Assembly (NCBI GenBank): GCA_009785545.1
Contig: WQWD01000002.1
Location: forward strand, 1-57,215
Length of the DNA stretch: 57,215 nt
DNA from: Treponema sp.
GTDB taxonomy: Bacteria; Spirochaetota; Spirochaetia; Treponematales; Breznakiellaceae
Reading direction: 5' to 3'
Part shown: piece by piece, positions 1-57,215 of the stretch
How the letters are laid out: every line of letters starts with the position of its first letter
Numbering within the stretch: the stretch's first letter is position 1
Notes under the pieces: model-generated
What the model was told of the DNA's origin: nothing
The model's database searches: none
What the model saw: only the letters and a program-made list of their open reading frames with translations
Made by a program: the position numbers and the translations under genes

Positions 1-83
1 ATACTGTCCTTGTAAAATATTATAAATTAAAAAGAAAATAGTTTAAAAAAAAGAAAAAGGGCCTCTTTCTCGGTCAAAAATAA

Positions 84-103
84 CCCCCCCCCCCCCCCCC
101 CCC
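84..103. repeat. Homopolymer tract, C20
   Basis: Uninterrupted run of C at 84-103. Confidence 0.9.
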
Positions 104-185
104 ATATTCTTTGAGTCATTAAGTTCTAACTTTGCAAAAATCCCCACCCTAAAAATTAATAAAAATAAAAAATAAAAAATTTTTC

Positions 186-242
186 AAAAAAAAAAAAAGG
201 GGTTTTTTCAAAAAAAAAAAAAAAACCCCCCCCCCCCCCCCC
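186..242. repeat. Compound homopolymer region: A13, G4, T6, A16, C17
   Basis: Direct read: A186-198, G199-202, T203-208, A210-225, C226-242. Confidence 0.9.
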
Positions 243-284
243 ATACTATTTAACAAATAACAACAATCGTAATATAGCAAAAAC

Positions 285-358
285 GCCCTCCGGGAACACT
301 TGTGAACTTGTCCCTGTCCACTTGACAGGGACAAGTTCACTTGCGGAGGGCTTTTTTT
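285..358 (+). terminator. Long stem-loop followed by a T-tract, terminator-like
   Basis: GCCCTCCG...GTGAACTTGTCCCTGT / ACAGGGACAAGTTCAC...CGGAGGGC followed by TTTTTTT, just upstream of the LRR lipoprotein. Confidence 0.65.
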
Positions 359-388
359 ATACACATCGCAAAAAGCAAGGAGTTTAAA

Positions 389-904
389 ATGAAGAAATTG
401 GTTTTAGGCATAACGTTAATGGCAGCTATGGTGTTTTCTGCCTGCACGCAGCATGATCCGGAAAGGTACTTTGAAGCGGAACCGGTAGATGGCGGCGCAT
501 CGGTGCGGATTACACGTTACATTGGTACAAGCTGGGAAGTCAATATCCCATCAAGGATACGAGGCTTGCCCGTTACTGAAATTGGTTTTGAAGCGTTTCA
601 GAATAAAAACCTGATCAGTGTTTCCATTCCTAACGGCGTTACTTCTATCGAGGATGCGGCATTTGAGCATAACCAACTGACCAGTGTTACCATTCCTAAC
701 AGTGTTACACACATCGGGGATATGGCATTTTGGAACAACCAACTAACCAGCGTTACCATTCCTAACAGCGTTACTTCCATCGGGTATAATGCATTTAGAG
801 ATAACCAATTAACCAGCGTTTCCATCCCTAGCCATACTGAAATATATATATATCGAGGCTGGGGGTCCTCCTTCGACAGCGACGTTACCATAAACCGCCG
901 GTAA
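389..904 (+). CDS. BspA-like leucine-rich-repeat (LRR_5) lipoprotein
   Basis: Repeated [20 protein letters not shown] units of ~23 aa; signal peptide with lipobox (MVFSAC); AAGGAG RBS before ATG at 389. Confidence 0.85.
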
Positions 905-981
905 TCTATGGTGACACTGCTTGGAGAGTTTGCGCTTTTAACGGTTAAAACAAGTGTTTTTAGCAGTGTTTATGTTTCCAT

Positions 982-1058
982 GACGTGTCCCGTAACTTTT
1001 GGGACACGTCCCCGAGTTTGCGGGATATGTCCCTGAATTTTTCGGACAGTCCCTACTA
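982..1058. repeat. Array of GGGACA(C/T)GTCCC-type imperfect palindromes
   Basis: GACGTGTCCC-gtaactttt-GGGACACGTC perfect 10-bp stem (982-1010), followed by GGGATATGTCCC and GGACAGTCCC at ~21-bp spacing. Confidence 0.6.
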
Positions 1059-1095
1059 ACAAAACAGCGCGGAAATCGTGCAAAAGAGGTGAATT

Positions 1096-1654
1096 ATGAG
1101 CAGAGCAAGAGATTATGTCCCGTCAAATGCGGCGCAATTCAACATTTTTATGCAAAATCTGTTGGATTATCTTTCCAACAAAACTAGTGTTCTGTCTTAT
1201 TCAAATGCCACAATCACGTTAAATTAATTCTTTATGACATAAAGAATTAACGCACTTTGTCATTCCGCTAGTCGAATAAGACAGAACACTAGAGATGGGC
1301 ATTCCGAACCACGACAATACCCGCACCGATCACAAAATTGTAACTGAAATGGTCGATCACGTTCTGCACCTTCGCAATATCCGTGAAATAATGGTCGACT
1401 TTTGGGTGCAAGGTCAAAGCGGCAAAGCCAAACCCAAAGGCTACGACGGCGCAGTTCTCATCTGGGGTATTCTCGACACTCCGCCCAAACACACTGACGA
1501 GTTAATCCACCACGCACTCGCAAGCCGCACACCTTTCGCCCTCCATTTTGAAGAAACCGAACGAGGCAAAACCGTCTACGTCGCCGCCTGCTGGCAAAAC
1601 GATAGAGGGATAACTGGGCAATGGTCGGAGTTTAAGTCAGCAGTAATCCCGTAA
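1096..1654 (+). pseudogene. Interrupted hypothetical gene (N-part MSRARDYVPSNAAQFNIFMQNLLDYLSNKT; C-part MGIPNHDNTRTDHKIV...SAVIP)
   Basis: N-terminal ORF runs into the palindromic element at 1184 and stops; the C-terminal ORF resumes right after it. The two halves resemble one conserved spirochaete protein lacking its middle (from memory, needs BLAST). Confidence 0.6.
1184..1292. mobile_element. MITE-like palindromic insertion, ~109 bp
   Basis: Perfect 19-bp terminal inverted repeats CTAGTGTTCTGTCTTATTC (1184-1202) / GAATAAGACAGAACACTAG (1274-1292) and a central TTAATTCTTTATG-a-CATAAAGAATTAA hairpin (1224-1250). Confidence 0.7.
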
Positions 1655-1724
1655 GGAAATAATTGTTTGTTAATCGCAGACAGATCCCTAGAAATTTTTT
1701 CTTAAAAAACATAAGATTCCAGCA

Positions 1725-1751
1725 GGCGGTATTATACCGCCAAGGCGGTAT
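1725..1751. promoter_or_regulatory. Three GGCGGTAT half-sites (palindrome plus direct copy), operator-like
   Basis: GGCGGTAT-T-ATACCGCC (1725-1741), then GGCGGTAT (1744-1751), immediately before ATG at 1755. Confidence 0.45.
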
Positions 1752-1754
1752 AAA

Positions 1755-2840
1755 ATGAAACAGTATTCTTTGGCAATTATTGGCTTGGGTGGCATGGGAA
1801 ACTGGCACAGGGAACTTGTTAATGAAGGAACCAGATTCCACAATAAAGTGATACTAGGCGGCTTTGATAATTTAAAAGTAACCGGTTCTTTCGATATTCG
1901 TGAATGCAGACAGGAATTTGCCCTACAACATGGGCTTAAAACATATAGTTCTATAGAAGAACTTCTGGCTGATCCATCAGTGGATATTGTATTGATATCA
2001 ACTCCCAATGATGTTCATAGGTCCTATGTAATTAAAGCTTTGGAAGCAGGTAAAAATGTTGTCTGCGAAAAACCAGTTGCTCTCAATTCCGGAGAATTAC
2101 AGGAAATGATCGATACTTCGATAAAAACCGGCAAAGTGTTTGCGGTGCACCAAAATCGCCGATGGGACGAAGACTATTTAACTATAAAAAATATATATGA
2201 AAATAAACTATTAGGAGATTTATTTCGTATCGAGTCAAGAGTACATGGCTCACGCGGTATACCTGGAGATTGGAGAGCAGATCCAAAACAAGGCGGCGGC
2301 ATGGTTCTGGATTGGGGCGTGCATATTCTTGATCAGGCACTTCAAATGGTTCCTGAAAAAGTCAGTAAAGTATACGCGTCTCTTACCTATATTACCACAG
2401 AATTAGTTGATGATGGTTTTTTTGTAGAACTAACCTTTGAAAATGGTCTTGTATTCATAGTCGAAGTTGGAACAAGAAATTATATTAATCTGCCGCGCTG
2501 GTATGTTCTTGGGTTTGAGGGAACCGCTGTGATAGAAGATTTTTCGAGAAAAGGAAAAATCGTCCGTATTATGGACTACAGCAAGAACGATGCCATACCC
2601 ATACGAACTGCGGCAGGGCTTACTAAAACGATGGCTCCCCGTACCAGTGAAACCATAAAAGAAGAGACCCTTCCTGATGTTAAAGCAGATATCAAAGATT
2701 TTTATCGTAATTTTATAAACGTCATGGAAGGAAAAGAAAAACTCCTTGTATCGCTTGATTCTGTAATGCGTACCATGAAATTAATGGAAGCTGTTTTTAA
2801 ATCTGCGCAAAAAGGTGCGCCGATAGCGTTTGAACATTAA
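1755..2840 (+). CDS. Gfo/Idh/MocA family oxidoreductase
   Basis: N-terminal Rossmann motif (LAIIGLGGMGNWH), DIVLISTPNDVH, EAGKNVVCEKPVALNSGE; C-terminal GFO_IDH_MocA-type domain. Confidence 0.93.
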   Translation: MKQYSLAIIGLGGMGNWHRELVNEGTRFHNKVILGGFDNLKVTGSFDIRECRQEFALQHGLKTYSSIEELLADPSVDIVLISTPNDVHRSYVIKALEAGKNVVCEKPVALNSGELQEMIDTSIKTGKVFAVHQNRRWDEDYLTIKNIYENKLLGDLFRIESRVHGSRGIPGDWRADPKQGGGMVLDWGVHILDQALQMVPEKVSKVYASLTYITTELVDDGFFVELTFENGLVFIVEVGTRNYINLPRWYVLGFEGTAVIEDFSRKGKIVRIMDYSKNDAIPIRTAAGLTKTMAPRTSETIKEETLPDVKADIKDFYRNFINVMEGKEKLLVSLDSVMRTMKLMEAVFKSAQKGAPIAFEH

Positions 2841-2912
2841 TATTCCCCTTTCACAATCATGATTGCGAAAACCCCTCGCCACAGCTTGTACACAAAGGGG
2901 GGGATAACTGTG

Positions 2913-3040
2913 GGCAGGCGGCTTGCGAAAAGCCGTGTCGGCGAAATATGGCGTGAATGGCAACGCTGCGACGCCAAAGCGTCCGTAGATGAAAGCCACG
3001 ACCATCCCGAGCCGACACGGCTTTTCGCAAGTCGCCTGCC
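2913..3040. repeat. Long intergenic inverted repeat (30-bp arms, one mismatch)
   Basis: GGCAGGCGGCTTGCGAAAAGCCGTGTCGGC (2913-2942) versus reverse complement of 3011-3040. Confidence 0.85.
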
Positions 3041-3115
3041 ATGATTGTAATACACCGCAGTCCCTTTGCGTACGATGTCCAGAATTCTTCGCCGAATTTT
3101 TTCTGACATACACCA

Positions 3116-3144
3116 TTGACAAAACTTAAAAACTTTCCTATATT
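3116..3144 (+). promoter_or_regulatory. Consensus-like sigma-70 promoter of tRNA-His
   Basis: TTGACA (3116-3121), 17-bp spacer, TATATT (3139-3144), 13 nt before the tRNA. Confidence 0.75.
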
Positions 3145-3157
3145 GATATTGTTACGT

Positions 3158-3230
3158 GGTGGATGTAGCTCAGGGGTAGAGTACAAGATTGTGGTTCTTG
3201 TCGTCGCGGGTTCGAGACCCGTCATCCACC
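3158..3230 (+). tRNA. tRNA-His (GTG); left attachment site gene
   Basis: Cloverleaf readable: GTGGATG/CATCCAC acceptor with extra G-1:C73, anticodon loop TTGTGGT, T-arm GCGGGTTCGAGACCCGT. CCA not encoded. Confidence 0.93.
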
Positions 3231-3231
3231 C
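3185..3231. repeat. attL core (47 bp)
   Basis: AAGATTGTGGTTCTTGTCGTCGCGGGTTCGAGACCCGTCATCCACCC, identical to 49843-49889. Confidence 0.93.
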
Positions 3232-3333
3232 AGACTTTATTAAATTGGATAAGCCTAAGTCTATACTACATAAAGACTTAGCTCCTTCACACTAAAAGGC
3301 GATAACAGGGTGGGCGCCTATTAGACTCTCAAA

Positions 3334-3353
3334 AGGTCAAGTGGAGGTCAAGT
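3334..3353. promoter_or_regulatory. Two AGGTCAAGT direct repeats, putative integrase arm-type sites (left)
   Basis: AGGTCAAGT at 3334-3342 and 3345-3353 (11-bp period), abutting the integrase ATG. Confidence 0.6.
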
Positions 3354-3354
3354 C

Positions 3355-4656
3355 ATGTCCAATTTGCGCTATCATGTATTTCGCAAACCTAAAAAACTCA
3401 AGAACGGAAAATCCGTTCGCCGATGGTATTACTACTGGATCGACGATTCTGGTAAGCAGATCCAAAAATCATGCGGAAAAAATATCAAAAACCGCAACGA
3501 CGCAGAGGACTTCATTCGAAGTCTGCCGCCGCCGCAAAAAACACCAGCTGCAGCTCCATACGATAATCGCGGTATACTGCTTTATTCAAAACCCGCAAAC
3601 AACGCCAATATCCTCGTGAAGGATATCGCCGTAGAAATGTTTATCCCCGGCACATTACACGTTAAAAGGCGGCAGCAATTAAATAAATCCGTAAACGAGG
3701 ATACGCTAAAAGCAAACAGAGTCTTTATGTTGCACATAACGGCAATGTGGGGAGATCGCACACTTCGCTCTCTGGAATTAGATGAGGTTATGAATTACCT
3801 TTTCGCCGCAGACCGTTCCGGATCATGGAAAAACCAGTATATATCTGCACTCAACGAAATATACCAAGAGGCGCAGTTTTTAGGCTGCAAAATTTATAAA
3901 CCCAATTTCCCCACCATCGGCAAAACGCCAAACAAAGCGGATATCCTAACAGACGACGAACTTGAGCGGCTGCTCATTCCGCAAAATTTCAAACACGACT
4001 TTTATTTGTTTTATTTATGCAAACTTTCCGGCGGGCTTCGCATGGGCGAGGTTCGAGGCTTACGCGTCAAACAAATCATATTCGACAAAAAGGCACTAAT
4101 CGTTGACGGCTTTATGAAAAAAAGAAACGTGCGCACGGTATACAATAAATGCGGATCACCGGAACACCCTAAACTGCGCGTCATACCATATCCCGATTTA
4201 ACGCTCGATCTATTGGCGGCGCATATAGAAAAAAACAACCTCAACGCAGATGACTTCGTCTTTACCTACAACAACAAGCCTGTATCCAAATCAATGGCAG
4301 AAACCGCCTTTTTTACCGCTTTAATAAACGCAGGTATTACATGGGATAAAGAAACCCTCGTTAAAAATGGTCTATGGAAGCGTGGACACCTTCACGGCAC
4401 AAAAGACTTAATTCCCGACGGCCGCCGAATTGTGCCGCACTCGTTTCGTTATACATACGTTACTAAAATGCGAACCACGCTTATAGCCGAAGATGTAAAA
4501 AAAATCACAGGGCATGAATCTATTGCGCAGGTAGATTATTACAATCGGCTGAATTTAGACAGGATGCTAAAAGCAATCCCGGACGCTGACGACGCTGTCC
4601 GCACCCTGCTCCCGGCAGCGATTTTACAAAATAGCGTAACAGCAGTCAGAGTATAG
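3355..4656 (+). CDS. int: Phage tyrosine integrase
   Basis: Adjacent to attL. GLRMGEVRGL, HSFRYTYVTKM, ITGHESIAQVDYYNRL match the R...HxxR...H/Y catalytic pattern. Confidence 0.92.
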   Translation: MSNLRYHVFRKPKKLKNGKSVRRWYYYWIDDSGKQIQKSCGKNIKNRNDAEDFIRSLPPPQKTPAAAPYDNRGILLYSKPANNANILVKDIAVEMFIPGTLHVKRRQQLNKSVNEDTLKANRVFMLHITAMWGDRTLRSLELDEVMNYLFAADRSGSWKNQYISALNEIYQEAQFLGCKIYKPNFPTIGKTPNKADILTDDELERLLIPQNFKHDFYLFYLCKLSGGLRMGEVRGLRVKQIIFDKKALIVDGFMKKRNVRTVYNKCGSPEHPKLRVIPYPDLTLDLLAAHIEKNNLNADDFVFTYNNKPVSKSMAETAFFTALINAGITWDKETLVKNGLWKRGHLHGTKDLIPDGRRIVPHSFRYTYVTKMRTTLIAEDVKKITGHESIAQVDYYNRLNLDRMLKAIPDADDAVRTLLPAAILQNSVTAVRV

Positions 4657-4838
4657 TTATGGCAAAACATAAACACACACCACTTCGGTGTCCCCAGTAT
4701 GATATCCAAAACGATCCGTACTGAATAACAACCGTAACAAACGCAAGCCAGCGGCACGTTATTGCGTTGACGCAATACTGCACTGGTATCTGCGCCTTTT
4801 CCCCCGCACTTGATTGTTTTTATATTATCCTATAGGGT

Positions 4839-4984
4839 GTTACACGTTACACTTATTTCTTGTTTTTAAGTTGATTTATTAGGAATTAAAAAAAGTATGG
4901 TATACATAACTATAACACAAAAAATAAAATTTTAAAATTATATACATGGCGTTGTAAAACGACAGCCAAAGTGTAACCTGTAAC
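4839..4984. promoter_or_regulatory. Distant inverted repeat of tandem GTTACAC motifs upstream of late genes
   Basis: GTTACACGTTACACTT (4839-4854) and AAGTGTAACCTGTAAC (4969-4984), one mismatch as inverted repeats. Confidence 0.5.
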
Positions 4985-5186
4985 AGTGCCTAGCTGCCAC
5001 CGTCCTCCCCATAAAAAAGTAGGTACTGTGCCGCCCCCCCGCCCGGGTGCAATTATTCGACGCGGGGGGCTCGCTCCAAAATGCCCGCCAAAATTTTCCA
5101 CAGGGCAACAAAAAAGCAACGAAAGTCAATAAAAAGCTATCGCAGTTAATAGCTTACTGACGTGCCGTGCGCTCATAATTTACGGT

Positions 5187-5900
5187 ATGGCTGAGGTAAA
5201 ACCTGCGGAATTCGCCCGCATCTGCGCCGTTGCGCCATCGGTGATATCGCGCAAAATCTCCAATAACACGCTCGTGCGCAATGCCGCAGGGCTGCTCGAT
5301 ACCGAAAACCCCGTCAACGCCCGCTATATCAATAAGCGGCGGCTCGCTGGTGGCGACAAAGTAATCGATACCGCCGCTTCCGCACCAGAACCAAAGCCAG
5401 CGCCTGTGGATTTTACGCGCCTCGGCGATGCTGCGCTCGCAGAATACGCCGGATTGCCACAGCGACTACTCAGCCTCACGCTCCGGGAGCTCGTGCAGCA
5501 GTTCAAAGGGCTGCCAGGGATGCAGGAATACGTACGAATGCTTAAAGACTTGGCGGCGGCCGACGAACGGGATCAAAAGGTGCGCGAACGCCGCCTGCAG
5601 CTCATCGAAAAAGACTTTGTTATCTCTCGGCTCATCCAATATCTGGAAAGTTTAATGCGGCAAATACTGGAATTTCCCGAATCGGTTACGGACGAAATTA
5701 TCGCGCTGGCCCAAGCGCAAGGCACCGAGGCAAGATCGGAAGTCAGCCAAAGGCTGGAGCGCGGACTCTCCCGAATTATTAAAAATTCCAAAGAGGAACT
5801 GATAAATGAGCTTCGCGGGCTACGCTCGAAGTACCAAGAGGACGACGGGCTAGACCAAAAAATCAAAGATACGATTGTCGAAATCATGGAGGACGAATAA
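5187..5900 (+). CDS. Hypothetical phage protein, possibly terminase small subunit
   Basis: First gene of the rightward late operon; N-terminal DNA-binding-like region plus charged coiled-coil C-terminus; position only. Confidence 0.45.
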   Translation: MAEVKPAEFARICAVAPSVISRKISNNTLVRNAAGLLDTENPVNARYINKRRLAGGDKVIDTAASAPEPKPAPVDFTRLGDAALAEYAGLPQRLLSLTLRELVQQFKGLPGMQEYVRMLKDLAAADERDQKVRERRLQLIEKDFVISRLIQYLESLMRQILEFPESVTDEIIALAQAQGTEARSEVSQRLERGLSRIIKNSKEELINELRGLRSKYQEDDGLDQKIKDTIVEIMEDE

Positions 5901-6253
5901 TGAGGTCTTACTGCAAGCATTGTAAAAGTGAAATCACATCGAATACAAACTGGCGGCACGGGGAGGACTGTCCTATTTGTCGCCATGAAAGGGATTATGT
6001 TAAATCACTGGTTACCCCCCCCGACTACGAAACCTCAGCGCAATACGAAAAACGCACAGGCAAAAAGCTCTCCGATCTTGCCGCAGTGTGGATACGCATA
6101 AAAAACATTAGTGCCGAGCCCGACTTCTGGTTATTAGACACGCTTTTTGAAGCAAAGAAATTTTTAGCCGAAGAGTTTGACTTGGGGCGAGCGATAGTTG
6201 TCGCTTATACGCCAGAACCGCCGCCAGGCGAATGGGAGCCAAGCGAGGGATAA
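5900..6253 (+). CDS. Small zinc-ribbon-like phage protein
   Basis: CKHC...CPIC motif pair; stop/start overlap with both neighbours. Confidence 0.55.
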   Translation: MRSYCKHCKSEITSNTNWRHGEDCPICRHERDYVKSLVTPPDYETSAQYEKRTGKKLSDLAAVWIRIKNISAEPDFWLLDTLFEAKKFLAEEFDLGRAIVVAYTPEPPPGEWEPSEG

Positions 6254-8289
6254 TGAACGCAGCGACCGCTCTTTTTACTAATCAAGTTTTTTCCGGCGAT
6301 ATCGATTTCCTTGTCGATCAAATCGGCAAAATAACGGACTCGCTGCACCATGAGCAGCCCAGCGAATTTATCGAGCGAGTGCGCTATCTAACAAGCGACC
6401 TCACGCCGTTTCCTGGCAAGTTTAGTTTTGAAAAGTTCCCATACTTTCGCGAAATCGTCGACTGCTTCAGCCCGCTTGACCCGACCTCTGAGGTCGTACT
6501 TATGAAGGGCGCTCAAATGGGCGCAACAACCGCCGTATTGGAAACGGTGCTGCTATACAACATCATGAGCGACCCCAAGGCGCAGATGTACGTCACCGCC
6601 GACGCAGGGCTTATGAAAACCTCGGTGCAGGTGCGCATCGAAAAAATGATAGACAACGCCGGAGCTCGCGACCTTATATTTTCGCAAAGCCGGAAAAAAA
6701 AAGGCAGCCGCAATACAGGCGACACCGCCATCGCTAAAGAATACCCGGGCGGGTACCTACATTGTTTCGGCGGCCGCAGTCCTGCACGCTTCCGTGGCAT
6801 ATCTTACCCATGCGCCCTTGCCGACGAGGTCGACGCATTTCCGGACTCAATCCCGAAAGAGGGAACGGTTACCGACCTCGTACGCAACCGAACCAAAGCG
6901 TACACAGGCAGCAAGCGCAAAATCTTGTGGACATCCACGCCACTGATAAAACAAACATCAAAAATCGACAAGCTCTACACCGACGGCGACCAGCGGAAAT
7001 ATTTTGTACCCTGTAAACATTGCGGCATGATGCAGGAGCTTGTGTGGCATGGCAAAAACGAGGACGGCTATACATGGGGAATAACATGGCAAAACGACGA
7101 GGACTTTAACCCGCTATTGGACACCGTCGGTTATAAATGCGAAAAACCTGACTGCGCCCAAATAATGAAAAACTACGACAAGGCGGTCATAATTTTACGC
7201 GGCGAGTGGCGAGCGTCGGTAAAGCCAATTGCGCCGAATCGCCGATCTTACCACGTAACGCCGATATACAACCCGCCAGGGATGTACTCATGGGAAGACA
7301 TGGTTCTGCAATGGGTGGAGTGCTGGGACTTAAAAACCAACCGCCTCAAAGACAAGGAAAAATACAGAGTTTTCCGCAACACCACGCAGGGACTTACGTT
7401 CGAGGAGCTCGGCGGCAAGCAAATCGAGTACGAGCGAGCGATACAATTCCGACGCACAGGCTTCGTTGTTGTCAACGATGAGTCCGGGCTTATCGCCCGT
7501 GGCGTACCGAACGATCTCGCCGTACAGGATTCAGGATCCCCGATTCTTATACTCGTGGCATCCGTTGATGTACAGAATGACTGTCTGTATGTCGATGTTA
7601 AAGGTTACAGCGCAGGCGGCGTGACTTGGACTCTGGAGTTTTTTGAAATCAAAGGAAACACTGCCGACTTTAACGGAGTGTGGGATAAACTCGATATTAT
7701 ACTCGGCGACAAGCGATATGTTGGCACAGACGGCAAAGTGTACCGCATCCAAATAACGATGATCGACTCCGGACACAACTCCGATTATGTTTACGAATAC
7801 GTCAAAAAGCGCTCCGGCGGCGTTTTTGCAATTAAAGGCAAAGACTACCTCCAAAATGGCGAAACATATCAATTTTTTAGCACATCGGCACAAGAAAAAA
7901 TCGGCTTTAGTAACGCCCTGCATATAAGCACAGGCAAGCTGAAAGACAGAATAAGTAACGCCATGACATCGTCGTTTTGGATTACGGGACAGTCACAGCC
8001 GGCTTGGTACCCCAACTTTAGAGAGGACAGCAGGGACGATTATTTTAAACAATTTGAGGCGGAGCGCCGTGAGGAAAAACGGGATGCAATTACAAAACAG
8101 TTCCGCGGCTATGTGTGGAAGCAAAAGTTCGGCCAAGACAACCATGCGCTTGACTGTTATGTGTACAACCTTGCGGCACTTGAGCTTGCCGCCGAGTTCT
8201 GGTGCAAAGAACGCCTTGGCTTACCGACGCTGGACTGGACGGCGTTTTGGGAGAGTGCCAAAAAAGGCGAGTTTTATCAGGAGCCATGA
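6253..8289 (+). CDS. Phage terminase large subunit, GpA family
   Basis: FPYFREIVDCFSP...LMKGAQMGATTAVLE ATPase region; nuclease region ASVDVQNDCLYVDV, ITMIDSGHNSDYVYEY, DNHALDCYVYNLAA. Confidence 0.93.
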   Translation: MNAATALFTNQVFSGDIDFLVDQIGKITDSLHHEQPSEFIERVRYLTSDLTPFPGKFSFEKFPYFREIVDCFSPLDPTSEVVLMKGAQMGATTAVLETVLLYNIMSDPKAQMYVTADAGLMKTSVQVRIEKMIDNAGARDLIFSQSRKKKGSRNTGDTAIAKEYPGGYLHCFGGRSPARFRGISYPCALADEVDAFPDSIPKEGTVTDLVRNRTKAYTGSKRKILWTSTPLIKQTSKIDKLYTDGDQRKYFVPCKHCGMMQELVWHGKNEDGYTWGITWQNDEDFNPLLDTVGYKCEKPDCAQIMKNYDKAVIILRGEWRASVKPIAPNRRSYHVTPIYNPPGMYSWEDMVLQWVECWDLKTNRLKDKEKYRVFRNTTQGLTFEELGGKQIEYERAIQFRRTGFVVVNDESGLIARGVPNDLAVQDSGSPILILVASVDVQNDCLYVDVKGYSAGGVTWTLEFFEIKGNTADFNGVWDKLDIILGDKRYVGTDGKVYRIQITMIDSGHNSDYVYEYVKKRSGGVFAIKGKDYLQNGETYQFFSTSAQEKIGFSNALHISTGKLKDRISNAMTSSFWITGQSQPAWYPNFREDSRDDYFKQFEAERREEKRDAITKQFRGYVWKQKFGQDNHALDCYVYNLAALELAAEFWCKERLGLPTLDWTAFWESAKKGEFYQEP

Positions 8290-8388
8290 TGCTTGTAGAA
8301 CAAGAGCTGTTTGGAAAATGAGACAAGATCGCAATCGCCATAATGCGGATAAAAAAACGCCGTAGCGCAAATACTGCTTGAGTTTTAA

Positions 8389-8661
8389 TTATTTTTTGAA
8401 TAAATCCGAATGAGTTCCAGTATAGTAAAAAACAACCTTTTCGTAGGATTTGCGGTAAAGCAGAAGCCAGTCGCCTTCGATGTGGCAATCGGTCAACCCC
8501 GCAAGATCACCTGAAAGATTATGCTCACGGCAACGCTCCGGCAATGATTCTCCGAAAATGAGTTTTGCCATAATGTCATATAGTTTGTCCATGTCCTTAT
8601 GGCGTTTTTCCATAAGCTTCATGTCTTTTTTGAATTGATTAGTAAAGCTCCAGTCGCGCAA
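8389..8661 (-). CDS. Type II toxin, YafQ/RelE-like mRNA interferase
   Basis: FTNQFKKDMKLMEKRHKDMDKL...LPERCREHNLSGDLAGLTDCHIEGDWLLLYRKS...FYYTGTHSDLF. Confidence 0.9.
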   Translation of the reverse strand: MRDWSFTNQFKKDMKLMEKRHKDMDKLYDIMAKLIFGESLPERCREHNLSGDLAGLTDCHIEGDWLLLYRKSYEKVVFYYTGTHSDLFKK

Positions 8662-8664
8662 GTT

Positions 8665-8856
8665 TTAAGCCTCCAATGCTTCCCGACCTTCCTCAAAGGT
8701 GCTGTACCATTGTGTCGTTTTTTTGCCAAAGAAAATAGCATCTCCCTCCGCTATAGCAGCCATAACTGTGTCATTTAAAGGCAGATTTTGGGCACAAACG
8801 GGACAATCCTCATCAATCCCAATATCAAGAATAGCTTCTGGTTTTGTTATAGTCAT
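8665..8856 (-). CDS. Putative cognate antitoxin (RelB/DinJ-like position, CPVC motif)
   Basis: Immediately upstream of the YafQ-like toxin on the same strand; small acidic protein. Confidence 0.7.
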   Translation of the reverse strand: MTITKPEAILDIGIDEDCPVCAQNLPLNDTVMAAIAEGDAIFFGKKTTQWYSTFEEGREALEA

Positions 8857-8945
8857 AAACCGCTCCTATTCCAAATATAACCGTTTTTTCGAAGAATGAC
8901 AATAGTTAATAGCTTGTTTTATATCCCCGCAAATAAACTGAGCCT

Positions 8946-9251
8946 ATGGCAATAATCGAGGATGGGCACCCCGTCTTGTCGGACAAAAACGTGGCTTGGG
9001 CTGACCTTATAAAACACAGTGAAATTATTATCTTTGAGCTCGATAAAGCTATCCTCGCACTTACGCGTGAAGGGCTCAAAGAATTTAGACTGACTACAGG
9101 GCAGACAACGCATAACGTCACACCTTTAGACCTTCCCGTTTTAATCCAGCGTCGAAAAGATCTGATAGACCAGATCGCACGCATGGAAGACCTAATCGCA
9201 AAAAAACACGCACCGCCTCCGGCTCTTGTGCAGGTGGTGCCAAAATGTTAA
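8946..9251 (+). CDS. gpW-like head-tail joining protein
   Basis: Small protein between terminase and portal; [26 protein letters not shown]. Confidence 0.55.
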
Positions 9252-10981
9252 GACACGGCATACCGAGCGAAAGCCCAAAACAACTCGACGACGTACTCGC
9301 ATATTTTACACGTAACGCTCTTAACGACGTATTCGACGGCGATACATTTACAAATTCTTTCGGCATTACGCGCAACTACTTATGGGAAAATGGTGTGGAT
9401 TATTACACCCTGCGCCATAGGTCGATCCAGCTCTATATAGAAAATCCCTATGTGTCCGGGCTCATTAACCGAATGCTCCGCAACGAGATTTTTACAGGCA
9501 TAGTGCCGGAAGCCACTCCGCTCGCATCGGTTATATGGCCAAATATGGACGTGCGCGAGCGCGAACGCTTGTCAACGAATTACTCTGAAAAAATGACAGA
9601 GGGATTTCGGCTTTATGCAAGCAACCCGGACGTTTTCGATTACCGCCGACAATTAACATTCGGCGAATTTCAAAACCAAGTGCGCCTTGAGTCCATGCTT
9701 TGCGGTGACGGAATTATAGTTGCGCACATAAATCAACAAACAAAGCTTCCTTCGTGGGACTGGATTAACGGTAATTATATAATGACCGACCCCGAATACA
9801 CGCCAGCAAAAGGACATAAAGTTATCAACGGCGTTGAACTGGATTCGCACGGCAGACATACAGCGTATCATATGCGTGAGTTCGACGGCGAAGAGATATC
9901 GTTTAAGCGAATCCCAACCGTCGGGCGTAAATCCGGCAGAACTATTGCATGGATGGTTTACGGATGCGATAAATTATTAAATAACGTGCGCGGCATTCCG
10001 CTGTTGGGAAATATCCTGTATATGCTAAAAGACCTCGACCGATACAAAAACGCCGAGCTTCGTGCCGCCGTAATTAATGCGCTTTTGCCGTTATTTATGA
10101 GTCGCGAAAAAAGCGACACCCCAATACGCAGAGTGACAGCCGGCATGGGCAGATTCGAACACGGAACGCCAGCTGCTGTCGAGGCGGAAAAAGAAGATGC
10201 CGAGGCACAAGCACGATCCGCACAACCTACTCGCCAGCTAGTGGCAGAAATGCACCCAGGGACTATCATAGAAAACCTGGCACCCGGGGAAAAACCAGTT
10301 AGCTTTGACACCCGCCGTCCTAACGTAAATTATGGCGAGTTCGAAAAAATAATCTTACGCGCCATCGCATGGTCAAGAGGTATCCCGCCGGAAACTTTGG
10401 TTATGGAATATTCGTCGAGCTATTCCGCAGGGCGGCAAGCAAACAATGAATTTAACATAAACCTCAAATATTTTGTTTTTAAGCACGCAAAAGACATCGG
10501 GCAAATTATATACGAGGAGTTTCAAATACAATCCGCACTGCTTGGCGAAATCGATCTGCCGGGCTTCCTTGTCTGCGCTTTCGACCCTGCACAATGGAAG
10601 CTCCGCGGTGCATGGCTCAAATGCGAGTGGTCTGGACTCTCGCGACCATCTGTTGATATTCAAAAAGAAGCAAATGCAATGCAAAAACTGCTCAAAATGG
10701 GCGTTATTACACACGACATGGTCGCGCGGCAATTTAGCGGCATGGATTTCCGCGCTGTGCAAAACAAACTTGAGATTGAGCGCACTCTTATGGCGAGTCA
10801 CGGATTTATTGCCGCCACCGAAATCGAAACAAATAACGTAAATGAAGATCAGGCAGAAACGCAAGAGCAGTTAATAGCAGCTATGCAGGACATAGATGAC
10901 TATATAGAAAAAGCAAGCCCCGAATTACAGGAGCTTTGGAATAATTACAAAAATTGCGTTGACGCAATTCAAAATAATTAA
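9245..10981 (+). CDS. Phage portal protein, lambda family
   Basis: Size and position; [58 protein letters not shown]. Confidence 0.9.
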
Positions 10982-10995
10982 TAGGAGATGGGAAA

Positions 10996-11349
10996 ATGGC
11001 AGAGCCTTACATTTACCAAATAGTACATCACGCACAAGATTTCACAGGATTTATTGTCGCCATTATAAGTATTGCTGTTACCCTAATGGGAACCATTATA
11101 GGTGGCATGATTTCATTAAGTAAAATGAGCTTTAACCTAGGTGTCTACAAAGGCACGGTTGATCAAAGACTGTCGGCGCAAGAGCGAAACATAAACGGCA
11201 TAGGAGAAAAAATTTCTGGATCGCGCAAAGAATTGCAAGATGCAATGAATGAATTTTCTTCAGAAATTAAAACAGTATTAGTAACTGTAGCACGGGTCGA
11301 GGAGGCTGTAGAAAATATAAAAGAAAGGTTTGATAGGGAGAGAAAATGA
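10996..11349 (+). CDS. Membrane/coiled-coil protein, possible lysis or holin accessory
   Basis: One N-terminal TM segment followed by a coiled coil; start of a membrane-protein cluster before the amidase. Confidence 0.45.
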   Translation: MAEPYIYQIVHHAQDFTGFIVAIISIAVTLMGTIIGGMISLSKMSFNLGVYKGTVDQRLSAQERNINGIGEKISGSRKELQDAMNEFSSEIKTVLVTVARVEEAVENIKERFDRERK

Positions 11350-11660
11350 AAAGAGTTGTTACAAAAGAAGAGTGGAAAGAATTAAGTATTGATCAAAGAA
11401 CAGAACTAGTTGACGGCGGATATGTTTTCTCTGTTCCTGTTTTTTTTACAAGGGCTGCCAAGAGGATACAAAAAATTTGCATAACAAGGGAATTTATAGT
11501 TTTTATAATTTTTACTTCTATGCTTTTCCGAAACGGAAGTGTTGATCTGCTTTTATACACAATTGTTTCCGGTATGTTTATTTTTGTCGAGGCATTAAAA
11601 ATAATGCTGTCCAAAAATACAACCGTAAACCTGGACGGCAGCGCAAGGATAGGCAGATGA
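11346..11660 (+). CDS. Small two-TM membrane protein, candidate holin
   Basis: Two hydrophobic segments (EFIVFIIFTSMLF; LLLYTIVSGMFIFVEAL); adjacent to endolysin. Confidence 0.45.
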   Translation: MKRVVTKEEWKELSIDQRTELVDGGYVFSVPVFFTRAAKRIQKICITREFIVFIIFTSMLFRNGSVDLLLYTIVSGMFIFVEALKIMLSKNTTVNLDGSARIGR

Positions 11661-12109
11661 AATTATTACGTGCATGGACATGGGAAATACTGCAGACTCT
11701 CGCAGCAATGATTGCACTATTATTAATCGGCAAGGGAATAGAACAGCGAGCTTGGTATAAAGGGCACAGAATTATAATTTTTAATCGTAATTACAACTGG
11801 TTTACAAAAATATTTGCAAGCTGCGCCTTGGGCTATTTTATATTTTTACCCACAGGTACAAGCATCATAACGTTGGTGCACGAATACGGGCATTGCAAGC
11901 AAAGCGCAAGGCTCGGCCCATTATATTTATTTTTTATTGGCATTCCGTCAATAACACGCCATTTAATAGCACGCCATTGGCGAAAAACAGAAAAAAAGAA
12001 TAACGACGAAATTGTTGTCTGGTATTATTCGGCGTTCCCGGAAAAACAGGCGGATATATTAGGCGGCGTTATTTGGGAAAACGGAAAGAGGGTATTAGAA
12101 ATTGATTAG
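11657..12109 (+). CDS. Membrane protein with HEYGH metallopeptidase-like motif
   Basis: Two TM segments and SIITLVHEYGHCKQSARLGPLYLFFIGIPS. Confidence 0.6.
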   Translation: MKLLRAWTWEILQTLAAMIALLLIGKGIEQRAWYKGHRIIIFNRNYNWFTKIFASCALGYFIFLPTGTSIITLVHEYGHCKQSARLGPLYLFFIGIPSITRHLIARHWRKTEKKNNDEIVVWYYSAFPEKQADILGGVIWENGKRVLEID

Positions 12110-12188
12110 GCAAAATTTGTGCGGTTTAATAAATTATTTAATCAGAGCATTTAACAAAATGCTAAAAAATAACCAAGGAGAGACAACC

Positions 12189-12743
12189 ATGAGTAAAAAA
12201 ATCGCTTTATCAAGCGGGCACGGATTAATCATTCGCGGCGCTAGAGGCATCATGGACGAAGTTGACGAGGCTAGGAGAATTACCGACAGAGTTGCTGAAA
12301 TTTTAATAAAAAAAGGCGCAACAGCCGCCGTATTTCACGATAACGAAAGTGGAAACGTAAACTCAAACCTTAATGCGATTGTCAACTGGCATCGCCAGCA
12401 GGATGCAGAAGCTGATGTATCGGTACACTTTAACGCTTTCGGAAATCCAGATGCGCACGGCACAGAAGTTCTCTGTCACACCGATGGCGTTAATACAGCT
12501 CTAGCAAACCGCATCGCAGCTGCAATGGCAACCTCCGGGGAATTCAGGCTGCGCCCGGCGCAAGGCGGAGCGACTATGCAGGGCGTTGCATTACGCAACA
12601 ATCTTTTTGTTATAAACCAACTCCGAAGTAGACCGTGCGTTTTATTAGAAGTTTGCTTTGTAACATCGCCTGCGGATGTAAGCCGATATCAAAAAAACTT
12701 TGATGCTATCTGCGAAGCAATCGCAGACGCATTACTGGCATAG
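12189..12743 (+). CDS. N-acetylmuramoyl-L-alanine amidase (Amidase_3), endolysin
   Basis: IALSSGHG...DEVDEARRITDRVAEILIKKGA...DVSVHFNAF...LLEVCFVTSPADV; RBS AAGGAG before ATG 12189. Confidence 0.9.
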   Translation: MSKKIALSSGHGLIIRGARGIMDEVDEARRITDRVAEILIKKGATAAVFHDNESGNVNSNLNAIVNWHRQQDAEADVSVHFNAFGNPDAHGTEVLCHTDGVNTALANRIAAAMATSGEFRLRPAQGGATMQGVALRNNLFVINQLRSRPCVLLEVCFVTSPADVSRYQKNFDAICEAIADALLA

Positions 12744-12751
12744 GGGGAGCG

Positions 12752-13201
12752 ATGAATGAAAAAACAAAGTTTATTATTTATTTTTTTGCTACCGTTACCC
12801 TTATTTTTATTATCGGCATCTTCTCTGGATGTCGAGGAGCTCCGTCTCCGCGAATCGAATATCTGGTCGAGGCTAGAATCGTCAATGCTGTCAACGCAGA
12901 GCGAGCTAGATGGCTTGAGGAACACAATCGCAATCTTGCAATACGAATCGCAGAGGGACTTAGCGAAGCAGACGCAAGAGTTAGCGCTGCGGACGGAGAG
13001 CTACAACAGGTTATCGCTGCTGCTAGAGAATACAGAGCTCTCTTTTTATCAGTCATTGACTACCTTTTATCGTACCGAAGCTGCGAACCGTCTATTGAAA
13101 CGGATATTGAAAATAATTGCGGCGGCAGCGACTGTGCTAGTGATATTCAAAATTTTACGGACGGTGAGCTACGTGCAATTGACAGTCAAGACAGGCAATA
13201 A
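12752..13201 (+). CDS. Putative o-spanin-like lipoprotein (fully overlaps next ORF)
   Basis: N-terminal hydrophobic segment with lipobox IGIFSGC, then coiled coil; ATG 4 nt upstream of the second ORF's ATG. Confidence 0.55.
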   Translation: MNEKTKFIIYFFATVTLIFIIGIFSGCRGAPSPRIEYLVEARIVNAVNAERARWLEEHNRNLAIRIAEGLSEADARVSAADGELQQVIAAAREYRALFLSVIDYLLSYRSCEPSIETDIENNCGGSDCASDIQNFTDGELRAIDSQDRQ

Positions 13202-13238
13202 AATCAGCGCTAAGCGAATCTTATGTATATGGTTTTAG
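12756..13238 (+). CDS. Putative i-spanin-like protein, coiled coil plus C-terminal TM (overlaps previous ORF)
   Basis: MKKQSLLFIFLLPLPLFLLSASS signal/TM, coiled coil, then ILKIIAAAATVLVIFKIL TM; +1 frame relative to 12752 ORF. Confidence 0.6.
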   Translation: MKKQSLLFIFLLPLPLFLLSASSLDVEELRLRESNIWSRLESSMLSTQSELDGLRNTIAILQYESQRDLAKQTQELALRTESYNRLSLLLENTELSFYQSLTTFYRTEAANRLLKRILKIIAAAATVLVIFKILRTVSYVQLTVKTGNKISAKRILCIWF

Positions 13239-13282
13239 GAGGTCTTTGTGAGAGATACAGCTCTTTGTCGTTCATATTTTTT

Positions 13283-13684
13283 TCATAACGCTATGCTCAA
13301 TTCCTGCCCGTATACACGCGCTATTTTTTCCAACGTCTTTACAGTTGGGTTTGCTTTCCGAGGGTTTTCGAGGCGCTGATACGCTTGGTAAGACAGGCCG
13401 AGTTTCTGGGCTATGTCCGTTTGGCTTTGCCCACCCCGTAGTTCACGGAGCCTCAAAGAAATGGTTATGTGGCTTGCGACAGATATTGGATAACCTTTTT
13501 TGTATGCTGGCGGACGGATCGACATCCCTTTGGAAATCTCGACTTCAAGGATTGCTTCTAGCGCTTCTTTTGCCATTTCAAGGGCGTGATCGTGAGAGAC
13601 CCCATAAGTTAGAACATTCGGCATGTCGGGGAAATCCACTAAAAATATATCCCCGTTTTTCTTTATATTGCAATTATAAACCAT
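13283..13684 (-). CDS. hicB: HicB antitoxin with C-terminal HTH
   Basis: DIFLVDFPDMPNVLTYGVSHDHALEMAKEALEAIL plus XRE-type HTH (TDIAQKLGLSYQAYQRLENP). Confidence 0.9.
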   Translation of the reverse strand: MVYNCNIKKNGDIFLVDFPDMPNVLTYGVSHDHALEMAKEALEAILEVEISKGMSIRPPAYKKGYPISVASHITISLRLRELRGGQSQTDIAQKLGLSYQAYQRLENPRKANPTVKTLEKIARVYGQELSIAL

Positions 13685-13695
13685 CTGGAAACCTC

Positions 13696-13893
13696 CTAGC
13701 CCTTAATTCCGGCTTGTTTGAGTATGCGTTTTCCCAAGATACCCAAGTCTTGATTGCCGTGAAATGGAACAGTTACAGGACGGCATTCAGACTTGTCAAA
13801 AACATGGTGAGAGCCACTGACCCTCACAAGTTCCCAACCATTATCTTTAAGGATTTTCATAATCTCTTTTGCCGTCATAATCATAACATACAA
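13696..13893 (-). CDS. hicA: HicA mRNA interferase toxin
   Basis: TAKEIMKILKDNGWELVRVSGSHHVFDK...TVPFHGNQDLGILGKRILKQAGI. Confidence 0.92.
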   Translation of the reverse strand: MYVMIMTAKEIMKILKDNGWELVRVSGSHHVFDKSECRPVTVPFHGNQDLGILGKRILKQAGIKG

Positions 13894-13949
13894 TATTTAT
13901 ATTGTAATGTCAAGAGGTTATTATCAAGTTTTTACAGGAAAGTTAGCGG

Positions 13950-14192
13950 TTACTTCTTGGGCTTCTTATCTGGTTCTGGCTCAGAGGCCTTGCGGGGATG
14001 GTCTGGTTTTGGAACAGCCCTTAAAATATCCAATACTTCAGGCGCATATATCGCCTCTTTGGTCAGAGGCTTAATGCCTAGCCTTGTAAATCTCTGGCGA
14101 AGGGTATTAACTGGAACGTCAAGTTTTTCTGATATTTCTGAAAGCGTCAATCCTGTCATCTCCTTCTGCCCGATCTGCACCAAGACGGGCAT
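13950..14192 (-). CDS. Small HTH protein
   Basis: TLSEISEKLDVPVNTLRQRFTRLGIKPLTKEAIYAPEVLDILRAV; likely start at internal ATG 14192. Confidence 0.55.
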   Translation of the reverse strand: MPVLVQIGQKEMTGLTLSEISEKLDVPVNTLRQRFTRLGIKPLTKEAIYAPEVLDILRAVPKPDHPRKASEPEPDKKPKK

Positions 14193-14286
14193 ATTACTGG
14201 CAAACAGTACGAGGAGTTGATGTTTAACGACCAAGGCGAAAAAAATGAAAAAATTATGAAAGTTAATAGCTTTAAAAACACCAAGG

Positions 14287-15435
14287 ATGAACAATGACCT
14301 TATGAAGACCGTTTTAATCGACGACAAGATAGGTTATAACTGGTGGGACGGATCTGGTGTAACCGCCAAAAAACTCAAACAACAACTCGACGGCATACTT
14401 GACGGAGAGGAAATAAACATCGTAATAAACTCCCCGGGCGGATCGGTTTATGAGGGTGCGGTGATTTTTAACCTTATTAGAGATTACGCAAAATCGCATC
14501 CTGTGTCCGTTAGAATAAACTGTCTCGCCATGAGTATGGCTTCTTACATTGCGCTCGCCGCACGCACTGTAAACAAAGACTCTAAAATCACAGTGTGCGA
14601 CAATTCTATTTTTATGATTCACAATCCGTGGATGTATACATGGGGCGATTACCGCGAATTAAAAAAAGACTCCGACTACCTCGAAAAACTAGCAGCAATG
14701 TACGGCTCTGTTCATTGTATTACTTCCGGCAAATCAGAAAAAGACATTCGCAAGGCAATGGACGAAGAGACTTTTTACGTCGGCAAAGAAATAATCGACG
14801 CTGGTTTTGCCAACGAATACGAAGCCTTTAGCAACGATGACGACGGTATAGCAGCCAGCGCAGGCGAAATAACACCTAACACCCTCGACAGGGACACCCT
14901 TGTCCGTAACGCAAAAACAGCGGCTAACGAAGCGATGGAAGCCGCACGCGCTGCTGGACAAAAAGACGGCAAAGCATACAGAGGCGACCTTGAAAAAGCG
15001 GTTGCATTTTACCAAGTGACCACACCGCCCGCAGCGGCAGGCGGAGAAATAATAACATCTGGTGGAGGAGGCAATATGAAACCAGAAGAATTGCTTGCAA
15101 AGAATAAGGATTGCTATGACGCTGTCTTTGCTCTTGGCGAAAAAGCCGCGCTGGAAAAAGAGCGGGCAAGAGTACAAGCCCATATTATGCTTGGCAAGGA
15201 GGCGGGAGCGTTAGATACCGCCGTTAAATACATCGAAGGCGGCGAGTCTAGCATGGACGAAAAAATCCGAGCCGAATACCTCGCACTTTCGATGAAAAAA
15301 AGCCGACTGGAAGCGCGAAACGACGACGATGTTGGCGACACTAACCTCGGCGGTGACGGAAAAGCTGATGGCAAAGCGTTGGCAGATGCTTTCCGTGCTG
15401 GCGTTCGTGGCAAGATGATCGGAGGCACGGAATGA
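14287..15435 (+). CDS. ClpP-like prohead (head maturation) protease
   Basis: INIVINSPGGSVYEGAVIFNLIRDY...CLAMSMASYIALAA...IFMIHNPW. Confidence 0.92.
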   Translation: MNNDLMKTVLIDDKIGYNWWDGSGVTAKKLKQQLDGILDGEEINIVINSPGGSVYEGAVIFNLIRDYAKSHPVSVRINCLAMSMASYIALAARTVNKDSKITVCDNSIFMIHNPWMYTWGDYRELKKDSDYLEKLAAMYGSVHCITSGKSEKDIRKAMDEETFYVGKEIIDAGFANEYEAFSNDDDGIAASAGEITPNTLDRDTLVRNAKTAANEAMEAARAAGQKDGKAYRGDLEKAVAFYQVTTPPAAAGGEIITSGGGGNMKPEELLAKNKDCYDAVFALGEKAALEKERARVQAHIMLGKEAGALDTAVKYIEGGESSMDEKIRAEYLALSMKKSRLEARNDDDVGDTNLGGDGKADGKALADAFRAGVRGKMIGGTE

Positions 15436-15815
15436 GCGAAGTAACTTTTAGCGTTATCGAAAGCAAAGCCTTGCAGTTAGGTAATAATGTTTTTGAACAG
15501 GGTACAATCGCAGTTGCGGCTGCGACGGAAGTTAAAGCCGGAACTCTTTTAAAAAGAGACGGCAATAAAAAATTCGCTGTAGCAACAGCGAGCGACACAT
15601 CACTTGCCGTCGTTCCATTCGATATGAAAAACACAAGTACAGCAACCGTCAATTTGGGCTTCCGCGCTCTTATTGGCGGTTTAGTGCGTAAGGATATGCT
15701 TAACCTCAACGGTGCGGCATTAACCAGCGCTCAAGCAGACGGCTTGCGTGACTATGGCATTATCGCCGTGGACACTACCGACCTGTCGAGAGTACACCCC
15801 ACACAAGGAGACTAA
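15432..15815 (+). CDS. Head decoration protein (lambda gpD-like)
   Basis: Small protein between protease and capsid; GTIAVAAATEVKAGTLLKRDGNKKFAVATA. Confidence 0.8.
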   Translation: MSEVTFSVIESKALQLGNNVFEQGTIAVAAATEVKAGTLLKRDGNKKFAVATASDTSLAVVPFDMKNTSTATVNLGFRALIGGLVRKDMLNLNGAALTSAQADGLRDYGIIAVDTTDLSRVHPTQGD

Positions 15816-15819
15816 AAAT

Positions 15820-16929
15820 ATGGGTAACAACAGCAGTATGCCCGATATGCTACAGTATGTCGCGGAAATGTATAACCAACAGCCGGACATGAAACGCATG
15901 GGTTTTTTAACGTCGTTATTCAAAATAACGCCAGAGTCATTCCTTGGTGTAAATAAGCTCAGTATGGACATGGTCTACGGCGGTAACGATATGGCACCAG
16001 CCGTTCGCGACCTTAGCACTGGAGCGGTTCTTGTAACACTCGACGAATTTGGAAACATGGAAGTTCCATTCCCTGTTTATTCTCTTGAATCACCTGTCAA
16101 CATCGATAAGCTCATGGATCGCAAGCCCGGCGAAAACGCTTTTGTAACCCAGCGGGCTAATTGGGCAGGACGCATGGCTGCGCTCATCAAAGAGGGCACA
16201 AACAAACATATCCGAATGATCAAAAATTCGATTGAGTACCAAGCTGCCGAAGTATTTTCTACAGGCAAGTGTACCTTGACCGACGAAGACGGAAACGCAG
16301 TCAGTAAGCTGGACTACCAAGTCCCAGTCGAACACTTCCCAACGGTTACAAAATCTTGGAGCGATCCAACTTCAAAACCACTCGACGACCTTAATGCGTT
16401 AGACGACGTTATTAGACCAAGCGCTTTGTGCGATATGGAAAATTACATCGTCGGCAAAAACGCATGGCGCAACCTGCTTAAAAATGAACAGGTGCATAAA
16501 AACCTCGACCAGAACGTATTAAACACGATGGAAATTTCGCCGCAGATGCGCAATAAAGGCGCAGCTTATCTCGGCAAACTCAACATCGACGGCAGAATAC
16601 GCTTGTTTTGGGGATACGATGCCACGTACAACCCGTGGGGACAGCCAAGCAAAACGGAATACTTTCTTGATCCCGATAAAGTTATCCTTTTACCGTCGTA
16701 CGAAAATGCGGACTTTAGACGCTACTTTGGCGGTATCCCAAATATTGCGCTTGACCCTGCGATCGAACCGCTCTTTGGGCACAAGATTACCGTTGAAGGT
16801 GAGTTTGATTTCAAAATTCGCGTATGGCTCGATAATAACGCGGAAACATGGAAGGGCCGCACAAGGAGTAGACCACTCCTTGTTCCGGCATCACGTATGC
16901 GCTTCGGCTGCTTGACAACCGTAGCATAA
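15820..16929 (+). CDS. Major capsid protein (lambda gpE-like)
   Basis: Size, position, start MGNNSSMPDMLQYVAEMYNQQ after AAGGAG. Confidence 0.85.
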   Translation: MGNNSSMPDMLQYVAEMYNQQPDMKRMGFLTSLFKITPESFLGVNKLSMDMVYGGNDMAPAVRDLSTGAVLVTLDEFGNMEVPFPVYSLESPVNIDKLMDRKPGENAFVTQRANWAGRMAALIKEGTNKHIRMIKNSIEYQAAEVFSTGKCTLTDEDGNAVSKLDYQVPVEHFPTVTKSWSDPTSKPLDDLNALDDVIRPSALCDMENYIVGKNAWRNLLKNEQVHKNLDQNVLNTMEISPQMRNKGAAYLGKLNIDGRIRLFWGYDATYNPWGQPSKTEYFLDPDKVILLPSYENADFRRYFGGIPNIALDPAIEPLFGHKITVEGEFDFKIRVWLDNNAETWKGRTRSRPLLVPASRMRFGCLTTVA

Positions 16930-16943
16930 GAGGAGGACACCCA

Positions 16944-17366
16944 ATGTTTATAGTAGCAGACGGTTATTCATTCTGTACCGCTCGCGGCGTATTAAAGCCC
17001 GGTGCAGAAATTAAAGAAAGCGACTTTGCAGAAAAAGAAACTTTCCAGAAAAAAATCAAAGCCAAGCATATTGTCGAAGGCAAATCCGAAGAACAGCTAA
17101 TCAAAGAAGCAAAAGACAAGGAAGCTGCGGCGGCGGTTGCTAAAAAAGAAGAGCTTGCGCGTAACGTAAGTGCTGCCAAGTCAGTAGCAGAAACTGCTGA
17201 AAAAGCGCTGGTTGATGCCAAGAACACTTTTGCAAAAAAAGAAAAACTGCCAGCTGACAACGCAGAGCGCGTAGCAGCCGTACAAGCAGTTGAAGCAGCT
17301 ACAGCGGCGTTAAACGAAGCTGAGGCAAAATTAGAAGAAGCAGAAAAAGCGGCAAAGGAAGCATAA
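16944..17366 (+). CDS. Ala/Lys/Glu-rich coiled-coil virion protein, hypothetical
   Basis: ORF within the late operon; long heptad-like KEAxxAAxKAE region. Confidence 0.6.
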   Translation: MFIVADGYSFCTARGVLKPGAEIKESDFAEKETFQKKIKAKHIVEGKSEEQLIKEAKDKEAAAAVAKKEELARNVSAAKSVAETAEKALVDAKNTFAKKEKLPADNAERVAAVQAVEAATAALNEAEAKLEEAEKAAKEA

Positions 17367-17735
17367 ATGGAAAACTTGCGGGCTATATCAAATAAGTATC
17401 TGGAGAAAACCCTTGAAAACCCCCTTACAGCAGGGACTTCATTTACTATTATAGACCCGCAAGAAAACCGCTTTAACGTAATCGGAACCGTCGGCGATAT
17501 ATCCCTGTTGGTTGACCCTATTACAGGCGAAGCCATGCAGGGACGCACCATCGTCGTAACGTGTCTTATAAAAAGACTGCCTAAGCCGCCACGCCGAGGT
17601 TGGAAGGTAGAACTCCCAAACCTCAACACGGCAAGGCTTAAAAAATTGTACGTGCAGGAAGTACAGCCCGACAGAACAATCGGGCTGTATTACTTGTCTT
17701 TAAGCGCAACTGTAAAAAAAGGGGAGGCAGCGTGA
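17367..17735 (+). CDS. Hypothetical head-tail connector protein
   Basis: Position between capsid and tail genes. Confidence 0.5.
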   Translation: MENLRAISNKYLEKTLENPLTAGTSFTIIDPQENRFNVIGTVGDISLLVDPITGEAMQGRTIVVTCLIKRLPKPPRRGWKVELPNLNTARLKKLYVQEVQPDRTIGLYYLSLSATVKKGEAA

Positions 17736-18436
17736 GCGAATTAAAAACTAACAATCCGCAAATTACAGAATTAATAGAAGCCGCAGATAATGTCGAACTG
17801 GTACGAGATCAAATTGCGGCGCTGTTGTCTCTCGAATTACAAAACCAACACGAACTTGCAAAAAACGCTGGCACAAAAGATGCCGACGATTATGATATAG
17901 AAATTTATGTCGAGAATTCTCGACCTTACGATACAACCGACGACGATGATATTATTTCGCTTGTCAATATTGTGTGCCAACAGGTAACTGCACCGCACTC
18001 TAACCCACGCATGGGCAACCAAAAATCGCAAGCCATATTTGATATTTATTGCATCGCCAACGGTAACAGCCTCGGAGATTTCCGAGACGATAAAAGCGCA
18101 ACATTTCGCGCATGGAAAATAATGCGGCTCATTAGGCAAATTGTCATGTCTGAACAGTATGCCTATCTCGGCATGAGACGAATTGTCACCTCACGAACGT
18201 TTACGAAAATGGAATCGGGAACACCGAATCCAGGCTCACAAGGTGCGAAGTTTTTTTCCGTTATAAAGGCATCGTTAGAGGTGCAGTTTGTAGAAGGCTT
18301 TATCGACGGCCCGTCTGTTCCTTTTGACGGATATGCGTTCGAAGTTTCGCCGGATGATGGACAAGTGATCGCAGAATATAGTATTGCCGACCGGGTAACC
18401 GGAGTAGCAAATAACAATCCACCAGAGGAGGAATAA
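17732..18436 (+). CDS. Hypothetical tail completion/terminator-like protein
   Basis: Position immediately before tail sheath; ATGA-type overlap. Confidence 0.5.
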   Translation: MSELKTNNPQITELIEAADNVELVRDQIAALLSLELQNQHELAKNAGTKDADDYDIEIYVENSRPYDTTDDDDIISLVNIVCQQVTAPHSNPRMGNQKSQAIFDIYCIANGNSLGDFRDDKSATFRAWKIMRLIRQIVMSEQYAYLGMRRIVTSRTFTKMESGTPNPGSQGAKFFSVIKASLEVQFVEGFIDGPSVPFDGYAFEVSPDDGQVIAEYSIADRVTGVANNNPPEEE

Positions 18437-18437
18437 G

Positions 18438-19904
18438 ATGTCTTTACCAGCATCAGCAATATCCCGCGTCACTGGCGTGCACGTGGAATACCGCAATTTA
18501 AACAAAGGCGCCGCAGGATTTTTACCGCAGCGCCTAGCGGTCATTGGCGTAGGCAATGACGACGCTGTCTATGACACAAAAAAGCACATGGCAATCGGAT
18601 CGGCAAACGCAATAGCAGAGCGATATGGCTTTGGGTCGCCGTTGCATCTTGCGGCTCGCCAGCTATTTCCAAGCGGCGGTGGCGGAGCGAATTTCCCTGT
18701 TACTTTTTACCCGCTCAAAAGAGCCCAAGGAAGTGCGGCCGCAAAAGGCGCCATATCATGTGAGGGTAAACCTACCGCCACAGGTAGCGGAATTATATCA
18801 ATCGGAGGCATCGACGTTGAGTTTGCAATACTTGAGGGGAGCGAACCCAAAGCGATCCTCGAAGCGATATCAGAACGTTTAGCATCGCGGCTGGAAATAC
18901 CCGTTAAGCCCGGGTCAGTATCCAACGAAGATGAGTTGCCGCTAACGGCAAAATGGAGCGGCAGCAGCGGCAATGATATAACAATCGAAATCGAAGCTAA
19001 CGCCCCCGGCGTAACCTTCGAAATAACCGATATGAAAGGTGGCGCGGTCGATCCAGAGGTAGACCCGGCACTTAAACTCATCGGCCCCGTTTGGGAAACT
19101 TTTATTCTTTCCTGTTTTTCATACAACAGCAATTCCCGCCTAAACACTTTTAAAAGTTTCGGAGAGGGGCGCTGGGATCAAATGGAAAAAAAGGGTTGCT
19201 TGGTTGCACACGGCTGTGTTGACAACTTTGAGACCCGCACAACTGTAACTCATCAGCGCAAACATGACTATATAAACTTTTTAATCACTGGTGTTGGCAG
19301 CCCAGAAATACCATTTGTTATTGCCGCTCGCGGTCTTGTAAATATCGTAAACACTGCAAACCGCAACCCGCCAGATAACAACTACGGTTTATTGACAGGG
19401 CTCAAGGCTGGCCCCGATGAAGCTCAAGAGGCTTATATAGTGCGCAATAACTCGGTAGATCGCGGAAGCAGCACGAGCATTAAAAGCGGCAGCCTAATAG
19501 AGTTAAACGACACGGTGACAATGTGGCATCCAGACGACGAATCAATTAAGTCTCGCCGCCAAGTGGTAAACATGGTTAAACTCATGAACGTCGTTTTTAA
19601 CATCCGCATGATTATGGAATCTTCGGCAGTTAAAGGCGCTCCACTAGTGCCAGACGCACAAGCAACAAGGAACCCACGGGCAATACAACCCAAAACTATA
19701 CGCACGGCAATGATGAACCTCGCTGACGGCTTGGCAAGTCACGCTATTTTAGCAATCTCGGAATTTACCAAAGAAAACCTTGTGGTAAATATAAGCAGCA
19801 TGAACCCCGACAGACTGGACTTAAAATTTCCATGCAAATTATCCGGCAACGTCGAGGTTTCCAGCAATGAAATCTTTTTCGGCTTCTATCTTGGAGCCGC
19901 TTAA
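18438..19904 (+). CDS. Contractile tail sheath protein (Mu gpL-like)
   Basis: Order sheath-tube-chaperone-tape measure; ISRVTGVHVEYRN...LPQRLAVIGVG. Confidence 0.88.
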   Translation: MSLPASAISRVTGVHVEYRNLNKGAAGFLPQRLAVIGVGNDDAVYDTKKHMAIGSANAIAERYGFGSPLHLAARQLFPSGGGGANFPVTFYPLKRAQGSAAAKGAISCEGKPTATGSGIISIGGIDVEFAILEGSEPKAILEAISERLASRLEIPVKPGSVSNEDELPLTAKWSGSSGNDITIEIEANAPGVTFEITDMKGGAVDPEVDPALKLIGPVWETFILSCFSYNSNSRLNTFKSFGEGRWDQMEKKGCLVAHGCVDNFETRTTVTHQRKHDYINFLITGVGSPEIPFVIAARGLVNIVNTANRNPPDNNYGLLTGLKAGPDEAQEAYIVRNNSVDRGSSTSIKSGSLIELNDTVTMWHPDDESIKSRRQVVNMVKLMNVVFNIRMIMESSAVKGAPLVPDAQATRNPRAIQPKTIRTAMMNLADGLASHAILAISEFTKENLVVNISSMNPDRLDLKFPCKLSGNVEVSSNEIFFGFYLGAA

Positions 19905-19921
19905 ATTAAGGAGGATCGACT

Positions 19922-20299
19922 ATGGCAAAAGGGCCAGCAGAATCTATAACAATCGCCGAAAGGCGGTTTGCGTGTAACGCGGACGACGATGTAGCAATTC
20001 AACTTCCGGGTTTCACAAACGAAACAAGAATGCACGGCGACGGCGGAGCGCATATATCCAAAAGCCGCAAGCCGGGAAATATCAGCAATCTAAATGTGTA
20101 TATCGACAGCGAGCGAGACGACCTTGAGTACCTGCAAGAAATAACAAACAGGCTTGACTTTGTGGATATTTCCCTAACGCTTTGTGACGGAACTGTATAC
20201 TCTGGCAGTATGCAGCTAATCGGCGATTCTACCGCCGAAGGAACTAAAGAAGGCTGGGCTCCTATAGAGCTCGAAGGCCCAACCTTAGAAAAACAATAA
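19922..20299 (+). CDS. Tail tube protein (Mu gpM-like)
   Basis: Size and position after sheath. Confidence 0.8.
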   Translation: MAKGPAESITIAERRFACNADDDVAIQLPGFTNETRMHGDGGAHISKSRKPGNISNLNVYIDSERDDLEYLQEITNRLDFVDISLTLCDGTVYSGSMQLIGDSTAEGTKEGWAPIELEGPTLEKQ

Positions 20300-20315
20300 A
20301 GGGAGTTCTGTTTTT

Positions 20316-20798
20316 ATGAAAAATGATAATGATGACATTCCAACTGTTGACGAAATCAACACACAAGAGAATGACAGCTATGATGACATGACTCTTGCGG
20401 AGCAGGAGTTTTTCAGCTATTGCGAAGCAAATGAGTTTGACTACGACGAAGCTGGCATGGAAGAAGACAGCCGCAGGGATTTTGTGCGAATAAAAAAACG
20501 CTTTACAAAAGCAATCGTGGAAAAACGACTTGTGGTTGACGGCTGTAAAATAATTTACACCGTATCCAACAGGTCGCCTAAAGAAACTGCCGGAACAAAA
20601 TTTACAATAGCACGCCCAAATGGACGTGCGTTACTCGCAATGGACGGACTTAAGGATACTCAACAGCAGACAAAGCTAATGCACTACATAGCGGCGTTAT
20701 GCAGAGTTGCAAAGCACGACATTGGCAAAATTTCATCGCTGGACAAAAAGGATTACCAAGTCCTACAGGATGTGGCAATACTTTTTTTAACCGAATAG
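20316..20798 (+). CDS. Tail assembly chaperone, short (0-frame) product
   Basis: Position before the tape measure; ends 9 nt after a T_TTT_TTA heptamer. Confidence 0.8.
   Translation: MKNDNDDIPTVDEINTQENDSYDDMTLAEQEFFSYCEANEFDYDEAGMEEDSRRDFVRIKKRFTKAIVEKRLVVDGCKIIYTVSNRSPKETAGTKFTIARPNGRALLAMDGLKDTQQQTKLMHYIAALCRVAKHDIGKISSLDKKDYQVLQDVAILFLTE
20783..20789 (+). promoter_or_regulatory. -1 programmed ribosomal frameshift slippery heptamer T_TTT_TTA
   Basis: In the 0-frame, CTT TTT TTA ACC GAA TAG. A -1 slip continues NRIVSDVAVGGKRQRKLGIEWVAYQL... to stop at 20998. Confidence 0.8.
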
Positions 20799-20998
20799 TC
20801 TCCGATGTGGCGGTCGGAGGCAAACGACAGCGGAAGTTGGGAATAGAATGGGTCGCATATCAGCTGAGGCAGATTTATGCGGACTATAACATCGGCATTC
20901 CCATGCAAGACATCTCCCTTGAGGAGATTAGATTTTTTTACACACCGATGATCGAAAGCCTATGCCAAATACAAAGGATGTCAAAGGATGGCAAGTAA
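20789..20998 (+). CDS. -1 frame extension of the tail assembly chaperone (gpGT-type)
   Basis: Open frame overlapping the chaperone 3' end and running into the tape measure start. Confidence 0.75.
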   Translation, partial: NRIVSDVAVGGKRQRKLGIEWVAYQLRQIYADYNIGIPMQDISLEEIRFFYTPMIESLCQIQRMSKDGK

Positions 20999-23927
20999 AT
21001 ATGCAATGGAGACAGTTTTTTCGCTTATTGATCAAGTCAGCCGTCCGCTTGACAAAATAGGTATTAAAGGGAAATCAGTTTCTAAAAAATTGCAAAAAGA
21101 TTTTGTCGCAGCGCAAAAGCGCCTCGACAATTTTGGCAAAGCTATTGTTAAATGGGGCAAGCGTGCCGCCCTTGCCGCCGCCGCTGTAGCGACTGCGTGG
21201 GCTGGCATGGGCGTTAGAAACGCCTTGCAACTAACAGACACGATGGCGCGAATAGGACACGCAGCAAATTTGACAGGCCCGCCGCTGGAAAAAATGCAGC
21301 AGGATTTAATGGATGTATCAAATCGAGCGGGCTTTGCTGTCAATGAGATCGCAAGGCTCGCTAACGAGTCTATATCGTCCGGCGTCGCTGCGGAAGGCGC
21401 AGCAAACTTTGCGGCCGTAGTCGCTCAAACAGGAACTATAACGCAAAGCTCCTCTGATAAAATTATACATAGTTTAACAACCGTAATGAGTGCTTACGGA
21501 AAAACCGCCGACGAAGCGGCGAGGGTTTCCGGTATGATGATCAACGCCAGCCGACTAGGTCGCACTTCATTCGAGGATATGTCGAAAGGTATGCGTTATG
21601 TGATACCAGCTGCCGCCGCCGTTGGCGTTAGCACCGAAGATGTCTTTGCGTCTATTACCGCATTAACGTCGCACGGTCTCGAAACAAGGGACGCTATGCG
21701 ATCAATGGGAAAAGCATTCAGCGCAATAAAGCGACCGTCGCGGGAAGCGGCAGAGCTGGCAGATAGATTAGGGTTGGATTTTTCACAAGCCGCACTTGAA
21801 AGTAAAGGCTTCGCAGGGGTCATGGAAGATATACAGCGAGCCACGGGCGGCAATGCAAGGGCGCTGGAGATTTTGTTTGGCAACGAACAAACAGCACGCT
21901 CAATCGGCATACTTGCCACAACAGGAGCGGACTCTTTTAGCGAAGCATTGGATGCAATGTCCAGCTCGTTAAATACAGTAGACGACGAGTTCGCGCGGGT
22001 AACTGACACACCAACCGAACGATGGCGACGCGCCGTAAACAGAATACAAAACGCCGGAGTTAATTTAGGCAAAGCAATACTGCCAGTAGTTGAACGCGTG
22101 ATTGCGCGTATAAGCGACATAGCAGATCGAATATCGGGCGCCGATTTTAGCCAATACACCGGAGTTATCGACACGATTTTCCGTAAAATAGAACGGCTCG
22201 TTGGAGCGTTTGTAAATATAATAAGAATAGCGTGGCAATTTCGCGGAGTTATAATAGCCATTGTTGGAGCTATGCTTTTATACCGTGCTGCGCTTATGAC
22301 TGCAGCATTATACGTTAAACTATTTGCAATCCGATCCGCAATCGCAAAGGCTTATACCTTCGCAAACACTCTTGCGCTTAAAGGCAAAGCCGCAGCGCTT
22401 GGTACACTGGAAAAAAAGACACTTGCGTATAACGTAACTTCCAAGGCTTTCGTCGTCGCAGAAAAAGCGAAAGCTACAGCAATCGGAATCACTACGGGCA
22501 AAATTACAGCCAGAACCGTTGTAATGAAAGTGGCAGCGGTCGCTTCTAAGGCGGCAGCTGTCGCTGCGGGAGTATGGACGGTTGCACAAAAAGCACTTAA
22601 CATCGCTTTAACCGCAAATCCTATTGGCGTTATTATTATGGCGGTCGCCGGATTAATTACATTAATTGTTTTACTAGTAAGGCACATCGGAAGGTTCGTT
22701 AACGCAATAAGAAACGGATCCGAAAAAGCAATGTTTGCGCTGCAGGTTTTGCTTGGCCCGATTGGACTTGTTATTTCAATGGTGCAGGAGCTGAGATCAA
22801 ACTGGGACAACATAAGAGAAGTACTAGGCGGCGCAGGTATCATTGACGGCATTAAAAGAATCGGCACTTCAATACGTGAATTTATACAGCCTGCAATTGA
22901 CTGGCTTGTTGGTGCGTGGAACAGAGTCAAGGAAACGGTCTCCGGCTTTTTCCGCAATATCGGCAATGCAATTAAAAACTTCTTTACACCAGTTATTAAT
23001 TGGATAACAGGAATATGGAACGCAGTTAGTAACGCTGTTGTTGGCGTGTTCAAACGAATATGGGATGCCGTCAGTACATTCCTAGAGCCTATTTTTACAT
23101 GGATTTCTAACACTTGGCAAAAAATAGTTTCCTTCTTTAAAGACTCCGCACTTATACGAGCAATTAAAGTAATTGGCGGCACTTTGCTTTCCGGGCTGCT
23201 TGCACCTATACAAGGGCTCTTGGAAATACTGTCACACATACCCGGGCTCGGACACCTTGCAGGGCGTGGCGCGAATAAAATACAAGAGCTGAGAGACAAT
23301 CTTCGCGGTACAAATCGAGCCGAGGTCGAAACCGAAGCCACTAAAGCAATAGACGAGCTAGGTAGCGCACCTGTCGACGTTATGCGCACAACACAAGATG
23401 CAAATATTCCCGACTTGTCATTTTTAGACGGCGGGTTAGGCCAAAACGACCGTTCAAGAATACGCGGTGTAGTTGACGCTTCCGGCGGATCGCCATTTAT
23501 TCCAAATAGAGTTATCGGTGGAGCTGGCACGACAACAACTAGCGCACAACCGAGGCAACCAACCGTTAGTGTACAAGAGGCGATAAAAAACGCAACGGCA
23601 AACGTCACAAGCGTTTTACAAGAGATACTAGCAGCGACAAACAAAGCGGCCGCCAACATGGAAGCTCCCACCACTTTTAATTTTCCATTTCCGGCAATGC
23701 TTCAGCAGCACATCGATGCAGGCAGAACAGAGCGAGAGCGAGCAGATGCAGACAACCCGCGCAATATAGCACCCGTGACGAGCGGCGAGCGCACTGCATA
23801 CAGTTTACGAGAGACAAGGGAAACTCTAGGAATTGAAGTTATGGCGGCACAAGGAACGGAAGCGCGTATCGTTAAAGCTCCACGCTCACCCAACATAAAA
23901 GTAACGCACTCAGGGAGTAATGTTTAA
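20988..23927 (+). CDS. Tail tape measure protein (TP901-like)
   Basis: 979 aa, TMARIGHAANLTGPPLEKMQQDLMDVSN...GKAFSAIKRPSREAAELADRLGL, TM segments. Confidence 0.92.
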   Translation: MASKYAMETVFSLIDQVSRPLDKIGIKGKSVSKKLQKDFVAAQKRLDNFGKAIVKWGKRAALAAAAVATAWAGMGVRNALQLTDTMARIGHAANLTGPPLEKMQQDLMDVSNRAGFAVNEIARLANESISSGVAAEGAANFAAVVAQTGTITQSSSDKIIHSLTTVMSAYGKTADEAARVSGMMINASRLGRTSFEDMSKGMRYVIPAAAAVGVSTEDVFASITALTSHGLETRDAMRSMGKAFSAIKRPSREAAELADRLGLDFSQAALESKGFAGVMEDIQRATGGNARALEILFGNEQTARSIGILATTGADSFSEALDAMSSSLNTVDDEFARVTDTPTERWRRAVNRIQNAGVNLGKAILPVVERVIARISDIADRISGADFSQYTGVIDTIFRKIERLVGAFVNIIRIAWQFRGVIIAIVGAMLLYRAALMTAALYVKLFAIRSAIAKAYTFANTLALKGKAAALGTLEKKTLAYNVTSKAFVVAEKAKATAIGITTGKITARTVVMKVAAVASKAAAVAAGVWTVAQKALNIALTANPIGVIIMAVAGLITLIVLLVRHIGRFVNAIRNGSEKAMFALQVLLGPIGLVISMVQELRSNWDNIREVLGGAGIIDGIKRIGTSIREFIQPAIDWLVGAWNRVKETVSGFFRNIGNAIKNFFTPVINWITGIWNAVSNAVVGVFKRIWDAVSTFLEPIFTWISNTWQKIVSFFKDSALIRAIKVIGGTLLSGLLAPIQGLLEILSHIPGLGHLAGRGANKIQELRDNLRGTNRAEVETEATKAIDELGSAPVDVMRTTQDANIPDLSFLDGGLGQNDRSRIRGVVDASGGSPFIPNRVIGGAGTTTTSAQPRQPTVSVQEAIKNATANVTSVLQEILAATNKAAANMEAPTTFNFPFPAMLQQHIDAGRTERERADADNPRNIAPVTSGERTAYSLRETRETLGIEVMAAQGTEARIVKAPRSPNIKVTHSGSNV

Positions 23928-25363
23928 TGGCAATTAGGGATGGGCGCTACACTTCGCCCAGCGGCAATGTTTATACATTCTCTTACGGCGACGTGAGCCG
24001 AGAAACCGAGCTAAAGACTGGCGTTTACACATTCCCCATGCGCGACGGTGCTAGAGTACAACACCAAGGCAGGGGCGCAATGACGTTTCCGCTAACGTGT
24101 ATATTCCACGGTGCTAATTGTATGGAGCGTGCGTCAGCTTTTGAAGAGGCTTTAATTGAGCGTGGAGCTGGCGAGCTTCAGCATCCTATATACGGCACTT
24201 TCCGCGTAAAACCAACGGGAAATATATCGAGAGACGACAGACTAGTAACGAGCTCAAACCAATCTACCGTAACCGTTACCTTTACCGAATCAATAGAAAA
24301 CGACGACGACAACACAATGAATGAGGTCGCCGCTAATACAATAAATGCCAATCATGACACACTTGAAAACCTTGCTGCCGAGGACTTTGCAGCTGCCATT
24401 GCATCGATTGAGAGCGTGAGCGAACAGCTCGCAATTGAAGCAGCGCTCGGAATGCAAACTCAATCTATTATCGACAGCCTGCAGCCTATGGCAATGAGCG
24501 ACAGGCGCACATTTGTTGATTGGCTCGCATCTGCAAATGAGCTGCGAAGCTCAGTAACACAAATTTTTAACCGCGGCATGGCAATAGCACAAAGCATCGA
24601 AGATATTTATGTTAGAGCGCTTAACGTCGCTCGGCTTACACTTCGTTTAATGCGACTACCAGCAAGGTTGTCTACCACATTGGCGTCCAAAATCGCAGGG
24701 TACGCAGAATTAACCGCAAATCTTATAAATCAATTTCGCAACGATCCTTTTGAAATTCGCAAAATAAAAAATGCATTCGCAACCGCCACACTCGGAATAT
24801 CCGGCGCGCTAGCTTCTATCTCTTCGGGCGCAGCTATTAGCGCTGCTGAAGCTGCTGCATCGCCGGGGAATAATGCCGTGCAATCTACCACGTCTGGCAG
24901 TACCGCCGGAGTTTTACAAGACGACGACGGCGGCAATTATTCGGCAACCGTAAAAAACTCCGGCACAGCATCACGCGAAGAGGCTGTCGAAACCGCCGCA
25001 AGCATACTGGAAATGATGGATAGCCTCACGGCTTTTAGCGACGCAAAAATAGAAGCCCTAAACGAATCCAGCGCCTCGATACAAGCGCAATCTGCGAAGG
25101 ATATTTATATCGACGCAAACGCAGCGAGTTATATCGCGCTTAAAGAATTGGTACAACAGAGCGCACAACTTATTATGAATGCATCATTTGCGTTGCCTAT
25201 GCAAAGGACTTTCACGCTCGACAGAGATCGCCAAGTTATAGAGTTATGCGCAGAGCTATACAACACAGTTGACTATGTAGACAATTTTATAATTTCTAAT
25301 AATTTAAGCATAGACGAAATAGAATTATTGCCAATAGGAACAAAGGTGACGCACTATGTCTAG
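23927..25363 (+). CDS. Mu gpN-like DNA circularisation/tail protein
   Basis: N-terminal DNA_circ_N-like region (GNVYTFSYGDVSRETELKTGVYTFPMRDGARVQHQGRG). Confidence 0.75.
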   Translation: MAIRDGRYTSPSGNVYTFSYGDVSRETELKTGVYTFPMRDGARVQHQGRGAMTFPLTCIFHGANCMERASAFEEALIERGAGELQHPIYGTFRVKPTGNISRDDRLVTSSNQSTVTVTFTESIENDDDNTMNEVAANTINANHDTLENLAAEDFAAAIASIESVSEQLAIEAALGMQTQSIIDSLQPMAMSDRRTFVDWLASANELRSSVTQIFNRGMAIAQSIEDIYVRALNVARLTLRLMRLPARLSTTLASKIAGYAELTANLINQFRNDPFEIRKIKNAFATATLGISGALASISSGAAISAAEAAASPGNNAVQSTTSGSTAGVLQDDDGGNYSATVKNSGTASREEAVETAASILEMMDSLTAFSDAKIEALNESSASIQAQSAKDIYIDANAASYIALKELVQQSAQLIMNASFALPMQRTFTLDRDRQVIELCAELYNTVDYVDNFIISNNLSIDEIELLPIGTKVTHYV

Positions 25364-26636
25364 GGTTCACGTTGTCCGGCAAGGAGACACGCTTAACGCT
25401 ATCGCACTCAGGTATTTAGGCTCATCATCTAAATGGCCGCAAATAACAAGCGCAAACCCGCAACTTGCAAACCGTCGCAAAGCCAGCGACGGCTCGCCGC
25501 TTATACACATCGGTGACAATTTAATTATTCCTGAAAACCAAACAGAGCGACCAGCGAGTCCGCAAACAGCACAAACAGTTCGCGTTGCCGATGGCGAAGA
25601 GGACATCGCAATAATAATTGACGGTAAAAAATACATAGGCTTTACTGGTTACGAACTAAACCTTAATTACGACACATTCGACACCTTCAGCTTCACGGCT
25701 CCGTACGATCAAGCGATGGTTGAATTGCGGGATGCTATCGTGCCCTTTGCTTTTAAGCCTTGCGATATCTATTACGACGGCGAGCTTATAATTAAAGGCA
25801 CGCTATTAACACCAGACCCAGAATTAACCGATACCGAAGGCGAGATAACACTCCAAGGGTATCCACTCTGCGGCATCCTTGAGGATTGCACCGTTCCGCC
25901 TACAGAATACCCCCTGCAAGCGTGGGGAATAAATATGCGCGGCATCGCAGACGCTGCCGCAAAACCTTATAACATACCGGTAGTTTTTGACGGCGACATA
26001 GGGCCGGACTTTACCGAGGTAAGCATCGAGCCCACAGAGAAAATAATGAGCTTTTTAACAAAGCTTGCAAAACAACGCAGTTTGCTTTTTACTAACACAA
26101 AAAAAGGTGAGCTTTTATTTTTTAACGCAAAACAAGAAAAACCCCTCGCGCAATTTTCCGAAGGTGCTATGCCGCTAACTTCGATAAAACCTAAATTTTC
26201 GGCGCAGGGATTTTATTCACACATAACAGGTTTTATCAATACAGGCGAGGAATATCCTTCGCACTCCTTGACGCTAGAAAATAGGTACCTAATCGGCAAA
26301 GGTATCATGCGTCACTATTCAACAGATATAGACGACGCAGAAAATGAAAGCGACCTTGAAAACGCTGTGCGTGCATACGCTGGCAGAATGTTTGCCGACT
26401 GTGTTGCGTTTGAATTAAGCTGCGATGTGCACCATAACGCAAGAGGCGAGTTTTTCAAAAAAGGAATGACCGTCTGCGTTTATGCGCCAACTGCAATGAT
26501 CACAAGAGAAACAAACTTTGTTGCGCGTAATGTTAAAATCATGCGTAACGCAGAAAGCGGAAAAACCGCATTACTTACTTTAGTTCTCCCGGGCTCATTC
26601 ACCGGCGAATTGCCGGAGGTGTTTCCGTGGGAATAA
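25356..26636 (+). CDS. Baseplate hub, Mu gpP-like, with N-terminal LysM
   Basis: LysM: VHVVRQGDTLNAIALRYLGSSSKWPQITSANPQ...IHIGDNLIIPE; downstream gpP/gp44-like region. Confidence 0.82.
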   Translation: MSRVHVVRQGDTLNAIALRYLGSSSKWPQITSANPQLANRRKASDGSPLIHIGDNLIIPENQTERPASPQTAQTVRVADGEEDIAIIIDGKKYIGFTGYELNLNYDTFDTFSFTAPYDQAMVELRDAIVPFAFKPCDIYYDGELIIKGTLLTPDPELTDTEGEITLQGYPLCGILEDCTVPPTEYPLQAWGINMRGIADAAAKPYNIPVVFDGDIGPDFTEVSIEPTEKIMSFLTKLAKQRSLLFTNTKKGELLFFNAKQEKPLAQFSEGAMPLTSIKPKFSAQGFYSHITGFINTGEEYPSHSLTLENRYLIGKGIMRHYSTDIDDAENESDLENAVRAYAGRMFADCVAFELSCDVHHNARGEFFKKGMTVCVYAPTAMITRETNFVARNVKIMRNAESGKTALLTLVLPGSFTGELPEVFPWE

Positions 26637-27229
26637 TAGCAAGGTTTGTAAACCACACAATAGAAAAACTCGTAACAATTACAGCAGAGACAGTTAAGGC
26701 TTTTAATATCAATACGCATTTATATACGCCAGCTGGTGACGATTCTGTGCCACTAAAAGACGAGCGATTATTACTCATAAAAGTTGGCGGTACTGGAAAG
26801 CACGTTTGCACAGGTGTTTTAACAATGTCTCAGGGAGCAAAACCCGGCGAAAAAATACTGTATTCGCGCAACAAAGACGGCGAAATTGTTAGTAAAATAT
26901 CCATGCTTGGCGACGGAACAATAATACAGGCAAACAGCAAAGATCACGGAACAGAAACAAAAGGCGACCGCACGGCCGAAATCGGCGGCAACAAAACAGA
27001 AAACGTGCAAGGTAACTGCACAGTAACAATAAAAGGAAACGTCAAATACAGCAGCGAAGGCGGTTTTTCTATAAAGGGAAAAACTATGGAAATAACAGGG
27101 GACACAGAGCTTGTATTAAAAACAATAGGTGCGACAATGTGGTGTCCGAACGGTTTAACCAACTGCCTGTTTTCAGGAGCTCCTCATGGCGGCTCTGCGA
27201 TGGGCATAACAGGATTAAAGGGAGGATAA
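26627..27229 (+). CDS. Mu gp45-like baseplate spike protein
   Basis: Position between hub and gp46-like; Gly/Thr/Lys-rich beta-repeat C-terminal region. Confidence 0.7.
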   Translation: MGIIARFVNHTIEKLVTITAETVKAFNINTHLYTPAGDDSVPLKDERLLLIKVGGTGKHVCTGVLTMSQGAKPGEKILYSRNKDGEIVSKISMLGDGTIIQANSKDHGTETKGDRTAEIGGNKTENVQGNCTVTIKGNVKYSSEGGFSIKGKTMEITGDTELVLKTIGATMWCPNGLTNCLFSGAPHGGSAMGITGLKGG

Positions 27230-27230
27230 A

Positions 27231-27767
27231 ATGGCAATGAACGCACAAGCGATGTGCGACGCTATTAAAGCGGAATTCGACGACATTACAAACTCCACAA
27301 AATGGGAAGACGGCGAACGCGCCGCCACAGATGCTTATACAAAGGCATTCGACAAAGGCTTAACAGGATACGTCGAAGAAAACATGGAGATAACGTATTC
27401 GTGGTCTGGAATTTCGCCGCCTCCCGCTTCAGCGACCGACCCCGTGACATCTTTTTCGTCGAGCCTTGTAATACAGAACAAAATAATCGGACAGCCTGCA
27501 AACATGGCAGCATGGGCACAGGCAATAGTGGCGTGCTTTACAAGAGCCACTACGCAACATCAAACCTCTTTTTCGGACGTAGCTCCCGGCTCACTTTTAA
27601 CAACCACACCACTCATATTGCGTCCAGCACAAGGAGAGTATCCGACAGGACTACTTAGTATCTGCGTGCAGATACTCGCATGGTTATTAGCCGCCACCAA
27701 CCCCGCTCCGCTTGTGGGCAGTCATGGCCCGTTTGTAGGTGCAACAACAGGAATGGTGATCAGATGA
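27231..27767 (+). CDS. Hypothetical baseplate-region protein
   Basis: Complete ORF in the baseplate operon. Confidence 0.6.
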   Translation: MAMNAQAMCDAIKAEFDDITNSTKWEDGERAATDAYTKAFDKGLTGYVEENMEITYSWSGISPPPASATDPVTSFSSSLVIQNKIIGQPANMAAWAQAIVACFTRATTQHQTSFSDVAPGSLLTTTPLILRPAQGEYPTGLLSICVQILAWLLAATNPAPLVGSHGPFVGATTGMVIR

Positions 27768-28234
27768 GTTTGCAAATTTTTGAAGGCGATCTTTTATTAC
27801 GCGATACACTAGACGGTGGAGACATAACTATTACCGACGGTTTTATTGTTTCAGATCGCACGTTCGATACAGCAATCTATTTGTCATTATTTGGTGGCAA
27901 CAAAGAGGACAGCGGCAGAGTACAAAACAAGAAAACATGGTGGGGAAATACATTGCGCGGTGTAAACGAAAATCAAAAACTCGTGTCACGCTTTCAAGCG
28001 TTTATTTTTGGGACACCTATGTCAACTAAAAACATATTAGAAGCAGAAGAGGTCGCAAAACTTGATCTTGCGTGGCTTGTTGACGAAAAACTGGCAAATG
28101 AAATTATCGTAGACGGCAGGGCTGTTGGACATAACCGCCTCAGCCTCAAAATACAATTAAAAGCCGGGGAAGAAATAATCTACACGCACACATTTCTAAC
28201 CCCGTGGGGAGCGGGAAAACATGGCACAATTTGA
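27764..28234 (+). CDS. Mu gp46-like baseplate protein
   Basis: DLLLRDTLDGGDITITDGFIVSDRTFDTAIYLSLFGGN; overlaps the previous stop (ATGA). Confidence 0.78.
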   Translation: MSLQIFEGDLLLRDTLDGGDITITDGFIVSDRTFDTAIYLSLFGGNKEDSGRVQNKKTWWGNTLRGVNENQKLVSRFQAFIFGTPMSTKNILEAEEVAKLDLAWLVDEKLANEIIVDGRAVGHNRLSLKIQLKAGEEIIYTHTFLTPWGAGKHGTI

Positions 28235-29438
28235 AAATAAAACAATCGAAGAAATTAGAGACCTTATTATAAACGCAATTAAAAGCAAATTTAATATTGC
28301 GTTTAGACTCTTATCAAAATCTTTTTTGTTTACGCTTTCAACTGTAATGGCTGGTGTCTTTGTTACTTGCTACAAGCAAATAGCGTGGGTTTTTCTTCAG
28401 CTTTTTCCAGAGAGTGCATATTGGCGAACCGTCACGGCACTAGGAGTGCCTATTAGACCGCTTGTAAAATGGGGCGTTTTAATCGGCGTTGGAGAGCCAC
28501 GACAAGGCTCGCAATGGCGAGGCATTATCAATGTTTTTGTTTCCGGTTCCGGAACCCTTACAGCCGGCACGCAATTAATAAGTGAGGCAACTGGCAGCAT
28601 ATATATCGTCGAGGACAACGTACCACTGGAAGGATCATCAGTTGTCGCCTCTGTAATATGTGTCGATATCGGTACTGCCGGAAACCTTGAAAGTGGCGAC
28701 GAGCTCAACTTCGTCTCACCGCTTGGAAATGTAGAGAGAACTGTAAATGTTAATTCCGTGACCATTTACGGCAGAGACAGTGAGACAGAATCAGAGTATA
28801 GGGCGCGTGTTATTCGCCGCTTTCGCTCGCCACCACTTGGCGGAGCATTGTCAGATTACCAGGTATGGGCATCTGACGTTCCGGGTGTGTTAAACGCATA
28901 CCCTTACGGCGACCCAGATTCAGCAGCGGGTGTACTTGTATTTGTTGCTGGCGTTCCATCGCAATTCCCGCACCGAATACCTACCGACAACTTGCTACGG
29001 CAAGTTGGCAAAGCTTGCACATACGACCCGGAGACAGGCAGAGCGAACCGCAAACCCGTGACAGCGGTACTTGACCCCACATTCGACGAATCGTACGAAA
29101 ATATCCGCCCAATCACACGCAGACTTTACACCGTACGAATTAACGGCATGAGAGGTGTTCCTATTTTAGATTTTACCAATGTCGCAAGACCCGCAATAGA
29201 GAATTATTTTCTAGGACGCGAGCCTTACATACGCGGACTTTCAGACGACAACAATAAAACAAATATTATTTCGCGCAACAACGTGACCAGTGTTATAGAC
29301 CAAATGTCTATATCTGTTAAAGCGGAGTTTGATAACGTGACGCTAGAACGCAATAACACGCAAATAGCAAGCGAGTCTCTTGGCATGGGGGAAGTTGCAG
29401 AACTTATGCAATTATTTATTAACGGGATAGCAGTATGA
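28221..29438 (+). CDS. Baseplate J-like protein (Mu gp47-like)
   Basis: AGTQLISEATGSIYIVEDNVPLEGSS...ESEYRARVIRRFRSPPLGGALSDYQVWASDVPGV. Confidence 0.9.
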   Translation: MAQFENKTIEEIRDLIINAIKSKFNIAFRLLSKSFLFTLSTVMAGVFVTCYKQIAWVFLQLFPESAYWRTVTALGVPIRPLVKWGVLIGVGEPRQGSQWRGIINVFVSGSGTLTAGTQLISEATGSIYIVEDNVPLEGSSVVASVICVDIGTAGNLESGDELNFVSPLGNVERTVNVNSVTIYGRDSETESEYRARVIRRFRSPPLGGALSDYQVWASDVPGVLNAYPYGDPDSAAGVLVFVAGVPSQFPHRIPTDNLLRQVGKACTYDPETGRANRKPVTAVLDPTFDESYENIRPITRRLYTVRINGMRGVPILDFTNVARPAIENYFLGREPYIRGLSDDNNKTNIISRNNVTSVIDQMSISVKAEFDNVTLERNNTQIASESLGMGEVAELMQLFINGIAV

Positions 29439-30163
29439 GCAGACACTTTGACGCTATAAAACAATTATTTCCACGCTCACAGGCTTTCGAATTATTTGCG
29501 GATAACGCAAAGCGCAAACTTATTAAAGGTATTTCAGTACTGCCGGAAAATATCCGCAAGGAAGCCGAGCTTGCTTATCTTGATTTATTCCCCGATACAA
29601 CCAGATACCCGGAACGTTGGGAGGAAGTATTTGCTTTGTTTTTTACCGAGGCGGAATTTCCAAAACGGCGTGCGATTATCGATTCAATGTGGAAAATAAT
29701 TTCTGGCGATCAGAGCGGTTCGTTTTTGGAAATGATGCTTGGTTGCATAGATGATCGAATTAAAGTTGTTGAAAATATCCCTGTTAGTAATCCGCGCTAT
29801 TCCGGTGTTGTTTTTATTGCCGTTTGTGGACACCGCTTTATGCGTTGCGGACATCAAAAAGCTGTTTGCGGTTATCGTGAAGGGCATCCAGATTTTGTAC
29901 CAACTATAATTAAAAACGATGCCACAACAGAATATAACATTCCCGAAAACAGCCGTTATTGGGAAAACTGTTTTTTTGTTTGCGCTGGAGTCAGACGAAG
30001 TCCGCGTGGAACTATCCTGTACATCGAACCACTTAAAATAAACGCCGTTTGGCGAAACTATGTCGAGTATTTAATACTCAAAGTAAAACCAGCACATACA
30101 ACAGCTATCGTTTTTATTGATTGGCAAGAAGAAGGAGAAAAAAATGATCAAATTGAACCATGA
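29435..30163 (+). CDS. YmfQ/DUF2313-like tail protein (Mu gp48-like)
   Basis: Position plus AELAYLDLFPDTTRYPERWEEVFAL. Confidence 0.75.
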   Translation: MSRHFDAIKQLFPRSQAFELFADNAKRKLIKGISVLPENIRKEAELAYLDLFPDTTRYPERWEEVFALFFTEAEFPKRRAIIDSMWKIISGDQSGSFLEMMLGCIDDRIKVVENIPVSNPRYSGVVFIAVCGHRFMRCGHQKAVCGYREGHPDFVPTIIKNDATTEYNIPENSRYWENCFFVCAGVRRSPRGTILYIEPLKINAVWRNYVEYLILKVKPAHTTAIVFIDWQEEGEKNDQIEP

Positions 30164-32018
30164 CTATTCTGTCCATGTAGACACAGACAACCCAAATCAC
30201 CCCGGGGGTGCGGCAATAAACACCTCATCCGAATGGGAAGAGGATGGAACCCCTATCCTTGCAGACCTCGTTAATGACAGCCGCGGATGGAAAGAAGCGC
30301 TTATTATCGAGGCGCATGGAAAATTTTCTGTTAGTGGAAATGTTGAAAAACATAACGAGTCAGATGTGCTGAACGCATTAAAAACTGTTACCGAACGCAT
30401 AACAAATGGTGCAGTTGGTGCGCATAACGGCGATGCAGAAGCACACCCTCAGATAATAACTAAGATAGGTAACGAAACGAAAGAGAGACAAGACGCAGAT
30501 TTGCAGCTGGAAGAAAGCATAAACGCCAAAGCCCCTATCGAAAGTCCTTCGTTTTCTGGTACTCCGTCCGCTCCGCATCAGAATTCCAATCAACCATCCC
30601 CTCCCGCCGGAGATATAAAACCTGAAGAGACGAGTGTAATTCTACCTTTGCGCAACTTGTTGCGTTCATTCCGCCGCACCGCAGCTGAGAGCGGCACACA
30701 GGGAACCCAATCAGCAGGGGAGTCTTGGGCGGATTTCAATTCTTTGATTACTCCGGGGAGTTACTTCCATAACGATAATACTGCTGCTTTGATGGCAACG
30801 CTGAATCGCCCGCCTAATGAACTTCGATTTAATTTTTCCGGTGGCAATGTCAGTGCCGTTTTGCACGTAACAGCTTCTCACAGCAATCGCCTGATACAGG
30901 AGCTTTATGTAATTCATACGGAGCCTGCCTCTATCCGAACATTTTTCTTTTTCAGACATCGATCTTCCTCTACCGAATGGCGACCTTGGGAAAGGATAGC
31001 GACAGGCAGCGATTTCACTGACTCATCTGAGTATACATTCATCATTGATTCCGATGCGGCTCTGGCGGCATGGGCAAACGACACTCCGGGCAACGATTAC
31101 TCGCGAATACTTATAAAAGCGGGGACATGGGAGCTTAGTTCTCCATTAACCGGGGGAACACTGAGCAATCCTGTTGCGGTTATTGATATAAGCAATGGAA
31201 GAACATTGTCGGTAGTTGGTGAAGCAGGGAGTAAGATTGTCATTAACATTACCACCAGTCAAGGAATAACTATTATTGCTGGTATAAAAGGCATGGCAAC
31301 TGGAACGCACCCTAGTCTTGTAAACCCAGGTAAAGACTTCTTTTTTCATAATATTTCCATTCAAATGAATCGTGACATTGGGAGTGGCACCATCGTCGCT
31401 TTCCATAACTGTACAAATCTTACAAATTGCACCAGCAACAGCACAGGTCGTGACAGCCGCATTACTGGTTTTAGTAATTGCACAAGCCTTATAAATTGCA
31501 TTGGCAACAGTGTTAGCACTGGCGGCACGGGCAACAATGCTGGTTTTTTTGAGTGTTCAAATCTTACAAACTGCACTGGTATTAGCGACAATAGCACTGG
31601 CGCCGTTAACAACAGTGGTTTTCGTGATTGTAGAAACCTCACAAATTGCACTGGCACTGGCACTGGCGCTGGCACTGGCACTGGTAACAACAGTGGTTTT
31701 CGTGATTGTAGAAACCTCACAAATTGCACTGGTACTGGCACTGGTACTGGCGCTGGCGCCGCTAACAACAGTGGTTTTCGTGATTGTAGAAACCTCACAA
31801 ATTGCACTGGTACTGGCACTGGTACTGGCGCTGGCGCCGCTAGCAATAGTGGTTTTCGTAATTGTCGCACAGGTTTCGGGTGCAGAAACGGCCCGACAGC
31901 AAGTAGCTCAGGAGCTTTTCAGCACTGCCTTATGGCTCAAAGTGCCGCCATCCCAACCACAAATGATTGGGCTAACACCGCTGCTGGTGGATGGAATGAT
32001 CCTTCCAATCCGGGATAG
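30144..32018 (+). CDS. Tail fibre with Cys/Asn/Gly-Thr repeat domain
   Basis: Last tail gene; repeated GFRDCRNLTNCTGTGTG units; RBS GAAGGAG before ATG 30144. Confidence 0.8.
   Translation: MIKLNHDYSVHVDTDNPNHPGGAAINTSSEWEEDGTPILADLVNDSRGWKEALIIEAHGKFSVSGNVEKHNESDVLNALKTVTERITNGAVGAHNGDAEAHPQIITKIGNETKERQDADLQLEESINAKAPIESPSFSGTPSAPHQNSNQPSPPAGDIKPEETSVILPLRNLLRSFRRTAAESGTQGTQSAGESWADFNSLITPGSYFHNDNTAALMATLNRPPNELRFNFSGGNVSAVLHVTASHSNRLIQELYVIHTEPASIRTFFFFRHRSSSTEWRPWERIATGSDFTDSSEYTFIIDSDAALAAWANDTPGNDYSRILIKAGTWELSSPLTGGTLSNPVAVIDISNGRTLSVVGEAGSKIVINITTSQGITIIAGIKGMATGTHPSLVNPGKDFFFHNISIQMNRDIGSGTIVAFHNCTNLTNCTSNSTGRDSRITGFSNCTSLINCIGNSVSTGGTGNNAGFFECSNLTNCTGISDNSTGAVNNSGFRDCRNLTNCTGTGTGAGTGTGNNSGFRDCRNLTNCTGTGTGTGAGAANNSGFRDCRNLTNCTGTGTGTGAGAASNSGFRNCRTGFGCRNGPTASSSGAFQHCLMAQSAAIPTTNDWANTAAGGWNDPSNPG
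31608..31863 (+). repeat. 78-bp tandem repeat in the tail fibre gene
   Basis: Units start at 31608, 31686, 31764 and 31842 (partial): AACAACAGTGGTTTTCGTGATTGTAGAAACCTCACAAATTGCACTGG... Confidence 0.9.
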
Positions 32019-32070
32019 CTCCTACGGGTATGGCATTAGAAAAAAGCAGCATTAGATAGGGGAGGAATAT

Positions 32071-32904
32071 ATGAGAACTCCAATAACATATTACGGCGGA
32101 AAGCAACAATTAGCTTCTAGCATCGTAAAGTTAATCCCACCGCACAGGATTTATGCAGAGCCTTTTATTGGCGGCGCTGCTGTCTTTTTTGCCAAGCCTC
32201 CGTCAGAATGTGAAATTATAAATGATATAAATAGCGAAGTAGTAAACTTTTATGAGGTAGTACAGCGCGACTTTACCGCACTACAAAGCGAGATAAACAT
32301 TTCCCTGCATAGCCGCAAAATGCACAAACACGCACGAGTCATTTACGAAAACCCGGATATGTTTTGCCGGATAAAAAGAGCGTGGGCTTTCTGGATGCTT
32401 GCCAACATGAGTTTCGGAAGTATGCTTGACGGAGGCTGGGGATATGACCTAACAGGACAGACAACACTAAAAGTAAATAACAAGAAGGGTGTTTTTGAGG
32501 AGAATCTTGCTATTCGCCTACAGAATATACAAATAGAATACTGTGACGCATTGAAAATTATTCGCAGCAGGGATGTGCCAGATGCATTCTTTTATCTTGA
32601 CTCGCCATACCCGGATACAGATCAAGGTCATTATGACGGCTATTCAGCAGAGGACTTTCGATCCCTGCTAGAGACCTGTGCAAACATCGAGGGCAAGTTT
32701 TTATTAAGTAGTTTCCGGCACAGTATACTCGACGAATATACTAAAAAATATAAATGGTCGCAATTTGAATTGAAAATGAAAAAATCAATAACAGCATGGG
32801 TTGGAGAGGGTAAATCGTCACATAAAATTGAAGTATTAACTGCCAACTATCAAATGGGAAAGGGCGGTTATGGCATACAGGATTTATTTATTGATTGCGC
32901 GTAA
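32071..32904 (+). CDS. D12-class N6-adenine DNA methyltransferase (Dam-like)
   Basis: MRTPITYYGGKQQLASSIVKLIP...AEPFIGGAAVFF...FYLDSPYPDT (DPPY-like DSPY). Confidence 0.93.
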   Translation: MRTPITYYGGKQQLASSIVKLIPPHRIYAEPFIGGAAVFFAKPPSECEIINDINSEVVNFYEVVQRDFTALQSEINISLHSRKMHKHARVIYENPDMFCRIKRAWAFWMLANMSFGSMLDGGWGYDLTGQTTLKVNNKKGVFEENLAIRLQNIQIEYCDALKIIRSRDVPDAFFYLDSPYPDTDQGHYDGYSAEDFRSLLETCANIEGKFLLSSFRHSILDEYTKKYKWSQFELKMKKSITAWVGEGKSSHKIEVLTANYQMGKGGYGIQDLFIDCA

Positions 32905-32906
32905 CA

Positions 32907-33653
32907 TTACAAGCCTTGTTTCTTCATTTGTGAATTAAAAATTGCTTGGCTTTCCGATTCTACTAACTCGCTCGCTGGAAGCAACCACGGATTTGCCGGA
33001 GTGATAGTACTCTCCATATCGCGCCTGTAGACTTGCTGGGTTTCAAAACGGACACGTTGGTTATCACCCGATCCGAGTATTTGAAACGAAACAACTTGAT
33101 GCAAGTTTGCGCGGCCGCCAGATCCGCCCAGCGGTAAAAAAAGCATCTCAGTATAGGCTACAAAAGCACGGGCAACATTCCATGCAGCGTGACTGCTATA
33201 ATTCCTGTTAGACTTTCCGTGCACTCGCCGCCGTTTTCCGATCCTGCTAATCCTTTTATTAGACTCAACGGGTCTGCGTATATTGCCGCCACGGGCAACA
33301 TTCGTAGGGATCGCCAGATGACTTCCTCTCGCAGGTGTGCGCTCGCCACCAGTTTCTTGCCGCGCCATATACGCGGCTTTTTCCGTCACGCCAACAATAG
33401 AATGAATTTTATCTATAGAATAAAAACCGTCCGACATTGGTGTAAATTGAATTTGCGCTATGGTAAAATTACGACGCGTGATAAAATTCTCTTTAACGTT
33501 TTTTACCGCTTCCTTGCGAGCTTTAGCCGCTTTAATATTAACTGTCGCAATAACAGCCGTAACCATGTCCCTTTTTATTTCTCCGCACATTTTTGGCATC
33601 GAACCAGATTCATAAACTACTTTAGCAAGATCACTCATCATCCACCTCCTCAA
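32907..33653 (-). CDS. Hypothetical phage protein
   Basis: Long leftward ORF converging with the Dam-like gene; basic/Arg-rich. Confidence 0.6.
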   Translation of the reverse strand: MRRWMMSDLAKVVYESGSMPKMCGEIKRDMVTAVIATVNIKAAKARKEAVKNVKENFITRRNFTIAQIQFTPMSDGFYSIDKIHSIVGVTEKAAYMARQETGGERTPARGSHLAIPTNVARGGNIRRPVESNKRISRIGKRRRVHGKSNRNYSSHAAWNVARAFVAYTEMLFLPLGGSGGRANLHQVVSFQILGSGDNQRVRFETQQVYRRDMESTITPANPWLLPASELVESESQAIFNSQMKKQGL

Positions 33654-34026
33654 ACAAACTTCCTTGATTATACCTCACTCGTATAAAATCCGCAAATACC
33701 TTTTTGACGTTTTTATTTGTATTACATATATTTTCAACCTCGATGCTTGCTGCTACCCGCGCCAGATCAGCATTGCCAAACTTCCTGTCATTTATATTGG
33801 CTGCTTTTTGCCGGAGCATAGTTCCTATTTTTATGTGATACCCGTAATAATACCCAGCGTCAACACAATAAATAAATATTTTAACGTAGTCCTCGATAAT
33901 TCTCTCAAATACAGTTCCTACAGGCTCGCTACGTATACACCCCCACGCATCGCATGACTTGTGCGGAGATACGGCTGGAGCAAGCGAGATTCTTTTAATA
34001 GCATTATGGTCGAGTGCGTCGTTCAC
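33631..34026 (-). CDS. Hypothetical phage protein
   Basis: Leftward ORF overlapping the 33653 start. Confidence 0.6.
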   Translation of the reverse strand: MNDALDHNAIKRISLAPAVSPHKSCDAWGCIRSEPVGTVFERIIEDYVKIFIYCVDAGYYYGYHIKIGTMLRQKAANINDRKFGNADLARVAASIEVENICNTNKNVKKVFADFIRVRYNQGSLFEEVDDE

Positions 34027-34054
34027 AGCTAATCCTTTAATACAAAATGCTTGT

Positions 34055-35605
34055 CTATGCGCTCATTACAGCCAGAGCGAGTGCTTTCGCCGTATTTACC
34101 GGCACAGCGTTGCCGATTTGTTTAGTTTGTTCCGTGACGTTCCCCTTGAGAACATAATCCTCTGGAAAACCCTGCGCTCGTTTTAATTCATGGTTTTTTA
34201 GCATTCGGAAACGAATATCCAAACACACCCCGGGTTCAATAAGGCAGTGTTCCGCTTTGGTAACAACCGTTGACAACGGCTCATCTATTGAACGCGCTCT
34301 ATTTTTTGCAGAACCCTGCCCAATGTTGAAAGCAAAAGGTTGTACAACAGCGTTTTCATTACTACACGTTAAAGATGGGACAGGGTCTTTAATGGACATA
34401 GTTCTCTCTCCACCGCTATGACACGCTTTAAGCATAAATGGCTCTAACAGCGCGAAGCGGTCTTTTGTGGTAACTGTTTTCAATGGGTTGCTTACCGGCT
34501 CTGTGCCACCGTTACCGTAATATTCCATGATGAGTGGTTCAACTAGCCCAAAATGACATTTAGTAGTTATTGTCCGCAATGGTTGTTCGACCGAAGACGG
34601 CTTATTTTTATGCGTGAAATCCACCAGCATTGGCTGAATAAGATTCACCCTGCCTTGTGCCAGCACAGTATGTACCGGCTGGTCAACAGAACGCGCTCCC
34701 TGTCCTGATTGATGCCCCATTAGTAATGGAACCGGCTCTATAAGCGCGTGATGCGCCCCAGAAGCCGTCACGGACGGCAGTGGTAAGTCTAGGGAGCGAA
34801 CATCGCTTGTACCGTAAAGTACCGCCAGAAACGGCTTTGCGTAATCTCCCCAATACTTCTCAATACCTGCAGCAATTCGGCGAATAGTCGCGTCAGCAAG
34901 CGGCTTCTTGCGGTCGAATATAGAAGTTCCCGGAAGGTTCCAGTCAATTATATCTCGTGCCGGTATCCAAGGTTGACAACCAAATAAACTATCACCAGCA
35001 CCGTCCATGTGTGTTATCTGCGGCCACATAATGCGCTTTTTGCCGCGCACGGCTTGTACGAATAATCTGCGGCGTGTTGTCGGGTCTCCGTAATCCGCGC
35101 AGGTGAGTATTTTCCAATCCACTGTATAGCCAAGACTCCGCAGAGATGAAATAAAACAATTAAATAGTTCTCCCTTTTTATTTTTTATAGGTTGACCTTT
35201 GCTATCCAGCGGCCCCCATGAAAGAAACTCTGGTACATTTTCTATAATTACACGCTTTACATATAACTCTTGTAACCACTTGAGTATTAACCACGCGGAA
35301 GCACGGCTCTGGTCGCTTCTCGGACGACCGCCGCGAGCCACTGAATGATGCGTACATTCCGGCGAAGCCCAGAGCAAGTCAAGTTTCCCTCCGCGTATAA
35401 CCTTTGTCGGATCGATGCGTTCCACAGACTCGCATAAATGTTCCGCGCTTGGGTGATTAGCAGCGTGTGTTTCAAGTGCGCGTTCCCAATGGTTTATTGC
35501 CAGTAGATTTACTTTCATATCTTGCTGGAGTGCTGCTTGCATAATACCAGTTGACTCCCCACCAGCTCCGCAGAACATATCTACCACGTTATAAGTTTTT
35601 TTCAT
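34055..35605 (-). CDS. DNA cytosine-5 methyltransferase
   Basis: VDMFCGAGGESTGI; LLWASPECTHHS (PC motif variant); VIIENVPEFLSWG; RRRLFVQAV; C-terminal RFRMLKNHELKRAQGFPEDY, QIGNAVPVNTAKAL. Confidence 0.93.
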   Translation of the reverse strand: MKKTYNVVDMFCGAGGESTGIMQAALQQDMKVNLLAINHWERALETHAANHPSAEHLCESVERIDPTKVIRGGKLDLLWASPECTHHSVARGGRPRSDQSRASAWLILKWLQELYVKRVIIENVPEFLSWGPLDSKGQPIKNKKGELFNCFISSLRSLGYTVDWKILTCADYGDPTTRRRLFVQAVRGKKRIMWPQITHMDGAGDSLFGCQPWIPARDIIDWNLPGTSIFDRKKPLADATIRRIAAGIEKYWGDYAKPFLAVLYGTSDVRSLDLPLPSVTASGAHHALIEPVPLLMGHQSGQGARSVDQPVHTVLAQGRVNLIQPMLVDFTHKNKPSSVEQPLRTITTKCHFGLVEPLIMEYYGNGGTEPVSNPLKTVTTKDRFALLEPFMLKACHSGGERTMSIKDPVPSLTCSNENAVVQPFAFNIGQGSAKNRARSIDEPLSTVVTKAEHCLIEPGVCLDIRFRMLKNHELKRAQGFPEDYVLKGNVTEQTKQIGNAVPVNTAKALALAVMSA

Positions 35606-35613
35606 AATTCCTC

Positions 35614-36768
35614 CTAGCCAAAAAGCCCTGCCTCATCCGCAATGCGGCGTTCGGCAATTTTTATATATTCAGGGTTTATTTCGCACCCGATGTAACGCCT
35701 TAGATTTTTAACCGCAACCACTGCTGTTGTTCCGGAACCCATGAAGGGATCAAGAACAACTCCATTTTCAGGACAACCGCATAATATGCAAGGGAGTATT
35801 AGTTTTTGAGGGAACATTGCAAAATGACCTAAATCTGACGGCTCACTTGCGACCACCCAGACATCCCGCTTGGTTCGCAACGGTCTGGTTGGAATAGATG
35901 AGCCGTGATGCTGTTCGCTCAGTCCGGTCGCACCTTCTTTTGTGATATACCCACGCTGCGGCCATCGCTCGTGTTCTTTGGATAAAAATGTATTTTTTGT
36001 TTGACAAGAAAAATCTGTCTCGGCATATTTTGCGCTGCCTTTCATAACAGTGTCTCTGCGACCATCGTAAGCAGCTGGCTCAAGGGCATACTGGAAATCA
36101 AAATAATATTTTGTTTTTTTAGAAAATAAAAAAATATATTCATGGGATTTACAAAAGCGATCTTTAACTGATTCCGGCATTACAGAAGGTTTTGACCAAA
36201 TGATGTCTTGCCGCAGGATCCAGCCGTCGTTGATAAGAGCAAATGCAAGCCGCCACGGTATGCCGAATAATGATTTTTGCGGAATAGACTTTATTTTAAT
36301 CGCTTTAACGGCGTGACTTGCTGTATTAGTTGATTGTTTTCCGTTTAATGGTTTTGTGTTCCCGCTATTTTTTCCACTGCCATTGTAAGAATCGCCAATA
36401 TTAACCCATAGCGTTCCTTCATTTTTTAATATGCGTTTTACTTCCCGGAAAACAAGAACAAGTTTTTCAATATATTCTTCCGGCGTATCTTCCAAACCAA
36501 TTTGATGATCTTCTCGGTAAGCACCGCATTTTTTGCAAACAGTTTTGAAAATGGAATCGCCTTTTGGCTTTGCATCACTGGTATAAATTCCTTTAACAAT
36601 TTTATTATCGCGGAAATGATTACACTCTGGATCACCTCCGTACCATGTCGCTGTTCCGTAATCTCTTAATCCGTAATAAGGCGGCGATGTTACGCAACAA
36701 TCCACCGAATTATCGGGTATAGTTTTAAGAGAATCTATATTGTTTCCGGACAGGATGCAGTTAAACAT
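35614..36768 (-). CDS. Site-specific DNA methyltransferase (N4/N6 type)
   Basis: [56 protein letters not shown]. Confidence 0.93.
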
Positions 36769-36863
36769 TATTTGATCAGACTCCCGAATTCTTCAAATGA
36801 TAAAAACTTCCGCCCTTCCAGTTTTACTGGCACTTTTATTACATCAGGGTTAAAATCAGCCAT
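36769..36863 (-). CDS. Very small ORF (31 aa) coupled to the methyltransferase by TAATG
   Basis: [31 protein letters not shown]; stop overlaps next ATG. Confidence 0.45.
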
Positions 36864-37047
36864 TGTTTACCTCCTTGTGTTCCCACATTGTTCTTATTTT
36901 ATGAAAATCATACTTGCGCCCATCTTTCTCATCAAAAAACTTTTGCATTGCTATATCTTTTGCTTTTTTCCTATTACTAGCTTCAATGCTATAGATATAA
37001 GATACTGGGTACGTATACCCAGTTACGCGTATTTCAAACTTTTTCAT
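36856..37047 (-). CDS. Hypothetical small protein
   Basis: 63-aa ORF in the leftward operon. Confidence 0.55.
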   Translation of the reverse strand: MKKFEIRVTGYTYPVSYIYSIEASNRKKAKDIAMQKFFDEKDGRKYDFHKIRTMWEHKEVNNG

Positions 37048-37050
37048 TTT

Positions 37051-37689
37051 TTACCTCACTGCAAATGGATTCGGCGACTCGATATGCGCCGGATATTTTT
37101 CTGCTACGAATTTGACATTGAAATAATCCTCTGAGGCTTTGCTGTACGGCATCACATTAACACTAGAAAACCCAAAAGTATAATCTTTATCATTTTGAAC
37201 AAAAAACACACCGTAACATTCTCTTGTAAGAGTATCACAATGAATAACCGCTCCGTTCATTCCTCTTATTGCCATATTAAAGATTAAGAAAGGTATTGCT
37301 CTGTCGCTTAATTCCTCGCAGATATATAAATATTGAGACGGCTTATAATTGATTGGATCGTGTTGGCATCTATCGCTCTGCCATTGTGCTACCATCATAC
37401 CTCCAGTACCCGCCGCCGGTTCATAGTACATACCACTTTCATGTACTAATTCAGAAACAAGTCCAGCAACGGACATCGGAGTAAAATCCTGTGCCATCTT
37501 TTTTCGCTGTGCGGCTTCCTCTTGAAAATAATTATGCCAAAAATCTTCGTGTAATTTGTAATTAAACAATTTAAGAAATTGAACAAATACGGATTCCCTA
37601 TGTTCCCTATTCAACAGTATTTCGAGCATTTTAGATGGGGCTTTAAATATATCGTCTACTCCAAGTATAAAGTTGATTTTGTCGGTCAT
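37051..37689 (-). CDS. N-6 DNA methylase-like protein lacking a visible NPPY motif
   Basis: QDFTPMSVAGLVSELV...YYEPAAGTGGMMVAQW...CEELSDRAIPFLIFNMAIRGMNGAVIHCDTL; no [DNS]PP[YFW]. Confidence 0.8.
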   Translation of the reverse strand: MTDKINFILGVDDIFKAPSKMLEILLNREHRESVFVQFLKLFNYKLHEDFWHNYFQEEAAQRKKMAQDFTPMSVAGLVSELVHESGMYYEPAAGTGGMMVAQWQSDRCQHDPINYKPSQYLYICEELSDRAIPFLIFNMAIRGMNGAVIHCDTLTRECYGVFFVQNDKDYTFGFSSVNVMPYSKASEDYFNVKFVAEKYPAHIESPNPFAVR

Positions 37690-37700
37690 TATTCACTCCT

Positions 37701-38684
37701 TTAACTTGCTAATAACAACGCTTGAGTTGTTGTATTTAACTTTGATAAATGCGATATAACTATTTCGTTATCCTTGTCTTCAAGTTCTTTAATTATATGT
37801 AAATAAACTTCTTGCGTAGTTGTTGTATTTGCATGACCTAACCTTTTGGCAATGCTTGCAATAGATACACCCGCAAATATCAATAAAGATGCGTGAGTGT
37901 GCCTTAACCCATGTAACGAAATAACAGTTATATCCGCTTTTTTACACAAAGATTCAAGTCGAGCATTTGGCGTTGAATTGAATACACGCCCCCGTACAAA
38001 AAGGGGCTTATCTTGTTCTAAATCTTTTGTTATTAAAAAGAAATCTTCGTTAAGCTGTTCATCTATAATGATTGTCCTTTTGGAGGATGAATTTTTTGTC
38101 TCTGCGAAATCACTTCCAGTTTCATCTATTTTTTTATAACCCCATGTTTTAGATATTTTAACTTTTCTATTCTCAAAATCAAAATCGTTAGGAGTTATCC
38201 CTAAAGCCTCAGCGAATCGTAATCCTGTTTTAAGTAAAAAAAGGATAAGCCAGTCCCAGTTAATTTTGTTATTCTTTTCAAACCACGTTAAATCTAAAAC
38301 TTTCAGTAATTCTTGTACCTCGTTGAAACTAAGAAATTTTGCTTTTTTCTCTGTTGGTGATTTTCCCTTTATAACTACCTTGCGTGTAGGGTCTGTTTTT
38401 ACCAAGCCCTCATCAATGGCATCCAAAATTGCACTTTTAAGATGATGGTGAAAGTCCATTGTCGTTTGCTTTTCATGGGTCTTTGCGTATTCGTTAATCA
38501 AGTGTTGATAATTTCGTTTATTCAGTTCATTTAATGTTAATTGTGGTGAGAGTTCAGACAACCGCTGATGTGTCATTTTATATTTTTGATATGTAACATT
38601 GCGAACCATTCCCTTTTTATAAACTTCCATCCATTCGAAAAAATAATCCTTAAAAAGTTGGTTTTCCCCTTTTGCTTCTAACAC
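37701..38684 (-). CDS. Second tyrosine recombinase/integrase, inside the prophage
   Basis: SAM-like N-domain; LLKTGLRFAEALGI, SLHGLRHTHASLL, AKRLGHANTTTTQEVYLHI. Confidence 0.92.
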   Translation of the reverse strand: MLEAKGENQLFKDYFFEWMEVYKKGMVRNVTYQKYKMTHQRLSELSPQLTLNELNKRNYQHLINEYAKTHEKQTTMDFHHHLKSAILDAIDEGLVKTDPTRKVVIKGKSPTEKKAKFLSFNEVQELLKVLDLTWFEKNNKINWDWLILFLLKTGLRFAEALGITPNDFDFENRKVKISKTWGYKKIDETGSDFAETKNSSSKRTIIIDEQLNEDFFLITKDLEQDKPLFVRGRVFNSTPNARLESLCKKADITVISLHGLRHTHASLLIFAGVSIASIAKRLGHANTTTTQEVYLHIIKELEDKDNEIVISHLSKLNTTTQALLLAS

Positions 38685-38691
38685 TCTTTCC

Positions 38692-38904
38692 CTACCTTAT
38701 TCCCCACAAATCGCACATCCCATTGATGTCAACTATCCTGACTTTTTCCTTAATCCCGCAACGTGCCATTGCATTGCATAAATGGACTACGCCTTTTACT
38801 TTTTGAACCTGAGCGCAGTTATCACAGCTCTTTAATTCAATGTTGTAGCTTATCAAAACCTTTTTGTAGTTATAGACCTTGTCGTATGTTAATCTACCCA
38901 TCAT
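38692..38904 (-). CDS. Hypothetical Cys-containing small protein
   Basis: 70-aa ORF upstream of the second integrase. Confidence 0.45.
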   Translation of the reverse strand: MMGRLTYDKVYNYKKVLISYNIELKSCDNCAQVQKVKGVVHLCNAMARCGIKEKVRIVDINGMCDLWGIR

Positions 38905-38979
38905 GCTGTCTCCATTTTATTTATGTTATATCCACAAATATTTGTGTTACTTACCAAGCCCGCTTTATTTTTTTTACCC

Positions 38980-39129
38980 TTAAGCATTATTGCCGCCATC
39001 ACTGTATTCTTTATTTACGTCTAACGGTCTATAATGAAAAATGTGCCAACAAGCCAAGCATTTGAAGCGGCTTAGTATTTCGTTTAATGCAATAACGCGT
39101 TTGTTTGTACAACGTGGACAATAAATCAT
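38980..39129 (-). CDS. Small zinc-ribbon protein (49 aa)
   Basis: MIYCPRCTNKRVIALNEILSRFKCLACWHIFHYRPLDVNKEYSDGGNNA*; CPRC...CLAC. Below the ORF-track cutoff. Confidence 0.55.
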   Translation of the reverse strand: MIYCPRCTNKRVIALNEILSRFKCLACWHIFHYRPLDVNKEYSDGGNNA

Positions 39130-39166
39130 TTGTTTCTCCTCTTTCTATAATCTATATAAATTGCAT

Positions 39167-39343
39167 TTATACATTTTCTGCATTTAACAGTTCTATATCG
39201 TGAATAAATTCTTCCAAACCTTGTTTTGCACTCTTTAAGAAGACTAGAGCACCACTCGCATCATCAGCAGATTGCAGCTCAGCAATACCTTCATCAATAT
39301 CTTCTAAAATGGCGGCGAGCCGTTCAGTTATTGACGATTCCAC
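39167..39343 (-). CDS. Small acidic protein with GTG start (58 aa)
   Basis: (V)ESSITERLAAILEDIDEGIAELQSADDASGALVFLKSAKQGLEEFIHDIELLNAENV*. Not in the ORF track. Confidence 0.55.
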   Translation of the reverse strand: MESSITERLAAILEDIDEGIAELQSADDASGALVFLKSAKQGLEEFIHDIELLNAENV

Positions 39344-39369
39344 AAAATACCTCCATATAATTTTATTTA

Positions 39370-42300
39370 CTAGAACGGCATACCTTCATCAGATAAAGGC
39401 AATTCGTTCTTGGCGTTTACTTCATAACCAACGATTGTTTTTTCTACAGGGCGGTCTGCGACCTCGTCAAGCGAACGCAAACGCACGCCGACAAAACATC
39501 GCGTCGGCTTTGTCGCATACTCACCCTCGATAGCCACGCGCTTGACCTGCTCTGTTATTTTGTCTTTGTGATTTTTCAAAATTAATTTTGTAAAACGATG
39601 TCGGCTAACAGCTTCGGACTTAGACGAACCTTCGCCGTAACCATAATATGCAGTGTAATGCTCGTACGCTTTTTGTATAACCGTAACAGCAAGCGGCTCA
39701 AAGGAGAAAAAAGCATCGATGTATTTATCGAGGTCACTTTCGACCTCGGCGATGTATCCCATTTTGTGCTGCTCGCATTCTTTAGAAACTGGTAAAATCC
39801 CCTTCATTTCGTTTTTAAACCGCAAGTAATATCCGGCTAACAATTTAATAAATGCGGGAAATTCCGGCTTTAAATATTCGACAAACTCTTCCGGCCGCAT
39901 TGTGCCTTTTTCGTCCGGCTCGTGTGAAACAAGGAACGGAATGACAACCGCCCTCGATATAACCGCAGTATCGTTTGCGTCAAACTTTGGAAGGTGATTT
40001 GTGTTAATAACAATCTGCGCGGTGTTTCTAAAACTTTTTGGAGCTTCGTGCAATCCGCGGGCTGTCACCATGTCGCCGCCAGTGAGTTTTTTCCAAAGAC
40101 CAGCGTTTAACACAGCGCCATCCTCCGGCTCACTAATAAATGCCGCGCCCTTGCCGGGTAACTGCGCTAGATAGGGGGTGGGGCCGTTACTGGAAGCAAA
40201 AACCTTCCCCTTCGGCACGATAACATCCGGTTCCATGGCGCAGATTAAATACTGGTAAACCGCATTCATAATTCGCATTGTCGTGGACTTTCCGGTGTTT
40301 TTGCCGCCAATCCAAAATTGACCCATTTTATAAAAAGCACGCGATGGAATAATAGACAAACAATACATAAGCGTTTCCAGCGTTTCGGAGTTTCTAAAAT
40401 TGCCGCGCATAAAGTTCCATATTTTTTCACACTCGCCGCCATTTTTCACATCGTCAACTTTATATGGCAAGGTGCGACTCCTGTATTCTTGCGGGTGCGC
40501 TGTGCGAAAAACGAGCTCCTTGCCAGAAAAATCCATAACGCCATCAAGGAGCGTTAATGTTTCTTTTATTGCCTCGCCGTCGAAATGCAGCGGATCGTCC
40601 TCGTCGTCGGAATTATGATAAACGCCCTCGGCTTTTAACCCCGCAAATTCGTGTTGTATTTCGACGCGCAATGAACGGCTTTCCAGCTTACTAAGTGTAA
40701 ACATGAGCCTGTTTTTTTCTTTTTCCTTTGCCTCCGACTCGCCGTCTTTTTCTTTTGCTTCTCTCAAAAAGTGTCGCATAACAAGCATTAATGTGTTGTA
40801 AATTACACCTGTAATATCTGGCTCGTGCTGCCAAGTATGGCCGTTAAAAAAATAAAAACGTTTGTCGTTTTTTGCGGCATTGTATATTATTCTGCCGTCG
40901 AAGATATCCGCAAGCATTAAAGCAGCAGAACGGACACCTCCGTAATAGGCAAAGTTTCTGGCATTTTCGTTTATATCCAACTCATCAAAATCAAGTTTAA
41001 ATTTTGTTTTTTGAATTTTAATGCGTTGCAACAATTCCTCAATGGGAGTTAATTCTTTTTCTATTTGCCGTTGCAAATAACGGCTTAAATATTTAGATGC
41101 TATTTCCAACAAGAACGCCGGAGTAGCATCGTTTTTATTTGCGATTTCCTTGTGAACTGCACCCCATGATTTAAGACAATTAACCGTATCCTCATCTGGA
41201 AATGCTTTTATACACGCAGTTATAAACCGCTGTGCATCAGCAGGGTCTAATGCGCTTCTTTTAATTTTGCGTAACAAACATTTTAAACGCTTACTACTTA
41301 AATCTTGAAAAAACTCGAACGATTTATGCTTTGGCTCTTTGACTGACGGCGGAGGCTGAACGTATTCCTTGGCACTCTCGATCGCCGCCGCTATTACGTC
41401 CTTTCTTCTGGCCAGGATAATAGCATCGGGGTCGTTACAGCCTGCATCTTGTGATAATTCGGCGAGCTTTATTTTTCCGGCATAACCCGTGCGTTGCAAC
41501 ATCATGGGAATGTTGGACTTGCGTTCTTTTAACGAAATTAAACCGCTCGCCTCGCGCCCGTGGTCGTCACCATCGTACATTAAAATTATTTCCGGTACGT
41601 TCAGCAGATAATCTTTGACCTTGGGGCCAGTCAGCCCCGACGTACCGCCAGCTGATATCACATTTTTATGTCCGGCAGCGACACAAGAGAGCGCATCCAT
41701 TTCACCCTCGACGATTATTGCGGGCAACGTCTCGTCAATTTTAAACGGCATGGGGAATGTAGTGCCGCCGACAGTGTTGCGCTTTTCACACCTGTGACAA
41801 AACCCGCCTTTTTGATACTTTCCGCACTCAAGCATTTTGTCAATTTTTAACAACTCGTCCGCGTCGGTTGCATTTTCTAACGCTTTGCGGTATACCTCGG
41901 AGCTTTTACAAGTGTCGCAATACAGCTTTTGATAATAATGCAATTTGTAACCCGTTCCCAGCTTCATTATGATGCCAGAGTGTTCCCACGCCGATTTTTC
42001 ATTGTCGCGCCCCTTGGTAGGAATGCCGCACTTTCTAAATACGTCGCTTGACAGGTCTTTACGTACAATGTCGAGTCCGGGCCAATACAGGAAATAATCT
42101 AAATAAAATGGAATGATATCGTCGGGGTAGTTTGTGATGCTTCCAGCTTCTTGCAAGTGCGTCCCGCCGCCAGTACTGTAATTAGCACGCTCTTCTAAAA
42201 AGCGCCTTATTTGATTCTCGCTTGCAGGATTTTTTCGTAGATACTCTTCGAGCGTTTGCATAGCCCTTTCGTCGGGCTTAAATTTTACATTGTCTTTTTT

Positions 42301-42618
42301 TGCGTAACTCGATAGCGGCGACGATGGTGCTATATAAGTAGAGCTTCCAAAAAAACGCTCAATAAAATTAACCTGCTCGTTAAAATCTTTTATGCCCTCG
42401 AAGTGCTCTACCATGTCATAGATGCCGCCGCCTATCCCGCACGCAAAACAACCGCAGTATTGTACGCCGTCTTTTTCGTACATACTAAACGACGGCTTAG
42501 AATCTCCGTTCTTGTGTGCGCTTGTATTAGGACAAGCAGTGGGGTTTTTGGAATTGTCAACACCTTTATACTGGAGGTATTCAAAAAGCCTGTTTCTGTA
42601 TTTATCTGCTCGACGCAC
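39370..42618 (-). CDS. Phage primase-helicase (zinc finger, Toprim, D5/SF3-like helicase)
   Basis: YCGCFACGIGGGIYDMVEHF zinc finger; AIIVEGEMDALSCVAAG Toprim; QFWIGGKNTGKSTTMRIMNAVY Walker A. Confidence 0.92.
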   Translation of the reverse strand: MRRADKYRNRLFEYLQYKGVDNSKNPTACPNTSAHKNGDSKPSFSMYEKDGVQYCGCFACGIGGGIYDMVEHFEGIKDFNEQVNFIERFFGSSTYIAPSSPLSSYAKKDNVKFKPDERAMQTLEEYLRKNPASENQIRRFLEERANYSTGGGTHLQEAGSITNYPDDIIPFYLDYFLYWPGLDIVRKDLSSDVFRKCGIPTKGRDNEKSAWEHSGIIMKLGTGYKLHYYQKLYCDTCKSSEVYRKALENATDADELLKIDKMLECGKYQKGGFCHRCEKRNTVGGTTFPMPFKIDETLPAIIVEGEMDALSCVAAGHKNVISAGGTSGLTGPKVKDYLLNVPEIILMYDGDDHGREASGLISLKERKSNIPMMLQRTGYAGKIKLAELSQDAGCNDPDAIILARRKDVIAAAIESAKEYVQPPPSVKEPKHKSFEFFQDLSSKRLKCLLRKIKRSALDPADAQRFITACIKAFPDEDTVNCLKSWGAVHKEIANKNDATPAFLLEIASKYLSRYLQRQIEKELTPIEELLQRIKIQKTKFKLDFDELDINENARNFAYYGGVRSAALMLADIFDGRIIYNAAKNDKRFYFFNGHTWQHEPDITGVIYNTLMLVMRHFLREAKEKDGESEAKEKEKNRLMFTLSKLESRSLRVEIQHEFAGLKAEGVYHNSDDEDDPLHFDGEAIKETLTLLDGVMDFSGKELVFRTAHPQEYRSRTLPYKVDDVKNGGECEKIWNFMRGNFRNSETLETLMYCLSIIPSRAFYKMGQFWIGGKNTGKSTTMRIMNAVYQYLICAMEPDVIVPKGKVFASSNGPTPYLAQLPGKGAAFISEPEDGAVLNAGLWKKLTGGDMVTARGLHEAPKSFRNTAQIVINTNHLPKFDANDTAVISRAVVIPFLVSHEPDEKGTMRPEEFVEYLKPEFPAFIKLLAGYYLRFKNEMKGILPVSKECEQHKMGYIAEVESDLDKYIDAFFSFEPLAVTVIQKAYEHYTAYYGYGEGSSKSEAVSRHRFTKLILKNHKDKITEQVKRVAIEGEYATKPTRCFVGVRLRSLDEVADRPVEKTIVGYEVNAKNELPLSDEGMPF

Positions 42619-42653
42619 TTATAAACGCCCCCCAAGCAACCAGTCAACTAAAA

Positions 42654-42887
42654 TCATTTATAACCCCAAAGCAACCAGCGCATTAACGCACCGTAACAAT
42701 CAAACCTAGCTATGGACTTTTCAATAAATGTCGAGCTCTCCACTCCCATTTTCCACGCCAACTGCTGGAGGAGGCGCCACTTTGCCGCCGTAACTTTTAG
42801 CGTTATCTGGGCTTTCTGCTCCGCCGTTTTTAACGAATTCTCTTTTATCATCTGCTGCCTTTCGCTCATAACCCACAATCTCCCCAT
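42654..42887 (-). CDS. Small putative DNA-binding protein overlapping next ORF
   Basis: TLKVTAAKWRLLQQLAWKMGVESSTFIEKSIARF; overlaps 42721-43080 ORF by 167 nt. Confidence 0.5.
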   Translation of the reverse strand: MGRLWVMSERQQMIKENSLKTAEQKAQITLKVTAAKWRLLQQLAWKMGVESSTFIEKSIARFDCYGALMRWLLWGYK

Positions 42888-43080
42888 TAAACAATTTTTT
42901 TATAGCATGCTCTTTTAACGTAACCGGAACTTCGCCAGACGCTATTAGCGCAACCTCGGCGGCACTATACCTAACGCCGTCCGCACAAAATATATCCCCT
43001 GTCTTTTTACTTATAGCGATCTCTTGCTCAACGGCTTCAGCGTACATATAAATAAAATTAGGGTTGCGCTCTTTTTCCAT
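42721..43080 (-). CDS. Hypothetical phage protein
   Basis: MEKERNPNFIYMYAEAVEQEIAISKK...; ATG overlaps the ParB stop. Confidence 0.6.
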   Translation of the reverse strand: MEKERNPNFIYMYAEAVEQEIAISKKTGDIFCADGVRYSAAEVALIASGEVPVTLKEHAIKKLFNGEIVGYERKAADDKREFVKNGGAESPDNAKSYGGKVAPPPAVGVENGSGELDIY

Positions 43081-44084
43081 TACTGCCCGGCAAGCTCCGC
43101 AAGTAAGAGCGCCCATATTTCGTAGGCAGCGTCTGTTTTATATTCGTACTCATAACCAGCTTCGCCACTGCTTACTTTGTCGATGTATTCTTGTATAACT
43201 ACCTGCACCGAATTGAGGTCAACTTTTTTATGTGGCGGTATTTCCAGTGTTCGTGCCGGAGATTGCGATGCAGATTTTTTCGCCGACGTTGTTTTTGTTT
43301 CTTGTGGCGGCAATACGTGGATATTGCCATCGTCCGGCAAGGTATCGTCGTCCATAAGCGGATCGCTAAATTCCGCACTTTCGTTTTTTTCTGGCGAAGT
43401 GTTATCTATCGAAACCAGCGAGGGCTCTTTGTTAGATGAATTATACTCACGCATTAATTGCCGAGCGCAAGAGAGCGTGCCGCCACCGTCAATTAATTTT
43501 TGCACCATTCGTGCCATGTGTTCTTTTTTTACCCCTGTGATTTCAGATAACGCTTGCGTGGAAATATTAGAAATTTCGGTAATGCGTTTTTTGTCGCCCT
43601 GCGCTTCTTTTTCTGCAGCCGAGCGGATTTTATAAGCGGTAAGGTTGCGTGAAATAAAAGTCCCGTTTAACGACAGGCGAGCTGCTATTTCTTTATTGGT
43701 TATACCTGACTGCGCGAGCTTATAAATACCAGCCTCTCTGTCTCGCGGGCTTAGATCGTCTCGCTGTAAATTTTCGATTAGCTGGAGTGTCAGCCTTTCG
43801 CCGCTAACTATAACAGAGTCAAGCATAGAGACGCTTTCGCCACGCTCCCGCAGCCTTAAACACGCAAGCCGCCGCCTGTGCCCTGCGACAATCTCAAACA
43901 TTTCAAGACCCGTGTCGTTATTTTTGCCGAGCGATTTAACCAGTGCTGGCTCTAACTGCCCGACAGTTAAAATGCTGTTGGCAAGCTCGTCGATATTGTT
44001 GTAATCAGTGCGGACATTTTCGCCGACGATTATCTGATCAAGTGGTATTTGCCGGAACCGTCCGGCGTTTTCTAATTTTGGCAT
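43080..44084 (-). CDS. ParB-like partition protein
   Basis: IPLDQIIVGENVRTDY...EIVAGHRRRLACLRL...LQLIENLQRDDLSPRDREAGI, HTH GITNKEIAARLSLNGTFISRNL. Confidence 0.92.
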   Translation of the reverse strand: MPKLENAGRFRQIPLDQIIVGENVRTDYNNIDELANSILTVGQLEPALVKSLGKNNDTGLEMFEIVAGHRRRLACLRLRERGESVSMLDSVIVSGERLTLQLIENLQRDDLSPRDREAGIYKLAQSGITNKEIAARLSLNGTFISRNLTAYKIRSAAEKEAQGDKKRITEISNISTQALSEITGVKKEHMARMVQKLIDGGGTLSCARQLMREYNSSNKEPSLVSIDNTSPEKNESAEFSDPLMDDDTLPDDGNIHVLPPQETKTTSAKKSASQSPARTLEIPPHKKVDLNSVQVVIQEYIDKVSSGEAGYEYEYKTDAAYEIWALLLAELAGQ

Positions 44085-44085
44085 A

Positions 44086-44376
44086 TCACATCTTCTCCTT
44101 TATTGAGTTAAATATATCTTTGTAAATTTCAAGCAGCACCCTTTTTAGTTTTGCGTAACACTCGCGGACTTGCTGTTGGCTAACGATTAGTTTTTGCTGC
44201 TCTTCGCCAGACGAAGCGCACAAGTCGCTTAATTCTAAAGTCCGCAACGCTTTTACAGCGTCGTCAAAACAACGTTGCGCAGATTCAATTTTTTTATAAT
44301 CCTCGTCCGATTTTTCGACGAGTTCGCAAAGCATTCTTTTTGTTGCTACTGTCAATTCTGTTATTTTGCTATTCAT
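44086..44376 (-). CDS. Hypothetical protein
   Basis: Coiled-coil-like ORF between parA and parB. Confidence 0.55.
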   Translation of the reverse strand: MNSKITELTVATKRMLCELVEKSDEDYKKIESAQRCFDDAVKALRTLELSDLCASSGEEQQKLIVSQQQVRECYAKLKRVLLEIYKDIFNSIKEKM

Positions 44377-44614
44377 TGACAAACTCCTTTTTTTTTGGTA
44401 TTTTTGCACCTAACTCGACAGTGCAGAGCGTTTCCGGCGTAAAGGCAACAACGCCTTTGGTTTTTAATTCGTTCGCCATCGTATACGCTAGATCGAGATC
44501 GCCAGTAAACATTACGGGAAATTTATTTTTTATCGCACACAAAATTTCCTTTTTTTGTGCGCCGGACAGTTTTTTAAGCAGTGTCCTAGATATAAAGTTT
44601 TCTATTTTCAACAT
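44369..44614 (-). CDS. Hypothetical protein
   Basis: Complete ORF overlapping the ParA stop. Confidence 0.55.
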   Translation of the reverse strand: MLKIENFISRTLLKKLSGAQKKEILCAIKNKFPVMFTGDLDLAYTMANELKTKGVVAFTPETLCTVELGAKIPKKKEFVNE

Positions 44615-45327
44615 TTAATACCTCCGCCAATAACGTATTTAACATAGTCCTCTAGGCGCTTGCGAACCGAAGCTGCCAATGGGTAATGCACGTCATTAGT
44701 TAGTTTTTTTAGCGACGCAATATATGGCACAGGGTCTGGGATTAAAAACTCGCCGAATTCGCTGCGGTACATTTCAACGATGCCCGGCAAGTTAGTTTTT
44801 GAGCTAAAGGCATTCATGCAGACAAATGTTTCTGCGTCTAATCCGTATTGTTGCAATTCCGAAAAGTACAACTTGGTTGCCTCAAAGTCTATGCGAGAGC
44901 AGGTGCCTGGAATTACAAGCGCATTTGCCGCAAACACCGCGTTGCGCGTGTGCGAGCCAACATAACCTGGCGGGTCAATTATTATATAATCGTACCGCTC
45001 CATTAACCCCGATCGCTTTAAATTTATTTTTAATTGTACATCGGAAATATTATTTAACAAAACATTTTTAATATTCCCGGGTATTAGGTCGATGTTTTCA
45101 GAGCATTTATAAACGCCTTGAAAATTTTCGACCGCCGCCGATAGAAATTCCATCGACGTGTAATCCTTTAATAATTGACCATAACACTGCGATAGGGCGC
45201 AGTTGGAATCTAAGTCAATGCCAAGGACTTTTTTTCCGTTTCTTGCCAGTGTTTCCATAGCCAGCACGTTAAGCGTTGTTTTTCCCGTCCCGCCTTTCCA
45301 AGAGGACGTTGTAATAATCATACACAT
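44608..45327 (-). CDS. ParA-family partition ATPase
   Basis: ITTSSWKGGTGKTTLNVLAMETLARNGKKVLGIDLDSNCALSQ; YIIIDPPGYVG. Confidence 0.93.
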   Translation of the reverse strand: MCMIITTSSWKGGTGKTTLNVLAMETLARNGKKVLGIDLDSNCALSQCYGQLLKDYTSMEFLSAAVENFQGVYKCSENIDLIPGNIKNVLLNNISDVQLKINLKRSGLMERYDYIIIDPPGYVGSHTRNAVFAANALVIPGTCSRIDFEATKLYFSELQQYGLDAETFVCMNAFSSKTNLPGIVEMYRSEFGEFLIPDPVPYIASLKKLTNDVHYPLAASVRKRLEDYVKYVIGGGIKC

Positions 45328-45393
45328 AATGTCTCCTTGTGAAGTTTTTATTTTTTGTTTGCCGCGCCGCTTCACTCTGCGCGGTCTTAGAAA

Positions 45394-45747
45394 TTAATTT
45401 AAACCCTCCTTTGCAAATAGTTTCCCGAATCGTTGTTTTGCAACCTCATGCTTGCCTTGAACGCTTTGCAAAATACACGCCGTCACATAAGTTTTTTCTT
45501 GACAATATTTCGCTTGAGCATCTATCAAGCGAAATGTATGCCGCCAGTATTCTAATAATTGCCTTGGGGCTTTTATCGCTTCGAATTGCCCGGGTAAAAT
45601 TTCATACTCTCCAAACTTTCCATAAATATATAAACCGCCGCCTTCTGTAACCTCAGCGTCGTATTCGCCGGGCTTTAAATAATTATTTTTTTTAGAGTCA
45701 CGACGGATCGGTATTAGCGTCCGTATGCGTATCTTTAACATCCGCAA
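45394..45747 (-). CDS. Hypothetical phage protein
   Basis: Complete ORF in the early operon. Confidence 0.5.
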   Translation of the reverse strand: MRMLKIRIRTLIPIRRDSKKNNYLKPGEYDAEVTEGGGLYIYGKFGEYEILPGQFEAIKAPRQLLEYWRHTFRLIDAQAKYCQEKTYVTACILQSVQGKHEVAKQRFGKLFAKEGLN

Positions 45748-45928
45748 GCTCCTCCTTCATTTTGCTTAAATGCGCCTTGGCATTTTTTAGCGTTTTGGTC
45801 ATTTTGTCGATGCAGTCAATAATTTCTAAATAACACGGCGGTTTGGCGGTCAACTCATTTTGTAGATTATTAAAATCGCCCATAAGCTCTAATAAGACCT
45901 CTATGAGTTCGTGCCTTTCGTCAATCAT
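45698..45928 (-). CDS. Hypothetical phage protein
   Basis: Complete ORF; ends overlap both neighbours. Confidence 0.5.
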   Translation of the reverse strand: MIDERHELIEVLLELMGDFNNLQNELTAKPPCYLEIIDCIDKMTKTLKNAKAHLSKMKEELADVKDTHTDANTDPS

Positions 45929-46290
45929 TAATCCGCACCCCTTTCCGCGTAATTATCGGGCAGCTTAACGTCGTATTTATCCGCGTAATCTCTTAGCTCC
46001 CTGTCTGTTATCGCAAGCCAAGGAATAACATCGTCTCTGTGCCAACAGCGACGGCCGCCGACCATCTGGTAATTACGTCCGCAGCATGGGCGTAAAAAAG
46101 AGCGCTGGCGGTACGTTGTTAATAATGGGCCGCCCTTAATAGCAGCCGCCTGTTCCAACGTCACCCACTCCGGCAACCCCTCAAACCGCGATTTCTCTTC
46201 AGCACCTTGCCGCTGCTTTAGGATTTCCAATGTCATATGCTCAACCGCAATTTTTATCCCTTGTAATTCCAGGGATTCGCTGCTATTCAT
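45928..46290 (-). CDS. Putative excisionase/HTH-like DNA-binding protein
   Basis: VTLEQAAAIKGGPLLTTYRQRSFLRPCCGRNYQMVGGRRCWHRDDVIPWL. Confidence 0.5.
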   Translation of the reverse strand: MNSSESLELQGIKIAVEHMTLEILKQRQGAEEKSRFEGLPEWVTLEQAAAIKGGPLLTTYRQRSFLRPCCGRNYQMVGGRRCWHRDDVIPWLAITDRELRDYADKYDVKLPDNYAERGAD

Positions 46291-46524
46291 TACCTACCTC
46301 CAAACCGCTGCTTGCCAGCGTTTGCTTTACCCATTCGCACTCAACCAGTGCCGTACCGCGAATAAACACAGGCGCTCCTTTACTATCTTTTAGGCGTTTT
46401 AACATCCACACGCTCGATACCCCTGTTTGGAAACTTGCGTCACAAATACTCCGATATCGAATGCCTCCCAAATAAACAGGGCAGGGACTGCCGGCCGTGT
46501 GGCGAGGCGCAATGGTGCAGGTAT

Positions 46525-47343
46525 TCAAGATGTTTTCTCCGCATAAAACTCGCCGCTCTTGGCAGATTCCCAAAACGCCGTCCAGTCCAGTGTTGGCAAG
46601 CCGAGGTGCTCCTTGCACCAGTATTCGGCGGCAAGCTCCAGCGCGGCGAGGTTATACGCATAGCAATACAGCACGTTGTTATCTTTTTTTTTGCAGCACT
46701 CCGCCGCGAGTTGCTTAAAATAATCGTCATGACAGTCCTCTCTAAAATTAGGATACCAAGGCGGCTGTAGTTGCCCGGTAACCCAAAACGATGAGGTAAT
46801 GGCACTGCTAATTCTGTCCTTGAGTTTGCCTGTGCTTACGTGCAGGGCGTTAGCGAAGCCGAGTTTTTCCTGCGCCGACGGGCTAAAGAACCGATATGTT
46901 TCACCGCTGGCAAGACAGTCCGTGCCCCTAACGGCAAAAGCGCTCCGGCGGCGGGTTTTGACATACTCGTAAACGTAGTCCGCGTTATAGCCAGAGTTGA
47001 TCATCGTGATTTGTATCCGGTACACCTTGCCATCCGTGCCGACGTACCGCTTGTTATTGAGGATCGTATCGAGCTGATCCCACACGCCGTTAAAGTCGGC
47101 GGTGTTGCCTTCAATTTCGATAAACTCAAGCGTCCACGTTATGCCGCCCGCGCTGTAACCTTTAACATCTACGCACAGGCGGTTTTTTTTCACACCAACG
47201 GATGCCACGAGTATGAGGATCGGCGAGCCGGAATCCTGCACGGCGAGATCATTCGGTACGCCGCGGGCAATAAGCCCGGACTTTTCGTTACCGACAATAA
47301 AGCCTGTGCGTTTGAACTGGAGCGCCCGCTCGTACGAGTACAT
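46525..47343 (-). CDS. Stand-alone paralogue of the terminase large-subunit nuclease domain, predicted catalytically dead
   Basis: Residue-by-residue similarity to the C-terminal half of the 6253-8289 product (SGLIARGVPNDLAVQDSGSPILILVAS...; LGLPTLDWTAFWESAKxGEFY). Own ATG. Confidence 0.92.
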   Translation of the reverse strand: MYSYERALQFKRTGFIVGNEKSGLIARGVPNDLAVQDSGSPILILVASVGVKKNRLCVDVKGYSAGGITWTLEFIEIEGNTADFNGVWDQLDTILNNKRYVGTDGKVYRIQITMINSGYNADYVYEYVKTRRRSAFAVRGTDCLASGETYRFFSPSAQEKLGFANALHVSTGKLKDRISSAITSSFWVTGQLQPPWYPNFREDCHDDYFKQLAAECCKKKDNNVLYCYAYNLAALELAAEYWCKEHLGLPTLDWTAFWESAKSGEFYAEKTS

Positions 47344-47348
47344 AGTCT

Positions 47349-47440
47349 TATTCCCCCATAATCTCTTTAACTTTTAAAAGAAAGCGCTGGAGTTCCTGCG
47401 TTGTGTGCTCGTGCGCTTCGCTAATTTGTTTTTCAGCCAT
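47349..47440 (-). CDS. 30-aa ORF upstream of the terminase-like copy
   Basis: MAEKQISEAHEHTTQELQRFLLKVKEIMGE*. Not in the ORF track. Confidence 0.35.
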
Positions 47441-47465
47441 TTTTTGCCTCCATTTATCCCCCTCC

Positions 47466-47666
47466 TCAAGCCGCAGGCTTTCCGCCAGAGCTTTTTTCAT
47501 GCTGTTGCGCATATACTTCCGGCATATTGTTTTTGATCGCCTCCTCGATAAGAAACTCGATTTCGCCGCTTATTGACCGTTTGTGTTTCTGCGCTAAATC
47601 ACGAACAGCTGCATCCATCCAAATAGGTAAACTGATTGAACTTGGTTTTTTCTGTGTTTTCATCAT
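47466..47666 (-). CDS. Arc-like ribbon-helix-helix DNA-binding protein
   Basis: SSISLPIWMDAAVRDLAQKHKRSISGEIEFLIEEAIKNN. Confidence 0.75.
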   Translation of the reverse strand: MMKTQKKPSSISLPIWMDAAVRDLAQKHKRSISGEIEFLIEEAIKNNMPEVYAQQHEKSSGGKPAA

Positions 47667-47672
47667 TGATAT

Positions 47673-47749
47673 CGTGTCTCAAAACACGCCACATTGTCAA
47701 TGGGTTTTACCGAAATTTATTGAAAAAAAATTAAAAATGTCCGACAATG
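47673..47749. promoter_or_regulatory. Divergent control region with dyad elements
   Basis: CGTGT-ctcaaa-ACACG (47673-47688); CATTGTC (47692-47698) and GACAATG (47743-47749), between divergent small DNA-binding genes. Confidence 0.5.
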
Positions 47750-47753
47750 GGGT

Positions 47754-48122
47754 ATGGCAAAAGAAAAGAATATTAGGTATCCAGAATGGATACAGAAGGC
47801 AGTAGCAAGGTTTGCAGATATAAATAAAATTCCAAGCGTTTCAAAGGCTTTTATCTTTTTATTGGAATGCGAGCTAAACCGTCGTGGATACTTTAGGGAG
47901 ACATATGAGCCAAATATTATAGACCATGCAATGCATAACGACATGAGAAACTACCACGAATCCCCTTCCGAGCGAGAAAAAAAGCTAGCTTTTGAATTAG
48001 GAAAAAAAGAACGAGAGAACGAAAGGCTAATGAACAAAATTAAAGAAGCGGGGATTCCCGAAGAGCCTCATTCAGTAATAGCTGGAATGGGTCGTTATGA
48101 AAACACCAAAAAAACCGGATGA
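47754..48122 (+). CDS. Putative regulator (RHH-like N-terminus, coiled-coil C-terminus)
   Basis: RYPEWIQKAVARFADINKIPSVSKAFIFLLECELNRRG, divergent from the Arc-like gene. Confidence 0.5.
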   Translation: MAKEKNIRYPEWIQKAVARFADINKIPSVSKAFIFLLECELNRRGYFRETYEPNIIDHAMHNDMRNYHESPSEREKKLAFELGKKERENERLMNKIKEAGIPEEPHSVIAGMGRYENTKKTG

Positions 48123-48341
48123 TAGAGCGCATAGAAAACAACGTAATTTACCCATATCCGTGGGTTTGGGCAGAAGCAGCCAAATAACTCTTAATGCGCC
48201 TTAAAGAGGGAACAGTTTTATTTGTTAACCCCTGCTATTAATATCGGCTTAAATATATCATATTTTGGCTACTTGCATTACAGGTTTTTAAAGCAGAACA
48301 GGAAGAGGCGTTTAAGCTAGGGGTAGAGGGAAAGGCGATAA

Positions 48342-48929
48342 ATGACAATTAAAGAAATCGCGGAATTGTGTGGGGTTACTGAGCAAACAATCAGAAACTG
48401 GACGCATAAAGTAGCCGGAGACCCTACAAAAAATTTGCAGGGTTTAACCATTAAACTTCAAGAAGCAGAAAAATCAGGCACGACACCTGCCGATTTTACC
48501 CTTGAAGAAACTCTTGTTATAATCGGCGATGGCGGTAACAATAAAACACTTGCGGCATTATTGGCGGACAACGCAGCTCTCAAAAACGCCATCACCATAA
48601 GGACGGAAGCCACAACCCGCCTTGAGCGGCTAGAGAAAGCAGTATTCGCCGAGCACCTTGCCAGCATTAACTACGACCCGGAAGCCGTCCAACAAAGTAA
48701 AATCAAGCGGTTCTTAGTAGAAAATCTGAACATCACTGGCAGAAGGCAGGATTTTACTCATGCAGACGATTTATGGCGACGCTTTAGGCAGTTAGAGAGA
48801 GATAATTCAATTTGCATAGATGCCTTATTGTTTGCAGTTGAAAAAACCAGTCTTAGCGGAATAAGCGTCGTCAGAAAAAGAGCATACAAAGGACTTCGTG
48901 GCTGTAGGTTGCGTTTAGACGATTATTAA
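48342..48929 (+). CDS. Phage HTH regulatory protein
   Basis: MTIKEIAELCGVTEQTIRNWTHKV HTH. Confidence 0.65.
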   Translation: MTIKEIAELCGVTEQTIRNWTHKVAGDPTKNLQGLTIKLQEAEKSGTTPADFTLEETLVIIGDGGNNKTLAALLADNAALKNAITIRTEATTRLERLEKAVFAEHLASINYDPEAVQQSKIKRFLVENLNITGRRQDFTHADDLWRRFRQLERDNSICIDALLFAVEKTSLSGISVVRKRAYKGLRGCRLRLDDY

Positions 48930-48990
48930 CATTCTGTATAAACCTATATTGACATATATATACAAAGCCCATAAAATCATAATTACATAT

Positions 48991-49467
48991 ATGGAAAAAT
49001 ATGTAATATACAAACAAGGATCAGCGACAGAGCCGTACGAACTTGAGCTTACGCTTGATTCAATAACTATTTCATGCACCTGCCAAGCCGCAAACATGGG
49101 ATTACCATGCAAGCATCGGATCAATGTCCTAAACGGACACACTTATGATGTAATAAACAAAGACGACGAAAATGTTTTAATGGCAATAAGTGTGGCATCG
49201 GATACAATCAGACAATCGGTTATCCCGAAATATTTAAAAGAACACGAAGCTGCAAAAAAAAACTTGAAAGCTAAAAACGAAGCAGCGGAAAAAATATTTA
49301 AAAAACAAAGAGACGCAATAATAGCGCTCGCGCTTAAAAAAGGAACTAAATCCGCAACAGAAAAAGCCTCCGCAGATTTAAACAACGCTTTACAAGATTG
49401 TGTGAATGCAGCTGCGGAAGTAGAAGGATTACTCAAAGCTCTCCAGACTGTTTTTATTCGCCCCTAA
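48991..49467 (+). CDS. SWIM-type zinc-finger-like protein
   Basis: ISCTCQAANMGLPCKHRINVLNG (CxC...CxH); likely start MEKYVIYKQG at 48991. Confidence 0.65.
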   Translation: MEKYVIYKQGSATEPYELELTLDSITISCTCQAANMGLPCKHRINVLNGHTYDVINKDDENVLMAISVASDTIRQSVIPKYLKEHEAAKKNLKAKNEAAEKIFKKQRDAIIALALKKGTKSATEKASADLNNALQDCVNAAAEVEGLLKALQTVFIRP

Positions 49468-49577
49468 TGCCTGATAATCACGACGACAAGATTTTAGGAA
49501 AAGCCTTCGCAGATTATTTTGCTGTTAATTCTTTATGTAGTATAGAGTTAGTAGCGAAATCAAAAAAAGCTTGCAGG

Positions 49578-49703
49578 ACTTGACCTTTGACTCTTGTCGT
49601 CGAGGCAAAAAAAAACAACAGTAAAATTATCGAGCTGCCGCCGTGCGCCTTTTTACAGAACGCTAAATAACGTCAAAATAAAGGTCAAGTCAAGAGGTCA
49701 AGT
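49578..49703. promoter_or_regulatory. Three AGGTCAAGT sites, putative integrase arm-type sites (right)
   Basis: ACTTGACCT 49578-49586 (minus), AGGTCAAGT 49682-49690 and 49695-49703 (plus). Confidence 0.6.
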
Positions 49704-49842
49704 CCGGCGGAAAATTAATCGAAAAAACAAAGGTTAATTAAAAAGTCAATTATTATATATAGCCATATATTGACATATATCACAAAAAAAACGTATAATC
49801 TCATTATATATATTTGTATATAAATATATAGACAGTGTGGAG

Positions 49843-49889
49843 AAGATTGTGGTTCTTGTCGTCGCGGGTTCGAGACCCGTCATCCACCC
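49843..49889. repeat. attR core (47 bp of the tRNA-His 3' part)
   Basis: Identical to 3185-3231. Confidence 0.93.
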
Positions 49890-49967
49890 TGCAGTAAGGT
49901 TGGAAGAATACGACTCACATTTGTTTTTACAAAAATGAGGTGAGTGGTCTATCCACCCAAAAACGAT

Positions 49968-50041
49968 GCGCCTGTAGCTCATCCGGATAGAGTAACGGAC
50001 TTCGAATCCGTAGGTGGTGGGTTCGAGTCCCGCCGGGCGCA
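49968..50041 (+). tRNA. tRNA-Arg (TCG)
   Basis: GCGCCTG/CGGGCGC acceptor, anticodon loop CTTCGAA, T-arm GTGGGTTCGAGTCCCGC. Confidence 0.92.
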
Positions 50042-50173
50042 AGAACAAAATCAAACGGGAAGTTGCCGAAAGGAAGGCGAGTCCCGCCGGGCGTAAAAGC
50101 AGATCAACATACAAAAAACATAAAATCTTAATAATTTTGCATTAATTCCGATACATTTTGCCTCCAAATATGT

Positions 50174-50179
50174 TATAAT
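50174..50179 (+). promoter_or_regulatory. Extended -10 promoter (TGT-TATAAT) upstream of tamB
   Basis: TGTTATAAT at 50171-50179, ~30 nt before the coding start. Confidence 0.5.
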
Positions 50180-50209
50180 CTATAGAACAAAACCAAAAAG
50201 GATAAAAAT

Positions 50210-53200
50210 TTGTCTATTTTAGTCTCAAAGGGCGGAAAAAGTAAACTTCCTCGTATGATTTATGTAAAAATCGCCATATTTGCGGGACTAATGTTAATAT
50301 CCGCCATCGCTATGCGGCCGATGCAAGCGGCTTTAACCTCGGCGATGGAGCAAATCAGGAGTGAATTTATAAAAAATATCGAAGATTTTACAGGTATGGA
50401 AATACATTATGCTTCGCTTCGCCCGTCATTTTTTGGACATTTTGATATTAGAGAATTAAGATTTTTGGTTAACGGAGAAGATTTTTTTTCTGTATCGAAT
50501 GTAAGAATGCGCTTTTCAATTTGGGAATTATTGCTGGGACGAAATACATTTTTGCATACAGTTCAAATTAATCGCCCTGTATTTAATATTGATTTAGAAA
50601 GAGACAGATACATAATAGAACATATTTTTTCGCTTTTTACATATCCGCCCACCATTGAAGAAATATTAAAACAAACATTTATATTCCTTCCGCAGAATGT
50701 TGATTATGTAATTAGTAATTTAAGTTTTACTCTTATTGACAACGGCAGAATGTATAACATTAATAATTTTAATGTTAATGTTTCGGGCAAAGACGGCGAT
50801 ATTATTCTCTCGGGAAGGTTTAACGCAGAAATTGTTTACGAAAACTTTTTAAACAGAAATATCATATTTAATACTGATATAGGCATAAATATAATTGCTT
50901 CAAATGGCGAACAATCGCCGTCTGCGCAGGCGGAATTATCGCTGAACACATTTGTTTGTTCTGCTCAGAATACGCCAAATGTAAACCCGTCTCTTTTCAG
51001 GAGTTCCGTTTCCGGCGGTAATGCAAGAGAGGTTATTTTTTCTTTAAACCCGGCTGTTATTTCACTTGGGTTTAATGACGGTTTGTTAACAATCAATGAC
51101 AATGGCGATAATTTTGATTACCTTTTTGTTTATGACACAAACACAAGCGAAATTTCCGCCGGCCTGAGTCTAAATGAATTTTTGTTATCTGATGTTATCG
51201 TATTCTCTGAACAATGGAATGATGTATCTGAAATAACCCGAATGAAACTGACAGGGGATTTGCACCTCAATTATAAAAATGAATTATTGGATTACGGCAT
51301 TTATCTCAGCGGTTTGGATTTGCGCTTTCCCCAAAACAACAGCCTTAATATCAATATTTACGGAGATAGAGATTTAGTCACAATTGACGAGTTCAGTTTT
51401 TTCTCGCCTGCTGCCGAAGTCTCATCATCCGCCGGCCGCTTGCAGGGAAGTCTTTCGGTATTGGGCAGGCTGGACTTAAACTCATTTTTGCCGAGCGGAA
51501 GAATTAGTTTTGAACATTTTACTTTTACTGGAAGAGAAAGTTTAAATACAATATTAAATATTTCAAATAACAACGAAAGAATTCTTGTCGCAAGCGATGA
51601 AATTCGTTTTGCTCAAGCGCAAATAAATGACATAAGCTTGTATATATTTCCCCAAGAAAGGGATATAACAGTTTTATTTTCCAGTTACCTGGCAGACGAA
51701 GGCTCTATAGATTTTGAAGTTTTGTATAATTCTCCGCGGGAATTGACAGCTTCCGCAAGATTAAATTCTGTTTCTTTACATGAAATATATTCGGTGATTT
51801 CTCCGTTTATGGGTATGGGCAATTTTAACCTGCCGTTTTTTAATAATTTAAAAAATTCTTACATTGACACAGAAATATTTTTGTCAACTGATTTTAACAA
51901 TGTTATTTTAAACGCTCCGGCTGTTAATTTTGATATTAACGGTTCTCCCGGGTTTTTGTCTTTGTCGGGAACCAACAGGCAAATTTTATTAAATAATGGA
52001 ACATTTTTGTTTGATCAAAATGAATTGTTAATAAATGCTGATTTAAATTATTTAAACCCCAATGAACTCAATCTTGAATTAAACGCAAGTTTTATGGGAT
52101 TATCATGGAATTTGGAAGGACATATTTTTGACAGAAATACATTTATTGTACATGACCCTAACGGTTTAAATATTTACGCAAATATATCAAACACCAATGT
52201 AATTTCCGCTTTTTTTGAAGCGCATGATTTTCCATTAATTATGAACATACCAAATCAAGGGCTGGGAATAGCGTATCTGAATTTATTCATAAATGCCAGA
52301 TACGCCTCAAATGATTTATGGAATGTCGATATAAACAATTTTTCGATTCGTGACAGAAACGCTTCCGGAACGGATATTTTTAGAATTTCAGGAACGGCAA
52401 ATCAATTCGGGGCAAGTTTTGGTGAATTGATATACAGAGATTTTGCCGGAATTTTGGAAGGCTCTGCGGACTTTGTCTGGAACGATAACTTTTCGTTTAT
52501 CGAAATAAACGCAAATTTATCGGAAAGGCAAACTCAGGCGCAGGCGCAGTTTGACGAAGGATATATTTTTGTAGAGGGCTCAATCATAGACGGAAATATT
52601 GACATTCAAACATTAATCAACAATATGCGTGTAAACAGATTCTTCGGCGGAAGCGAAACAATTTTGCTTACGGCTGACGCCGGAGTTTCATGGAATTCCA
52701 TAAATTCTTTTAACGCCGACATTAATATATCTTCGCTGAGAACAAGGTTTCAAGACAATCCACTGGATGTTTCAGTGAATATCAGTCTAAACAATGATGA
52801 AATTTTGTTTAACGATTTTGATTTAGTTATTTCCGATTTAAGAACTGTTTTTCCGGAATTCAGATTTAACAGGGCAGAAGGAATAACAAGTCTCAGGGCG
52901 AATTTAAGCGGAATGTTAATGGAAAGAAGTCTTGAAGGCATAATCACTCTGAACGCTAATTTTAATCAAACAGATTCATGGCAGGATATTCGCAGCGCCT
53001 TGGATGTTTTAGACGGTGTTCTGAAATTCGAAAATATACTTTACAGCGGAGCCGCAGCGGAGCCGTTTATGTTTAACTTTTCCGCAAATCATGGAACTAC
53101 CTCCGTCAGCGGCGGAATCAGGGATATGTTCAGGCTTAACATGGACAATGAAGGAAATTTTTTCGCAGGTCTGTCCGCTCCTTTGCCGATACGCGGGTCT

Positions 53201-54736
53201 TTGGCAGGTACTTTCAGAAACGGTATTATCAACGCAAGTTTTAATAATTTCTTTTTTGATTTAGCCGGACTTTGGTCATTAATATCCAGAAACAATGATT
53301 TTAATATAAGCGGCGGTTTTATTACGGGAAATATCGATATTCGCGGCCCAATTTTAAATCCGGAATTTTTTGGAAATGCGAGAGGTTCAAGCATTCGTTT
53401 TCAAGTGCCTAATTTTATCCCTGAAGATATCCGTCTTGTTCCGTTTAACGCAGTATTGGAAGGATATGAAATTGCTTTCGGTCCTGTTTCCACATCGGTA
53501 GGAGCAGGAAACGGAACCACTCACGGGTGGTTTGTTTTTGAAAATTGGGTTCCTGTAAATATCGGTTTGGATATCGTTATACCAAGAAATACTCCTGTTC
53601 CTTATGATTTTAATATAGCCGGATTTTTAGCGAATGGAAATGCTTCGGGTAATATAAATCTTTTAATTGAATCTTTGTTTTCTCCTGATTCATCAATGGA
53701 GATAAGCGGCGATTTTTTAACAACTAACGCTGTACTCGGTGTCAATATGGAAGACGCAAGGCAAAACATGGAAAGAGACGACTCTCTTGAAGATATAGGA
53801 ATTTATATAACTACCAATTTCAGAATAACTGCCGGCTCTGATGTTGAATTTTTATGGCCGAATTTGCTTAACCCCATTTTAAGAGCCAGTCCGGAAATGG
53901 GAACTGTTATTTTAGCTTCTTCGGATAACATGGCGGGGCAATATATGCTGCACAGCGATGTAAGAATTCGCTCGGGAGAGTTAAATTACCTTGATCGCAG
54001 TTTTATTATCCGCCAGGGAAACATCACTTTCAGGGAAAATGAAACCAGATTTGATCCGCATTTCAGCGCCAGAGCCGAAATTCGCGACCGGGCAGAAGCG
54101 GGCCCTGTAACAATTTCCATGATTGTAGAAAATCAGCCTTTATTGAGCTTTGTCCCAAGATTTGAGTCAAACCCCGGCATAACCCAGCTTGAACTATATT
54201 CAATCTTAGGGCATAATATGATGAATGTTCAGGGAGATGATCAGGCGGATATGCGTTTTTTAATCGGCTCCACGGCAGAGATATTAACTCAGGTTATCGC
54301 GACCTCAGATGCGTTTACACAGCTTGTTTTTATGCGGCAATTTGAAAGGCAGGTAAGGAATTGGCTGGGGCTGGATATGTTCACTGTCCGCAGCAGGTTT
54401 TTTCAAAACGCTGTTGTAACAGGAGCAACCGGAGGATTTGGGACAAGTTTTGATGATGAAATGAATAGAGGCCACAGGGTTGGTAACTTTTTTGACAATA
54501 CGACTGTTTTCATAGGTAGATACATCGGGCAGGATATATTTGTCCATGGTATGTTCAGAATGAGATATGATGAAAACAATATTTATTTTGGCGGTTTAAG
54601 GTTTGAGCCTGATATTGGAATTGAATTACAAAGTCCTTTTGGAGTAAATATCAGATGGTCTTTTTTCCCATATCACCCTGAAAATTGGTGGGTGAGTGAT
54701 AATTCGATTACTCTAAGCTGGAGCAGATCATTTTAG
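50210..54736 (+). CDS. tamB: TamB-like translocation/assembly module protein
   Basis: 1508 aa, N-terminal TM anchor, AsmA-like/DUF490-type C-terminus ending in beta-strand; followed by BamA. TTG start in the track. Confidence 0.88.
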   Translation: MSILVSKGGKSKLPRMIYVKIAIFAGLMLISAIAMRPMQAALTSAMEQIRSEFIKNIEDFTGMEIHYASLRPSFFGHFDIRELRFLVNGEDFFSVSNVRMRFSIWELLLGRNTFLHTVQINRPVFNIDLERDRYIIEHIFSLFTYPPTIEEILKQTFIFLPQNVDYVISNLSFTLIDNGRMYNINNFNVNVSGKDGDIILSGRFNAEIVYENFLNRNIIFNTDIGINIIASNGEQSPSAQAELSLNTFVCSAQNTPNVNPSLFRSSVSGGNAREVIFSLNPAVISLGFNDGLLTINDNGDNFDYLFVYDTNTSEISAGLSLNEFLLSDVIVFSEQWNDVSEITRMKLTGDLHLNYKNELLDYGIYLSGLDLRFPQNNSLNINIYGDRDLVTIDEFSFFSPAAEVSSSAGRLQGSLSVLGRLDLNSFLPSGRISFEHFTFTGRESLNTILNISNNNERILVASDEIRFAQAQINDISLYIFPQERDITVLFSSYLADEGSIDFEVLYNSPRELTASARLNSVSLHEIYSVISPFMGMGNFNLPFFNNLKNSYIDTEIFLSTDFNNVILNAPAVNFDINGSPGFLSLSGTNRQILLNNGTFLFDQNELLINADLNYLNPNELNLELNASFMGLSWNLEGHIFDRNTFIVHDPNGLNIYANISNTNVISAFFEAHDFPLIMNIPNQGLGIAYLNLFINARYASNDLWNVDINNFSIRDRNASGTDIFRISGTANQFGASFGELIYRDFAGILEGSADFVWNDNFSFIEINANLSERQTQAQAQFDEGYIFVEGSIIDGNIDIQTLINNMRVNRFFGGSETILLTADAGVSWNSINSFNADINISSLRTRFQDNPLDVSVNISLNNDEILFNDFDLVISDLRTVFPEFRFNRAEGITSLRANLSGMLMERSLEGIITLNANFNQTDSWQDIRSALDVLDGVLKFENILYSGAAAEPFMFNFSANHGTTSVSGGIRDMFRLNMDNEGNFFAGLSAPLPIRGSLAGTFRNGIINASFNNFFFDLAGLWSLISRNNDFNISGGFITGNIDIRGPILNPEFFGNARGSSIRFQVPNFIPEDIRLVPFNAVLEGYEIAFGPVSTSVGAGNGTTHGWFVFENWVPVNIGLDIVIPRNTPVPYDFNIAGFLANGNASGNINLLIESLFSPDSSMEISGDFLTTNAVLGVNMEDARQNMERDDSLEDIGIYITTNFRITAGSDVEFLWPNLLNPILRASPEMGTVILASSDNMAGQYMLHSDVRIRSGELNYLDRSFIIRQGNITFRENETRFDPHFSARAEIRDRAEAGPVTISMIVENQPLLSFVPRFESNPGITQLELYSILGHNMMNVQGDDQADMRFLIGSTAEILTQVIATSDAFTQLVFMRQFERQVRNWLGLDMFTVRSRFFQNAVVTGATGGFGTSFDDEMNRGHRVGNFFDNTTVFIGRYIGQDIFVHGMFRMRYDENNIYFGGLRFEPDIGIELQSPFGVNIRWSFFPYHPENWWVSDNSITLSWSRSF

Positions 54737-54744
54737 GAGTTTTA

Positions 54745-57215
54745 ATGAAATTTAGAGTTTTTGCGATTTTTTTGTTTTTCTTGGCAGGTTTGTGCTTTGC
54801 TCAGGAAACGGCAAATGCAAACGGTGAAGAAGACTGGTATCTTGGAAGACCTATCAGAGATATAACTTTTTCCGGGTTAAGGAATATTCACGCTTCAGAA
54901 CTTGATGGGATAATGAACCCTTTCAGAGGGCGTCTTTTCGATTACAGTTTGTTTTGGGAAATTTCCGGCAGGCTCTGGGCGTTGGAATATTTTGATCAAG
55001 TCGAACCTTCACTTCGGCGGGGCGGTATCGGCGGCAATGATGTTGTTATCAATTTTACTGTTGTTGAACGCCCGACTATTAACAGAATAACTTTTGTCGG
55101 GAATAATAATATACGGCGTACGGAATTAAACGACGCTATAATGACACGGTCACGTGATATACACAATCAGGCAAGACTGCGTTCTGACATCGAAGCTATT
55201 ACCAATTTGTATATTGAACGAGGTTATCCGAATGTAGTTGTTACCGTTTCCGAAATACCGGCGGACAACCAGACAATCAATCTTGTTTTTAATATTGTTG
55301 AAGGCGGCAGAATAACTATCTCAAGAATTGAGTTTCATGGCAATTCAAGGTTTTCTAACAGACAGTTAAGAGGCCAGTTGTCATTAAGAGCGAGCTCTCT
55401 TTTAAATGACGGAGCGTTTCAGGAAGCAAAACTTATCGCGGACAGGCAGGCTTTAACAAGGTTTTACCATGATCGCGGATATATCAATATGCAGGTAAGA
55501 GACGTTACTCGAACAATCGATACAGATGACGGCAGAGGAACAAATTTGATTCTTACTTTCATGATTGACGAAGGCAGCGAATTCAGATTTGGCGGTATCT
55601 CATTTGCGGGCAATGTAATTTTTTCTGATACTCAGCTTCAAAGGCTTGTCACTTCCAGAGTAGGCGATGTTGTTAATATGAGCCGTCTTGAAAACGATAT
55701 GCAGCGTGTATCAGACCTTTATTTTGAGAACGGATATATTTTTAATTCAATTACAAGAATACCTGAAATAAATAACGAAACCAATACGATTTCGTATACG
55801 ATTCATATCATTGAAAGAGGAAGAGTCTACGTTGAAAGTATTACGGTTATTGGAAACAGGAAAACCAGAGAGGAGGTAATTTTACGGGAAATCCCGTTGG
55901 TTCCAGGTGATGTTTTTTCTAGAACAAAAATAATGGACGCAATGAGAAATCTTTTTAACCTTCAATATTTTTCCATGATAATTCCCGATACATTGCCGGG
56001 AAGTACCGAAAACTTAATGGATTTGGTCTTTACTGTGGAAGAAATGCCCACAACAGATATTTCATTTGGTCTTACCTTTTCCGGAAGTGCAGACCCTGAT
56101 GCGTTCCCAATTTCCGGGCTTTTAAGATGGAATGATCGTAATTTGGCGGGAACCGGAAATGAACTTGGTGTCGAGATAAATTCGTCAGTTGTTGACTCTT
56201 CTAATTTTTCAGTCAATTATCTTCACAGGTGGGCTTTTGGATTGCCTTTATCGCTTGGTATAGACTTATCCGCTTTTTATTCCACTCGTTTTGCAACGAT
56301 GAATAACCAAAATCCGGTTTGGTTTGGAAATGAACCTTGGGCGTTTCCTGATGGTTTCAATTCACGGGAAGAATTTGACGCTGCCGGCAGAATTCCTGCC
56401 AGAGATTATTTGATGGATTATGACCAGTGGTTTTTATCACTCGGTGTTAATACAGGATACAGATGGCTTACCCCTGCGGGCATTTTTGGTCTGAGCGGTG
56501 GAGTAAGATTTGGTATCTTGCGAAACTCTTATGACGAACTTTACAGACCTTTTGATCCTGTTCTTAGAGCCGGAAACAATACCTGGATTCCAAGACATTC
56601 AATTTGGATGGCGATGTCGCTCGATCAACGGGATATTTTTTGGGATCCAAGCAGAGGTTTCTTTCTTTCTCAACGTTTTGGGTTTCACGGTTTAGGGGAT
56701 AACGAAAGAGAGCATTTCCTCCGCACCGATACAAGGTTTCAGTTTTTCCATACTTTATTAAATATTCCTGTGACAGAAAACTGGAATTTCAGAACGATAT
56801 TTGCGTTTCATACAGGATTATCACTGATTTTACCTCAACCTCAATTTTTGGGTGATGGACGCAGAGATGAGCATGGAAATCCCAGAATAGAAGACTCAAA
56901 CCGTCTTGCTGTAGACGGGATGTTTGTAGGAAGAGGGTGGAGTGATCAATTTAGATTTAAAGGACACTTGCTTTTAGATAGTTGGGTAGAATTAAGATTC
57001 CCGCTTGTTCCCGGAGTTTTGGCGTTTGATTTGTTTTTTGACAGCGCCGGAATTGAGAACCCGGACAGATTAGGAGATTATTTCGCCGCTTTTAGCTGGG
57101 AAAGACTTAGGTTTAGTTATGGCGGAGGTATACGCTTTACAATTCCGCAATTCCCGATCCGTTTAAGTTTGGCAAGACGGTTTAGAATTATAGACGGCGA
57201 AGTTCAATGGCAGTC
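54745..57215 (+). CDS. bamA: BamA/Omp85 outer-membrane assembly factor, truncated by window end
   Basis: MKFRVFAIFLFFLAGLCFAQETANA signal; POTRA-like repeats (IRDITFSGLRNIHASEL; INRITFVGNNNIRRTEL; ISRIEFHGNSRFSNRQLRGQL). Absent from the ORF track because no stop lies in the window. Confidence 0.92.
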   Translation, partial: MKFRVFAIFLFFLAGLCFAQETANANGEEDWYLGRPIRDITFSGLRNIHASELDGIMNPFRGRLFDYSLFWEISGRLWALEYFDQVEPSLRRGGIGGNDVVINFTVVERPTINRITFVGNNNIRRTELNDAIMTRSRDIHNQARLRSDIEAITNLYIERGYPNVVVTVSEIPADNQTINLVFNIVEGGRITISRIEFHGNSRFSNRQLRGQLSLRASSLLNDGAFQEAKLIADRQALTRFYHDRGYINMQVRDVTRTIDTDDGRGTNLILTFMIDEGSEFRFGGISFAGNVIFSDTQLQRLVTSRVGDVVNMSRLENDMQRVSDLYFENGYIFNSITRIPEINNETNTISYTIHIIERGRVYVESITVIGNRKTREEVILREIPLVPGDVFSRTKIMDAMRNLFNLQYFSMIIPDTLPGSTENLMDLVFTVEEMPTTDISFGLTFSGSADPDAFPISGLLRWNDRNLAGTGNELGVEINSSVVDSSNFSVNYLHRWAFGLPLSLGIDLSAFYSTRFATMNNQNPVWFGNEPWAFPDGFNSREEFDAAGRIPARDYLMDYDQWFLSLGVNTGYRWLTPAGIFGLSGGVRFGILRNSYDELYRPFDPVLRAGNNTWIPRHSIWMAMSLDQRDIFWDPSRGFFLSQRFGFHGLGDNEREHFLRTDTRFQFFHTLLNIPVTENWNFRTIFAFHTGLSLILPQPQFLGDGRRDEHGNPRIEDSNRLAVDGMFVGRGWSDQFRFKGHLLLDSWVELRFPLVPGVLAFDLFFDSAGIENPDRLGDYFAAFSWERLRFSYGGGIRFTIPQFPIRLSLARRFRIIDGEVQWQ

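Follow-up and report, generated by a model that had tools for sequence, protein, structure and literature searches.

In a Treponema prophage we identified two genes that are read in different frames from almost the same stretch of DNA, and we show that both are coding and conserved. The pair, here called A and B, lies in the window, by which we mean the whole 57,215-nucleotide stretch that was analysed. It likely encodes a two-component spanin (probability roughly 0.8), a device that acts at the final stage of phage lysis by disrupting the host's outer membrane, with A as the o-spanin and B as an i-spanin of reversed, N-out and C-in topology; the function, localisation and topology are inferred. 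The start region and the two open reading frames are as follows.

12744-12749, plus strand: ribosome-binding site GGGGAG, common to A and B and 5' of both starts, called from the sequence
12752-12758, plus strand: double start ATGAATG, with the A start before the B start and 4 nt between them (sequence ATGAATGA)
12752-13201, plus strand: ORF A, predicted o-spanin, 149 codons, with its stop ending at 13201
12756-13238, plus strand: ORF B, predicted i-spanin of reversed topology, 160 codons, with its stop ending at 13238

The frame of B is +1 relative to that of A, and the two share 446 nt (12756-13201), A starting 4 nt before B and ending 37 nt before it. A sequence-only reading of this region had proposed starts at 12752 and 12756 in different frames, 149 and 160 codons and about 446 shared nucleotides, all of which held. 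Its proposals of one ribosome-binding site for both starts (GGGGAG) and of a position after an endolysin (the Amidase_3 gene at 12189-12743) also held. Its label of an embedded pair failed, because nearly all, but not all, of A lies inside B and the criterion of an o-spanin gene wholly within the i-spanin gene is unmet. Since the genes overlap from their start codons with A first, "embedded" is not quite the right class.

We evaluated whether both frames are coding by means of codon-shuffle controls. When the synonymous codons of B were shuffled, an A frame as long as the observed one arose in 0.1% of trials, and when the codons of B were redrawn from phage usage it arose in 0.02%; the reverse test, in which A was kept and the length of the B frame was scored, gave 0.45% (shuffled) and 0.005% (redrawn). 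As this result alone was only moderate, relatives were sought. A protein search of 40 genomes of the same genus recovered one pair, in a second Treponema prophage, with both frames open, about 30% protein identity, an ATGNATG start that keeps the 4-nt spacing, and a different neighbouring endolysin. Profiles built from B only then revealed relatives across many genomes of the Treponema family, as well as in a few outside it, and the final set comprised 80 loci with full-length B found by these profiles. The A frame was uninterrupted over at least 95 codons in 78 of these 80 loci, whereas in the third sense frame the median number of stops was 12.5 and the longest run had a median of 36.5. The two exceptions were L007, a decaying copy in which B is kept, A carries several stops and no endolysin adjoins, and L069.

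Conservation of each protein also exceeded what its partner frame forces, in the window pair as elsewhere. Against a null in which B was kept and its codons were shuffled, A-protein similarity reached z values of 3.3-9.1 across 25 locus pairs, with the third-frame z below the A-frame z in all 25; for the window these values were 3.9 versus -0.3 (with L003) and 3.9 versus -0.2 (with L008). The reciprocal test of B similarity with A kept yielded z values of 4.0-10.1. Over 33 spread loci, permutation p values combined by Fisher's method came to about 8e-30 in the A frame, against 0.96 in the third; this combination ignores the kinship of the loci and overstates their independence, so that the evidence is at most this strong. 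Collectively, these results show that A and B are both real genes. Conservation of only one frame had been set beforehand as the outcome that would refute the pair; this was run and not met, given that both frames are open in 78 of 80 loci and are conserved beyond the constraint of the partner.

A first rival explanation, in which B is the sole gene and its composition incidentally generates the A frame, is all but excluded. In its favour, out-of-frame stops are rarer in helices rich in alanine, serine and glutamate, the open A frame alone was not significant in three loci (L047, L096 and L045), and L007 retains B with stops in A. However, A is kept in 78 of 80 loci, its similarity is above the codon-shuffle null in every tested pair while the third frame lags, lipoboxes recur in A, and the spacing of the A and B starts is near-constant. 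The codon-shuffle and third-frame controls rule out an A frame that is merely a composition artefact.

The start arrangement is likewise recurrent among the homologues. The A start codon is ATG, TTG or GTG, usually in the pattern ATG/TTG/GTG-N-ATG. The offset between the A and B starts was -4 in 41/78 loci and no more than 5 nt in 60/78, counts that are approximate because starts were picked by a rule favouring close starts. A Shine-Dalgarno-like motif of at least 4 bases was observed in 58/78, and the start-choosing rule used there also favours such motifs. At one locus (L072, about 1455-1499, 5' of A) the ribosome-binding region consists of a short tandem repeat, gaggaggaacc, in about four copies.

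The predicted protein features of the pair were assigned by sequence rules.

12821-12832, plus strand: lipobox FSGC of A, residues 24-27 (C27), by sequence rule
12756-12824, plus strand: putative signal peptide of B (MKKQSLLFIFLLPLPLFLLSASS), expected to be cleaved on the basis of sequence alone, without a predictor
13104-13157, plus strand: C-terminal TM of B (ILKIIAAAATVLVIFKIL), by sequence rule, followed by a basic tail of 26 residues

A begins with a short basic start and a hydrophobic stretch, after which comes the lipobox with a polar mature start. By a simple rule the same combination was found in 23 of 77 A proteins, namely the window and 22 other loci. Roughly two in three members of the wider family have no clean lipobox in A; these are mostly chromosomal copies, whose A resembles an N-terminal TM. 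From 38 aligned family members, AlphaFold2 modelled A as two helices after the signal (mean pLDDT 77.7). Because FSGC is followed by a polar mature start and the gene comes after an Amidase_3 endolysin, A would meet the criterion of an outer-membrane lipoprotein in a lysis cassette; this is inferred from the sequence, and there are no localisation data.

For B, the C-terminal hydrophobic segment was seen in 62 of 63 homologues, and signal-peptidase-I-like sites recur among them (VYC/QD, AFS/QD, ALC/AD) in the pattern S/A-x-S/C before QD or LD. With 38 aligned family members as input, AlphaFold2 modelled the window B as one 134-residue helix with a mean pLDDT of 90.5. The signal peptide, continuous helix and C-terminal anchor suggest an inner-membrane partner with a periplasmic domain, which is inferred from sequence alone and from the predicted model, without coiled-coil or topology data. 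By the same kind of inference, B would not meet the criterion of an i-spanin with an N-terminal TMD (type II), because its N-terminus is signal-like and cleavable and its lasting hydrophobic anchor is C-terminal.

A rival view of B is that its N-terminal stretch is uncleaved, which would make B a hairpin whose two ends are cytoplasmic, still a spanin but not type I. This is supported by the fact that the cleavage call rests on judgement by eye and that the N-terminus is helical, with low confidence, in the AlphaFold2 model; the recurrence of signal-peptidase-I-like sites among B homologues speaks against it, and we regard it as unlikely. The sequence-only reading had described a lipobox after a hydrophobic N-terminus in A, which held (FSGC, C27), and a signal-like start with an unusual C-terminal TM in B, which held by sequence rules; the assignments of lipobox and o-spanin to A, and of signal, helix and C-terminal TM to B, hold in the window and in 22 related loci. 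The coiled coils it described in both proteins correspond to modelled helices, two in A and one in B, with no coiled-coil measurement.

The favoured reading, a spanin pair with a cleaved, type I B, draws further support from the genomic position. The window is a Treponema-type prophage with a GpA-type terminase, a lambda-type portal and a major capsid E protein, and its nearest named relative is a contig of a Treponema MAG. The pair follows the lysis-cassette genes listed here.

10996-11349, plus strand: small membrane protein with an N-terminal TM and a helical tail, the start of the cassette; weak PHROG matches only
11346-11660, plus strand: candidate holin, 104 aa, hydrophobic, inferred from its position; no family match in Pfam or PHROG
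12189-12743, plus strand: endolysin, N-acetylmuramoyl-L-alanine amidase (Amidase_3; Pfam E 1.8e-21, PHROG endolysin E 3e-41)

Directly before the endolysin, 11657-12109 encodes a 150-aa membrane protein with a metalloprotease-like HEYGH motif and no family match. Within 9245-15435, the lysis cassette and a HicA/HicB-like pair (13283-13893, minus strand) are located between the portal and head protease genes, an unusual place.

In phage-like loci the gene directly 5' of the pair encodes a hydrolase: Amidase_3 in the window, a CHAP hydrolase in L003, L084 and L095, a C39-like peptidase in L009, L008, L027, L047 and L075, YkuD in L015, L081 and L089, Amidase_2 in L083 and a pesticin-type lysozyme in L091, while in L097 an M15 peptidase lies downstream rather than upstream. 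The CHAP match of L003 and the YkuD match of L015 were below the Pfam cut-off, and sequence inspection without Pfam placed a hydrolase next to the pair in L108-L111, L117, L119 and L126 as well. Seven unrelated hydrolase families beside one pair are what a lysis cassette predicts, and the lysis-cassette position of the pair recurs with them. In L047, L076 and L091 a Mu Gp27 gene lies 3' of the pair.

In the proposed mechanism, a single ribosome-binding site would feed two start codons 4 nt apart. A would be exported, lipidated at C27 and delivered to the outer membrane as the o-spanin, and B would be exported via its signal peptide, with the C-terminal TM fixing it in the inner membrane and its N-terminus left periplasmic (type I). 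The periplasmic helices of A and B would contact each other across the periplasm, and once the upstream amidase had removed the peptidoglycan, the A-B complex would collapse and join or break the two membranes. Localisation, topology, the A-B interaction and membrane disruption are inferred from sequence features and the position in the cassette; the earlier proposal of a spanin pair is supported, and spanin action itself is not shown.

As in lambda Rz/Rz1, an out-of-frame overlapping pair follows the endolysin and combines a predicted outer-membrane lipoprotein with a predicted inner-membrane helical protein. However, Rz has an N-terminal TMD whereas the predicted membrane anchor of B is C-terminal, and the small Rz1 gene has its start far within Rz whereas A nearly matches B in length and its start precedes that of B by 4 nt. 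Embedded pairs typically have their o-spanin start at a point 0.4-0.5 along the i-spanin gene (PMC6139136). The earlier claim of an overlap more extreme than that of lambda held as a start-to-start overlap, unlike Rz/Rz1. The unimolecular spanin T1 gp11 has a C-terminal inner-membrane TM, as is predicted for B, but carries its lipobox in the same polypeptide, whereas here the lipobox is in A and the TM in B, so that the criterion of a lipobox and a C-terminal TM in one polypeptide is unmet. A type I (N-out, C-in) i-spanin was named as possible by Kongari et al. 2018 (PMC6139136, section 15), who gave no example and whose survey search criteria left type I out; the predicted topology of B matches it. 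The pairs of L047, L076 and L091, near a hydrolase and the Mu Gp27 gene, resemble Mu-like lysis regions, although the head genes of the window are not Mu-like.

Several points weaken the spanin reading. The i-spanins known so far have an N-terminal TMD, a clean A lipobox is present in only 23/77, and many orphan chromosomal relatives have no lysis neighbours. PHROG and Pfam profiles matched the window proteins to no known spanin family or any other family; among 38 A homologues one gave a weak match to the Rz-like phrog_456 (9e-5). A Foldseek search of B against the PDB returned no match, B being a lone helix, and tblastn in annotated phages yielded nothing meaningful. When viral contigs were scanned with A alignments, the sole returns were the contig of the window phage itself and IMGVR_UViG_3300002450_000010, which is the already known L009; the L008 B protein as query returned no hit. 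Weak phylum-wide matches of B in long ORFs (e.g. L129 and L132) were rejected as coiled-coil chance matches, as those ORFs have no A frame. The open-access literature, subscription papers being outside the scope, contained no account that we could find of spirochete phages with a pair of this kind.

These points bear on a further rival, in which A and B are real but form an inner-membrane complex with another envelope role, for example in holin regulation or stress. In its favour, many relatives have an A that resembles an N-terminal TM anchor and lacks a clean lipobox, and dozens of copies are situated in host chromosomes with no phage genes nearby. Against it, A has a lipobox and a polar mature start in the window and 22 other loci, phage copies adjoin hydrolases of seven families in the standard spanin slot, and a Mu Gp27-type gene follows the pair in three loci, as a Mu-like lysis region predicts. 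We consider this alternative unlikely and retain the two-component spanin as the preferred reading.

By sequence inspection rather than Pfam, many relatives stand alone in host chromosomes beside infC, groEL, transporter or surface-protein genes. Dozens of such pairs (L041-L074, L077-L080, L082, L133-L136) mostly have a TTGNATG start and a TM-like A, and in some cases several copies or fragments occur in one genome. When copies at unrelated sites are compared, DNA similarity ends near the ribosome-binding site and the B stop (L061 versus L072, L041 versus L048, L053 versus L067, L008 versus L007). These sharp ends suggested mobility of the chromosomal copies, but we do not claim it, because slower evolution of doubly constrained DNA than of its flanks would explain them equally well.

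One family member, in a 1,139,633-bp genome, is Treponema pallidum TP0222, as published TP0222 primers match it exactly (PMC10013896).

L127, also L137:7623-8066 and G213:C1:228131-228553: TP0222 locus; 7623-8066 is B, with the A frame from about 7625

The overlapping A frame of TP0222 is unannotated, has 123 codons and begins with a GTG 2 nt after the ATG of B. It is similar to the A frames found elsewhere in the family (E 1e-8 to 5e-6) and is conserved beyond B with z values of 3.5-4.3, against 0.6-3.5 for the third frame, a smaller margin. A VanY-type gene is directly upstream of the pair (E 9e-40). Many chromosomal relatives, TP0222 included, have no phage genes around them and no clear lipobox in A, and it is mainly these copies, which may be domesticated or decaying, that call for caution about a pure lysis role. 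A bolder reading, which we advance only as a possibility, is that of an ancient dual-coded spanin-like gene common to Treponema, serving phage lysis and also present as domesticated host copies, including TP0222, in which an unannotated overlapping gene may have an envelope function of the cell's own.

In summary, the pair is a concrete candidate for a reversed (type I) i-spanin, outside the survey of Kongari et al. 2018. It is also a candidate for a spanin architecture with neighbouring start codons, from which overlapping frames encode two proteins of nearly the same length. Dozens of other phages and chromosomes of Treponema preserve the layout, and its approximately 80 diverged copies offer a natural system for how one DNA stretch suits two helical proteins and a way to study how two starts are served by ribosomes from a common binding site. 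The family also points to an overlooked ORF in T. pallidum.

What the first reader, a model, noticed from the sequence alone, without database searches (positions are those of the whole stretch)
46525..47343. Second, nuclease-domain-only terminase copy with all three expected catalytic acids replaced
Seen directly: the 272-aa leftward ORF aligns along nearly its whole length with the C-terminal half of the terminase at 6253-8289, starting just after the ATPase part (EYERAIQF -> SYERALQF) and ending at the same C-terminus (LGLPTLDWTAFWESAK). Differences fall on the positions expected to bind metal in the GpA RNase-H-like nuclease: ASVDVQ -> ASVGVK (D to G), ITMIDSG -> ITMINSG (D to N), and FGQDNHALDCYVYN -> DNNVLYCYAYN (a ~20-residue deletion that also loses the third D). 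The rest stays open and well conserved, including exposed segments such as SGLIARGVPNDLAVQDSGSPILILV, and the copy has its own ATG in the early operon. Random decay would not be expected to hit all three catalytic positions while leaving the frame intact. Inference: a catalytically dead terminase decoy, for example blocking packaging of a co-infecting related phage, modulating the phage's own terminase, or holding the early/late switch. An alternative is a fossil from recombination with a related phage.
Basis: partly seen in the sequence, partly recalled or inferred. Interest (0 to 1): 0.93.

Follow-up and report, generated by a model that had tools for sequence, protein, structure and literature searches.

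The report
Dead terminase fragment kept by prophage
A prophage of termite-gut-type treponemes carries, among its early genes, a second copy of only the back half of its DNA-packaging enzyme with the cutting site destroyed; two related phages carry their own version in the same place, and the sequence evidence suggests a protein kept for a new use, most plausibly to jam the packaging of phages, although slow decay of the window's own copy is not excluded.

Summary
ORF 46525-47343(-), 272 aa, is 73% identical to the C-terminal half of the resident GpA-type TerL (6232-8289) and lacks the ATPase half. Across 28 TerL nuclease domains only three acids are invariant (D446, D512, D641). They sit where an RNase-H triad should in the AlphaFold model. 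The copy has G, N and Y there and keeps the 11 other invariant residues (chance 1/364). A 19-codon in-frame deletion just before D641 removes a beta-hairpin.

New here: two other phages (IMG/VR contigs G200 and G201) carry a stand-alone version in the same early slot upstream of the 111aa-120aa-ParA-ParB-primase block. It starts and ends at the same residues, lacks D446 and D641, and lacks the same region. The tree favours two separate captures. Codon models give omega 0.47 for that pair (below 1, p=0.0007) and 0.43 for the window copy (CI about 0.25-0.92), against 0.06 for TerL. So constraint is relaxed but present, and it is firm only for the pair. G201's slot also encodes a protein with a segment of the small terminase.

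Best explanation: a catalytically dead TerL C-domain that jams packaging by occupying the portal or pairing with TerL. Decay of the window copy remains possible. No direct functional evidence.

The parts
46525..47343 (-). stand-alone TerL C-terminal (nuclease-fold) protein, 272 aa, catalytic acids lost
47194..47196 (-). residue 50, Gly in place of catalytic Asp446 of TerL (GAT to GGT); residue 52 is Lys in place of near-invariant Gln448
46996..46998 (-). residue 116, Asn in place of catalytic Asp512 of TerL
46666..46668 (-). residue 226, Tyr in place of catalytic Asp641 of TerL (His638 also lost, Asn)
46683..46684 (-). point of the 19-codon in-frame deletion (between Lys220 and Asp221) that removes the beta-hairpin region before the third acid
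46543..46653 (-). segment for residues 231-267: last long helix plus C-terminal tail, corresponding by position to the helix and portal-binding tether of lambda TerL; no copy-specific changes at 28 clade-invariant positions
47348..47512 (-). 54-aa ORF ending 4 bases before the ATG of the stand-alone copy, with a GGGGGA ribosome-binding-like stretch
47466..47666 (-). 66-aa Arc/RHH-like ORF at the head of the early block, 87% identical to its G200 counterpart
46283..46618 (-). 111-aa conserved early ORF just downstream (frame opens inside the end of the stand-alone copy)
45928..46290 (-). 120-aa conserved early ORF
44608..45375 (-). ParA-like ATPase
43080..44084 (-). ParB-like protein
39370..42618 (-). 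primase-like replication protein (Toprim, DUF5906)
6232..8289 (+). full-length resident TerL (GpA_ATPase and GpA_nuclease), all three catalytic acids present; in-frame ATG also at 6253
5187..5900 (+). small terminase TerS (PHROG 57); its residues 87-136 recur in a G201 early-slot protein
3185..3231 (+). attL-like copy of the 47-bp direct repeat, 3' end of tRNA-His (3159-3231)
49843..49889 (+). attR-like copy of the 47-bp direct repeat

Best explanation
The ORF is a real accessory gene in the early slot of a tRNA-His prophage. It encodes the C-terminal domain of a GpA-type large terminase without the TerS-binding/ATPase half and without nuclease activity. Shown: the domain make-up, the loss of all three catalytic acids with the fold-defining residues kept, syntenic stand-alone copies in two related phages, and relaxed but non-neutral evolution (firm for the pair, marginal for the window copy). 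Inferred: it is expressed, and it works as a dominant-negative packaging blocker. By analogy with lambda TerL, the retained last helix can pair with the matching helix of an active TerL at cosN and the retained C-terminal tail can dock on the portal, so the protein would occupy portal vertices or form cleavage-dead mixed complexes and stop packaging of a competing related phage (or, if the early operon is off late, spare its own).
For: Triad loss with the other 11 invariant residues kept. The equivalent D294, D347 and D429 of G20c TerL are each needed for cleavage (PMC5389553). Same slot, same start at the ATPase/nuclease junction, same end, same deleted region and the same two acids lost in G200/G201. 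Tree and AU test favour two captures (p=0.03 with 38 rows, 0.07 with 11), and the stem of the G200/G201 pair evolved at TerL-like omega 0.08 before the truncated state. Omega of the pair is 0.47, below 1 with p=0.0007, or 0.52 with p=0.004 from the pair alone. Neutral chance of no stop codon is 0.015 for the pair. The window copy has no specific change at 28 clade-invariant C-terminal positions against 23 of 163 elsewhere (p=0.03). G201's slot also holds a TerS segment (tblastn 9e-9, profile 2.6e-12). Prophage and satellite proteins that block packaging or assembly exist: Rpp and Ppi, Tab.
Against: No expression or interaction data. Omega 0.43 for the window copy has a CI of about 0.25-0.92, and part of its branch may predate the truncation, so its later evolution could be neutral. 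D512 is kept in the G200/G201 copies. The copy would also threaten its own phage, and no counter-gene was identified. The gene is absent from the other seven early regions examined. The C-terminal conservation test is nominal (p=0.03, chosen after seeing the data), and in the G200/G201 pair the same stretch has no synonymous changes either, so there it says nothing about selection. The TerS segment in G201 may be unrelated in function.
Confidence: 0.42

Rival explanations
1. Recombination relic: a piece of a related phage's TerL was caught in a recombination-prone early slot, has no function and is decaying; the frame is open by luck and youth.
For: The window copy's specific changes fall evenly on the three codon positions (20/19/19) against 6/5/19 to 12/9/44 in TerL. 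Omega is seven times that of TerL, and omega=1 is only marginally rejected for the window copy (p about 0.03). The slot is hypervariable with shared module ends. The copy derives from an L005-like TerL rather than the resident one. Copies are rare.
Against: Two sister stand-alone copies have diverged by 114 substitutions with omega 0.47-0.52, significantly below 1, with no stop and no frameshift. The same start, end, site and lost acids recur in a lineage the tree separates. Changes at invariant positions are concentrated on the catalytic triad.
Confidence: 0.35
2. Self-regulation: the dead domain modulates the phage's own TerL, for example by holding it off the portal or damping premature cleavage until late in the cycle.
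For: It lies in the early leftward block while TerL is in the late rightward block; 77% identity to the resident TerL (gaps left out) makes interaction plausible.
Against: It is absent from relatives with the same early block and from the contig of a close TerL relative, L006 (possibly partial), and it is closer to another phage's TerL than to the resident one. An essential regulator should be constant.
Confidence: 0.1
3. Immune decoy: it occupies host defence proteins that sense TerL (Avs type) without triggering them, protecting the phage early in infection.
For: Avs1-4 are triggered by the large terminase and portal proteins (PMC12931631). An early accessory slot is a usual place for counter-defence genes.
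Against: No Avs system was looked for in these hosts; it is unknown whether the C-domain alone binds Avs; PADLOC gives no match for the protein itself.
Confidence: 0.08
4. DNA-binding or structural RNase-H-fold protein with a new role unrelated to packaging; the pox-resolvase and RuvC-like core is kept as a DNA-binding platform.
For: The RuvC-like fold is kept. The two lineages share basic residues at 448-449 (K/R, K) where TerL has Q and mostly N.
Against: The retained C-terminal tail has no known DNA role, and nothing links it to DNA processing.
Confidence: 0.05

Closest known systems
GpA-family large terminase C-terminal domain (lambda gpA type, PF20454)
   Same: Homologous over its whole length, with the same fold, last helix and C-terminus
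   Different: A separate early gene; no ATPase or TerS-binding half; all three catalytic acids and the hairpin lost
Rpp proteins of Gram-negative PICIs and Ppi of SaPIs (phage packaging interference)
   Same: Accessory proteins of mobile elements that block packaging of a related phage by binding a terminase subunit; Rpp mimics the TerS DNA-binding domain (PMC6739421)
   Different: They target TerS, come from satellites, and are not a TerL domain; here interference is inferred only
Tab, tail assembly blocker of a Pseudomonas prophage
   Same: Prophage-borne protein that stops virion assembly of an invading related phage (PMC10884400)
   Different: [quoted passage not shown] no such partner was identified here
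Herpesvirus UL15.5
   Same: A stand-alone, N-terminally truncated terminase product made besides the full-length one; dispensable in HSV-1 and of unknown function (PMC3079670)
   Different: Made from the same gene as full-length UL15, so not a diverged second gene

Membership tests
GpA-type large terminase (functional TerL) | N-terminal ATPase domain with Walker motifs | tested here: not met
   Pfam and PHROG scans match only the nuclease part
GpA-type large terminase (functional TerL) | Two-metal RNase-H/RuvC nuclease with three catalytic acids | tested here: not met
   D446G, D512N, D641Y at the only three invariant acids of 28 relatives; fold kept
GpA_nuclease domain family PF20454 (by descent) | Profile score above the curated cut-off | tested here: met
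   80.1 bits against 22.5; G200/G201 copies 46.9 and 27.7 bits
Phage packaging interference proteins (Rpp/Ppi-like, by function) | Binds a terminase or portal component | not testable with these tools
   No binding data; retained helix and C-terminal tail match lambda TerL's pairing helix and portal tether by position only
Phage packaging interference proteins (Rpp/Ppi-like, by function) | Lowers yield of a related phage | not testable with these tools
   Needs an infection assay
Phage packaging interference proteins (Rpp/Ppi-like, by function) | Sequence homology to Rpp or Ppi | not tested
   Rpp and Ppi sequences were not compared; the protein is homologous to TerL whereas Rpp mimics TerS
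Pseudogene | dN/dS near 1 and broken frames in relatives | tested here: inconclusive
   Rejected for the G200/G201 pair (omega 0.47, p=0.0007); marginal for the window copy (0.43, CI about 0.25-0.92); no stops in any of three

The most novel reading that the evidence does not exclude
Phages of these treponemes have at least twice turned the C-terminal half of a large terminase into a separate, catalytically dead early protein that blocks packaging, and at least one of them also carries a small-terminase segment in the same slot. This would be a class of inter-phage weapon made from the packaging machine's own domains.
Probability: 0.28. Interest if true: 0.82.

Novelty: new variant of a known kind. 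Interest (0 to 1): 0.6.

Why it matters
Known packaging-interference proteins act on the small terminase or on other assembly steps; my literature searches found no phage that carries a dead large-terminase domain as a separate gene. If true, it is a natural dominant-negative reagent for asking which part of a GpA-type TerL holds the motor on the portal and how TerL subunits pair at cos. It would also show that phages arm themselves by copying and disarming a rival's essential enzyme.

Tried and rejected
(1) Assembly artefact or broken full-length gene: rejected. No ATPase-half homology lies upstream and two other phages have the same arrangement. (2) Simple duplicate of the resident TerL: less likely than descent from an L005-like TerL (lnL 4.2 better). 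(3) One common origin of all three copies: disfavoured by tree and AU test but not excluded (p=0.03/0.07); a patchwork origin by gene conversion was looked for and no window of the copy is closer to the G200/G201 copies than to TerL. (4) L035, L036 and L018, short frames that looked like more stand-alone copies: L035 and L036 are partial or broken full-length genes, L018 is a 106-aa fragment with the third acid intact. (5) Further copies in 200 family and 395 class genomes: none. (6) Sequence search of PDB for residue mapping: no terminase hit; the mapping rests on conservation, on the predicted fold, and on Foldseek matches to the Sf6 gp2 and SPP1 G2P nucleases, whose E-values are weak (0.002-0.004). 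(7) A TerS profile that wrongly included the G201 protein itself was rebuilt without it. (8) Consensus promoters and terminators near the gene: no more than shuffles.

Full report
1. Observation. The ORF at 46525-47343(-) is 272 codons with an ATG start and no interruption. It matches TerL (6232-8289) from residue 400 to 684 at 73% identity with a single 19-residue gap. DNA homology starts and stops with the coding homology and does not extend into the ATPase half. Pfam sees only GpA_nuclease in the copy, but both GpA domains in TerL. The whole lies in a prophage with a 47-bp repeat at both ends (3185-3231, 49843-49889), the left one being the 3' end of tRNA-His.

2. The acids. Among 36 TerL frames (mostly full length, a few partial), 31 near-invariant columns were found; the copy differs at six: D446G, Q448K, D512N, K535R, W629 deleted, D641Y. 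In a stricter set of 28 domains including relatives at 25-28% identity, 14 columns are invariant and the only acids are D446, D512 and D641; the copy changes exactly those three (p=0.0027). In the AlphaFold model of the TerL domain (mean pLDDT 86) the three lie on the first core strand, at the end of a later strand and at the start of the last long helix, the RNase-H layout (the layout itself is general knowledge). Foldseek's best PDB matches are the Sf6 gp2 and SPP1 G2P terminase nucleases, though with modest E-values. In G20c TerL the D294N, D347N and D429N mutants had the lowest nuclease activity of those tested. The model of the copy keeps the core and the C-terminal helices with high confidence, while residues around 195-220, where the hairpin is lost, are of low confidence. 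Inference: the protein folds but cannot cut.

3. Relatives. IMG/VR contigs G200 (12.7 kb) and G201 (34.7 kb), both from metagenome 3300027864, encode stand-alone proteins of 248 and 250 aa, 51% and 50% identical to the window copy. No full-length TerL lies in either contig; G201 otherwise runs colinear with the window's late region from portal onwards, so its TerL probably lies beyond the contig end. Both lack D446 (Leu) and D641 (Asn), keep D512, have Arg at 448, and lack an overlapping larger stretch before the third acid. The position is the same in all three: downstream of a small first ORF and upstream of the conserved 111aa-120aa-ParA-ParB-primase block. Seven other early regions with that block (L074, L077, L096-L100; L097 has only 1.9 kb upstream) have no copy. 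No further stand-alone copy was found in 200 family and 395 class genomes.

4. History. The protein tree puts the window copy next to L005 and the window TerL, and the G200/G201 pair outside that clade. Holding all three together costs 23 lnL units (AU p=0.03) in the large tree and 13 (p=0.07) in a small one. The branch leading to the pair has omega 0.08, as in TerL, so most of its divergence happened in a working terminase. The simplest reading is two separate captures of the same segment in the same slot. A single origin is not excluded.

5. Selection. Both differ from TerL (p=3e-12, 5e-19); omega=1 is rejected for the pair (p=0.0007) and marginally for the window copy (p=0.028). The result does not depend on where the window copy joins the TerL clade (p=0.03-0.05), and from the pair alone omega is 0.52 (p=0.004). 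Simulated neutral change of the observed size leaves the frame open in 1.5% (pair) and 0.8% (window copy against L005) of runs; the latter overstates the time spent as a copy, and with half the changes it is 7%. So the pair is under protein-level constraint; the window copy may be, but neutral evolution since truncation is possible.

6. What is kept. In the window copy, changes private to it at positions identical in four related TerLs number 23 of 163 before residue 231 and 0 of 28 after it (p=0.03). TerL pairs show no such contrast. In the G200/G201 pair this stretch has no synonymous changes either, so it may simply be recently exchanged and is not evidence of selection. In lambda TerL the region after the endonuclease centre is a helix proposed to pair two TerL protomers, followed by a portal-binding tether, while the TerS-binding domain is N-terminal (PMC9026076). 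The copy therefore keeps the parts that would pair with TerL and dock on the portal and lacks the parts that would bind TerS and drive translocation. This assignment is by position and analogy.

7. The slot. It is hypervariable, with small ORFs, a repeated leader with a CCCCTCC...GGGG hairpin in G200/G201, and a recurring C-terminal tail (TDNRPAA) at the end of several ORFs, including the G201 copy. G201 also has there a 159-aa ORF whose residues 88-137 match residues 87-136 of TerS (46%, tblastn 9e-9; profile 2.6e-12 with that sequence left out), while its front half matches a L074 protein without that segment. TerS of the window is recognised by PHROG 57. A second packaging-derived piece in the same slot fits an interference role but could also reflect a slot that gathers fragments.

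8. Mechanism and rivals. I favour a dominant-negative packaging blocker (0.42 for the whole chain; about 0.6 that the proteins are functional at all, my estimate). Precedents for the principle are Rpp and Ppi, which block terminase, and Tab, a prophage protein that blocks tail assembly of invaders and is counteracted in its own lytic cycle. The main rival is a decaying relic (0.35), strongest for the window copy. Self-regulation and an Avs decoy are less likely. What is not shown: expression, binding, any effect on phage.

9. Verdict. By descent it belongs to the GpA nuclease family; it fails the defining features of a working terminase. By proposed function it would be a new variant of packaging interference.

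Noticed in passing
L069:6358-6837 (-), G201 early slot: 159-aa ORF with a small-terminase segment (residues 88-137) joined to a front half that in L074 exists without it.
   Followed up: partly
L007 and L008 upstream of the stand-alone ORFs (L068 about 3120-4300, L069 about 8100-9000): A leader with a GC-rich hairpin (CCCCTCCTTGTGGGG ... GAGGGGCTTTT) recurs before several early ORFs, and several early ORFs end in the same peptide tail TDNRPAA; this looks like a modular exchange system.
   Followed up: no
window 34055-38684: Three methyltransferase-like genes in a row next to an integrase-like gene (37701-38684); a second integrase-like gene lies at 3355-4656 beside the tRNA-His end.
   Followed up: no
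window 31406-31865: Internal tandem repeats of roughly 70-80 bp within the 633-aa ORF 30117-32018, possibly a tail or adhesin-type protein.
   Followed up: no
window 43080-45375: ParA/ParB pair in an integrated tRNA prophage, next to a primase; suggests a phage-plasmid ancestry of the replication block.
   Followed up: no
L018 (G099:C137:17185-17400): 106-aa frame matching only the last part of the TerL nuclease with the third acid intact; a remnant in another treponeme genome.
   Followed up: partly
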